A DNA stretch of 46,516 bases, taken from assembly GCA_947475125.1 (NCBI GenBank), contig CANJMX010000002.1, forward strand, positions 1 through 46,516, read 5' to 3'. Below are positions 1-46,516 of the stretch, one piece after another. The stretch is from Actinomycetota bacterium. Lineage in GTDB: Bacteria; Actinomycetota; Thermoleophilia; Miltoncostaeales; Miltoncostaeaceae. Numbering within the stretch: position 1 is the first letter of the stretch; each line of letters starts with the position of its first letter. A program made the translations under genes and the position numbers. Below the pieces are notes generated by a model. It saw only the letters and a list, made by a program, of their open reading frames with translations. It had not been told where the DNA came from and made no database searches.

Positions 1-523
1 ACTGCGCGAGCAGGCGCTCCTGATACGCGGACAGACGGAAGAACCAGTTCTCCTCTTCGATCCACTCCACGGGGCGCTGGTGCGTGGGGCACTGCTGCCC
101 CTCCGCCAGATCGCCCTCGTTGTAGAAGGTCTCGCATGAGGTGCAGTACCAGCCGCCGTAGCTGCCCTTGTAGATGTCACCCTTGTCGTGCATGCGCTGA
201 ATGAGCTGCTGCACCACCGCCGTGTGCTGATCGTCGGTGGTACGGATGAAGAAGTCGTTGGTGGCACCGAGTACCGCGCCCAGGGCCCGGAACCGGCCCG
301 ACAGTTCGTCTGCGTGCTCACGCGGGGTGCGGCCCAGGGCCTCGGCGGCCTGGGCGATCTTGGCGCCGTGCTCGTCGGTGCCCGTGAGGAAAAAGACATC
401 GTCGCCCAGCTGCCGGTGGTGGCGGGCGATGACGTCGGCCATGATCGTGGTGTACGCATGCCCCACGTGGGGGTCGGCGTTCACGTAATAGATCGGCGTG
501 GTGATGAAGAACGAATCGGACAC
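1..523 (-). CDS. metG: Methionyl-tRNA synthetase, N-terminal part (runs off the window edge)
   Basis: Minus-strand frame from GTG at 523 reads VSDSFFITTPIYYVNADPHVGHAYTTIMADVIARHHR...FLTGTDEHGAKIAQAA, the class I MetRS N-terminus; this frame is not in the supplied ORF list because it is partial. Confidence 0.93.
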   Translation of the reverse strand, partial: MSDSFFITTPIYYVNADPHVGHAYTTIMADVIARHHRQLGDDVFFLTGTDEHGAKIAQAAEALGRTPREHADELSGRFRALGAVLGATNDFFIRTTDDQHTAVVQQLIQRMHDKGDIYKGSYGGWYCTSCETFYNEGDLAEGQQCPTHQRPVEWIEEENWFFRLSAYQERLLAQ

Positions 524-559
524 GGAGGCAGCAGGATAGCGGCGGCGAGCCCATCCCCG

Positions 560-1063
560 GTGCACGTCCTCGACGCGGTCACGGCCGTGGCCGCGCGTCT
601 GCACGCCGCGGGCATCACGTGGCGCCTCGCCGGCAGTGCCGGTCGGCTGCTGCTTGGGGGCTCCGTCATCCCCGGCGACGTGGATGTGGAGGTGGCCGCG
701 TGCGACGCCGCGGCGGCTGCGAATGCCCTTGGTCTCCCCACTCCCGGGCCTACACACGGTGGTGGCTGGTCGTCGCACCGCAGCGAGGGAATGGTGGGCG
801 GAGTGACCGTGGATCTCTCGGCCGGGCTCGAGGTGCGGGGGCCGGGCGGGGTGCTGCGCGCCGACGATGCCGCAACGGTGGCCACACCCCTTGGCGGTGG
901 CTGGGTGCAGGTGGTTGCCCCCGGCGAGTCGGTGGCGCGCGCGGTGGTGGCGGGCGATGTCGCGCGTGAGCGCAGGGCCCGGGCAGAACTGCCCGCCGAT
1001 GCGGCGGCGGCCCTCGCCTATGCGGAGTCGCGCATTGCCGCGGCGGCCAGCGCCGCGCGATAG
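560..1063 (+). CDS. Putative nucleotidyltransferase-fold protein
   Basis: C-terminal part of ORF 188..1063; WRLAGSAGRLLLGGSVIPGDVDVEV resembles a GS...DvDxE nucleotidyltransferase core; the upstream part of the ORF is antisense to metG; start codon uncertain. Confidence 0.55.
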   Translation: MHVLDAVTAVAARLHAAGITWRLAGSAGRLLLGGSVIPGDVDVEVAACDAAAAANALGLPTPGPTHGGGWSSHRSEGMVGGVTVDLSAGLEVRGPGGVLRADDAATVATPLGGGWVQVVAPGESVARAVVAGDVARERRARAELPADAAAALAYAESRIAAAASAAR

Positions 1064-1860
1064 GCGGCGTTCCGGGGCGCCGCCCCCAGCGTGGCCACCA
1101 CATCGGCCGCGCGGGCTGGACTCATCCCGGCCTCGATCATCGGCATGAGCGCATTGGCAAGCGCGGCCTCATCGAGCGGCGGAGGCTCGGACGGTGGCGC
1201 GATGACCACAGCCACCTCGCCGCGCAGCGGCTCGGTGATGCGCTCGGCCAGCGCCGACGCCGTTCCGCGGATGATCTCCTCGTGCATCTTTGTCAGCTCA
1301 CGGCACACCGCCACCTGACGGTCGGGATCGTGATCGGCGAGCGCACGCATGAGCGCCGCCACCCGCTTGGGCCCTTCAAACACCACCACCGGCTCGCCCC
1401 AGGTATCGATGCGGGCGATGAATGCGGCCAACTCACCCGCCTTGCGCGGGGCGAAGCCTGCAAACGCGTACCCCGTGCCCGTCGACAGGCCCGACGCCAC
1501 CAGCGCGGTCTCCACCGCACCAGCGCCCGGAATGACCGTGACCGGGATGTCAGCCTTCACCGCGGCGGCAACGACGCGCGCCCCGGGGTCGCTCACGCCG
1601 GGCATGCCGGCGTCACTCACCAGCACCACAGTGGCGCCCTCCTCCATGCGCCGCACCAGGTCGGCCGCGCGCGAGGCCTCGTTGTGCTCGTGCGTGGGCA
1701 CCATGGGGGTATCCGAGCCCGCGTGGCGCAGCAGCACGGCGGTGCGTCGGGTGTCCTCGCAGGCCACCACATCGGCGTCGCGCAGTGCGGCGGCGGCGCG
1801 GGGCGACAGATCGTCGAGCGTGCCAATGGGGGTGGCCACCACCACGAGTGATCCGCTCAT
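1018..1860 (-). CDS. rsmI: 16S rRNA (cytidine(1402)-2'-O)-methyltransferase
   Basis: MSGSLVVVATPIGTLDDLSPRAAAALRDADVVACEDTRRT...THEHNE...LVSDAGMPGVSDPGARVV. Confidence 0.95.
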   Translation of the reverse strand: MSGSLVVVATPIGTLDDLSPRAAAALRDADVVACEDTRRTAVLLRHAGSDTPMVPTHEHNEASRAADLVRRMEEGATVVLVSDAGMPGVSDPGARVVAAAVKADIPVTVIPGAGAVETALVASGLSTGTGYAFAGFAPRKAGELAAFIARIDTWGEPVVVFEGPKRVAALMRALADHDPDRQVAVCRELTKMHEEIIRGTASALAERITEPLRGEVAVVIAPPSEPPPLDEAALANALMPMIEAGMSPARAADVVATLGAAPRNAAYRAALAAAAMRDSA

Positions 1861-2792
1861 GTGGCGTCCACCGCCAGGATCCCCGCGCCAACCATGCCTG
1901 CCTCAGGGCCAAAGGTGGCCCGCACGACCTCGGCGCGGCGTGTCGGCGGCAGCGCCCGTGCGAGGTACTCCTCACGGGCTGGCCCCAGAATCAGTTCCCC
2001 GGCATCCGACACGCCCCCGCCGATCACGACCACGTCGGGGTCGAATGCGTTGCAGAGCGACGCCACGCCCACGCCCAGCCAGCGGCCGGCCGCGGCGAAA
2101 ACCTGAAGGGCGTCGGAGTCGCCATCCCGTGCCAGTGCAAGCCCGGAGCGGGAATCAAGTTCGCCAACTGCCTGCAGGGCACCCAGGGCGGTGTCGGGGT
2201 TGGCCGCAGCGAAGGCCCGCAGGTCGCGCGTAATCGCGGTGCCGCTGCACATGGTCTCCAGGCAGCCGTGGCCCGGACAGTCGCCCTGGCACGGAGGGCC
2301 GTCCCCGTCGACGCAGATGTGCCCCAGCTCTGCACCATGTCCGCGACCGCCACGAAATATCTGGCCGCCAATGACGATGCCGCCGCCCACGCCGGTGCCG
2401 AGGGTGAGCAACAGGGCCGTCTGCGACCCCTGAGCGGCTCCCATACGGTGTTCGGCAAGAAGCGCCAGGTTGGCATCGTTGTCGAGTACAACAGGCAGGC
2501 CCGTGCGTACCTCGAGGGCCCCAGCGGCATCGAAATCGCTCATTCCCGTGTGCACTGAGTGGGCCACGCGGCCAGTGACGGCGTCAATCGTGGCGGGCAA
2601 CCCCACGCCGATTGCGGTGATCGGCACGGTTGAGTCGGACCCCAGATCGGCACACAGGGCGGCAATCGCCTCCACGATCTCGATTCCCCCGTGGGGAGTG
2701 GGAATGACCACTGATCGCTCGACGCAGAAGTCGGTCCCGAGGCGCCCGGCCGCGATTTTGGTGCCACCCACGTCAATGCCGATGACAGCCAT
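1857..2792 (-). CDS. ROK family protein / glucokinase
   Basis: MAVIGIDVGGTKIAAGRL..., LTLGTGVGGGIVIGG, cysteine cluster CQGDCPGHGCLE typical of ROK kinases. Confidence 0.93.
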   Translation of the reverse strand: MAVIGIDVGGTKIAAGRLGTDFCVERSVVIPTPHGGIEIVEAIAALCADLGSDSTVPITAIGVGLPATIDAVTGRVAHSVHTGMSDFDAAGALEVRTGLPVVLDNDANLALLAEHRMGAAQGSQTALLLTLGTGVGGGIVIGGQIFRGGRGHGAELGHICVDGDGPPCQGDCPGHGCLETMCSGTAITRDLRAFAAANPDTALGALQAVGELDSRSGLALARDGDSDALQVFAAAGRWLGVGVASLCNAFDPDVVVIGGGVSDAGELILGPAREEYLARALPPTRRAEVVRATFGPEAGMVGAGILAVDAT

Positions 2793-2845
2793 TCATACCC
2801 TCCGGGAACCGGGAACGCTGGCGGCGAAGGTACCATCGCAGGCCG

Positions 2846-3925
2846 ATGCCGCCCCACACCAAGCCATACCGCCGCTTCAAGGCGCGAGGCGCTGGCAAAT
2901 CCTCAGAGGGGCTTGACGGCCTGAAGTCACTCACTGAGGGTGCCGCCGCAGCTGAGCGCCCTGACCCCGTTCCGCTGTCCGATCCGCCCAAGCCGCCACG
3001 CAAGTGGTGGTCATTTCGCGGCATGAGCGTGTGGGGCTGGACCTGGCGCGTGGGCGTGGTGGTGGTGCTCGGGCTCGTGGCGTGGGGGGTCTTCGGGTTT
3101 CTCGCGATTCACGGCGCCGTCGATCAGGCGAACAACCGCATCACGGCAAGCGCGAGGCAGGCCCTCACACCCGGGGCCGCCATGCTGTCGAGCCCACAGA
3201 ACACGCTCATCGTCGGATCGGATGCACGTCCGGGCGAGACCCGAAGCCGCGCCGACACGATCATGCTCATGCGCACCGATCCAGGTGCGGGCAAGGTGAA
3301 GTGGCTGTCCATCCCCCGCGACTTCCGCGTGAGCCTTCCGGGGCAGGGTGCCGACAAGATCAACGCCGCGTACTACCTCGCAGGGCAGAAGGGCATCATC
3401 ACGGCGGTCCGCGACCTCACGGGCCTGCCCATTCACCACATCGTCACCATCAACTTCAACGGCGTGAAGAAGATGGTGGACGACATCGGCGGGATTACCG
3501 TGAACAACCCCACCGCGCTGCGCAACTGCAAGTACCCGGGGGGCACCACGGTGAGCTTTCCCGCGGGGCAGATCGACCTGAACGGCGACGAGGCCCTCAA
3601 GTTCGTGCGCGTGCGAAAGTGCGACGACGACTTTCACCGGGCCGCCCGCCAGCAGGCATTCGTGACCGGCGTGAAGGGCAAGATGGCGTCGCTCACCACC
3701 ATCCCCTTCTCGCCCTGGAATGGGGCCGGGGTCATCCGGGCGATCGGCACCGATATGGGGACGACCGACCTGATGAAGCTCGGCTGGCTTCAGTGGCGGC
3801 TTACGTCGAACCCGGCCGACCGCGTGGTGCTGGCCGGTATCCCCCGCTACGTCAACGGCATCTCATACGTGGTGGGCGAACCGAACTTGGATGAACAGCA
3901 GATCGCCGACTTCGTGCGGCGCTAG
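2846..3925 (+). CDS. LytR-CpsA-Psr (LCP) family cell-wall protein
   Basis: One TM helix then NTLIVGSDARPGETRSRADTIMLMRTDP...LSIPRDFRVSLPGQGADKINAAYYLAG, LCP signature. Confidence 0.92.
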   Translation: MPPHTKPYRRFKARGAGKSSEGLDGLKSLTEGAAAAERPDPVPLSDPPKPPRKWWSFRGMSVWGWTWRVGVVVVLGLVAWGVFGFLAIHGAVDQANNRITASARQALTPGAAMLSSPQNTLIVGSDARPGETRSRADTIMLMRTDPGAGKVKWLSIPRDFRVSLPGQGADKINAAYYLAGQKGIITAVRDLTGLPIHHIVTINFNGVKKMVDDIGGITVNNPTALRNCKYPGGTTVSFPAGQIDLNGDEALKFVRVRKCDDDFHRAARQQAFVTGVKGKMASLTTIPFSPWNGAGVIRAIGTDMGTTDLMKLGWLQWRLTSNPADRVVLAGIPRYVNGISYVVGEPNLDEQQIADFVRR

Positions 3926-4330
3926 CGGTACCTCATGCGGTGCCGGTGGCTTCGCCGCCGGTGTGGCGCCATGCGGGGCAGCCACGGTCGCCTGCCCCCG
4001 GCGATCTGATGATGAGGCCCGGATACTCGATGGTGGTGATGGAGGGGTACGTGCCCAGGCCCGCGCGGCGGCGTACCCCTCCCATTCATTCCCCGGCGAG
4101 GGCCACGCGAGATATGGGGATCACCTCCGTTGGCGGCAGCGGCATCCCGGCGATGGATCGTCAACCCGATCCACGACGGGCGATGGTCGATTGCGCGTGA
4201 CCCGTTGGCGACCATGCACCCGGAGTGGTACTCGCCCCGGTGGCCCCGTTGGGGCCGGCGTCGCAATACCGAAACGCCGTAACGATCGCGAAGGGACACG
4301 CCCCATCGGCACGAAGAGATGAGGACGGAC

Positions 4331-4543
4331 TCAGGCAGGCAATGCCACGCCGCAGGCACGTCGCGCGCGCTCGCAGAGCGCCCGCACCTCGTGCTCGCCG
4401 AGAGCCCCGCTCCTCACCGCCTGTGCCGCTGCCGACCAGGCCAGCCATGCCTCCGCTGCCTCGAAGTCCATCGTGTCTGCGTCGCGCAGGTGCGAAATCA
4501 GCGCGTCCATCGCCTCAAGTGCATCGTCACGGATGTCGTCCAT
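4331..4543 (-). CDS. Small hypothetical protein (70 aa)
   Basis: Compact ORF MDDIRDDALEAMDALISHLRDADTMDFEAAEAWLAWSAAAQAV..., amphipathic helical composition; no competing ORF of better quality. Confidence 0.45.
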   Translation of the reverse strand: MDDIRDDALEAMDALISHLRDADTMDFEAAEAWLAWSAAAQAVRSGALGEHEVRALCERARRACGVALPA

Positions 4544-4688
4544 GCTCTGTTCCTTGCGTCGTGGGATGAGCCGTCACCACGGTACGGAGCAACATCTGAG
4601 CGCAGGTTGAACTGCCGATACAGGTCGCCCCGGCAGGGGCGCTGTTACAGCGGTGACGACGCCCAGAGCCTGCGGGGCGCCCGAGCCC

Positions 4689-5012
4689 TCAGGCCTTGTC
4701 GAGCCCCACGGTCTTGCCGCTGCTCTTTGGCGCGGCGTCGCCACCCGACGATGCCGGTGCCGCCGTGGAATCGCTCCCCGACTTCTTCTCGCCACCGGAT
4801 GAGTCGCCGGCGCTGCCACCGCCCACGGGACGCGTCTTGGTGCCGTAGTCGGTGTTGTGAAAGCCCGATCCCTTGAAGTGGATCGCGGGGGCGTGGAGCA
4901 CGCGCTCGGCCTTCGCGCCGCACTCCTCGCACTTCTTCAGCGGCGTGTCGGACATGCTTTGGAACACCTCGAAACGGTGTCCCTTCACGCAGCTGTAGTC
5001 GTAGACCGGCAC
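4689..5012 (-). CDS. FmdB-type zinc ribbon protein
   Basis: GTG start at 5012 preceded by AGGAG; VPVYDYSCVKGHRFEVFQSMSDTPLKKCEECGAKAERVLHAPAIHFKGSGFHNTDYG. Confidence 0.88.
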   Translation of the reverse strand: MPVYDYSCVKGHRFEVFQSMSDTPLKKCEECGAKAERVLHAPAIHFKGSGFHNTDYGTKTRPVGGGSAGDSSGGEKKSGSDSTAAPASSGGDAAPKSSGKTVGLDKA

Positions 5013-5183
5013 GGGCTCTCCTGATGGGCGGTAAGCGTCGCCGAGTATAGACCCGACGATGCGTCTTGGCACTCGAACGCCCGGTGTGCCAACCACGGGG
5101 CATCCTCGGGGGGCGCTGCTACCCTCGATGACCATGTGGACGCCGACGGGGAAACCCGTGACGAACCGCGAAAAGGGTCTCCC

Positions 5184-6014
5184 GTGACCAGTGCGCACGA
5201 TCCCGTGACCCATCGCAGCGACGACTCGATCCCGATGACCAGGTCACGGACGATTCGGCGCGTCGTACTGGCCGAAGCAGCCGTGCTGGCTGGAGCCACT
5301 GCGATTGCCCGGCGCCACCCCCGTGCCGCGCTCGCCGCCATCGTGGCGGGATCGATGGCGGGCTGGGCAACATTCCGGCCGGGATCCCCCATCTACGGCC
5401 CGGTGCCATCTCGCGGGCCCTCCGATGCCCCATTCGCCGCACTCACCTTTGACGACGGGCCTGGGCCATCCACCCCCGCGATCCTCGATGCGCTGCGCGA
5501 TGAGGGAGTGCGTGCGACCTTCTTCATCCTCGGACGCCAGGCGGCCCGCCACCCCGAGATGGTGCGACGCATCCACGACGAGGGGCATCAGATCGGAAGC
5601 CACGGTTACGACCACGGCATCCTCGTGTGGCGCGGCCCACGCTACGTGCGGCGGCAGATCAACCGCACGGCCGATGCAATCACCGCGGCGGCGGGCCCCG
5701 ATGCGCTCTCCCCCATGTTCCGGGCACCCCATGGATTCCGTGGGCCAACCACCTGGGCCGCCGTCAGGTCGGCCGGGTACCGCCTCATGGGATGGAGCAA
5801 GGGCGTGTTCGACTCCGCCAACCCCGGCGCCGACGTCGTGGTGCAGCGGTCCGCCGCAGCACTTGCGCCCGGATGCATCCTGCTGCTGCATGACGCCGAC
5901 GGCTGGGCACCCGATGCCCCGCGCGACGACACGGCGGCCGCCATCCCCGGCATCTGCGCGGCAGCCCGCGATCAGGGTCTGGAACTGGTGACGCTCAACG
6001 AGCTCGGCGTCTGA
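5184..6014 (+). CDS. Polysaccharide deacetylase (NodB-like)
   Basis: LTFDDGPGPSTPAILDALRDEGVRATFFILGRQAARHPEMVRRIHDEGHQIGSHGYDH; exact start uncertain (5136, 5184 or 5235). Confidence 0.92.
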   Translation: MTSAHDPVTHRSDDSIPMTRSRTIRRVVLAEAAVLAGATAIARRHPRAALAAIVAGSMAGWATFRPGSPIYGPVPSRGPSDAPFAALTFDDGPGPSTPAILDALRDEGVRATFFILGRQAARHPEMVRRIHDEGHQIGSHGYDHGILVWRGPRYVRRQINRTADAITAAAGPDALSPMFRAPHGFRGPTTWAAVRSAGYRLMGWSKGVFDSANPGADVVVQRSAAALAPGCILLLHDADGWAPDAPRDDTAAAIPGICAAARDQGLELVTLNELGV

Positions 6015-6015
6015 C

Positions 6016-7113
6016 GTGAGCACCGACGCCCCCTCACCCAGGCGCCGCCACATGCCCAAATGGGGCTGGCACGCCATCCGACTCACGGCAATCATCATCG
6101 TGGTGCTGCTGGTGCTCTGGCGCGTGGACTGGTCGGCCATCCTCTCGGCCTTCCGGCTCGACAACATCTGGCTGCTGGTCATCGCCGTGCTGGCCAACTT
6201 CGCGTCGGTGCTCCTGAAGGGGCTGGCCTGGAAGGGTGTGGTCGACGGACTGCCGACCCTCAAGCGGAAGACGCGCTACTTCGACCTGCTGAGCCCGCTC
6301 ATGGTGGGATTCCTCTTCAACACCATCCTGGCCGCACGCGTGGGCGAGATCGCCAAGGTGCTGCTGGCCAAGCGCCGGCTCAACCGGAGGGGCGAGGATC
6401 TCTCCACCACGGTGCTGCTCGGCACCGTGGTGGTGGAGAACATCATCACCACGGTCGCATGGGTGTTTCTTGTCGTCCTCATCGGCCTCTTCCTGCCGCT
6501 GCCCTCGTATGCATGGGTCATCACCGCAGTGCTCGGCGTCATCTGTCTGGTGGTGCTGGTGGTCGCCATGCTGCAGCGCCCCGGCACTCAGGTGCCCGAT
6601 TGGCTTTCCACCGGAAACATCTGGCACCGGGCCATGCGCGCGCTGCGCCGCCTGTGGGCTGCAGTGCAGGAGAGCCACGTCGGCCTTCGCGACCCCCACC
6701 GCATGGCAACGGTCGCCATCCCCAGCTTCGGCACCTGGCTCGCCCAGTGGGCTGGTATCTACGCCACCCTCGGCGCCTTCGGCCTTGGGTATGTGGGCTG
6801 GGGCGGCGCTGGCCTGCTGCTGGTCACCATCACCCTTGCCCAGTCATTTCCGATCCTCCCCGGGAATCTCGTGGTGTTCCAGGCTGCGGCCGTTGTGCCC
6901 CTCACCGCGTCATACGGCGTCAGTGCCGCCGATGCCCTGGCGTTCTCCATCGTCCTGCAGGCCACCGAGATGGCCGTGGGCGTCGCCGTGGGCTTTATCT
7001 TCCTGCTTCTCGAGGGCGTGGGCTTCAAGCAACTGCGCGCCGAAGCAGAGCAGGAGGAGCACGACCTTGAGGACCCGGTGGCGCCCCACGGAGAGACTCC
7101 CGGCGGCGCGTAG
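6016..7113 (+). CDS. Polytopic membrane protein of the lysylphosphatidylglycerol synthase TM region / UPF0104 type
   Basis: LLKGLAWKGVVDGLP...LSPLMVGFLFNTILAARVGEIAKVLLAKRR, family-typical pattern; multiple TM helices. Confidence 0.8.
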   Translation: MSTDAPSPRRRHMPKWGWHAIRLTAIIIVVLLVLWRVDWSAILSAFRLDNIWLLVIAVLANFASVLLKGLAWKGVVDGLPTLKRKTRYFDLLSPLMVGFLFNTILAARVGEIAKVLLAKRRLNRRGEDLSTTVLLGTVVVENIITTVAWVFLVVLIGLFLPLPSYAWVITAVLGVICLVVLVVAMLQRPGTQVPDWLSTGNIWHRAMRALRRLWAAVQESHVGLRDPHRMATVAIPSFGTWLAQWAGIYATLGAFGLGYVGWGGAGLLLVTITLAQSFPILPGNLVVFQAAAVVPLTASYGVSAADALAFSIVLQATEMAVGVAVGFIFLLLEGVGFKQLRAEAEQEEHDLEDPVAPHGETPGGA

Positions 7114-7270
7114 CCCGGCGGCGGGGCCCCGGCGCGCCCGGCGGGGGCGCAATTCGCCAGCGCACCGGGGCCATGCCGCATGGTTCCATCAGCACCCGCG
7201 CCTGTGGTTACGCGGGTGACGCACTGGCCCACTGGCACCCACGCCAGTCGCCCAGTGGAGCAGTCGGCTC

Positions 7271-8209
7271 CTAGCCGAAGCGGCCGGTGACGTACGCCTC
7301 GGTGCGGGAGTGCTTGGGGTTGCCGAACACGTCGCGTGTCAGCCCCGTCTCGATAAGGCGACCGGGCTCGCCCTCATTCTCGATGGTGATAAAGCCGGTG
7401 TAGTCCGACACGCGAGCGGCCTGCTGCATGTTGTGGGTCACGATGATGACGGTGACCCGGTCCTTGAGCTCGCGGATGAGGTCCTCGATACGCAGTGTTG
7501 ACTGCGGGTCGAGCGCAGAGCACGGCTCGTCCATGAGCAGCACGTCGGGCTCCACGGCGAGGGCGCGAGCAATGCACAGACGCTGCTGCTGGCCGCCCGA
7601 CAGGCCACCGGCGGGGGCGTTGAGGCGGTTCTTGACCTCGTCCCACAGGCCGGCGCCACGGAGCGTGCGCTCCACAACATCGTCCCGCTCGGCCTTGCCA
7701 CCCTTCACCCGGTTGAACTTCGGCCCCGCCCAGATGTTGTCGGCGATCGACTTGGTGGGAAATGGGTTGGGGCGCTGGAACACCATGCCCACCGCGCGCC
7801 GCACGGCCACCGGGTCGGCGTCCTTGCCGTACACGTCCTGGTCGTGCAGCAGCACGGTGCCCTCGGCACGGGCGCCGGGCACCAGTTCGTGCATGCGGTT
7901 GAGCGAGCGCAGAAAGGTTGACTTTCCGCAGCCGGATGGCCCGATGAGGGCCGTTACCGTGTTCGCCGGAAATGCGAGGGAGACGCCTTCGATGACCTTG
8001 TGCGACCCGAAGTAGCACGACAGGTCGAGGGTGCGCATTGGGTGCGCCAGCGACGGGTCGTTGGGATCGGCGGGGGCGCTGGTGGCCGGAGCCTCCGATG
8101 CCAGGGTCGCACTGCCCACAGGCATGGATGACTGCGCGTGAGCCGCTGGCGCCTCAACCTGCGGCTCGGCCACTGCCTCGTCGCCGCCGCTGCTGTGTGG
8201 GTCCGTCAT
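7271..8209 (-). CDS. pstB: Phosphate ABC transporter ATP-binding protein PstB, with ~55 aa N-terminal extension
   Basis: [29 protein letters not shown]...[33 protein letters not shown]; start MTDPHSSGG at 8209. Confidence 0.95.
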
Positions 8210-10236
8210 CGTACCTCCAGCGTTCGTGAGCGGCGGGATATCAACGCTCCGCCAATGTTCAGGATGAAGATGATTGCAACAAGAACCAAGGCTGCACCCC
8301 ATGCAAGTTGCAGCGACGCCGGCGTGGCCACCTGAATGGTTCGCTGATAGATGAGTTGCGGGATGGCGGCGATAGGTGCGTTGAGATCGGTCGAGAAGAA
8401 CTGATTGCCAAGCGATGTGAAGAGGAGCGGGGCCGTCTCGCCCGATGCCCGCGCCACCCCCAGCAGCACGCCCGTGATGATCCCTGGCAGCGCCGCCGGG
8501 ATCACAATCGAGAGGGTCGTACGCCACTTCGGCGCGCCCAGTGCCATGGCAGCCTCTTTCTGGGCCTGCGGCACCAGTTGCAGCACCTCGTCCGATGCCC
8601 GCACCACCACTGGGAACATGATGATGGCGAGTGCGATGCCGCCCGCCCAGGCCGAGAAGTGTCCCATCACGATCACCACGCCCAGATACACGATGAGCCC
8701 CACCACGATGGACGGCACTCCCAGCAGGATGTCCACCACAAAGCCCACGGCCGAGCCGATCTTGCCGCTGATGGTGCCCGGGCGGGCGACATCGCGGATG
8801 AAGAGCGCGGTGAGAATCCCCAGGGGGGCGGCAATGAGCGTGGCAAGACCCATAAGGATGAGCGTGCCCACGAGCGCGTTTGAGATACCCCCCGCGTAAC
8901 TCGATGGATCGGTGGGTGGCAGTTCGGTGAAGAACGATCCGGAGATGGCCGGCAGCCCCACGCGGATCATCTCCCAGATCACCAGGATGAGCGGCACCAT
9001 GCCAAAGGCAAGGCTGACCCACACGACCCCCTCGCCAAGACGCGACCGCACGCGACGCGAACGCGAGAGTGCTGCAGATCCGCTGATCGTGGCCGGCGGA
9101 CGGGGCGGCGGGGGCGGCGGCGGGGCGCCAGCAGCCAGAGACGGCGATACCTGCACGGCCTTGGGCGCGCGGCGGGGAAACAGGCCAGCGATACCAGTGA
9201 CCGCACGCGATACCAGACCGTCCTTGCGGGCGGCTCCGCCCTGGGAGCGGCGCACCACCAAGCGCGCCACAGCATTGATGCCAAAGGCGAGCACAAACAG
9301 CACCACAGCGAGGGCGGTGAGTGCCGACAGCTGGAGCCCCGATGCCTCACCGGTCTGCAGGGCGATGATCGACGCTAAGGTCGACCCCGGCCCCACAAGG
9401 GACGTGAATATGCCGGGACTATTGCCAAGCAGCAGTGCGATAGCGATGGTCTCGCCCACCGCGCGGCCCAGACCGAGCGCCGACGCCCCCACGATTCCGG
9501 AGCGGGCCCACGGCAGCATTGAGTGGCGCACCATCTCCCAGCGAGTGGCGCCAAGCGCATACGCGGCCTCCTGCTGATCGCGGGGCACTGTCAGCAGCAC
9601 CTCACGGATGATGGCCGTGATGATGGGCAGCACCATGATGGCCAGCACAAGCGCGGAGATGAGGTACGAGCCCGAGGTGATGGGACCCTCAAACGGGTGC
9701 CACCCAAAGATGCTGAGCCCGCCGAAGGTCGTCGAGAGCCATTCGAGTGCAGGCTTGAGGAATGGCACCAGCACTGTGAGACCCCAGAGACCAAAGATGA
9801 CCGACGGCACGGCCGCAAGCAGGTTGATCATGGCGCCGATGGGACCGCGCAGTTTCTTGGGCAGCAGCACCACGGTGGCAAGCGCGATACCGATGGCCGC
9901 CGGCACGGCGATGATGAGCGCCAGGATCGACGTCATCAGGGTGCCGTAGATAAATGGCAGGGCTCCGAAGATGGGAGCACCGCTCACCGGAGTGGGCAAC
10001 CACTGCTCGCCCGTCAGGAATCCCCACACCCCGAAGGTGGACCACACCTCGCCGGTCTGGGCAACGGTGTTCCAGATGAGGTAGCCCACGAAGGCCACCG
10101 CGATGACGGCAGCGCCCACCGCAAGGCCCACATAGGTACGGTCGGCCGCGACGCTGGATCCGGTGCGCCGTAGCGGTGATGGGAACTGTCGGGCGAGTGC
10201 CTCGTCGGGAGGCGAAGGCGGAGGCGGTGGCGTCAT
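8206..10236 (-). CDS. Fused phosphate ABC transporter permease PstC-PstA
   Basis: Single 676-aa ORF: PstC-like half ([22 protein letters not shown]...[12 protein letters not shown]), proline-rich linker [14 protein letters not shown], then PstA-like half ([16 protein letters not shown]...[15 protein letters not shown]). Confidence 0.93.
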
Positions 10237-10290
10237 GTCCCCGGGTTCGATGGTGTGTGGTGGACCGCCAGCAATGGTGCCCGACGTGGT

Positions 10291-10309
10291 GTGAACTTGA
10301 TGTGAAACG
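10291..10309 (-). promoter_or_regulatory. Putative PHO box upstream of pstCA
   Basis: GTGAACTTGATGTGAAAC: two GTGAA(C/A) units exactly 11 nt apart (GTTCAC-type direct repeat on the minus strand). Confidence 0.55.
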
Positions 10310-10311
10310 CA

Positions 10312-10347
10312 CGGGGGCACCGGCTGCGTGTGCAACCGGTGCCCCCG
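10312..10347. terminator. Hairpin between pstS and pstCA (terminator/attenuator candidate)
   Basis: CGGGGGCACCGG - 12 nt loop - CCGGTGCCCCCG, 12-bp perfect stem, 31 nt after the pstS stop; no T-tract. Confidence 0.6.
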
Positions 10348-10377
10348 GGGACAGCAGGGATCAACTCAGAGAGTCGA

Positions 10378-11439
10378 TTAGCCCAGGTTCGCCAGCGCCT
10401 TGTTGGCACCGGTGCGCAGCTGACCCGAGAGCGCCACAAATCCGAGGCTCTCAAGCTTGCTCTGGGCGGTCTTGCCCAGGAAGTACGACAGGGCCGCGGA
10501 GACGGCACCGTTGTTCGGCATACCGGCACGCACCAGGATGAAGGTGGTGGTGGTGATGGGGTACGAACCAGAGTTCGGCGACGCCGTGAAGTCCATCTTG
10601 AGGTCGCCGGCCTTGATCTTGGCGTTCTGTGCAGCCGTGGGCGTACCGCCGAGCTGAATCGTCTTGGTCGACGGCAGCACGTACTGCATCACGCGGCCCT
10701 TACCCTTGACGATGCGCTTCTCACCGACGGCAACGACGTTGGTCTGAAGCCCGGCACGGATGGCGTCGCCCAGGTCGACGTAGCCAATGGCGTTGTCGTT
10801 GCTGTTTACGCAGTTGGCGACACCGGCGTTACCGGATGCCGACTGCAGGGCGGGAGCCGTCCAGGCCGGAGTCTGGTTCTGGCCGCCGGAGCTGACCTTC
10901 GCCTTGTACGACGCGCTCACCTTGGACAGGTAATTGCTGAAGTTGCCCGAGGTGCCCGAGGCGTCACTGCGCACGCACACCGTAATGGGCGATGCAGGGA
11001 ACTTGATGCCCTTGTTGGTCTTGGTGATCTTGGCGTCATTCCAGGTGGTGATGGCACCCGAGAAGATGTCGCCGAGAGTCGAGCCATCGATCTTGACCTT
11101 GTTGCCCGTCACGCCCGAGACGTGCACGGGAATGGAGATGGCACCGTAGAGCGTGGGGATGTAGGTGACGTTGGCACCACCGAAGGTGGCGACCTGCGCG
11201 TCGGACATGATGACGTCCGAGCCAGCGAAGTCGACGGTCTTGGCGGCGAGGGCCTTGATGCCTGAGCCGGAGCCGACGCCCGTGTACGAGCAGGCGCCCG
11301 AGTCGGAGCACCAGGTCTGGTAGGCGATGGCCGGGAAGGTTGCGCCGGAGCCGGTTGCGGCGCCGAATGCGCTTGCCGAGCCGGCGAGCGAGAGGCCCGC
11401 GGCGGACAGCAGCGCGACGTTACGGAGAGTGCGGTTCAC
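10378..11439 (-). CDS. pstS: Phosphate ABC transporter substrate-binding protein PstS
   Basis: Signal peptide, TGSGATFPAIAYQTWCSDSGACSYTGVGSGSGIKALAAKTVDFAGSDVIMSD...SDASGTSGNFSNYL. Confidence 0.94.
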   Translation of the reverse strand: MNRTLRNVALLSAAGLSLAGSASAFGAATGSGATFPAIAYQTWCSDSGACSYTGVGSGSGIKALAAKTVDFAGSDVIMSDAQVATFGGANVTYIPTLYGAISIPVHVSGVTGNKVKIDGSTLGDIFSGAITTWNDAKITKTNKGIKFPASPITVCVRSDASGTSGNFSNYLSKVSASYKAKVSSGGQNQTPAWTAPALQSASGNAGVANCVNSNDNAIGYVDLGDAIRAGLQTNVVAVGEKRIVKGKGRVMQYVLPSTKTIQLGGTPTAAQNAKIKAGDLKMDFTASPNSGSYPITTTTFILVRAGMPNNGAVSAALSYFLGKTAQSKLESLGFVALSGQLRTGANKALANLG

Positions 11440-11524
11440 GTGTGAGATGTCTCCTGAGATGAGTGCTGGGGAACTTCCCTCCCGGGTGCGCCCCGCGAGT
11501 CACTGGGAGTGTTCCCCGACTCCT

Positions 11525-11627
11525 GTGAACGACTTGTGACCTGTTACAGGCATCCTGTGACCATCCTGTGAAACCGCTTCGCGCCTTCGTTTTCACGTAT
11601 TCACGGCCTGTTCACGAGTCCGTCACG
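11525..11627. promoter_or_regulatory. Putative divergent PHO-box arrays between pstS and the response regulator
   Basis: GTGA units at 11525, 11536, 11557, 11568 (11-nt grid) and TTCACG/GTCACG units at 11600, 11611, 11622 (11-nt grid) in the opposite orientation. Confidence 0.6.
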
Positions 11628-11662
11628 ATTCAGCCCTGACACAGACGTAACGTCGCCGTCAT

Positions 11663-12406
11663 ATGAGCACAGTTCCTGATCCGAACCGCCGCACCGTCCT
11701 TGTGGTGGAAGATGATGAGTCCACCGCGCAGGCCGTGGCCTGGCATCTGTCCAAGGCCGGATACGCCACCAGCGTGGCCCGTGACGGGCTCGCCGCCCTC
11801 ACCACGCTCAAGGCGTGGCAGCCCGATGCCGTGGTGCTCGACCTCATGTTGCCGCACGTGGACGGGTGGGCAATCATCCGCGACGTACGCCGCTGGGCTC
11901 CCAACCTGCCCATCATCGTGATGACCGCGCGCCCCGACGAGGGGGAGCGCCTTGAGGCACTTACGCTCGGGGCCGACGACCTGCTGCGAAAGCCATTCTC
12001 GGCCCGCGAGCTGGTGGCGCGACTCGATACCGCCCTGCGGCGTGCCGAGGTGCTGGGCGAGGGCGATCCATCTGAGGTGTCGATGGGCGACCTCGAGATC
12101 GACCGCGACCGCCTGCAAGTGCGGGTGGCCGACGAAGTGGCACCGCTCACACCGCTCGAGACCAAACTGCTGTGGATCCTCGCCGAGGAGAAGGGCCGAT
12201 CGCTGTCACGTGACGCGATCTTTGAGCGTGTGTGGGGCGGCGACCGCCCGCATGGCGACCGCTCGGTAGATGTTCTTGTGCGCCGCCTGCGACGCAAGGT
12301 TGACGAAACCGGCGGGCGCTACACCTACGTGCAGACCGAGCACCGGGTCGGGTACCGCCTGGAAGCCATCGCCAAGGCATTCCCCGTGGGGCGCCGGCGG
12401 GGCTAG
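11663..12406 (+). CDS. OmpR/PhoB-family response regulator (PhoP/RegX3-like)
   Basis: TVLVVEDDESTAQAVAWHLSKAGY...VVLDLMLPHVDGW...GADDLLRKPFSARELVARL, C-terminal winged helix RDAIFERVWGGDRPHGDRSVDVLVRRLRRKVD. Confidence 0.95.
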   Translation: MSTVPDPNRRTVLVVEDDESTAQAVAWHLSKAGYATSVARDGLAALTTLKAWQPDAVVLDLMLPHVDGWAIIRDVRRWAPNLPIIVMTARPDEGERLEALTLGADDLLRKPFSARELVARLDTALRRAEVLGEGDPSEVSMGDLEIDRDRLQVRVADEVAPLTPLETKLLWILAEEKGRSLSRDAIFERVWGGDRPHGDRSVDVLVRRLRRKVDETGGRYTYVQTEHRVGYRLEAIAKAFPVGRRRG

Positions 12407-14013
12407 GCGTCGAGCCGCGGTACCCGCTGCACCGCCAGCACCGAGACGTCGTCGCGCAGGTTGCCCTCGTCGTAGCGTCGCGCGCGCTCGGTGAGGTATG
12501 CCATGCGCTCCTCAAGAGGCAGGTGCGCCGAGGCAGCCAAGGTCTCGATGACTCGTGACGACCCGAACATGACGTCGCCCTGCCGCGCCTCCACCAGACC
12601 ATCGGTGTAGATCACCAGGGTGCCACCCTCGGGAATCGTGACCTCGGTCACCGGCCATGATGGCGGGTCGAGCAGGCCAAGAATGGGGCCCCGCTCCTCC
12701 ACCTCGATGAGCGCGCCGGTGCCGCCGGACATCACGATTGGCCTGGGGTGCCCGGCAAGTGCGATCTCGGCGCGGCCGTCGGGGTGCACGTGGCAGTGGC
12801 ACATGGTGGAGAAGATTCCCTGTTCGCGTTCGCCCGGGCCAACGACAAGGCCATTCAGCACACCCAGCACGCGCTGCGGGTCGGGATCCACCTCAACCAG
12901 CGCGCGCCAGCCGAATCGCATGCGTGCAGCCCGTGCGGCCGGCTCGGCACCGTGCCCGGCAACATCGCCCACCACCACCACGAGACTTCCGTCAGGAAGC
13001 ACGCGGGCGTCGTAGAAGTCGCCCCCGATGGCAAGCCCCGGGCTCATGGGCAGATAGCGGGCCGCCAGACGCAGGCCGGGAACGGCGGGCAGGTTCTCGG
13101 GAAGCAGACCCTTCTCCACCGTGCGCCACAGACGCCGCTCGGCGCGCGCGGCCTCGGTGCGACGGGCACTGGCCTCAGCGGCGTCACGCTGTACCACCAC
13201 CTGCCCCTGCATCTCGTTGAACGACTCCACCAGCTGGTGAACCTCACGCGCAGCGCTCTCCGGGAGCGGCACCTTCTCGCCCGTGCGGCCCGCCCCCACG
13301 CGCCGCACTCCCTGCAGCAGCGATCCAAGTGGGGCACCCACCCGGCGCCACAGCAGCCGCGTGGCGCCCAGAACGGTGAGCACGGCGATGACAGATCCGA
13401 GGAGGAGAGCGAGGATGGTGAGGGTGCGCCGGCGGTCGGCACGGCGAAGCGCAGTCTGACGCTCGCGCTCCACGAGCCCCCGGAGTTCGGCCTGCTCCGC
13501 TCGCAGCGCGTCGAGGCGGGCCTTGTCGATGCCCTGATTAATGCGATCCACCGCGCCCTGGATGTCGCCCTGCTTGCGCAGGTCAATAAGGGTCGCGGCC
13601 TCGGAGAACCACAGCTGGGCGGCGCGGTCGATCGAGGCCACCGACTGCTCCAGTTTGGGGCTGCCGGTCACGAGCCCCTGCAGCCGCGCGATGCTGCGCG
13701 GGTACGAGGCCTCGGCCTTGACGTACGGCACCAGATAGTTGGGTCGGCCGGTGAGCGTGTACCCGCTCACGCCGGTCTCGGCATTCAGCAGGTCGGCGAG
13801 GATGGATTCGGCCGTGGTGGCGCGCGTGACGGCCACCTGCTGATCGTCGCGGTACGACGCCGTGGATGCGTACACGCCGATGATGGCCAGGGCGCTGAGC
13901 ACGCCCAGCACCAGACCCACGCCCACCACCACGCGTGTGAGCAGCCCACGCAGCGACGGGGTGCCCCGACCGCGGAGCACCGACCAGAGGTCGCGCCTGT
14001 CCGGATCCCTCAT
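12403..14013 (-). CDS. CHASE3-like/HAMP sensor with SpoIIE-type PP2C phosphatase
   Basis: ESILADLLNAETGVSGYTLTGRPNYLVPY (CHASE3-like), HAMP-like segment, LRLAARYLPMSPGLAIGGDFYDARVLPDGSLVVVVGDVAGHG...LVIYTDGLVEAR. Confidence 0.9.
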   Translation of the reverse strand: MRDPDRRDLWSVLRGRGTPSLRGLLTRVVVGVGLVLGVLSALAIIGVYASTASYRDDQQVAVTRATTAESILADLLNAETGVSGYTLTGRPNYLVPYVKAEASYPRSIARLQGLVTGSPKLEQSVASIDRAAQLWFSEAATLIDLRKQGDIQGAVDRINQGIDKARLDALRAEQAELRGLVERERQTALRRADRRRTLTILALLLGSVIAVLTVLGATRLLWRRVGAPLGSLLQGVRRVGAGRTGEKVPLPESAAREVHQLVESFNEMQGQVVVQRDAAEASARRTEAARAERRLWRTVEKGLLPENLPAVPGLRLAARYLPMSPGLAIGGDFYDARVLPDGSLVVVVGDVAGHGAEPAARAARMRFGWRALVEVDPDPQRVLGVLNGLVVGPGEREQGIFSTMCHCHVHPDGRAEIALAGHPRPIVMSGGTGALIEVEERGPILGLLDPPSWPVTEVTIPEGGTLVIYTDGLVEARQGDVMFGSSRVIETLAASAHLPLEERMAYLTERARRYDEGNLRDDVSVLAVQRVPRLDA

Positions 14014-14038
14014 GGAGTATCCGCCGCCCCGAAGGGAC

Positions 14039-14542
14039 TCAGGCGGAGTCCGACGGAGGGCCGTCTGCCACGAGTCGCTGGATTTCGTCGAAGGTGTCGG
14101 GTCGGGTGAGAATCACCAGGGTGTCGTTGGCCCTGATGGGTTCATCCGGATGCGGCATGGGAAGTGCCCCCTCCGTGCGCAGAATGGCCACGATCGTGCC
14201 GCCCGTGGTCCGGCGTATTCGACAGGTCTGCACGGTACGGCCCACAAGCGGGCTGTCGGCTGGGATATCCACCCATTCGAGTGCCAGGTCGTTGAGCGCT
14301 ACATCGAGGTGCTCGGCGAGCTCCGGGCGGTACACCACGCCCCCGAGGATGGACCCCAGTTGGCGGGCCTCGTCGTCGGTGAGAACGAGGACGTCCTCGG
14401 CGTCCTCGTCGGGGTCGCTGCGGTGGTACACCTCGCGCCTCCCGTCGGTGTGCACGATGGCGCACACGTCCTCGCCGCGGGTGGTGTGCATGGTGAATTT
14501 CTTGCCGACGCCGGGGAGGCGTGTCTCTCGGACCTCGATCAC
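14039..14542 (-). CDS. TrkA-C / KhtT-like cation antiporter regulatory subunit
   Basis: MIEVRETRLPGVGKKFTMHTTRGEDVCAIVHTDGRREVYHR...TCRIRRTTGGTIVAILR...IRANDTLVILTRPD; directly precedes the antiporter gene. Confidence 0.85.
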   Translation of the reverse strand: MIEVRETRLPGVGKKFTMHTTRGEDVCAIVHTDGRREVYHRSDPDEDAEDVLVLTDDEARQLGSILGGVVYRPELAEHLDVALNDLALEWVDIPADSPLVGRTVQTCRIRRTTGGTIVAILRTEGALPMPHPDEPIRANDTLVILTRPDTFDEIQRLVADGPPSDSA

Positions 14543-15756
14543 GAACGTTCCTCCTCGTGGGCGACCACCGCTGCGCTGGGTTTCCGGGATCCGAACAACG
14601 CGCGTCCGATCGTTCGGGATTCTCTCATCAGTAGCACTCCAATGAGTGCTGTGACCAGCACAAGCACACCGGCGAATGACGTAATGCGCTGTCGAAAGGC
14701 GGGATCGAGCGCCATGCCGAGGGCTGCGATCTGGGCAAGGATCAGCGAGAACTCACCGCGGGCGATGAGGCTCGACCCCACCGTGAACGACTGCCGGCGC
14801 GAAAATCCGCTGCTGCGGCCGGCGATCCAGCCGGCGACAAGCTTGCCGCCCACCGCCACCACAGCGCCGATGAGGATCCACTGCCAGATCTCCCCGGCCG
14901 ACCCCAGGTCGATCTGCAGGCCGAATGCGAAGAAGAAGATGGCCGCTGCGAAGTCGCGCAGGCCATACAGGTGCCGCTCGATGCGGTCGCGTGCCTCGGT
15001 CTCGGACAGCAGGATTCCCGCCAGCAGTGCCCCGATAGCGGCCGACAGCCCTGCCCACTCCGCCAGCGCGGCGGCACCCACCAGCAGTGCAAGAGCAGCC
15101 AGTACCAGTCGCTCGCGCTCGAGGTACGGACTGACGCGATTGATGTACTTGGGCAGATAGCGGCTGGCCACCAGGAATGCGGCCACGAACGCCACCACAA
15201 TCACGGTACGCGCCGTGATCATGCCCCCACTCACCGTCTGCCCCACCGCCAGTGCGGATGCAACGGCCAGGAACACTGCGACGGCCATGTCCTCAAACAC
15301 CAGGATGCCCAGCACCAGATCGGTCTCATCGTCGGCCAGCCGACGGAAGTCGAACAGGGCCTGGATGATGATGCCGCTGCTTGACACATAGATGATGCCG
15401 GCCACGATGAGGGCCTCGGCGCTCACCCCGAACAGGGCCACGCCCACCGCAAACCCCAGGCCGCCATTCACCACCAGGTCGATCACCCCACCCCGCAGCA
15501 CCAGATTGCGTGCCTGGACCAGGCGCTCAAGGCTGAACTCAAGCCCCAGATAGAACAGCAGCAGGATGATCCCGAGCTCACTGATGAGGTACAGCGGCTC
15601 ACCTTGAAGGAGGGCCGAGGGGAATGGTTCGTAGGGCCCCAGCAGGATGCCCGCGATGATGAACAGCGGGATGGCCGAGAACCTGAGGCGCTCGCCGATG
15701 ATGGCGGCGGCGGCGACCGCGACCAGAATGATCGCGAGTTGCCCGAGAAGGCTCAT
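14539..15756 (-). CDS. CPA2-family cation:proton antiporter (KhtU/KefB-like)
   Basis: ~12 TM helices; LGPYEPFPS, LLLFYLGLEFSLERL, GEFSLILAQIAALG. Confidence 0.9.
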   Translation of the reverse strand: MSLLGQLAIILVAVAAAAIIGERLRFSAIPLFIIAGILLGPYEPFPSALLQGEPLYLISELGIILLLFYLGLEFSLERLVQARNLVLRGGVIDLVVNGGLGFAVGVALFGVSAEALIVAGIIYVSSSGIIIQALFDFRRLADDETDLVLGILVFEDMAVAVFLAVASALAVGQTVSGGMITARTVIVVAFVAAFLVASRYLPKYINRVSPYLERERLVLAALALLVGAAALAEWAGLSAAIGALLAGILLSETEARDRIERHLYGLRDFAAAIFFFAFGLQIDLGSAGEIWQWILIGAVVAVGGKLVAGWIAGRSSGFSRRQSFTVGSSLIARGEFSLILAQIAALGMALDPAFRQRITSFAGVLVLVTALIGVLLMRESRTIGRALFGSRKPSAAVVAHEEERS

Positions 15757-16859
15757 CCGCCCCCGGCCAGCGCACTGCCCACGAGTTCTGAGATGTGGCC
15801 AACCTGTTCGCGCCGCATGCGATCGACGAGCCCAGTGGTGATGTCACGGGCGATTGTGGGGCCGCGGTACACCATGCCGGTCCATACCTCCACCAGTGAT
15901 GCGCCGCTCGCCAGGCGGTCCCACGCCTGATCGGCATCCATGATGCCGCCCACGCCGATAATCACCAGATCCCCACTGGCACGGCGAGCAGCGATGCGGG
16001 TGGCCTCATCTGCACGGGCACGAAGTGGGGGGCCCGACATGCCGCCCTGCTGTGCCGCCGCCGGGTCGGCGGGGTTCGTAAGCCCCTCGCGCGAAATGGT
16101 GGTGTTGGTGAGCACCACCCCGGCCAGTCCCAGTTCTCCCGCAAGGTCAACGGCGTCCTCAATCTGCGCATCGGGCAGATCGGGTGCCAGCTTCACCAGG
16201 AAGGGCATGGGGGCGCGTCCGTCGCGGGCACGCATTGAGGCATCCTCGTCGCGAAGGGCACCGAGGATCGCCGTGAGGTGATCGCGGTCCTGCAACTCGC
16301 GAAGCCCCGGGGTGTTGGGCGACGACACATTTACCACCACAAGATCGGCCACGCCACGAAGCAGACGGTACGAGGCCACGTGATCGGCCGGGGCGTCGTC
16401 GAGTGGCGTCACCTTCGACTTGCCGATGTTGATGGCGATGGGAATTCCGGCGCCGGACCCCTCACGTGCGGCAGCGATGCGCCGGGCTGTGACCGCCGCG
16501 CCATCGTTGTTGAATCCCATGCGGTTGACGATGGCCTCGTCATCCACCAGGCGAAACAGCCGGGGGCGTGGGTTTCCCGGCTGGGCACGGGCGGTCACGG
16601 TGCCGATCTCAGCGAATCCGAACCCCAGGCGTCCCCAGGCGCGCACCGCCCGTCCGTACTTGTCGTAGCCAGCGGCCAGCCCCACCGGGCCGGCGAAGTC
16701 GAGGCCCATCAGCCGCTGGTGCACCGAGGCATCGCGGGTGGCCATGTACCCCTTGGCGGGCATCAGCAGCGGGCTCCCCACCTGCAATGCACGCAGCGCG
16801 GCCTCATGGGCGCGCTCGGGATCCATGCGGAATGCCGTGCGCCGGATGATCGCCGGCAT
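15753..16859 (-). CDS. pyrD: Dihydroorotate dehydrogenase (quinone)
   Basis: RRTAFRMDPERAHEAALRALQ...GLAAGYDKYGRAVRAWGRLGFGFAEIGTVTARAQPGNPRPRLFRL...NVSSPNTPGLRELQ...VLTNTT; start trimmed from ORF 15753..16967. Confidence 0.95.
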   Translation of the reverse strand: MPAIIRRTAFRMDPERAHEAALRALQVGSPLLMPAKGYMATRDASVHQRLMGLDFAGPVGLAAGYDKYGRAVRAWGRLGFGFAEIGTVTARAQPGNPRPRLFRLVDDEAIVNRMGFNNDGAAVTARRIAAAREGSGAGIPIAINIGKSKVTPLDDAPADHVASYRLLRGVADLVVVNVSSPNTPGLRELQDRDHLTAILGALRDEDASMRARDGRAPMPFLVKLAPDLPDAQIEDAVDLAGELGLAGVVLTNTTISREGLTNPADPAAAQQGGMSGPPLRARADEATRIAARRASGDLVIIGVGGIMDADQAWDRLASGASLVEVWTGMVYRGPTIARDITTGLVDRMRREQVGHISELVGSALAGGG

Positions 16860-16864
16860 CCCCA

Positions 16865-17152
16865 TCAGCCGGCCGCCAGCCGGTCGCATGCCCCGGCAAG
16901 CGCCAGGTCCATCTCGGTGATACCGCCCTCGGAGTGCGTCACCAGCCTGATGGTGACGGTGGTCCATCGGATGTCGATGTCGGGGTGGTGGTCGGCGGCC
17001 TCGGCGGCCTCGGCCACGGCGTCCACAAACCGGATGCCGTGGATAAACCCCTCATCGAACGTGAAGGCCTTCACCAGCATGCCCTCGGCAACGCCCCAGC
17101 CGGGGAGCGCGGCAAGCGCGGCATGCAGTTGATCGTCTCCCAGTGGCGGCAT
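16865..17152 (-). CDS. 4a-hydroxytetrahydrobiopterin dehydratase (PCD)
   Basis: HAALAALPGWGVAEGMLVKAFTFDEGFIHGIRFVDAVAEAAEAADHHPDIDIRWTTVTIRLVTHSEGGIT. Confidence 0.93.
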   Translation of the reverse strand: MPPLGDDQLHAALAALPGWGVAEGMLVKAFTFDEGFIHGIRFVDAVAEAAEAADHHPDIDIRWTTVTIRLVTHSEGGITEMDLALAGACDRLAAG

Positions 17153-17194
17153 TGGCGACACCCTAGCGAGCGCCCGGGCTGCGACACTCCGCGT

Positions 17195-19438
17195 GTGAGC
17201 GACGCTCCAACCACGCATCCCAACGGCATGAAGCGGATGGAGCGGGGCGCCGGCTGGCTGGCCCGCCGGATCGCGGGGCCGGGAACCGGCAGGCCCGCCC
17301 CTTTAAGCGCCGTCCGCATGGCCCTTGCCGTTGCGCTGCCCTTGCTCCTCGGGCTGGCGGGTGGTCGCCTGGACCTGGGGAGCGTGGGTGCCATCGCGGC
17401 CCTCTTCACGGCCATCGTGGAACCCGGTGGCGGGTACCGGCGCCATGCGCAGGTGTACGCCGTGGTCACCGCGCTCAACATCGTGGTGGTGGTGCTGGCA
17501 GTGCAGGTGGCCCACGCCGCGCTGGCGGCGGCCGTCGTGATGCTGGCGCTCGGCATTCTGGCCGGGCTCGCATCGGCGTGGGGGGAGGTGCCCACCATGG
17601 CCGCCCCCGCGCCGCTCGGCCTGTTCATCCTCGCTCAGGGCCTGCACCCCACTCCGCGGCTGGCAGATGCCGTGCTGGCGGTGCTCGTTGGAAGTGGATG
17701 GGTAATGGTGCTGTCGGTACTGCCATGGCCCATCGCGCCATTCGCCCCGGCCGAGTTGGCAGTGAGCGACGCATGGCTCTCGGTTGCCGCATTCGCGCGC
17801 GATCCCACCAGCACCCGACTCGAGATGACGGCGATCAATGCGATTGAGGACGGCCGTGAGGTGGTGGCGGTTATCCGTAGCCGCCGCGCGGGCTGGTCGG
17901 ACCGCTCGCACCGATTATGGGCGGCACTGGTAGCGGCTCAGCGCGTGACGGCGCTGATCTCGGCCGTGGCCGACGACCGGCGGAAGGAGCCGGCCGACCC
18001 GCCGACCCGGGCCGCAATGGACAACATGCTCGCGCAGGTATCACTGACGGCGGCGGCCATCGCCATGTGCACGGTGATTCCCCGGGGGCGGCCCGACCTG
18101 ACGGCGCTCAACGATGCAGCCGCCACCGTGCATTCGACCGTGCCATCGCCCGATGGCCTCACCGGTCCGCCACTGCACGCAGCCCTGATCGCCGCTGGAC
18201 GGGCCCGGGCCGCGAAACGGCTCTTGCTGCGAGTGCGAGAGGCGGTCGATGCGCTTGACCTTCCGGAGGTGCCATCGATCGACATCCCTGCGCCTGCGCC
18301 CCTGCACCTGATGGATCAACTGCGGGCGGCGCTCACGTGGAGGTCAACCGCTCTGCGGCACGGCCTGCGACTGGGCGCGGCCACGGGCATCTCGATGGGA
18401 GTGTTCACCGCCCTTGGACCCGGGGGAATTCTGGGTGTGACACATGGCGCGTGGGTCACCCTGACGCTCATGGCCGTCTTGCGCCCCACGCTGGGCGACT
18501 CAGTTGAGATGGCGATGCAGCGAACCATCGGCACCGCGATCGGCGGCGTGGTTGCGGTGGGCATGCTGGTGGTGCTCCCCGCGCAAGCGGCACTGGTGGG
18601 CGGGATCATCGTGATATCCACACTCGCCGCACTGCTGCGTCCGGTCAACGCCATGTGGTTCGTGATCCTGTTCACACCCATCCCCCTCGTGTTCGCGGCC
18701 AGCGGAGGCGCATCGGGCACCGACCTCATGTGGGAGCGACTCACGGCCACGGGGCTGGCCTGCGCCGCCGGAATGATCATCGCCACCCTTCTCTGGCCCA
18801 CTCGCAGTGCCCATGAGTTGCCGCAGGTACTTGCCCGTGCCCTTCGCACCGACGCCCGCGATGCCGACGCCATGATCGCCACGGTCACCGGCGAACTGCG
18901 CCCCGGGACGGCGTCCGAGGCGCAGCGACGGGCGATGCTCGCGGCCGACGAGGCCACGCGCGTCGCCCAGGCGCAGATCGTGGAGTCGCTCACGGTCTTC
19001 CTGCACCCGACGCCAATCATCGCGCTTGAGGCGGCGGTGCTGAAACTGCCGCAGGAGATTGCCGTGCTCGGCGTGCGGGCGTGGAAGGACGGCACGGATA
19101 TCCCCGGCATCGACGCCGTACGCGCCGAGATCGCGCGGTCACTCGAGGACATCGCAACCGCGATCGGCGATCGCCTGCCGCCCGCCCCCGAGACCGGCCT
19201 GGTCGACGTGCTCGACCCGGCATGGGAGGCGCTCCGCCGCTCCGAAGCGGCCGGCACCCCCGACGTGCGCCTGGCCGCGGCGGTGGATGCACTTGACGCC
19301 GTGCTGCATGGAATCGAGCGCATTGCCGACGACGCTGCCGTGTGGGCGGCATCCGGTACGGGACAAGGCGACGGCCCGTGGTTCCGCCGCCTTGTCCCGG
19401 CTCCGCGCATGGCCCAGCGCACCAGCGGGACCGCCTGA
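17195..19438 (+). CDS. FUSC-family integral membrane protein
   Basis: Two TM blocks separated by a soluble region; second block HGLRLGAATGISMGVFTALGPGGILGVTHGAWVTLTLMAVLRPTLGDSVEMAMQRTIGTAIGGVVA. Confidence 0.85.
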   Translation: MSDAPTTHPNGMKRMERGAGWLARRIAGPGTGRPAPLSAVRMALAVALPLLLGLAGGRLDLGSVGAIAALFTAIVEPGGGYRRHAQVYAVVTALNIVVVVLAVQVAHAALAAAVVMLALGILAGLASAWGEVPTMAAPAPLGLFILAQGLHPTPRLADAVLAVLVGSGWVMVLSVLPWPIAPFAPAELAVSDAWLSVAAFARDPTSTRLEMTAINAIEDGREVVAVIRSRRAGWSDRSHRLWAALVAAQRVTALISAVADDRRKEPADPPTRAAMDNMLAQVSLTAAAIAMCTVIPRGRPDLTALNDAAATVHSTVPSPDGLTGPPLHAALIAAGRARAAKRLLLRVREAVDALDLPEVPSIDIPAPAPLHLMDQLRAALTWRSTALRHGLRLGAATGISMGVFTALGPGGILGVTHGAWVTLTLMAVLRPTLGDSVEMAMQRTIGTAIGGVVAVGMLVVLPAQAALVGGIIVISTLAALLRPVNAMWFVILFTPIPLVFAASGGASGTDLMWERLTATGLACAAGMIIATLLWPTRSAHELPQVLARALRTDARDADAMIATVTGELRPGTASEAQRRAMLAADEATRVAQAQIVESLTVFLHPTPIIALEAAVLKLPQEIAVLGVRAWKDGTDIPGIDAVRAEIARSLEDIATAIGDRLPPAPETGLVDVLDPAWEALRRSEAAGTPDVRLAAAVDALDAVLHGIERIADDAAVWAASGTGQGDGPWFRRLVPAPRMAQRTSGTA

Positions 19439-19464
19439 CCCGCGCGGGGCGTTACCCTTCCGGG

Positions 19465-19538
19465 GCGCCGTTAGCTCAGTTGGTCAGAGCAGGGGACTTT
19501 TAATCCCAAGGTCCTGGGTTCGAATCCCAGACGGCGCA
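19465..19538 (+). tRNA. tRNA-Lys (anticodon TTT)
   Basis: Acceptor GCGCCGT/ACGGCGC, D arm GCTC..GAGC, anticodon loop CTTTTAA, T arm CTGGG TTCGAAT CCCAG. Confidence 0.95.
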
Positions 19539-19540
19539 TT
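19494..19540 (+). repeat. att repeat (tRNA-proximal copy)
   Basis: Identical to 34368-34414; covers anticodon loop to 3' end of tRNA-Lys. Confidence 0.93.
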
Positions 19541-19896
19541 GGGTGGATCCCGCATTAGCAGTGGCATTCCATCTCCGTCTCAAATGGCAGACCGATTGAG
19601 GTGGGACACCAAGGTGGGACACCGGACGGCAATTCCGGCCCTCTTGATCGTCCCTCGGTGATGCCTCGCCCCCACCGGGGGGGGGTAGAGGGGTACACCG
19701 TCGCGGGAAGGGTCGGGGGTCGTCGTAACTGGGTGCCCTTAGGCGCGATTCCGCGGGCGCCCGTAACCGACAGGGGCAGGCCCTGCCTGTCGTGGACTGA
19801 GTGGGTTCGGGCCCTCAATACTCACCGAGGCGTCGACTTCCTGACACACTGGAGTTGAGTCATTTCCGCTCAGCATCCCCCTCAGGGAGCCCCAAG

Positions 19897-21690
19897 ATGA
19901 ACCGCCTGCGCATGCTGTTTGCTGCTCTTGTCATCGCTATCGCCAGCACGCTGGTGCTCGGATCCGCGCTTGCGGCGACGGGGGACACTTGGACCGCGCG
20001 GGCATCGGCGGCGGACAACTGGTGGCAGTCGGTCACATATGGCAATGGCCTGTTCGTCGCCGTCTCCACCAGCGGCAGCGGTAACCGCGTGATGACCAGT
20101 CCCGATGGAATCATCTGGACCGCGCGGACATCGGCGGCTGACAACAGCTGGGCCTCTGTCACATACGGCGGTGGCCTGTTCGTCGCCGTCTCCTGGACCG
20201 GCACGGGTAACCGCGTGATGACCAGTCCTGATGGCATCACCTGGACCGCGCGGGCATCGGCGGCGGACAACGACTGGCGCTCGGTCACATACGGAAGTGG
20301 CCTGTTCGTCGCCGTCTCCTATACCGGCGTGGGTAACCGCGTGATGACCAGTCCCGATGGAATTATCTGGACCGCGCGGACATCGGCGGCTGACAACAGC
20401 TGGACCTCTGTCACATACGGAGGTGGCCTGTTCGTCGCCGTCTCCGCTAGCGGCAGCGGTAACCGCGTGATGACCAGTCCCGATGGGATCACTTGGACCT
20501 TGGGGACATCGGCGGCGGACAACTGGTGGCAGTCGGTCACATACGGCAATGGCCTGTTCGTCACCGTCTCCGCTAGCGGCAGCGGTAACCGCGTGATGAC
20601 CAGTCCTGATGGCATCACCTGGACCGCGCGGGCATCGGCGGCGGACGACGGCTGGTTCTCGCTTACATACGGAAGTGGCCTGTTCGTCGCCGTCTCCTAT
20701 GTTGGGACGGGCAACGGGGTGATGACCAGTCCCGATGGCATCACCTGGACCGCGCGGGTATCCGGGGCGGACAACTCCTGGCGCTCGGTCACATACGGCA
20801 ATGGTCTGTTCGTCGCCGTCTCCTATACCGGCGTGGGTAACCGGGTGATGACCTCCGGCCCGGCCCGACCGAACACCCCGGTAGCGCCGAGCGCAGTTGC
20901 CGGTGACGCATCGGCCACCGTCACGGTGGCGTTGGCATCCAGTGGTGACGTGGTGACCTCGCACACCATCACCGCCTCACCCGGTGGGGCGACCTGCACG
21001 GTGTCAGGCGCATCGGGTTCGTGTCTGGTGTCGGGCCTTGCAAATGGCACCGCCTATACCTTCACCGCCACCGCTACCAATGCCAGAGGCACCTCGGCGG
21101 CCTCCGTGGCATCTGCCGCGATCACCCCAGAAGCGGGCTGTACCGTTCCGCCTGGCTCGGTGGGAATGAGCATCAATGATGGCGATGACTACACCAACAC
21201 CCCGCTGGTGACGCTGTCGGTTATCTGGCCCCTGTGCACAGCAACCGTGAGCGTGTCCAATGACGGTGGGTTTCGCCAAGGGCAGACGGTCTCGCCCGCC
21301 GCGAGAATTCCCTGGCGGCTGGTGTCATCCGGGGCGGAGCGGCTTCCGAAGACTGTGTACCTGCGATTCGGTGACTCAACGACCACCTACACGGACGACA
21401 TCATCCTCGATCAAACGCCACCACTGGTGCTCTCGGTGAGTGCCACCGCCCTTGGCGGCAGCGCGGGCAACAAGATTGCGGCGGGCCAGCGCATCCGCCT
21501 GCGCGTACGCGCCAAGGACAGCGTCTCGGGGGTTGGCTTCATCCAGGCCGCGGCGTCCAAGAGCAGGCCCGGTGCAAAGCGCCCCTATGCATCAGTGCGC
21601 CTGATCCGTGTCGCTGGCAAGCGTGTGTATGTCCGCGTGCAGGATCACGCTGGCAATTGGTCGCGGTGGCGGACGGTGCCGATCAGGTAG
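19897..21690 (+). CDS. Secreted protein: seven 42-aa beta-propeller-like repeats + FN3-like + C-terminal domain
   Basis: Signal peptide MNRLRMLFAALVIAIASTLVLGSALA; 7 copies of DGITWTARASAADNxWxSVTYGxGLFVAVSxxGxGNRVMTSP; C-term SINDGDDYT...LPKTVYLRFG...YTDDIILDQTPP. Confidence 0.88.
   Translation: MNRLRMLFAALVIAIASTLVLGSALAATGDTWTARASAADNWWQSVTYGNGLFVAVSTSGSGNRVMTSPDGIIWTARTSAADNSWASVTYGGGLFVAVSWTGTGNRVMTSPDGITWTARASAADNDWRSVTYGSGLFVAVSYTGVGNRVMTSPDGIIWTARTSAADNSWTSVTYGGGLFVAVSASGSGNRVMTSPDGITWTLGTSAADNWWQSVTYGNGLFVTVSASGSGNRVMTSPDGITWTARASAADDGWFSLTYGSGLFVAVSYVGTGNGVMTSPDGITWTARVSGADNSWRSVTYGNGLFVAVSYTGVGNRVMTSGPARPNTPVAPSAVAGDASATVTVALASSGDVVTSHTITASPGGATCTVSGASGSCLVSGLANGTAYTFTATATNARGTSAASVASAAITPEAGCTVPPGSVGMSINDGDDYTNTPLVTLSVIWPLCTATVSVSNDGGFRQGQTVSPAARIPWRLVSSGAERLPKTVYLRFGDSTTTYTDDIILDQTPPLVLSVSATALGGSAGNKIAAGQRIRLRVRAKDSVSGVGFIQAAASKSRPGAKRPYASVRLIRVAGKRVYVRVQDHAGNWSRWRTVPIR
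19978..20854 (+). repeat. Tandem 126-bp coding repeats (7 units)
   Basis: Consecutive GATGG(A/C)AT(C/T)(A/T)(T/C)CTGGACC starts, e.g. 20104 and 20230, are 126 bp apart. Confidence 0.88.
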
Positions 21691-22021
21691 GCAGACAGTC
21701 CACTGAATAGCGGCGGATTCATATCCAGTGGACAAGGCGAGCAGAACGCCGGACAGGATCTCACCCGACTTCGCAGCAACAACGAGCGCGAGAAGCGCGG
21801 CGGCGACCGGAAGATGCTGCTGAGCCGCGACCCATGCGCATCGCAACCTGATCGACTGCTCGGAGCGCTGACCCTCCGGAGCGCGGGAGGCCGAATTGGG
21901 GCGGGCGGCAGATTGGCTCTTCGTGCAGGATCGTTTCCGTGTTTGAGATCCAACGTCACTCACGCGTCCCGTTCCGCAAGGTATGCCCCACGAGTAATGG
22001 GGTGATCTCCTGACTGGTGCG

Positions 22022-22612
22022 ATGAGCGAGGTCGAAGTCACTTCGCTCGACGACATCCTTGCCACGCTGCCAGCGTTCCGCCCTAAGGACGTGGACTTAC
22101 TTGACTTCCGCGAATATCAGGCATTCATTGCCGAGGACCCGGGTGTGTGCGTGCCGCGTGAACACCAGTGGCGGTATGACCGCATTGGCGTGGCCGCAGG
22201 AGAGCGGGACGGCATTGAGAGCTGGTCCCATGCGTTGGACAATGGCCTCGTCGATTACAAAGACCAGTATTTGCGCAGTCGCGCCTGGCGATACCGCTCG
22301 CACTGTCGCAAGGTCCGAGATGGCGAGAGGTGCTGTAGATGCGGTGCCCAGAGCCGTGCCGCATTCGACAACGGCCGCGTCAAGACCACACGCGTTTCTC
22401 TGCAGGTACACCACCTCACATACGAATCCCGTGGGCACGAGACGCTGGATCAACTGCGCACCTTGTGTAAAGCATGCCATGCCAGCGTCCACAACAAGCC
22501 CAGTCCAGAAGAGTTGCGCGTTAATTCTCCGTGGCCCGATGATGATTGGAAGGACCTGACGGAATACAGCGCCACAGATCTCTGGGGCGGCGAAGTACCA
22601 CCGGAGGGATGA
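22022..22612 (+). CDS. HNH-endonuclease-like protein
   Basis: RDGERCCRCGAQSRAAFDNGRVKTTRVSLQVHHLTYESRGHETLDQLRTLCKACHASVHNKP: CxxC...VHHLTY...L.TLC.aCH. Confidence 0.82.
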   Translation: MSEVEVTSLDDILATLPAFRPKDVDLLDFREYQAFIAEDPGVCVPREHQWRYDRIGVAAGERDGIESWSHALDNGLVDYKDQYLRSRAWRYRSHCRKVRDGERCCRCGAQSRAAFDNGRVKTTRVSLQVHHLTYESRGHETLDQLRTLCKACHASVHNKPSPEELRVNSPWPDDDWKDLTEYSATDLWGGEVPPEG

Positions 22613-22763
22613 ACGCCCGAGGGAAGGCGGGCTGCGTCCAGGGGCGACAAGCGGGATAACCGTATTTGCACGATCCCGACAGACCGGTAGAAGGATGGCG
22701 GCGGTGCAGAACCTTCTACTGGGCCGCGAAGCCGAGCCCCTTCACCGCGCCGGGCGTACCCTT

Positions 22764-23100
22764 ATGAGAACCTCGCCTAGGAGCGCCCCTCAGGCCTCGG
22801 CTCGCCATTCTCTCCATCCTCGCCATTGCCGCCCTTCTCATCGGAGCGGCGCTCGCATCCATCACCTCTGGAGGCGATGCGCAGCCAGCGGACCGCTACC
22901 CCACGGAGCAGGAGGCCCGCGGTGCCTACGAGGCGTGTCGGGCGGCTGGCGCGTCGAATCCCGGCGAGTGCAGTCTGTGGGTCTTGGATGCGACGGACTT
23001 CGCGGTCGGGCGATTCCCGAAGGCCGTCGCCCGCTGGGTGCGGTGGGATCGTGCTGGGCGGCCCGATAGACCGTTGCGTGGGGATGCAGTTGGGGCGTGA
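22764..23100 (+). pseudogene. Possible frameshifted small secreted protein
   Basis: Start ATG 22764 (MRTSPRSAPQASAR) and the hydrophobic-led frame LAILSILAIAALLIGAALASITSGGDAQPADRYPTEQEARGAYEACRAAG... (ends at 23100) are one base out of register; the second frame has no ATG/GTG/TTG start of its own. Confidence 0.4.
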
Positions 23101-23217
23101 GCTGGAACGTGCAAGCCGACCGCTAGCCAGTTGGGACGTCACTCCCAAATGGCGGGCTTCGTACCGTAGCGTCAGTGACCAAACCCCAACCGCTGGCTAC
23201 GAACGAAACGCCTGGCG

Positions 23218-23439
23218 TTAGCCGCGAAGGATCTCGACAGAACCGTCGGAGTGGTCAATACGACAGGGGTACCCTGAGTCATTGGCCGTGCCCTCATAGT
23301 TGCGGCAAAGAGGAGGAGCCGGGTCGTCGAGCTCCACGGCGCCGCCACCGGAGCTGCAGCCGACAAGCAGCGCGCATGCAGACCCCGCGGTAACGATGCC
23401 CGTGAGCAGCACCAGCACTTGCCGTGGAAGGAGCGACAT
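23218..23439 (-). CDS. Small putative lipoprotein (73 aa)
   Basis: MSLLPRQVLVLLTGIVTAGSACALLVGCSSGGG; lipobox-like; SD GGAAGGAG (GAAGGAGCGACATG read on + strand shows the shared leader). Confidence 0.65.
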   Translation of the reverse strand: MSLLPRQVLVLLTGIVTAGSACALLVGCSSGGGAVELDDPAPPLCRNYEGTANDSGYPCRIDHSDGSVEILRG

Positions 23440-23533
23440 GGCGTCAGCGTATAGCCGCTGCGCTGCGCCCCGCCTCGCCCCGCTTCGCGATGCATCACAA
23501 AGCCCGGGTGTAACCCCTCTCCGACCCTGCCCT

Positions 23534-24805
23534 CTAGTAGCCGCCGCCGACCTCGGCCACCAACTCCTCGATGTAGGCGAGGGTCCGGGGTTCGTCGGCC
23601 GCTGCGGTGATGTGGACTGCCTCGGTCCAGCCCTGCCCCTCGGGCAGTTCGTCTCTCTTGCATCGTGTGGCGCCGGATTGCTTCCACCATGCGATGACGG
23701 CTCTCTCAATCACCTCGGCATCTCTGCCGACCCGAATCGGCCACGTGGCGAGCACGTCCCACCCGAGACCCGTCCAGCCGTCGAGACGCTTCGTGGGGTC
23801 CGCGCCAGTGATGCCGACCTTCATGTATGGCCCAGCGTCGTGCCGGATTAGGTAAACCGTGCCGGGTGCTCCTGGGTTGAACCCAAGAGGAGCGCAAACG
23901 GGACAGCCGTGGCCTTGAACGACGCTACTCGGCACAACATCCCACTCGTGCCCACATCCAAGGCAGCGCGCCTCATGCTTCAGGACCGACTCGACCAATG
24001 CGCTGCCCACCCACTCAATGCCGATCTCAGCGGCTCTGCGATCCCACTCCGTACGGGTCAAACGACGCGCGTTGTCGGCACAAGGCTTGCAACCCTGCCC
24101 TTGGGCGACGTTCGCTGGCCATGCTTCCCATTCGTGTCGACATCTCAGGCACCGGGCGGCGTGTCTGTACCTCTTTCTGATCGGCTCGTCGCCCACCCAC
24201 TCAATGCCAGCGGCGGCCGCCCGCAAGTCCCACTCCTCCGGGGCGAGGCGCATTCTCGTGATCGCGCAGACCGGACACCCACGTCCAGCCTTGATGCCCG
24301 CGACGCGGACTTCCCACTCGTACGCGCACTTCAGACACCGGGCGGAGTGTTTCCTCGCGACGTAGATCGGATCGTCGCCCACCCACTCAATGCCTACGGC
24401 AGCAGCACGGCGGTCCCACTCGTCACGGCTTACCCGATAGCCGCGCGCGCACTCCGGACAACCGCTCGGGCAACTTGGCAACCTTGCCCACTGATGTTCG
24501 CATGTCAGGCAGCGAGCAGCACGCTTCTGCATCGAGTCAATTGGCTCGTCGCCCACCCACTCAATGCCGATCTCAGCGGCTCTGCGATCCCACTCCGTAC
24601 GGGTCAAACGACGCGCGTTGTCCGAGCAGGGCCTGCAGCCCATCCCTCCGTAGACATGGTGTGGTGAGCACTCCCACTCGCGCCCACACGTCAAGCAACG
24701 CCCGACATGCCTTTTGGTGGCGTAGATCGGCTCACCCCCAACCCACTCGATGCCAACAGCAGCAGCCCGGCGGTCCCACTCTTCACGGCTTACTCGCGGC
24801 GGCAT
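23534..24805 (-). CDS. Five zinc-ribbon repeats fused to a GIY-YIG-like nuclease domain
   Basis: Five ~62-aa units (EWDRRAAxxGIEWVGdEPI...RCLxCxxxW...GCxxC) followed by GTVYLIRHDAGPYMKVGITGADPTKRLDGWTGLGW. Confidence 0.82.
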   Translation of the reverse strand: MPPRVSREEWDRRAAAVGIEWVGGEPIYATKRHVGRCLTCGREWECSPHHVYGGMGCRPCSDNARRLTRTEWDRRAAEIGIEWVGDEPIDSMQKRAARCLTCEHQWARLPSCPSGCPECARGYRVSRDEWDRRAAAVGIEWVGDDPIYVARKHSARCLKCAYEWEVRVAGIKAGRGCPVCAITRMRLAPEEWDLRAAAAGIEWVGDEPIRKRYRHAARCLRCRHEWEAWPANVAQGQGCKPCADNARRLTRTEWDRRAAEIGIEWVGSALVESVLKHEARCLGCGHEWDVVPSSVVQGHGCPVCAPLGFNPGAPGTVYLIRHDAGPYMKVGITGADPTKRLDGWTGLGWDVLATWPIRVGRDAEVIERAVIAWWKQSGATRCKRDELPEGQGWTEAVHITAAADEPRTLAYIEELVAEVGGGY

Positions 24806-24947
24806 ACCGGGAGCCTAGAGCGGGCAGCGGCAGCCATACGTGCCCAGATTGCCCCTCGAGTCGAAAATTCTCATCGGGACTGCGGGGTCACGGCAACCCA
24901 GAAAGTGGGCCACGAAGGTCTGTCGGTGGACGACCCGCTGGGTCGGT

Positions 24948-25436
24948 TTAGGAGTCTGATTCTATAAGAAAAAAGGTAATCCAAAGGCTGATCAAACCTG
25001 AGCCGACCATCCCAAGGATGGCGGCCAAGAATTCGTTCCAGCCCTGCTGGGCCCACCACGCAACGAGCCCGACATACGAGGCAGCCCAAGCAGCCCCGGA
25101 GAGAACAGCAACGAATATGACCGGGAGAAGCACCCAGAATGTCAGGTCTGTCCAGCCATCCCATCCGCCCGGCCTGCGAGTCCGAGGACTCGCGGCAACA
25201 CGAGCCCAAGGACTCGCGGCACCAACCAGCGCGATGAGCGCAACGACAATCGCTGCCACGTAGAAGCGACTTGACGTATCGGTCGCAAGGGCAAATCCCC
25301 CTGCTCCCGGCTTTCGCACGAAGCAGAGGCCGTCGCGGGTGAAGTCGCAACCCTTCGTTGTCCCATAGATCGCGAGGGCACCCGCGGTAAGGATGCCCGT
25401 GAGCAGGACCACTACTTGCCGTGGAAGGAGCGACAT
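24948..25436 (-). CDS. Small integral membrane protein
   Basis: MSLLPRQVVVLLTGILTAG then several hydrophobic segments; N-terminus nearly identical to the 23218..23439 protein. Confidence 0.65.
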   Translation of the reverse strand: MSLLPRQVVVLLTGILTAGALAIYGTTKGCDFTRDGLCFVRKPGAGGFALATDTSSRFYVAAIVVALIALVGAASPWARVAASPRTRRPGGWDGWTDLTFWVLLPVIFVAVLSGAAWAASYVGLVAWWAQQGWNEFLAAILGMVGSGLISLWITFFLIESDS

Positions 25437-25590
25437 GGAGTCAGTATATGGCGCACTTTGCGTGTCCACGAGAAGCGCGCTCATCTGGCATGGACCCCGC
25501 TCCTTGCAAGCGCTGCATAGCCATGTCTGCGTTCGCATGAATCGTGCTTCGAGGGCGTGAAGTGGTGTCGGTAATACCCCCCTGAGCAGG

Positions 25591-25596
25591 TATAAT
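25591..25596 (+). promoter_or_regulatory. Candidate -10 element for the 25634 gene
   Basis: Exact TATAAT 38 bp before the GTG start, flanked by direct repeats TAATACCCCCCTGA / TAATACCCCCTGA. Confidence 0.4.
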
Positions 25597-25633
25597 TCCA
25601 GCATCCTCCCTGCCCCTAATACCCCCTGACATC

Positions 25634-26134
25634 GTGGGCCTCTCCAAGAACGCACCCGTCTTGGTCACCTCCCGAGAGCGAGAGGTCGAATCGCTTCGCC
25701 TCCGCGCTGAGGGGTGCACCTACGACGAAATCGGCCGGCGTCTGGGAATCGCCAAACAGAGCGCCTGGGAGGCCGTGGACCGTGCCATGACACGCGTCGC
25801 CGACGAGATGCGAGAGAGGGTCGCCGAGGTCCGCGTGCTCGAGGCAGCGCGCCTTGACGCTGCCGCATCGGCGATCTGGTCGAAGGTGCTTGAGGGCGAT
25901 CTGCGCGCGCACGAGACGTGGCTGCGCAACCGGACGAGGTACTCGTCCCTCTTCGGCCTTGACGCGCGACAGGAGCCTGTTGCGCTCGCTGACAACCGGA
26001 TGGTGAACATCGTGCTCTCGCCGCCCTGGGAGCGCGAAGCCCGGGGCACCGAGCCGCCGATTCTCGACGAGGCGGCTGACGAGGCGCTGGTGGTGCCCGA
26101 TCTGGAATCGCTTCCGGAGCCGCCATTCGGTTGA
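25634..26134 (+). CDS. HTH protein, possibly phage terminase small-subunit-like
   Basis: SREREVESLRLRAEGCTYDEIGRRLGIAKQSAWEAVDRAMTRV (sigma-region-4/LuxR-like HTH), then helical region and acidic tail. Confidence 0.65.
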   Translation: MGLSKNAPVLVTSREREVESLRLRAEGCTYDEIGRRLGIAKQSAWEAVDRAMTRVADEMRERVAEVRVLEAARLDAAASAIWSKVLEGDLRAHETWLRNRTRYSSLFGLDARQEPVALADNRMVNIVLSPPWEREARGTEPPILDEAADEALVVPDLESLPEPPFG

Positions 26135-26220
26135 GGGTGCTGGGCGGACCTTCCACCTGTCCTTCTCCTGTTAGCGTCACATGGCCTATCTGGGCACAGG
26201 GGGGGACGAGGAGGGTCGGG

Positions 26221-26835
26221 ATGTCCGGTCAAGAAGCGCGGCGCGGCGCGCAAAAACTCTCCATCGGGGCAGTTGCGCTCGTCCTCGCCATTGCGTGCCT
26301 AGGGGTGCTCGGTTGCGGCGGACCGGATCAGGCCACCATCGATCAGGCGTTTGCAGCGCAGGCAACTAGGGCCAAGGCAGACCTAGAGCGGGCAGTCGCC
26401 GCAGCAACCGCCAAGGGCGGCACCGCGTTGGAACGGGCCGTCTCGGACCAACGGGCAACCGACGGCAAGGCTGCGGCCGAGTTCAGCGCCCTCACCATCC
26501 AAGTGTTCTCAGAGCTAGATGGAACAAACTTCGAACTAACGAACGCGGCAATGTTCGACCGCGGCCTCCCCGCTGCTGCTTCGGTGCTACGAGACCGTAT
26601 TGCAGTGATTCGCGCGTCGCTCCAGCAAATCACGGCCATTCAACTAGAGGGCAACCGATTTGAACTGCAGCGGAGCGCCCTCGTGGAGGGCGTCCGCAGC
26701 TGCCTTCACCTGATCGATAGCGCCGCGGCCGACATGGAGAGGGGCGATTCGGGCGCAGGACCAAAGGCAGCGTCACCGATCATTGAATGCTGGGCGGCGG
26801 CGAGAGACCGTGTTGTACGACTCGGACTCCAGTAG
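26221..26835 (+). CDS. Putative lipoprotein
   Basis: MSGQEARRGAQKLSIGAVALVLAIACLGVLGCGGPDQAT (lipobox LGCG), helical remainder. Confidence 0.65.
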   Translation: MSGQEARRGAQKLSIGAVALVLAIACLGVLGCGGPDQATIDQAFAAQATRAKADLERAVAAATAKGGTALERAVSDQRATDGKAAAEFSALTIQVFSELDGTNFELTNAAMFDRGLPAAASVLRDRIAVIRASLQQITAIQLEGNRFELQRSALVEGVRSCLHLIDSAAADMERGDSGAGPKAASPIIECWAAARDRVVRLGLQ

Positions 26836-26884
26836 CGTCATTCATGAATTCGCCCACATCCAGCATGTTCTTGAGGTGCGCGCT

Positions 26885-27649
26885 ATGACAAGCACACCGC
26901 ACGACGGCAGCGGAGGGTCTCCGGAGCAGGCGCTCTTCGCCGACTGTGTCGACCTCTACGAGCGCACCGCCGCAGAGGTCACATACGAATGGCCGAGCGG
27001 CCGAATCGGTCCGTACTGGGCGCGCCGCTTCATGAGGAAGATTAAGACGGACCACGAGGAGACAACTCCCAGCCGAATCGTTGAGAGCGTCTCAGAAATG
27101 GTGTGCAAGCCTGCTCCCCAGGGTTTCGGCATCATCGAGCAGGCGGGACGGTTGGATCTCTCGCTTGAGCTACTTGTGCTGGACGAGTCCACGCCTTATC
27201 ACCACCTGTTTGCTCCCGACGTTGTTGACGCTGCAGCCGACCGCATGGACGTCTACTTGGCGCGCCAGCACACCGTGGTAGCCGACGGGCCCACTCTGAG
27301 GTCGCTGCAGGAACGCGTGCGCGCTTTCCGCGACGAGCGCGACTGGGCGCAGTTCCATACACCTAAGGATCTCGCTGCCGCGATTGCAATTGAGGCAGGG
27401 GAACTGCAGGAACTGTTCCTCTGGCAGGACAGGGATGCCCAGCGAGCAACGCTGGAGTCCCGAAGCGAGGCGGTACGACACGAGATTGCCGACGTCCTGA
27501 TTCTTACCCTGGCCTTCGCAGAGATCACTGGTATCGATCTTGGCGCTGCCGTCGAGGAGAAGCTGCGCGTGAACGCCACGAAGTACCCCGTGGCGCACGC
27601 GAAGGGCCTCTCCCTCAAGTACTCCGACCTGCCGGGTGACCGCGGCTGA
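26885..27649 (+). CDS. Uncharacterised N-terminal domain fused to MazG-like nucleotide pyrophosphohydrolase
   Basis: C-term LRSLQERVRAFRDERDWAQFHTPKDLAAAIAIEAGELQELFLWQD...VRHEIADVLILTLAFAEITGIDLGAAVEEKLRVNATKYPV, MazG/RS21-C6-type EExxE...ExxD pattern. Confidence 0.85.
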   Translation: MTSTPHDGSGGSPEQALFADCVDLYERTAAEVTYEWPSGRIGPYWARRFMRKIKTDHEETTPSRIVESVSEMVCKPAPQGFGIIEQAGRLDLSLELLVLDESTPYHHLFAPDVVDAAADRMDVYLARQHTVVADGPTLRSLQERVRAFRDERDWAQFHTPKDLAAAIAIEAGELQELFLWQDRDAQRATLESRSEAVRHEIADVLILTLAFAEITGIDLGAAVEEKLRVNATKYPVAHAKGLSLKYSDLPGDRG

Positions 27650-28608
27650 TGCCACTCGTCATCCTGCAACCGAGCGGGAACAAAGGTGCCCGAGAACACT
27701 ATCGGGACACCATCCAGACCCCCGTGAGTCTCGTCGACTACGCCTCTTCACTCGGCAGCCAGAAGTCGACACTTGACGCGCTCTTCCCAACGGGCACTGC
27801 TCCAATGTGGGGAGTGACCCCGGGAGGGAGAAACCCGCAGTTATGGGGTCGGTGCAGTGCAGGGGATCTCGTCCTCTTCGCGGCGAACAAGCGCATCTTC
27901 GGCAGCGGCACCGTAAGAACCACTTTTCACAATGAGCCACTAGCCCGGATTCTCTGGGGCGAGGACGCAGAGGGGCGAACTTGGGAGTACATGTACGCGC
28001 TGGATGACATCCGCCCCTTAGACGTCTCCTATGAGGAGTTCAATCGCTGGGTCGGCTACAACGAGCGCGCCGTCATTCAGGACTTCCGGGTACTGAGTCA
28101 AGAAAAGAGCGACTTGGTGTTCGCAGCGCTCGACGTCGACGTGGAGATTTACGGCACGCCAGTCTCACCGGGCGACTTTCGGGCCGCAGCGACGCGCATA
28201 CCCGACGAGCTCGACAGAGAGCGGACCACGCAGCAGCGGACCGAAAGCCGGTACATACGAAACCACCTCTTTCCGAGTCCAACTGCAACGTGTGACCTTT
28301 GCGGCGAGGTGTTCCCGTGTGCCTTCCTCGTTGGGGCTCACATCAAGAAGCGGGCCGCCTGCAGTCACGCCGAAAAGATTGACATCCCGAATGTCGTTAT
28401 GGCTGCGTGCGTGTTCGGTTGCGACGCGCTCTTCGAAAAGGGTTACGTCACCGTCGCCGACAACTGGTCGATTCGAGTTTCGGGGTCGACTGGTTCCGCG
28501 GCCCTTGATAAGCGCCTTGCTCAACTTGCTGGCCGCTCGTTTCCGCACCGCGATGCCCTCCGGCTCCCCTATTTCCTGTGGCATCGAAACAACACGTTTC
28601 GGGGATGA
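27649..28608 (+). CDS. PUA/EVE-like domain + HNH endonuclease (candidate modification-dependent nuclease)
   Basis: N-term WGRCSAGDLVLFAANKRIFGSGTVRTTFHNEPLARILWGEDAEGRTWEYMYALDDIR (PUA-like); C-term CDLCGEVFPCAFLVGAHIKKRAACSHAEKIDIPNVVMAACVFGCDALFEKGYVTV (HNH). Confidence 0.75.
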   Translation: MPLVILQPSGNKGAREHYRDTIQTPVSLVDYASSLGSQKSTLDALFPTGTAPMWGVTPGGRNPQLWGRCSAGDLVLFAANKRIFGSGTVRTTFHNEPLARILWGEDAEGRTWEYMYALDDIRPLDVSYEEFNRWVGYNERAVIQDFRVLSQEKSDLVFAALDVDVEIYGTPVSPGDFRAAATRIPDELDRERTTQQRTESRYIRNHLFPSPTATCDLCGEVFPCAFLVGAHIKKRAACSHAEKIDIPNVVMAACVFGCDALFEKGYVTVADNWSIRVSGSTGSAALDKRLAQLAGRSFPHRDALRLPYFLWHRNNTFRG

Positions 28609-28831
28609 GACTGCGCACCGGCTGCTCTGGCCGCAGGCCTGACAGGAGGCAGGGGCCTGGCGGCTAGCGCGTGGCCGAAACGCGGTTGACCCGCCCCTCA
28701 CGACGGGTCCTCCTGCCGTATGCCACGGCATACAGGAACCCGCATGGGTAAACGAATCTCGGGCATGCGCCGTCCGAGGATCATGCAACCATTGTTAAGA
28801 CGTTCATGCTTCTCAAGCAAAGGTTCGCGAC

Positions 28832-29017
28832 GTGACCAAATACCTAACGACCACCCAAGCGGCTCGAGCCATCGGCGTGAGTCGCGTGACAGTGCATCGC
28901 TGGGTCGTGGCAGGCGCGATCCCGAGCACTCGCACTGCACTTGGTGCCTTGCTCGCCCCAGAAGTAGTCGAGCGAGCGAGGTGCGAATGGATGGCAAGAG
29001 GGGCAGTCCGCCCCTAA
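28832..29017 (+). CDS. Excisionase/MerR-like HTH protein (61 aa)
   Basis: MTKYLTTTQAARAIGVSRVTVHRWVVAGAIPSTRTALGALLAPEVVE. Confidence 0.75.
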   Translation: MTKYLTTTQAARAIGVSRVTVHRWVVAGAIPSTRTALGALLAPEVVERARCEWMARGAVRP

Positions 29018-29498
29018 AAACCGACCGCTCCGTTACAGGCGGAGCGAACGAAAGCAGTCAATTGATGTATGACAGAAATATTGACGGGGACGGTGCGGTT
29101 AACGCGCCACACGCGTCGCCTTATGGCCTCAAGGAGGCCTCAGGCAGAGCTCTGGAATGGCAGCGCGACCGCCGGGCAATGGGCGACACGAATCAAACGG
29201 GTTCGGGCCGACCAAATGACCACCAAGCGCTGGTGGCTCACGATGCGGGGGATGCCGCAGCATTCTGTTGGGCCGCGCGCGCAGCAGAGTCACGCACTCC
29301 GAGTCAGGCCCCAAGCCGACGCGTCCGCCGCATCGGACCAATTCGTCAGGGCATCACCCGCCGTGCGTCACGCAGCGCGACAACAGTCCGCCATGCGGCA
29401 AGCACCACCAAGCGGTCAAGCACCGGCAGCAGCGATGACAGCGGGGGCGATTTACCCGAATCCCAAGTAGTCCCCGCTGCAGTCATGGGGGTGGCCTC

Positions 29499-30281
29499 AT
29501 GAGTAGCGCGAATCAGATGAACAGCCGCCCTGACCAGGAGCGGCTCTCTCTCCTCCCCAGATCACCAGAGACCGACAGGCAGCCGCTGGTCCCGCCCGAC
29601 GCTTCGAGCCTCACTCCAGAGTTCGTAGCTCGCCTGCGCCCTTTCGACAGCGGTGGCTCGCCCATTCGCTCATGGCTTATCGGTGACGCAGTCGACACCG
29701 GCAGCGTTCCGGATGGCTCGATCGTGTGCGTCATCGTCGCCACCGAGGAGGTACTCAGCCGAGAAACCGGTGCGCCCATCGGTCTCCGTCTCAAGGCATC
29801 AGACACAACCGGGGAGGCTGAGATCAATATCCGATATCAGGATACGCCACGCCCCTCGATCTGCCCTGAGGAGGTTTGGCAACGAATCCTCGCCATAGAA
29901 CAAAAGGAGCGCTCGGCCTTACGCCCCGGCACCCTGATCGGCGCATGTGTATTCAAGCCGCACACGAGGGCGTCCCATGGTCGGGTCCGGGACGGACGGG
30001 TAATCCTGTTCTCCCCCTATGTGTTCGACCCGAACGAAGTGGTCCGCCGGCCTTCCAGCGACGACATCGAAGGGCGGCTTGGGTGGGATGCGCAGAAGTT
30101 CGTCGAACGCAACGGCCCCTGCTGCATGCAGGACGTGATTGATGGCGTGACAGGCAAGGCGGCAATGATCCGCACAGAGGTCAGAGAAGCGGTCCGCAAC
30201 GGTGACTTCCTACAAGAGTCCGGCCCGCGGGGAGCCAAGATGCTCTCTTTCGTGAAACGAGTGCAGGTGGTCATTCCATGA
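29499..30281 (+). CDS. Hypothetical protein, possible OB-like domain + C-terminal winged-helix-like region
   Basis: Long ORF with coding-like composition; beta-rich middle (SIVCVIVATEEVLSRETGAPIGLRLKASDTTGEAEINIRY); C-term FVERNGPCCMQDVIDGVTGKAAMIRTEVREAVRNGDFLQE. Confidence 0.6.
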   Translation: MSSANQMNSRPDQERLSLLPRSPETDRQPLVPPDASSLTPEFVARLRPFDSGGSPIRSWLIGDAVDTGSVPDGSIVCVIVATEEVLSRETGAPIGLRLKASDTTGEAEINIRYQDTPRPSICPEEVWQRILAIEQKERSALRPGTLIGACVFKPHTRASHGRVRDGRVILFSPYVFDPNEVVRRPSSDDIEGRLGWDAQKFVERNGPCCMQDVIDGVTGKAAMIRTEVREAVRNGDFLQESGPRGAKMLSFVKRVQVVIP

Positions 30282-30345
30282 CGCCGGGACGTGGTTGGAC
30301 CAAGTCAGCCAGGGGGGCATTGGTAGTCCTCATGACACGCGACCC

Positions 30346-30401
30346 CGACCCCGTCCTCCGTCCCCACCCCTATAAGGGGGTGGGGACGGAGGACGGGGTC
30401 G
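30346..30401. repeat. 25-bp perfect-stem hairpin with 6-nt loop
   Basis: CGACCCCGTCCTCCGTCCCCACCCC-TATAAG-GGGGTGGGGACGGAGGACGGGGTCG. Confidence 0.95.
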
Positions 30402-30468
30402 CTTGGGAGTCGCTCCGCGCTTTGTTCATACTCAGCGTCGCCACGGACTGGACGCGGGGTGGTGTCGC

Positions 30469-30768
30469 GTGAGTATCTCGCCACCTGCATCTCTCAAGAC
30501 TTGCGTCGCCCCAAGCATCCTTCACGAGATCCAGCAGTGGGTGACAGCGGTGGCTGCCGAGGAGATACATAAATGCGCCGAGCAGACGGTGTTGTCGCCT
30601 TACATGACACCCGATCAGGCAGCGCAATGGCTGGGATCGAACCGTCGCCGTATCGATGACCTCTGCTCCCAAGGAAGGCTGACTCGGTGCCATGACGGCC
30701 GACGGCTACTGCTCCTGAGAGCCGAGGTCGAGGCGCTGGTGACTCGGGGGGAGAACCGTGAGTGGTGA
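30469..30768 (+). CDS. Excisionase-type HTH protein
   Basis: LSPYMTPDQAAQWLGSNRRRIDDLCSQGRLTRCHDGRRLLLLRAEVEALVTR. Confidence 0.7.
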   Translation: MSISPPASLKTCVAPSILHEIQQWVTAVAAEEIHKCAEQTVLSPYMTPDQAAQWLGSNRRRIDDLCSQGRLTRCHDGRRLLLLRAEVEALVTRGENREW

Positions 30769-30941
30769 TCGCCGCGTCCCACCAATGCCCCACGCCCCAC
30801 ATCTGGCCAGTCAGTACAGGGTGTCTGCGATGAACACGGGACTCGCAATCCCGCTGAGGTCTCCGCTACGGTCCAAGAACATAAGTGGCCGGGCGAGTGC
30901 GCGAACACCCCCCGGCCGTGGCAACGGAAAGGAAACTTCCG

Positions 30942-32102
30942 ATGCGTGACAAGCCTAATGGCGATCACCGCGACTACCGCCCGACCCCAATGCCGGGCGT
31001 GTACGAGCGTGGACCAGTTGGCCAGCCCTACTGGTCGGCCCGCTACACCGACGCTGATGGCAAGCGGGCCAACGAGCGGTTCGACACCTACGAAGATGCG
31101 TGCGCGTTCAAGGCGCGCATGAAGAACGAGGTGGAACGCCGCACGCACCGCCGCCCCGAGCACATCACGTTCAAGGCATATGCCGAGGCGTGGCCGGATC
31201 GGTACCGGGGGCGCACGACAACCGGGCTGCGGGACGCCTCCCGCGAGCGGTACCGCACGCAGATCAACGTGGCGGCCACCTTCCTCGCTGGGCGCAGCGG
31301 CAGACGCCCATTGGCGGCAGTGGCTCCCGAGCACATCGAGGGCTACGTAGACCACCTGTACGCGACGGGGCGCACGCCCACGACGGTCAGGCGCTACATG
31401 GTCCCGCTGAAAGCGATGCTGTCGCAGGCGGTCAGAGAGGGGAGGATCAAGTCAAACCCTGCGACTGGCGTTCCGCTGCTCCCGTCGGACATGACGCTGC
31501 TACCGGAAACCACAGATGACGAGGCCGACATCAAGGCGCTGTCATCGGAGCAGATGGCGGCGCTGATCGAAGCCGTACCTGCCACCCAGCGGCTACTCGT
31601 CGCCACGATCGCCCGCACAGGCCTCCGCATCAGTGAAGCGCTGGGGCTTCGCTGGTGCGACGTGGACCGGCAGGAGGGCGTGGTGCGGGTAAGACAGTCG
31701 GTGGTCGGGGGCAGGATCGGCAAGCCCAAGACGGCGCGCTCGCGTCGATCGGTGCCGGTGGCCGACGACCTGATGCGCGACCTGCTCGCCCGACGCCTTG
31801 CGTCTCGCCACTCCCGTGACGAGGACTTGGTATTCGGGTCGCGGTCGGGAAAGCCGGTGGACACGTCGTCCTGCTACCGGTGGCTACGACCCGCTGCCGC
31901 AGCGGTCGGAGCGCCCTGGGCCGGGTTCCACGCCCTGCGCCACGGCGCTGCGAGCGCATGGTTCCGAGCGGGCTACCCGGTCACGGTGGTGTCGAAACTG
32001 CTGGGCCACTCAACAGCCACGTTCACGCTGTCGGTCTACATCCACGCGCTCGCAGAAGACATGCCAGACGGTGAAGCGCTGCGGAAGGCGGTGGGCCTCT
32101 AG
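30942..32102 (+). CDS. int: Tyrosine recombinase / phage-type integrase
   Basis: SAM-like core-binding domain; catalytic IARTGLRISEALGLRWCDVD, FHALRHGAASAWFRAGYPVTVVSKLLGHSTATFTLSVYIH (R...HxLR...H...Y). Confidence 0.95.
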   Translation: MRDKPNGDHRDYRPTPMPGVYERGPVGQPYWSARYTDADGKRANERFDTYEDACAFKARMKNEVERRTHRRPEHITFKAYAEAWPDRYRGRTTTGLRDASRERYRTQINVAATFLAGRSGRRPLAAVAPEHIEGYVDHLYATGRTPTTVRRYMVPLKAMLSQAVREGRIKSNPATGVPLLPSDMTLLPETTDDEADIKALSSEQMAALIEAVPATQRLLVATIARTGLRISEALGLRWCDVDRQEGVVRVRQSVVGGRIGKPKTARSRRSVPVADDLMRDLLARRLASRHSRDEDLVFGSRSGKPVDTSSCYRWLRPAAAAVGAPWAGFHALRHGAASAWFRAGYPVTVVSKLLGHSTATFTLSVYIHALAEDMPDGEALRKAVGL

Positions 32103-32250
32103 ACCTAAGGCATCGGGTGGGACGTCCCACCCCGTAATCGCGTGGTGCATGGAGAGGGGTGGTCTGTCAGGTCGCCCCTTTTCATGCGCGTTCCCTCGAA
32201 GTCAGCCCTAGCCCGAGACAGACTCAATAAGCTTCGGTCGTGGTGCTTGA

Positions 32251-34176
32251 TCAGGGCAGGGCCACCTTCTTCCATGAAGACCAGTTACCCGCGCGATCCT
32301 GCACACGGACGAACGCTTGCTTGGTGGTCAGTTTGGCGGAGGTGACCCGCTTGTACCGCGCTACCGTTCCGCCGCCCCTGCGCGATCCCGATATCTGCAC
32401 CTTCCCGACCCCTGAGACCTTGTCCGTGGCCGCCACCACGAAGCGATACCGCCGCCCGGTTGACATCTCGTTGGCACCGCTCGCCGTCGCCGCGGTCACC
32501 GACGTAATGACGGGAGAGATTTCGTCAAGGATGATGTCGTCCGTGTAGTTCGCTCCGGCTCCGTTGAATCGGAGATACACGGTTTTCGGAAGTCGCTCGG
32601 GGCCTGAACTGTCAAGAGTCCACGGAACCCCCTCAGCGATCGCCGAACTTCTGGCCGACCGGAAGCCACCATCATTCGATATCAGGAGGGTTTGGGAGCA
32701 GGCGGGCCACACCGCGGAAAGGGTGACCGACGTTGAGTCCGTGAACCGCGCTCCGTCGTTGATCGACACCCCCACTGGGCCCGCTGGCGGCACGCGGCAC
32801 TCCTGGGCACCTGGGTTTGGGGCACCTGGGTTTGGGGCACCTGTGTTTGGGGCACCTGAGCCGTCGCCGCCGGGAGTGCTGCCGCCGGGAGTGCCGGCAT
32901 CTGGTCTGTCATCGGTCACCCAACGTGCGACGCGCATCGTCGAGTCGCTGCGGGCGAAGCCGAAGACCTCGCCTTCGCCAAAGGCAAAGAGCCGACTGTC
33001 CTGGGTGTATCCGACTGGGCTGGGCCAGCCGGTGGGCGCGCCGACATCCTCTCCGGTGGCTGCGTTAAGGAACTTATCTCCTGCCCAGACAACCGAGGCA
33101 AGCACTGTCACCAGTGGCACTCCATCGCGTGGCTCCTGGTTCTCGAATGTCACGGTCGCGGACCAGATGCTCGCGCCCGTGGATCGGTTGTAAGCCACAA
33201 CTCGACTCGGAAAGAGTCCGCAGTAGCCGTCCATGCACGGATAGGCGACGAAGACAGCGCCCTCACTGACTGTGACGCTCCGAGGGGTTCGATAGCCCCC
33301 TTCGGTCGCCGTCCACAGGACGCCCCCATCGGGGCCGATGGCCTGAACCGTGATCGGTTGCCCCGCCACCGAACGCGCCTTGGCGACGTAGGTCGTGTCG
33401 CCGAACATGGCAAACGCCGGATACCAGTACCAAAGGCTCGGATCTAGTCGCGCGTCGCTGGTAGCGCTGAGCCGCCAGGCAATTGAGCCCGTCGTCGAAT
33501 CGCGGCTGGTAACTCCGCCGCCAGCCAGTGCAACGACTTGCGATGGCGAAACGCGAAGCGCGCTCTGCGAACCCTCACTATTAGTGCGGAGCACCGTGCC
33601 GGTTGCCTGATCGAGCGTCGCTGTGTCGTAGAACCCCGCCGCATAGACGGCGCCATCGCGAGCAGTAAAGGGCGCAGCGACGGAGAACGGGGGATCCAAC
33701 GGATTCGTCGGCAGACCGGACTGACTCCACAGCTCAGCGCCGGTGGCGGTGTCGAAGGCAAGGATGACTCCGCGCCCACCTGCAAACACGCGGGACCCGT
33801 CGACGGCAGGGCACATGCGCCCGTTGTCTGGATAATTCGTACGTGCCGGAATGTCATCCGACTGCCAGAGGAGCGAACCGGTCGAGCCGTCGAACGCGAA
33901 GAGCCGCTGGTTCGGCAGGGAGGTTGTGGTCTTGCCGATTGCGAAGATGCGCCCGCCGCTCGCAGCAACACACTGGAACGGGTCAGCGATGAACTCGGTA
34001 CCGCTCGACCAGCTGACCTTCAGTTTCAAGCCCGGGAACGCGGCGGCGGCGAAACGGCCTTCCGCATTACCTCCCGCCATCGGCCATTCTGTTGCTGCCC
34101 ATGCCGACGAGTACACGCTAAACCCAACGCTTGCTAGTGCAACCGCCGCAAAGAGAGTTCTCGAATGCATTCGCAT
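32251..34176 (-). CDS. Secreted PQQ-like beta-propeller protein with shared C-terminal domain
   Basis: Signal peptide; ASGGRIFAIGKTTTSLPNQRLFAFDGSTGSLLWQSDD, VILAFDTATGAELWSQSG; C-term VSINDGARFTDS...ERLPKTVYLRFNG...YTDDIILDE...VRVQDRAGNWSSWKKV. Confidence 0.82.
   Translation of the reverse strand: MRMHSRTLFAAVALASVGFSVYSSAWAATEWPMAGGNAEGRFAAAAFPGLKLKVSWSSGTEFIADPFQCVAASGGRIFAIGKTTTSLPNQRLFAFDGSTGSLLWQSDDIPARTNYPDNGRMCPAVDGSRVFAGGRGVILAFDTATGAELWSQSGLPTNPLDPPFSVAAPFTARDGAVYAAGFYDTATLDQATGTVLRTNSEGSQSALRVSPSQVVALAGGGVTSRDSTTGSIAWRLSATSDARLDPSLWYWYPAFAMFGDTTYVAKARSVAGQPITVQAIGPDGGVLWTATEGGYRTPRSVTVSEGAVFVAYPCMDGYCGLFPSRVVAYNRSTGASIWSATVTFENQEPRDGVPLVTVLASVVWAGDKFLNAATGEDVGAPTGWPSPVGYTQDSRLFAFGEGEVFGFARSDSTMRVARWVTDDRPDAGTPGGSTPGGDGSGAPNTGAPNPGAPNPGAQECRVPPAGPVGVSINDGARFTDSTSVTLSAVWPACSQTLLISNDGGFRSARSSAIAEGVPWTLDSSGPERLPKTVYLRFNGAGANYTDDIILDEISPVITSVTAATASGANEMSTGRRYRFVVAATDKVSGVGKVQISGSRRGGGTVARYKRVTSAKLTTKQAFVRVQDRAGNWSSWKKVALP
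32806..32850. repeat. 15-bp tandem repeat (3 units, partial 4th) in the linker of the 32251..34176 gene
   Basis: GGCACCTGGGTTTGG x2, GGCACCTGTGTTTGG; encodes GAPNxGAPNPGAPNPGA. Confidence 0.9.
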
Positions 34177-34367
34177 ATAGGGGACGGTAGTCCGCAAACA
34201 GGCTAGGTCACACCCTCCTCATTCCTCGCGCACTGAAGCCGTCCGGCTATAGGTGGGACGGAAGGTGGGACAGACAGGCCCGTAAGCCAGACCAGCATGT
34301 GGACGGGGCGCACCACGAAAGCCCCGTCCACATGCGTTCTCACCCGTGCTCACCCGTAGCGCAAGAT

Positions 34368-34414
34368 GGACTTTTAATCCCAAGGTCCTGGGTTCGAATC
34401 CCAGACGGCGCATT
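34368..34414 (+). repeat. att repeat (distal copy, tRNA-Lys 3' remnant)
   Basis: Identical 47 bp; flanking sequence does not complete a tRNA. Confidence 0.93.
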
Positions 34415-34700
34415 CGCGAGGCGCGATCGCACCGGGTAGTGGGTATCGCCGGTTCCTGAACGCGGGGAGGGGGCGGCACCGGCACTCATGCTGCTCCCAG
34501 GGGGCGAGTTCTGCGGGGCGCGGCACCTCCATTCAGGTAGTGCCCCGTCCCATTAATTGGTTTGGTGGGACCAGCCCAAGAAGTTGGATTTGGGGACGAA
34601 ATTATCCCAGAAACATCCAGTACCGACGGGTGTCGGTGGAGCGCGGGAGAGTCGCTCCTCACGGTCGCGGCCATTCATTTGACCATAAGGAGAAATCACC

Positions 34701-35264
34701 ATGAAGGGATCCACAAAGGGCAGCGCACGTTGGCCACGTGCCGCCGCTGGGGTTGCAGTGCTTGCCTTGGCCGTAGGAGCGGTACCCGCAATGGCGGTGC
34801 CCGCCACGGGCAGTACAACGGCCACCGTCACTGTGAACAGCATTCTGTCGCTCACGGCACCGGCATCGATCTCATTCAGCAACATCTCGGTGGGCGGCAC
34901 GAGCCCGGCATCAGCCACGCCTGTCGCCGTCACAAGCAACGCCGCCAAGGGCTACCAGTTGAGCGTTGGCCGAACCGCGTTCACCAACGCCGGTGGTGGC
35001 TCGGTCGCCGATAATGTGGACATCCCGCTCACCGTGGCCAACCCGAGTGGCGTCGGTGTTGCACCGGGCAGCACTACTCCCGCATCCAGTGATGTCGCGA
35101 TCCTCACCGCGGCCAGCTCGTTGCTTGGCGCTGGGAACGCCGGACACGTGACCGGCAGCGCTGGCGACACGTGGAACCTGGGGCTGGTTCTCGGACCAGT
35201 GCCGTTCACCCAGGATGGGCTGCGCTCATCCACGGTGACCTTCACTGCCGTCACCACCCCCTAG
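34701..35264 (+). CDS. Secreted WxL-like beta-sandwich protein
   Basis: Signal peptide then TATVTVNSILSLTAPASISFSNISVGG...VTSNAAKGYQLSVGRTAFTN...GPVPFTQDGLRSSTVTFTAVTTP; homologous to the C-terminus of the next gene. Confidence 0.7.
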   Translation: MKGSTKGSARWPRAAAGVAVLALAVGAVPAMAVPATGSTTATVTVNSILSLTAPASISFSNISVGGTSPASATPVAVTSNAAKGYQLSVGRTAFTNAGGGSVADNVDIPLTVANPSGVGVAPGSTTPASSDVAILTAASSLLGAGNAGHVTGSAGDTWNLGLVLGPVPFTQDGLRSSTVTFTAVTTP

Positions 35265-35269
35265 GTGCC

Positions 35270-36841
35270 ATGCGGGCCCTATCCAGATCCCGAAGTCGGA
35301 TAGGGCCCACTTTGGCCGTCCTCGTGATGGTTTCACTCACCGGGCTCACGAACATCGCAACCGGTATTCCGCTCGCGCCGACGTTCACGCCCACGGCGCA
35401 GTCGCCAATTACCGCCGGAACGCGGCCGGTCGCGATTGTCGCTGCGCTGTTCACCGCTGACGCGTTCCCGGATATCGCGATCGCTGATGAAGGAAACGGG
35501 ACCTCGGCCAGTAGCGTCGCCACACGTGCGGGCAGTGCCACCGGCACGTTCTCAACAACCGTCGGCACCGCCGGCACCGGAATCGGGCCGTCGGCCATGG
35601 TGACCGGGTACTTCAACACAGGAGTTGCCCGCGACCTGATTGTGGCCAACCGCGGCAGCAACACGATCACCAGCCTCTTCGGCGATGGCACCGGTGCATT
35701 CCCCACATCGCGTTCAACCTCGGTCGGCAACTCGCCATCAGCGCTGGCATCGGGGGATCTGAACGGCGACGCGCTCACCGATCTGGTGGTGGCGAATGGG
35801 GGCGATGCCAACATCTCGGTGCTCCGGCAGCGGGGCACGTCCGGAAGCTTCACAACCTTCAACTGCTCCAGCTGCGCTGGCACGCTGGCCACGGGAACCA
35901 GCCCCTCCGCAGTGGCGCTGGCCGACATCAATCACGATGGACGGCTCGACCTTCTTGCAACTGGTGCATCAAATGCGCTCACGTATCGACTTGGCGCCGG
36001 CGATGGCTCATTCGGCACCAGCACCTCCCAGCCCGTGGGTGCCAGCCCAATGGCCATCGGCGTCGGCGACCTGAACGGCGACACGTATGCCGATGTGATG
36101 GTGGCCAACCAGGGAGTTGGCACGGTGTCGGTCTTCCTTGGGTCAGCTGCTGGGACCCTCACCGCCCAGCCCACCCTCACTGGGTCAGCGGCGAGTGCGC
36201 CCGATGCCCTCGCGGTGGGCGACCTCAATGGCGACAGCATTCCCGATCTCGCGGTGGCCTACAGCGGGAGCGCGAGCGTCGGCATCTTCCCGGGAAATGG
36301 CAATGGCACCTTCGCTGCAGCCACCACCCTTTCCGCGGGTACGGCCCCCTCGTCAATCGCGGAGGCCGACCTGAATGGCGATGGCCGCTCCGATCTTGTG
36401 GTCACCAACAAGACGGCGAACTCGGCCACGGTATTCCTCAACACCACTGCCACCAGCACAACCATCACGGTGCCCGCATCGCTCGACTTCGGAAGTGCCG
36501 CCGTCGGCAACACAATCGCACCGATCAGCCAGACGGTGACCGTTGCCAGCAACGCCCCCACCGGATATCAGCTCTCTATTTCACGGTCGGCCTTCAGCGG
36601 CGGGGACATCCCCCAGTCGCTGTCGCTCACCACCGTCCCGACTGGCGGCACGCGCACGCTCGCCGTCGGCACGACCTCGCTGCTGGCAGACAGCGCCATC
36701 GGCATTGGTCAGCGAGCAGGTTCCGTCACGCCGGCCGGCGGAGATGCCTGGGGCATCGCGACAGGCCTTGGCCCCATTCCATTTGGGATTGAGGGCACAC
36801 GCACATCAACGATCACATACACCGTTGCCACGCTGCCATAG
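35270..36841 (+). CDS. Secreted FG-GAP/VCBS-repeat protein with WxL-like C-terminal domain
   Basis: Repeated SGDLNGDALTDLVVANGGDANISVL-type FG-GAP units; C-term SNAPTGYQLSISRSAFSG...GLGPIPFGIEGTRTSTITYTVATLP. Confidence 0.85.
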   Translation: MRALSRSRSRIGPTLAVLVMVSLTGLTNIATGIPLAPTFTPTAQSPITAGTRPVAIVAALFTADAFPDIAIADEGNGTSASSVATRAGSATGTFSTTVGTAGTGIGPSAMVTGYFNTGVARDLIVANRGSNTITSLFGDGTGAFPTSRSTSVGNSPSALASGDLNGDALTDLVVANGGDANISVLRQRGTSGSFTTFNCSSCAGTLATGTSPSAVALADINHDGRLDLLATGASNALTYRLGAGDGSFGTSTSQPVGASPMAIGVGDLNGDTYADVMVANQGVGTVSVFLGSAAGTLTAQPTLTGSAASAPDALAVGDLNGDSIPDLAVAYSGSASVGIFPGNGNGTFAAATTLSAGTAPSSIAEADLNGDGRSDLVVTNKTANSATVFLNTTATSTTITVPASLDFGSAAVGNTIAPISQTVTVASNAPTGYQLSISRSAFSGGDIPQSLSLTTVPTGGTRTLAVGTTSLLADSAIGIGQRAGSVTPAGGDAWGIATGLGPIPFGIEGTRTSTITYTVATLP

Positions 36842-36872
36842 GCCGCGTGGATCCATCACAGGGAGATTCCAC

Positions 36873-37679
36873 ATGATCCGTCCCATCCAACGTGCGCTCC
36901 TGGGCATCGTCGTGGCGACCGCATCGCCCACGCTCGCCTTTGCCAGCACCATCAGCCTGTCTGTCAATCCCAGCACGCTGCAAATGCACGCTGGCGAAGC
37001 CCGACAGGTCACCGTTACGAATATCGGTGGCGCGGCAGCAAACCTCAGGGCGACGGTCGGTGACTACGGCATGACCCCAGGGGGCACCGTGATCCTGAAC
37101 CCACGCACGGCACCCCCAGCCTCCGCCGCACGCTGGGTGACCGTCACGCCGTCAACTCTTGCGCTCGTACCTGGCCAGTCGGCCGTGCTCGACGTGCAGT
37201 CGACTGCGCCCTCAACGGCACGGCCCGGAGACCACGAGGCGCTCATCCTTCTCAGCGGCAGCCCGGTGCGCCCGGGCCGCGGCACGGTTCAGGTGGATGT
37301 GCGCCTCGGAATCGGCATGCTCATCAACGTGCCAGGTGACCTTCGCCGTGATCTCGTTCTCACACGAGTGCGGGAGCGGGGCCACGGTGCCACACGCACC
37401 CTGCAGATCGGCCTCACGAATCGGGGCAACGTCAATGAGGTGATCGGGCGGGGCCAGGCGAAGGTCACCTTCAGGCAGGGACGCCGCGTGTTCACCCGGG
37501 TGCTTCCCGGGGGTCGCACCATCCTTCCCGGGGCCCGGGCGACGGTGACAATCCGCTGCCCGGGAACGCTCGTGCGTTCGACTCGGGCGGTCCTCTCAAT
37601 TCGCCCATCTGCGCCATCCGTGCTGAGTACCGCGAGCCTCCCGCCGGTTCTGCGGCGGTCGGTCGTGATCCACCCGTAG
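36873..37679 (+). CDS. Secreted DUF916/WxL peptidoglycan-binding-domain-like protein
   Basis: Signal peptide; SLSVNPSTLQMHAGEARQVTVTNIGGAAANLRATVGDYGMTPGG...WVTVTPSTLALVPGQSAVLDVQSTAPSTARPGDHEALILLSG. Confidence 0.7.
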   Translation: MIRPIQRALLGIVVATASPTLAFASTISLSVNPSTLQMHAGEARQVTVTNIGGAAANLRATVGDYGMTPGGTVILNPRTAPPASAARWVTVTPSTLALVPGQSAVLDVQSTAPSTARPGDHEALILLSGSPVRPGRGTVQVDVRLGIGMLINVPGDLRRDLVLTRVRERGHGATRTLQIGLTNRGNVNEVIGRGQAKVTFRQGRRVFTRVLPGGRTILPGARATVTIRCPGTLVRSTRAVLSIRPSAPSVLSTASLPPVLRRSVVIHP

Positions 37680-37784
37680 GGAGCCGCAGGCGAGGTGCCC
37701 CCGTGGCGTGGCCGCGCCCGGGGCACTGGGACAGGCACGGGGGCGCGTATCCGGCCCACTCCCTAGGGTCCGTCACGCACTACG

Positions 37785-37962
37785 GACGTCGGTCACCCCT
37801 CGGGGTGCCAAGTGGGAAGCCGGTGAGAATCCGGCGCGGTCCCGCCACTGTGATCCGGGAGTGAGGGCATGGGCTTCGGCCAGCCACTGGGGGGTGACCT
37901 CCGGGAAGGCGTGCTCCTCGCACTTGACCGGAGAGCCAGGAGACCAGCCGCCGCTCCGTCAC
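37785..37962 (+). ncRNA. Cobalamin (B12) riboswitch
   Basis: GTGCCAAGTGGGAAGCCGGTGAGAATCCGGCGCGGTCCCGCCACTGTGATCCGGG...GAGCCAGGAGACCAGCC: canonical B12-element conserved blocks. Confidence 0.94.
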
Positions 37963-37993
37963 TTGACAGACACCTCCGAGGAACGAGGGATCA

Positions 37994-39265
37994 GTGACGT
38001 ATTTCCACCGCAGTGCGTGGGCTATTGCCTGCGCAGCATTCCTGGCCATTCCCGCAACCGGCCTTGCCGCCAGCGCCACCATCCGGGTTGAGGGCGCAGG
38101 GTCAACCCTGCTGAGCGAACGTGCGGCCAACATCCCGGTGGCCGGGTCGGCAACGCTCGTCGATTCGTTTACCGGCGTCAGCAATACGGTGTCCAACCAG
38201 AGCGCCACGTCGCTACTGGTGCGCGCGGTGCGTGACGCCAGCCTTCCAGTGGGCTTCGACCTGTTTCCGCTCGGGCAGGTGCAGAGCACGTTCATCACCC
38301 GAATCGGTGCTGACGCCATGCCGCCGGACTACTCGGTGTGGTGGAAGCTGAAGGTGAACCATGCGGCCGCGCAAGTTGGCACCGACGACGTCACGGTGCA
38401 CGAAGGCGATGAAGTGCTGTGGACCTTCGGCACCGGGCTCGAGGACGAGCTCGCCGTGGACGGCCCGCCAGCCCCCCAGCAGGTGGGCACGCCGTTCACC
38501 ATTCAGGTGGCCAGATACGACGACGCAGCGGTGCGCTCGGTTACCGCTGGGGCAACGGTGACCTACGGAACCCAGCAGGCCACCACCGGCACCGATGGCA
38601 CCGCCACACTCATCACTGAGCCCGGGTGGGGCGATGTGGTGGTACGCGGCACCAATGCGGTGCGCGATGAGGCGCGTGCCTGTGGGTTTGAGGCAGGGAA
38701 CCCCGAGCAGTGCGGCGGCGAGACGATGGTGCGCACCCTTGCGGATGTCGCGCCCAACACCGACATCGCCTCCATCGGACCACTGCGCGCATCAGCCGCC
38801 GTGGGCGGCCGGGTGTTCGACATCGATCTGCCCGTGCCGGTCCGGGGCCGCAGCCCCGTCACCATCTCGCCGCGAAACGTCGGGGACGGGTCGCTGTCAA
38901 CGGCTGACCGCCGTACGGTGGCCGGCAAACTCGCATCGTCGATGGCATGGCAGCTCAACCACCGCAGCGATCAGGGCGATCAGACGGTGGCCCCACCACA
39001 GGGCACGCGCTGGCAGGCGGCATGGCTGGGGCGTTTGACCACCGTCGCACCGCTGGCGTCGGGCGAGGTACTGGTGAGCATGCGCGCGGGGTCGCGCACC
39101 GCAGCGGGTGCCTCGGCACGCACGGCCACGGGGGCCACAGAGCGCTTCGCCGCGTGCGGTCTCGATATCCGCGCGAAGGTCGCGCAGCGCTTTGGGTACT
39201 CCATGGTGCTCATCATGTCGCCGGCACCAGCATGGCGCTATTGCCTGGCACGGGAGCGCAACTGA
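37994..39265 (+). CDS. Secreted DUF4430 (transcobalamin beta-domain-like) protein under B12 riboswitch control
   Basis: Signal peptide; GFDLFPLGQVQSTFITRIGADAMPPDYSVWWKLKVNHAAAQVGTDDVTVHEGDEVLWTFG fits the WW-vN-G-y-l-GDxvxWxF DUF4430 pattern. Confidence 0.82.
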   Translation: MTYFHRSAWAIACAAFLAIPATGLAASATIRVEGAGSTLLSERAANIPVAGSATLVDSFTGVSNTVSNQSATSLLVRAVRDASLPVGFDLFPLGQVQSTFITRIGADAMPPDYSVWWKLKVNHAAAQVGTDDVTVHEGDEVLWTFGTGLEDELAVDGPPAPQQVGTPFTIQVARYDDAAVRSVTAGATVTYGTQQATTGTDGTATLITEPGWGDVVVRGTNAVRDEARACGFEAGNPEQCGGETMVRTLADVAPNTDIASIGPLRASAAVGGRVFDIDLPVPVRGRSPVTISPRNVGDGSLSTADRRTVAGKLASSMAWQLNHRSDQGDQTVAPPQGTRWQAAWLGRLTTVAPLASGEVLVSMRAGSRTAAGASARTATGATERFAACGLDIRAKVAQRFGYSMVLIMSPAPAWRYCLARERN

Positions 39266-40137
39266 TGCGTCGCCCCATCATCGCAGGGGCGACCGCGGCC
39301 CTGGCAATCATCGTCACCGCTCCGGGCGCGCTCAGCGCTGCTCCTGCCAATCACCGGGTCGCCGAGAAGGCCACCACATGGCTCATGCATCAGGCGGTGT
39401 CCACGATGCCCGCCGGGCAGCAGGCCGACATCATCGCCACTCGACGCATGGCCGGGGCATCTCCAACCTCGCTGCAAGGTGCCCTGGCCACCCTCGCGCA
39501 GAGGGCCCGGGCATACGCCACCACACCGGGTGCCACAGCGAAGATCGTCATCGCCCAGCGGGCGGCGGGCACATCGGGTGCACTCGGCGGGCGCGACTAC
39601 CTGAGGCAACTCGAGCGCAGCAACGCGGGGGGTCGCTACGGGCTCAGTGCCTTCGACCAATGCCTGTCGATGGTGGCGCTCCGCGTTGCGGGACGCCCCA
39701 TCCCTCCTGCCGCTGTCGCCGTGCTTACCGGCTCCCGCTCTGATGCCGGTTGGTCATTCTCACTCACGCCCTCCGATCCGCCCGACGTGGACAGCACCAG
39801 CATGGCCGTGGTGGCGCTGCGCGCTGCGCGCGTGCCGGCATCTGACCCGGCGATCCGGGATGCACTCACATGGCTCGAATCTCAGCGGGCGGGGGCTGGC
39901 TGGACCGTCTTCAGCGGCGGGGCACCAAGCACCGACAGCACCGCCCTGGTCGCGCGCGCACAAGTGGCCGCCGGGGTGAGTGCGGGCGTGGGGCTCGCGT
40001 TCATCCGCGGGCTTGCCGAGCCGTCGGGTGCCATCGCCAACACGCGTACAGCCCCCGAGAGCCGACTGCTCGCCACCATCGCATCGGTTCCACCACTTAC
40101 CGGCATCTCGCTGGCCAACGGCTTCAGGGCCGGTTAG
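39265..40137 (+). CDS. Secreted alpha/alpha-toroid protein (terpene cyclase/intrinsic-factor alpha-domain-like)
   Basis: Start overlaps the upstream stop (TGATG); repeated SDAGWSFSLTPSDPPDVDSTSMAVVALRAARV / GAGWTVFSGGAPSTDSTALVARAQVAAGV, prenyltransferase-type repeats. Confidence 0.78.
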   Translation: MRRPIIAGATAALAIIVTAPGALSAAPANHRVAEKATTWLMHQAVSTMPAGQQADIIATRRMAGASPTSLQGALATLAQRARAYATTPGATAKIVIAQRAAGTSGALGGRDYLRQLERSNAGGRYGLSAFDQCLSMVALRVAGRPIPPAAVAVLTGSRSDAGWSFSLTPSDPPDVDSTSMAVVALRAARVPASDPAIRDALTWLESQRAGAGWTVFSGGAPSTDSTALVARAQVAAGVSAGVGLAFIRGLAEPSGAIANTRTAPESRLLATIASVPPLTGISLANGFRAG

Positions 40138-40152
40138 GCCCCCGGCGGCCGC

Positions 40153-40962
40153 CTACGAACGTGGCATGGGGAATGACCCCACCTGCATGAGGCACTGTGC
40201 GGCCACCTCGGCGCCCCGGGCACAGGCATCGAGGATGTCATCGCCCGCGGCGATACCCATGAGCACCCCGGCGTTGAATGAATCACCCGCCCCGCAGGTA
40301 TCCACCAACCCGGGCACCGGTACGGAGTCGTAGCGACGCCAGCCGTGGTCGGCGTCCCATGCCCGGCCGCCGTGCGCGCCTTCGGTGAGCACACACCAGC
40401 GCGCACCAGTGGCCTCAAGCATGTCGTCGCCCGCCCCTCCGGGATTCTCGGTGGCCGACCCGATGTACAGGTCCCACCGGTGCCCCGCAGCAGCGTCGTC
40501 GGCGATGGCGCGGGTGTCGGTGGCGCGCAACGTGGCACCGGCGGCGGCGGCCGCACGCAGGTCGGCGTCGCGCCACGATGACCAGGTGATACCCGGCTCG
40601 TCACCCACAGCATCGACGATCTCGGCGTCGGCGGGCGGATTGCTGTGGCCCGTGTAGATCGTGCGCTCCCCACCTCCGGGAACCAGCACCAGTGCGCGGG
40701 CGGTGCGCTCGCAGGGCACCCAGTGCACAAACAGTCCCACGCTATTGCAGGCCTCCAGCAGCATGAGCCCCTCGCTGTCATCGGCGCGGGGCGTGACCAG
40801 ACGCACCTCGGCGCCCTCGGCAGCCAGCCATGCGGCGGTGTTCATGGCTCCGCCACCCGGGCTCTCGCGCACCACATGCCCGCGCACCTTCTCGCCCTCG
40901 GCAGCCAGATGGGGCACGCGCATGAGCACGTCAAGGTATGAGGGGCCGGTCACGGTGATCAT
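40153..40962 (-). CDS. PfkB-family carbohydrate kinase
   Basis: MITVTGPSYLDVLMRVPHLAAEGEKVRGHVVRESPGGGAMNTAAWLAAEGAEVRLV...LVDTCGAGDSFNAGVLMGIA. Confidence 0.92.
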   Translation of the reverse strand: MITVTGPSYLDVLMRVPHLAAEGEKVRGHVVRESPGGGAMNTAAWLAAEGAEVRLVTPRADDSEGLMLLEACNSVGLFVHWVPCERTARALVLVPGGGERTIYTGHSNPPADAEIVDAVGDEPGITWSSWRDADLRAAAAAGATLRATDTRAIADDAAAGHRWDLYIGSATENPGGAGDDMLEATGARWCVLTEGAHGGRAWDADHGWRRYDSVPVPGLVDTCGAGDSFNAGVLMGIAAGDDILDACARGAEVAAQCLMQVGSFPMPRS

Positions 40963-41213
40963 CGCTCGATCGTAGGGCGGATCTGCCGCATCATCACGGT
41001 GAAGCGTCGTTCGTCGTATCGGTGCCGCAGGCCAGTGCCGCGCGGAAGATGCGTGCCGGCAGACGAACGGACCGTCCCTGACTCACGACCTCGTCAGATG
41101 AGGCGGGGGGTGGTGGATGCTCTTGTACCCGGCCCCCCCAGACCTGGGCACAAGCCCGGATGAATAAACATCCGGATGCAACCACCACCCACACCCGCCT
41201 CGAGCGTTAGCGC

Positions 41214-41245
41214 GAACCCCCATCTGCGCTAACGCATGCGGTATT
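41214..41245. repeat. Inverted repeat in a ~400-bp intergenic region
   Basis: GCGTTAGCGC - 12 nt - GCGCTAACGC, perfect 10-bp arms. Confidence 0.9.
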
Positions 41246-41375
41246 CATAGACATAAACCGCGGTCGAGGCCGGGTGATATGGCGTATTCGGCGGCATTGT
41301 GCCCCTTTGCAGCGCGAATACCGTCCTCAGGGCTGGGATGGAACACACCCGATCGGGGTGCTGTGGCGACCATCG

Positions 41376-41996
41376 TCACGCCGCCTCGCGCCTCGCCCAG
41401 GCATCCATTGAGCACCGGGTGAGCCACTCCATCACTGCGACCACATAGTCCCGCGCATCCGGTGAAAGCGAACTGGGGGCCTCACTCAGGGCACAGTCCA
41501 CTGCGCGCTCCACTGCGACCATTCCGGCGAGTGCCGCATCTGGTCCAACACCGGCCCTGTCGAGCGCGTGCCCGTGTGCCAACGCCCGGTCGCGAGCCAC
41601 GCGCAAGTTGCCGGTGCGCAGCCCCTCGGCAATTACCCGCACCCAGTCCGCTGCGGCCCTCTGGCGATCATCCGCCGAGCCCCTCGGCCGAATACCCGTG
41701 CCCGCCTCGGCCAGAAACGCCTCCGTAAGTTCAGCGCTCCGGGCAGCACGGGATGCGAGTGCTTCACCCGCATCCGGTTGACCGACGAATCGAGGCGCGC
41801 GTTCCGGTGCAGGTGTCGGCATGGGTCCCGCGGCCACCCATGTGCGGAGTACCTGTCGGTTGAACCGACGGTGGCCCCCATTGGTAGTGACGTGCGGGAC
41901 GCGACCATCCGACGCCCATGCGCGCAGAGTGGACACACTCACGCCAAGAGCATCAGCGGCCTCCGAGATGGTGAGCCACGATCCCTCAGGCGGCAT
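41376..41996 (-). CDS. BldC/MerR-like HTH regulator with helical C-terminal domain
   Basis: SWLTISEAADALGVSVSTLRAWASDGRVPHVTTNGGHRRFNRQVLRTWV. Confidence 0.82.
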   Translation of the reverse strand: MPPEGSWLTISEAADALGVSVSTLRAWASDGRVPHVTTNGGHRRFNRQVLRTWVAAGPMPTPAPERAPRFVGQPDAGEALASRAARSAELTEAFLAEAGTGIRPRGSADDRQRAAADWVRVIAEGLRTGNLRVARDRALAHGHALDRAGVGPDAALAGMVAVERAVDCALSEAPSSLSPDARDYVVAVMEWLTRCSMDAWARREAA

Positions 41997-42651
41997 CAAG
42001 GACCTCTTCCCGTGCGCGGCCACCTTCTGCATACCCGGCGGCAGCCGAGGCAAGCAGTCGGTCATTTGCACGGCGCACGGACTCAACCGCGGCCTGCGAT
42101 CCAATCGCCACGGCGACCGTGCGCTCAAGCGACCTGGTCAGCGCGAGCAACTCGCCAAGTGGCTGATTGGTGATCCAGCCACCGGCACCGTGACGGTAGG
42201 CCAGCCATTCGGCGTCGCGCATACCCGATCCAAGGTCTCCCGACTCGAGCGCGTGGGCCAGATCGTCGAGGGCACGCTCGAGGCGTGCCCGACGGGCGTC
42301 GCTTGCACGGCGCGACGCGAGCGGGGACATCTCCAGCAGGCGCTCGGCACCCGCGACAACCTGATCGCGATGATCGCGCGCCACGGCTGCGGACGCCTCA
42401 CTGCTGGCCACGCGACCCGCTCGCAGCCCGTGGGGCCGCTGTGAGTGGTCGGCTGGCAGCGCACCCCCGCGTTCGGCCAACCAAGACTGCAGATCCGAGC
42501 GCAGGAAGCGGCGGTGGCCACCCGGCGTGCGACAGAATGGCACCTGGCCCGCAGCTGCCCAGGCTCGGAGTGACGACACGCTCACCCCGATGAGTCGGGC
42601 GGCCGCCGAGACCGTGAGTGCGACGTCGCGAGGGGCATCGACAGTCGCCAT
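41986..42651 (-). CDS. BldC/MerR-like HTH regulator with helical C-terminal domain (paralog)
   Basis: ALTVSAAARLIGVSVSSLRAWAAAGQVPFCRTPGGHRRFLRSDLQSWL; overlaps the downstream paralog. Confidence 0.82.
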   Translation of the reverse strand: MATVDAPRDVALTVSAAARLIGVSVSSLRAWAAAGQVPFCRTPGGHRRFLRSDLQSWLAERGGALPADHSQRPHGLRAGRVASSEASAAVARDHRDQVVAGAERLLEMSPLASRRASDARRARLERALDDLAHALESGDLGSGMRDAEWLAYRHGAGGWITNQPLGELLALTRSLERTVAVAIGSQAAVESVRRANDRLLASAAAGYAEGGRAREEVLDAA

Positions 42652-43337
42652 CAGGCGATGAGCCCCCGGCGCATGCCCTGAAACGCTGCTTCGGTGCGAT
42701 TCGTCACACCGAGCTTGCGATAGATGTTGCCCAAGTGGAACTTGACGGTCTGCTCAGTGATGTAGAGCGCCGAGGCGATCTCACCGTTCGAGAGACCCTC
42801 CGATGCCATCTTGAGCACTTCGAGCTCGCGTGCTGTCAGGTCTGTGGAAAGCTGGACGGCACCACCCATCGCAGGCAGGATCACCCCTCCGGAGACCACG
42901 TGCCGAATGATGGCCGGGAGGTCTCTTGCAAGGGTGCCCTTACTTACGTAGGAGACCACGCCGCTCTCCATCGCCTGATTCACGTGCCCCGGGTCGGCAA
43001 GCCCGGACAGGGCGACGATTGAGAGGTCGGGATACTCGGCATGCAGCAGGGCAACTGACTCCAGGCCATCGCCGCAGCGCATCCACGGATCAATGAGCAC
43101 CGCATCCACCAGGGGCTCGCTGGCGATTCGGCTGACCAACTCCCCTCCTGTGAGGGCGAGAATGACCACCTCGATGTCGTCCTCTCCCTCAAACGCTTTG
43201 GTCGCCCCATCGACGAAGAGAGGCTGCTCATCGGCAATGGCGAGTCTGATGACCCCCCTCGGCGCCTTTAGGCGCGCCCCGTTCAGATCGCCGGTCGTGT
43301 GGGTTGGTTGTTCGTCTGAGTCAGATACGCGTTTCAT
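42651..43337 (-). CDS. NarL/LuxR-family response regulator
   Basis: REC domain IRLAIADEQPLFVDGATKAFEG...VLIDPWMRCGDG; HTH DLTARELEVLKMASEGLSNGEIASALYITEQTVKFHLGNIYRKLGVTNRTEA. Confidence 0.92.
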   Translation of the reverse strand: MKRVSDSDEQPTHTTGDLNGARLKAPRGVIRLAIADEQPLFVDGATKAFEGEDDIEVVILALTGGELVSRIASEPLVDAVLIDPWMRCGDGLESVALLHAEYPDLSIVALSGLADPGHVNQAMESGVVSYVSKGTLARDLPAIIRHVVSGGVILPAMGGAVQLSTDLTARELEVLKMASEGLSNGEIASALYITEQTVKFHLGNIYRKLGVTNRTEAAFQGMRRGLIA

Positions 43338-43464
43338 TGCCGTCTCCCCAAATCCCCAATAGCCCAATGGTTGGATGTCCCACCAACAGCCCCTCCAGGG
43401 CCGCCAAGTTCAAACTTCAGACCCCGACCGATACGGAGGGGGGCGTACTTGCATTCGATGCAGA

Positions 43465-43683
43465 TCACGGAAGCGGGCGCCACTCAGGCACGATCTCGCG
43501 CAGATGGTCCGCGAGTTCAAGGCCGTCATCGCCCGTAAGCCGTTGGCCCAGAACCACCCATGCGAGCGCCTGATCCCATGTGTCGGCGCTGCTCACATCG
43601 CCCGATCCAAGGGTGGTCCAGACCTTCGCTGCCACCACGGCCAATGCCTCATTCACATGCGCGTGGTCGGCTGGTGCATCCAT
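43465..43683 (-). CDS. Small hypothetical protein (72 aa)
   Basis: MDAPADHAHVNEALAVVAAKVWTTLGSGDVSSADTWDQALAWVVLGQRLTGDDGLELADHLREIVPEWRPLP. Confidence 0.5.
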   Translation of the reverse strand: MDAPADHAHVNEALAVVAAKVWTTLGSGDVSSADTWDQALAWVVLGQRLTGDDGLELADHLREIVPEWRPLP

Positions 43684-43755
43684 GACGTACTCCCTGTAGG
43701 GAATGGACGCTTTCGCGTTCCTTTCGGACGCCACTAGACCATCTGGATGTGCTTC

Positions 43756-43805
43756 CTGGCACCGCCAAACGGGTGGGGTTAACCCCACCCGTTTGGCGGT
43801 GCCAG
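43756..43805. repeat. 50-bp perfect palindrome (25-bp arms, no spacer)
   Basis: CTGGCACCGCCAAACGGGTGGGGTT|AACCCCACCCGTTTGGCGGTGCCAG. Confidence 0.97.
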
Positions 43806-43834
43806 CAGCTGACCCTCCTCCTACACCGGGGGGC

Positions 43835-45622
43835 ATGCCAGCGCCGCTGCCCCGCAACGAGGGTACGCGCCTCGAAGACCTGCACGACCTCGCGGCGGTC
43901 GGAGGAGAGTTCAACGGCGACCTTGATGCCATCGTGGACATGGCAAGGATGGTCGCGGGCACACCCATCTCGCTCAGCTCAATCGTCGATGACACCGACC
44001 AGTACTTCCTTGCGCGGCGTGGCATTCACGTGGACCAGACCCCGCGCAGCATCTCATTCTGCTCGCATGCCATCGCCGCCGGCCACGATCCGTTCGTCGT
44101 TCACGACGCCCGCGACGACCCGCGCTTTGCCGATAATCCGCTGGTGACCGGTCCACCTCATATCGTCTTCTATGCAGGCTTTCCTCTTGTGACGTCCCGT
44201 GGCAATGCCGTTGGCTCCCTCTGCGTGATCGATGTCGTACCGCGCCAGTTGGACGAGCACCAGATGTCCGCACTCACCCGGCTCGCGAGCCAGACCAGCG
44301 CAATCCTCGACTCGCAGCGTCAACATCACACTTCGCGTGACATCCCGGTGAGTAGCCGCCGGGTACGCACCGGGGGTGCCGACCCGGTTCTTCTGCGCGA
44401 CCCGCAGTGCGGCCTCCTGACCAGTGCCGGCCTCATCCGTGACGTTGAGGCAGAGGGATACCTGTCCACTCCCTCGAGCGCCATCGTGCTGCTCGTGGAT
44501 GATGCCGACCCGACCGGCCGTGCCATGGCAGAGGGGGCCATCTCCGCCATCGCCGCGCGCGTCATTGGTGCGGCACCCTCCACAGCAAGAGTGGGGCGTG
44601 TGTTCGGGGGATTCCTATTGCTTTTGCCAGGGTTCAATACCCGGCAGACCCGTGAGGTCATCGACGCCCTCCTGCGCGCCCTTCGCCGCCCCGTGTATGT
44701 GAGCCACGAGATGAAGATCACCGTGCGAACTCGGTGCGGATCCGCGGTGGCCCTCGAAGCAAGCGGCGTCGGGGCATCTGATCTGATCGACGCCGCAGAT
44801 CAGGCCCTCAGCCATGCCGGTGGCGGTGAGTACGGGCTCATCGTGCTCACCGGGGGCCGCCAGAACATGAGCCGCGAGCACGCAACTCTCCTGCGTGGCG
44901 ATCTCCCCGACGCGCTGGTGAACGGTGAGATTGTTCTGCACTACCAGCCCCTCACTGGCCTCGCCACCGGGGAGGTCATCGGGGCCGAGGCCTTGGCCAG
45001 ATGGACTCACCCGATGCTCGGAGCGATTCCCCCAGACGACTTCATCCCCCTGATCTGGGAGTCAGGGCTCATCCTCGACTTCGACCGCTTTGTGCTCGAC
45101 TTCGCCCTCTCCGACATGGCGCGGGGGGCGCTGCGGGGGCATGAGGTTGCAATCAACATCTCGCTCGCATCGTTCAACGAGGGCGTTGATCTCATGGTGG
45201 GAGCTGCGCTCTCCAAGCACCACATCGAGCCATCCCAGTTGGTTCTCGAGGTAAATGAGCGAGCATCCTTCGAAGGGAACGACGAGGGCGTCGAGGCACT
45301 GGTCGCCCTATCCAATTCGGGCGTGCGAATCGCCATCGATGATTTCGGCGCCGGTATCACGTCGATCTCGCAACTCTTGCGGTTGCCCGTGACACGCGTC
45401 AAGTTCGACAAGTCGCTCATTGCAGACCTCGACGGAGGCGAGCCGGACAAAGCGGAGGTGGTCATTCGCGGGCTTTCCGGGCTCGTGTCGGGTCTGGGCC
45501 TCGAGTCAGTTGCCGAAGGAATCGAGAGCGAGAATCAGCTGCAAGCCGTGCGCCGCTGCGGCATCGATTTCGCGCAGGGGTTTTTCCTCGGGCACCCCGT
45601 GCACGCCGCCGTCGCGGTCTAG
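43835..45622 (+). CDS. GAF - degenerate GGDEF - EAL protein (c-di-GMP phosphodiesterase candidate)
   Basis: GAF-like SFCSHAIAAGHDPFVVHDARDDPRFADNPLVTGPPHIVFYAGFPLVTSRG; EAL motifs GAEALARW, INIS, IDDFGAGITSISQLLRLPVTRVKFDKSLI, AEGIES, QGFFLGHP; start 43703 is an alternative. Confidence 0.9.
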   Translation: MPAPLPRNEGTRLEDLHDLAAVGGEFNGDLDAIVDMARMVAGTPISLSSIVDDTDQYFLARRGIHVDQTPRSISFCSHAIAAGHDPFVVHDARDDPRFADNPLVTGPPHIVFYAGFPLVTSRGNAVGSLCVIDVVPRQLDEHQMSALTRLASQTSAILDSQRQHHTSRDIPVSSRRVRTGGADPVLLRDPQCGLLTSAGLIRDVEAEGYLSTPSSAIVLLVDDADPTGRAMAEGAISAIAARVIGAAPSTARVGRVFGGFLLLLPGFNTRQTREVIDALLRALRRPVYVSHEMKITVRTRCGSAVALEASGVGASDLIDAADQALSHAGGGEYGLIVLTGGRQNMSREHATLLRGDLPDALVNGEIVLHYQPLTGLATGEVIGAEALARWTHPMLGAIPPDDFIPLIWESGLILDFDRFVLDFALSDMARGALRGHEVAINISLASFNEGVDLMVGAALSKHHIEPSQLVLEVNERASFEGNDEGVEALVALSNSGVRIAIDDFGAGITSISQLLRLPVTRVKFDKSLIADLDGGEPDKAEVVIRGLSGLVSGLGLESVAEGIESENQLQAVRRCGIDFAQGFFLGHPVHAAVAV

Positions 45623-45816
45623 ACCCCGCCATGACCCGGGGCGGCTTTGACCTCGGGTGCGCGGTCAATCGTCCAGCGCACGGTGGTGGCCCGCTGGTGG
45701 CGAAGAGGGGTCGCCCCCGGGTGCATGGGTGCCCCCGGGGGCCCCGGGGGTGGGTCCTCGTCGGGGCTCAGCGCACCGTCATGCTTCGCCCCCGCGGCAG
45801 GCGCAGTGGCTCATGA

Positions 45817-46516
45817 CTACTCACTGAGCCCGATCGGGTTGGCAATAACCGTGCGCGCCCGGCCGCCGGCCTTCGCCTCGTACAGGGCGGCATCAGCAGC
45901 GGCATACGCGGCGGGCCATGTGGACGCGCCCCCCTGCCCCACACACAGCGCACCAATTGAACAGGTAATCGCGTCAGGGCCGTCGGTGGGAATGGACCGA
46001 ACCGCGTCCAGCAGACGATCGGTGGTGGAAATCAGGATCGCGGGGTCGCACACCGAGAGGATGACCGCGAACTCGTCGCCCCCGAACCGAGCAACCAGTT
46101 CATCGCTCCGCACCGCGCCGGAAATCGCCTGGCCGACGCTGATGATCGCCAAATCGCCGCCGAGGTGCCCCACGGCATCGTTCACCTCCTTGAAGTGATC
46201 GATGTCGATCAGCAGCAGACCGAATGGGTGGTCTCCGAGCCCGGCCTGGTCGGCCTGCTCGGCGGTTCGGCGGAAGGCCTGCGTGAGGCCCCTGCGGTTC
46301 GAGAGGCCCGTGAGGGGGTCGATGAGTGCCTGTGAAGTCAACTCCTCACGTAAGGCCACCTGCGCGAGCGCACCCGCAAGCGAGTAAATGCCCTTGGCGA
46401 GAAGATCGAGGCGGCCGTGAGCGCTGAGGTCGCCCAAAGCCGGCATCTCCGGGATGGCCACCGTCAGCAAACCGAACTCCTCGCCGGTGGTGGCAACCGG
46501 GGCACAGATGGTGGCG
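45817..46516 (-). CDS. GGDEF-domain diguanylate cyclase (partial at window edge, GAF-like N-terminus)
   Basis: LIDPLTGLSNRRGL...LLLIDIDHFKEVNDAVGHLGGD...VARFGGDEFAVIL; upstream frame stays open to the window end (ATICAPVATTGEEFGLLTVAIP). Confidence 0.92.
   Translation of the reverse strand, partial: ATICAPVATTGEEFGLLTVAIPEMPALGDLSAHGRLDLLAKGIYSLAGALAQVALREELTSQALIDPLTGLSNRRGLTQAFRRTAEQADQAGLGDHPFGLLLIDIDHFKEVNDAVGHLGGDLAIISVGQAISGAVRSDELVARFGGDEFAVILSVCDPAILISTTDRLLDAVRSIPTDGPDAITCSIGALCVGQGGASTWPAAYAAADAALYEAKAGGRARTVIANPIGLSE

What the first reader, a model, noticed from the sequence alone, without database searches (positions are those of the whole stretch)
26885..28608. Two-gene operon: MazG-like pyrophosphohydrolase fusion + PUA/EVE-like-HNH nuclease, candidate anti-phage system
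The genes overlap (TGATG at 27647-27651), suggesting translational coupling. Gene 1 joins an unassigned ~150-aa domain to a MazG-type nucleotide pyrophosphohydrolase. Gene 2 joins a PUA/EVE-like domain (a class that reads modified bases in modification-dependent restriction enzymes) to an HNH nuclease. Combining a (d)NTP-sanitising enzyme with a modified-DNA nuclease inside an integrative island is suggestive of a defence module acting on modified nucleotides at both pool and DNA level.
Basis: partly seen in the sequence, partly recalled or inferred. Interest (0 to 1): 0.82.

Follow-up and report, generated by a model that had tools for sequence, protein, structure and literature searches.

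The report
DNA-modification nuclease with nucleotide cleaner
A mobile DNA element carries a two-gene unit that recurs in distant bacteria and prophages: a nuclease built to recognise chemically modified DNA, and directly before it an enzyme related to one that destroys modified DNA building blocks, which suggests an anti-virus weapon carried with its own safety device.

Summary
Gene 1 (26885-27649) ends in a dCTP-pyrophosphatase-type MazG domain. Gene 2 (27649-28608) joins a PUA-superfamily (YTH/EVE-like) modified-base reader to an HNH nuclease. The genes overlap by one base. AlphaFold on a 60-sequence family (pLDDT 92.8) plus Foldseek gives VcaM4I (EVE-HNH, 5mC/5hmC-dependent) as top full-length match and the 6mA-reading N-domain of Thermococcus McrB next. 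Catalytic residues of both enzymes are conserved. The pair is co-conserved: 35 of 59 non-redundant reader-HNH genes from at least six phyla and prophages have this MazG gene directly upstream, usually overlapping or within about 35 bp; 20 relatives sharing only the nuclease domain have none. The same MazG type also sits beside nucleases with swapped HNH domains, other reader-HNH enzymes, and a phage DNA methylase, so the stable link is to DNA modification. The unit lies in a 14.9-kb element in tRNA-Lys (45-bp direct repeats, integrase, empty site in a close relative). Best reading: a type IV restriction module in which MazG removes modified dNTPs, most likely to keep host DNA from becoming a target. 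Activity and substrates are untested. No description of this pair was found in the held literature. New variant of a known kind.

The parts
26885..27649 (+). Gene 1: N-terminal domain of unknown function fused to a DCTPP1-type MazG pyrophosphohydrolase (254 aa)
   Evidence: ORF and translation; Pfam PF12643 3e-15; PDB dCTP pyrophosphatases 1e-19
26885..27283 (+). N-terminal domain of gene 1 (residues 1-133); stand-alone gene in congeners, fused behind a PLD-like region in two genomes of the class
   Evidence: profile search, 13 of 399 genomes; ORFs read; model low-confidence, all-helical
27287..27640 (+). MazG/DCTPP1-type domain (residues 135-252); metal ligands E170, E173, E200, D203 and base-stacking W154, W180 invariant
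   Evidence: fold match to mouse dCTPase with 5-Me-dCMP and RS21-C6 with dm5CTP
27647..27651 (+). TGATG stop-start overlap of the two genes
   Evidence: sequence
26873..26878 (+). GAGGTG, plausible ribosome-binding site 6 nt before ATG of gene 1
   Evidence: sequence; inference
27649..28608 (+). Gene 2: PUA-superfamily reader + HNH nuclease (319 aa)
   Evidence: phrog_14240 2.7e-53 full length; AlphaFold pLDDT 92.8
27649..28143 (+). YTH/EVE-like reader domain (residues ~1-165)
   Evidence: Foldseek to VcaM4I, McrB N-domain 6p0f, YTH, ASCH and EVE structures; sequence match to archaeal McrB-like and Mrr-type proteins
28237..28599 (+). HNH nuclease domain (residues ~197-317), H231, D259, E263 equivalent to VcaM4I H224, D250, D254; four invariant Cys (215, 218, 254, 258), probably zinc
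19494..19538 (+). attL: last 45 bp of tRNA-Lys (19465-19538)
34368..34412 (+). attR: exact 45-bp copy of the tRNA-Lys 3' end
30885..32102 (+). tyrosine integrase of the island
   Evidence: PF00589 7e-25
28832..29017 (+). HTH_17 (excisionase-like) small protein
   Evidence: PF12728 3e-7

Best explanation
The pair is a two-gene type IV (modification-dependent) restriction module. Gene 2 is the nuclease: its YTH/EVE-like domain flips out and reads a modified base in incoming DNA, and its HNH domain then cuts. Gene 1 is a DCTPP1-like pyrophosphohydrolase that destroys modified deoxynucleoside triphosphates. Its most likely job is to keep such nucleotides, released from degraded modified phage DNA or made by the phage, out of the host's new DNA, which the nuclease would otherwise cut. 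Shown by computation: domain folds, conserved catalytic residues, operon structure, wide co-conservation, mobile context. Inferred: cleavage of modified DNA, the identity of the base (5mC/5hmC or 6mA), the dNTP substrate, and the self-protection role.
For: Reader-HNH fold matches VcaM4I over its full length (E 7e-10) and the McrB N-domain. VcaM4I catalytic H224, D250, D254 correspond to H231, D259, E263, each 60/60 conserved. MazG metal and stacking residues are 34/34 conserved; nearest solved relatives are dCTP/5-methyl-dCTP pyrophosphatases (PMC4491611). MazG lies directly upstream in 35/59 non-redundant loci and 0/20 nuclease-only relatives. Other MazG neighbours include reader-HNH and MrcB_N-HNH enzymes and a phage N6/N4 methylase. 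Island borders and empty site.
Against: 22 of 59 reader-HNH genes have no MazG nearby, and 7 of 18 such genomes have none at all, so MazG is not essential. DCTPP1-type MazG also occurs as a lone chromosomal gene and beside GIY-YIG/Schlafen-type helicases, so it may be a general accessory. No activity data exist.
Confidence: 0.55

Rival explanations
1. Two-pronged attack on the phage: MazG destroys the modified dNTPs that a phage makes for its own genome (such as 5-hydroxymethyl-dCTP), while the nuclease cuts what modified DNA is made. Phages then lose either their precursors or their DNA.
For: The MazG domain is closest to dCTP/5-methyl-dCTP pyrophosphatases, and the pair is tightly operonic.
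Against: Less modified phage DNA would be a poorer target for the partner nuclease, so the two activities would partly oppose each other. MazG also sits beside a phage DNA methylase, where an anti-phage role makes no sense.
Confidence: 0.2
2. The MazG is an abortive effector that drains dCTP after the nuclease detects phage DNA, like nucleotide-depletion defences (dCTP deaminase, dGTPase).
For: Co-conservation and one operon.
Against: The same enzyme type occurs as an ordinary lone chromosomal gene, and in most loci it is a stand-alone domain without a regulatory part.
Confidence: 0.1
3. MazG acts through protein contact, as a regulator or inhibitor of the nuclease, and its catalysis is secondary.
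For: Correlated divergence of the two proteins (mirror-tree r 0.71, permutation maximum 0.25 in 2000).
Against: The correlation does not control for host phylogeny. All catalytic residues of MazG are kept, and the same MazG type accompanies quite different nucleases.
Confidence: 0.1
4. No functional link: two unrelated accessory genes carried together by mobile elements.
For: 22 of 59 loci lack MazG.
Against: Same order, same strand and usually overlap or a gap under about 35 bp across at least six phyla; DCTPP1-type MazG was found in only 25 of 299 genomes sampled in this phylum.
Confidence: 0.05

Closest known systems
VcaM4I, EVE-HNH modification-dependent endonuclease (PDB 6yex; PMC7897488)
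   Same: Same architecture (PUA-superfamily reader, linker, C-terminal HNH), same catalytic residue pattern, similar length; full-length Foldseek match.
   Different: Here four extra invariant Cys in the HNH domain and a conserved MazG partner; NTP-independent enzymes of this class are described as typically encoded by a single ORF (PMC7897488).
N-terminal domain of Thermococcus gammatolerans McrB (PDB 6p0f; 6mA-reading YTH domain according to PMC7897488)
   Same: Best single-domain fold match, TM 0.67 by target length; marginal profile match (E 0.07) aligning the DTI, WG and GD.VLF motifs.
   Different: There fused to a GTP-driven AAA motor that works with McrC; here to an HNH nuclease without a motor.
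DCTPP1 / RS21-C6 dCTP pyrophosphatase (PDB 2a3q, 6sqw, 2oig; PF12643)
   Same: Same domain with all metal ligands and both stacking Trp.
   Different: In a prokaryotic operon with a nuclease; here also fused to an N-terminal domain of unknown function.
MutT homologues next to SauUSI homologues (type IV restriction) in Streptococcus (PMC7641849, Fig. 9 legend)
   Same: A nucleotide-sanitising enzyme next to a modification-dependent restriction enzyme.
   Different: Nudix fold, different nuclease; mentioned in a figure legend without interpretation in the text I read.
MazG-containing systems predicted by DefensePredictor (PMC13092281, Fig. 6F)
   Same: MazG predicted as an anti-phage domain.
   Different: Computational prediction stated to be unvalidated; the partner gene is not given in the text I could read.

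Membership tests
Modification-dependent (type IV) HNH restriction endonucleases, VcaM4I type | N-terminal PUA-superfamily modification reader | tested here: met
   AlphaFold pLDDT 92.8; Foldseek hits VcaM4I, McrB N-domain, YTH, ASCH
Modification-dependent (type IV) HNH restriction endonucleases, VcaM4I type | C-terminal HNH domain with intact active site | tested here: met
   H231, D259, E263 align with VcaM4I H224, D250, D254 and are invariant in 60 sequences
Modification-dependent (type IV) HNH restriction endonucleases, VcaM4I type | no cognate DNA methyltransferase alongside | tested here: met
   no methylase among the main island ORFs scanned with Pfam; not every small ORF was scanned
Modification-dependent (type IV) HNH restriction endonucleases, VcaM4I type | cleaves DNA only when modified | not testable with these tools
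   needs biochemistry
EVE domain family (PF01878) | sequence match to the Pfam model | tested here: not met
   no PF01878 hit for gene 2; filed only as a PUA-superfamily reader
MazG-like / DCTPP1 all-alpha NTP pyrophosphohydrolase (PF12643) | score above the curated cut-off | tested here: met
   56.6 bits against 27
MazG-like / DCTPP1 all-alpha NTP pyrophosphohydrolase (PF12643) | metal-binding EExxE...ExxD-type residues | tested here: met
   E170, E173, E200, D203 invariant in 34 sequences
MazG-like / DCTPP1 all-alpha NTP pyrophosphohydrolase (PF12643) | hydrolyses dCTP or C5-modified dCTP | not testable with these tools
   known for human and mouse enzymes (PMC4491611, PMC7162842)
A catalogued anti-phage system in PADLOC | full-length match of both genes to a system's models | tested here: not met
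   gene 1 has no match; gene 2 matches generic HNH restriction models only over its C-terminus
Integrative element in a tRNA gene | integrase, direct repeats at both ends, empty site in a relative | tested here: met

The most novel reading that the evidence does not exclude
A class of type IV restriction modules encodes its own safety device: a DCTPP1-type enzyme that clears modified dNTPs, so that bases recycled from destroyed phage DNA cannot mark the host chromosome for cutting. The same principle would extend to other reader-nuclease types seen next to this MazG.
Probability: 0.4. Interest if true: 0.85.

Novelty: new variant of a known kind. Interest (0 to 1): 0.72.

Why it matters
Type IV enzymes of this class are usually described as lone genes that are harmless because host DNA lacks the mark. 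If modified nucleotides can enter the host's own DNA by salvage, such enzymes carry a self-damage risk that has received little attention. A widely conserved nucleotide cleaner next to them would be the matching solution, makes the question directly testable, and gives a genomic handle (MazG plus reader plus nuclease) for finding further modification-dependent nucleases, which are useful as epigenomic tools.

Tried and rejected
Chance ORFs: rejected by conservation. EVE family by Pfam: no hit. Absence of island ends: my first repeat searches stopped at 33500 and found none; comparison with a close relative then showed the ends. Viral relatives of the gene 1 N-terminal domain: none. Relatives of gene 2 in related genomes: none of 100 beyond a weak partial hit, consistent with horizontal gain. 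Structure of the gene 1 N-terminal domain: low confidence (pLDDT about 42-76), no usable fold match. Literature: searches pairing MazG with modification-dependent, type IV restriction, McrB or defence islands found no report of the pair; subscription papers, and Burroughs et al. 2015 in particular, are not held.

Full report
OBSERVATION. Gene 1 is 26885-27649 (254 aa) and gene 2 is 27649-28608 (319 aa); the stop of the first and the start of the second share one base in TGATG at 27647-27651. A GAGGTG motif lies 6 nt before the first ATG.

GENE 2. Pfam and NCBIfam see nothing significant, but PHROG family 14240 (function unknown) matches over the full length at 2.7e-53. PADLOC HNH models and the solved enzyme VcaM4I match the C-terminus. 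I collected 119 relatives (80 from genomes, 39 from viral contigs), aligned 60 sequences and predicted the structure: mean pLDDT 92.8. Against the PDB the first hits are VcaM4I over the whole length (E 7e-10), the N-terminal domain of Thermococcus gammatolerans McrB (E 5e-7, TM 0.67 by target length), then a long list of YTH domains with some ASCH and other PUA-type structures. Global TM to VcaM4I is low (0.35) because the relative placement of the two domains differs or is uncertain (pTM 0.62). The catalytic residues that VcaM4I needs, H224, D250 and D254 (PMC7897488), align with H231, D259 and E263, each conserved in 60 of 60 sequences. N248, at the place of the non-catalytic N241, is kept in 47 of 60. 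Four further Cys (215, 218, 254, 258) are invariant and probably bind zinc (inference).

In a provirus of Archaeoglobus it forms the N-terminus of a McrB-like AAA ATPase followed by a gene annotated as PD-(D/E)XK. In a Halobacterium plasmid it precedes an Mrr_cat nuclease. Its specificity is open: the EVE domain of VcaM4I reads 5mC/5hmC, the YTH domain of the Thermococcus McrB reads 6mA (PMC7897488).

GENE 1. Residues 135-252 are a DCTPP1-type MazG domain: PF12643 at 3e-15, and dCTP pyrophosphatases of mouse and human at 1e-19. The fold search returns mouse dCTPase with 5-Me-dCMP and RS21-C6 with dm5CTP. E170, E173, E200, D203 and W154, W180, which align with E63, E66, E95, D98, W47 and W73 of the mouse enzyme in the alignment, are invariant in 34 sequences. 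The human enzyme has a lower Km for 5-methyl-dCTP than for dCTP (PMC4491611). The first ~133 residues are a separate domain. Its relatives occur in 13 of 399 genomes of the class, as small separate genes in congeners and, in two genomes, behind a region with an HxK...GSGN pattern typical of PLD nucleases (seen by eye; no Pfam hit). MazG partners elsewhere lack it, so it is a local addition.

CO-CONSERVATION. Scanning the related loci with a MazG profile shows a MazG gene directly upstream on the same strand in 35 of 59 non-redundant full-length loci: Actinobacteria 14/30, Bacillota 3/4, Bacteroidota 2/3, Cyanobacteria 1/1, Patescibacteria 1/1, Proteobacteria and Campylobacterota 4/5, unassigned 1/1, viral contigs 9/13, Acidobacteria 0/1. 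Most gaps are -32 to +33 bp, many overlapping. The 20 relatives that share only the HNH domain (L080-L099) have no MazG. Distances of the two proteins correlate (r 0.71; permutation maximum 0.25), though this is not corrected for host phylogeny. The loci are a best-hit sample, not a census.

FROM THE MAZG SIDE. Others pair MazG with different readers plus HNH (L177, L182, L220), with MrcB_N plus HNH (L184), or with a DNA methylase (N6_N4_Mtase confirmed for L225; similar-looking proteins in L206, L211, L224, L231). In annotated plasmids MazG lies beside a DUF3578 protein or near a Sau3AI-family enzyme. In a phylum-wide sample 25 of 299 genomes have this MazG: many as lone genes, some beside GIY-YIG/Schlafen-type helicases, and three beside HNH enzymes including this window. 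So the enzyme has general uses, but its repeated link to DNA-modification readers and a DNA methylase points to modified nucleotides as substrate.

MOBILE CONTEXT. In the congener G003 the DNA is 97.8% identical up to window base 19538, the last base of tRNA-Lys, and then breaks. An exact 45-bp copy of the tRNA end lies at 34368-34412. The element is therefore 19539-34412, with an integrase (30885-32102) and two HTH_17 proteins. Gene 2 has no full-length relative in 100 related genomes. In plasmids, relatives sit near other restriction genes: an HNH and a BglII/BstYI-type enzyme, a DUF262 protein, a restriction endonuclease, a DNA adenine methylase.

MECHANISM. Established here by computation: a type IV-like nuclease with intact active site and a PUA-superfamily reader, coupled to a pyrophosphohydrolase with intact active site. 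Inferred: the nuclease cuts modified phage DNA, and the pyrophosphohydrolase removes modified dNTPs. Two directions are possible. Starving a phage of modified dNTPs would reduce the targets of the partner nuclease and would not explain MazG next to a phage's own methylase. Keeping recycled modified nucleotides out of newly made DNA explains both, and why an enzyme that tolerates no modification in self DNA should travel with a pool cleaner. I therefore prefer self-protection, with the alternatives listed. The fact that the nuclease also occurs alone, even in genomes without any such MazG, shows that the cleaner is helpful and not essential.

NOVELTY. The conserved two-gene module was not found in the held literature. 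A MutT next to SauUSI homologues is mentioned in one figure legend (PMC7641849), and MazG is listed as a predicted, unvalidated defence domain in PMC13092281. New variant of a known kind.

Noticed in passing
window 19494-34412: Complete integrative element in tRNA-Lys with 45-bp exact att repeats, confirmed by an empty site in congener G003 (L262).
   Followed up: yes
window 34413-37760: Sequence just right of attR is also missing from the relative G003, so a second insertion or deletion may lie there.
   Followed up: no
window 23534-24805 (-): Protein of repeated DUF4379 treble-clef zinc fingers (186/174-bp DNA repeats) with a GIY-YIG-like C-terminal end; another possible conflict gene of the island.
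   Followed up: partly
window 23384-23455 and 25381-25452: 72-bp repeat, 89% identical, on either side of the DUF4379 gene; the neighbouring reading frames look like paralogues.
   Followed up: no
window 22022-22612: A further small HNH protein (PF01844) in the same island.
   Followed up: partly
window 19801-21690 and 32251-34197: Two long proteins near the two ends of the island share a C-terminal domain (49% identity over 188 aa); the first has a 126-bp tandem repeat array.
   Followed up: partly
window 32805-32858: Tandem 15-bp repeat containing GGGCACCTG.
   Followed up: no
L234, L238, L241, L254: DCTPP1-type MazG directly before a GIY-YIG plus Schlafen-group-3 (DUF2075-type) helicase protein (Pfam run on L234 only): a second recurring MazG pairing.
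   Followed up: partly
L206, L211, L224, L225, L231: Viral contigs with the same MazG type overlapping or next to a gene that looks like a DNA methylase (Pfam N6_N4_Mtase confirmed for L225).
   Followed up: partly
L131:5022-5636, L132, L137: Stand-alone gene of the reader domain just upstream of a reader-HNH gene; no MazG nearby.
   Followed up: no
L146:1471-2517 (-), L147:1036-1794: The N-terminal domain of gene 1 follows a PLD-like HxK...GSGN region in two genomes of the class, suggesting it is a conflict-related adaptor.
   Followed up: partly
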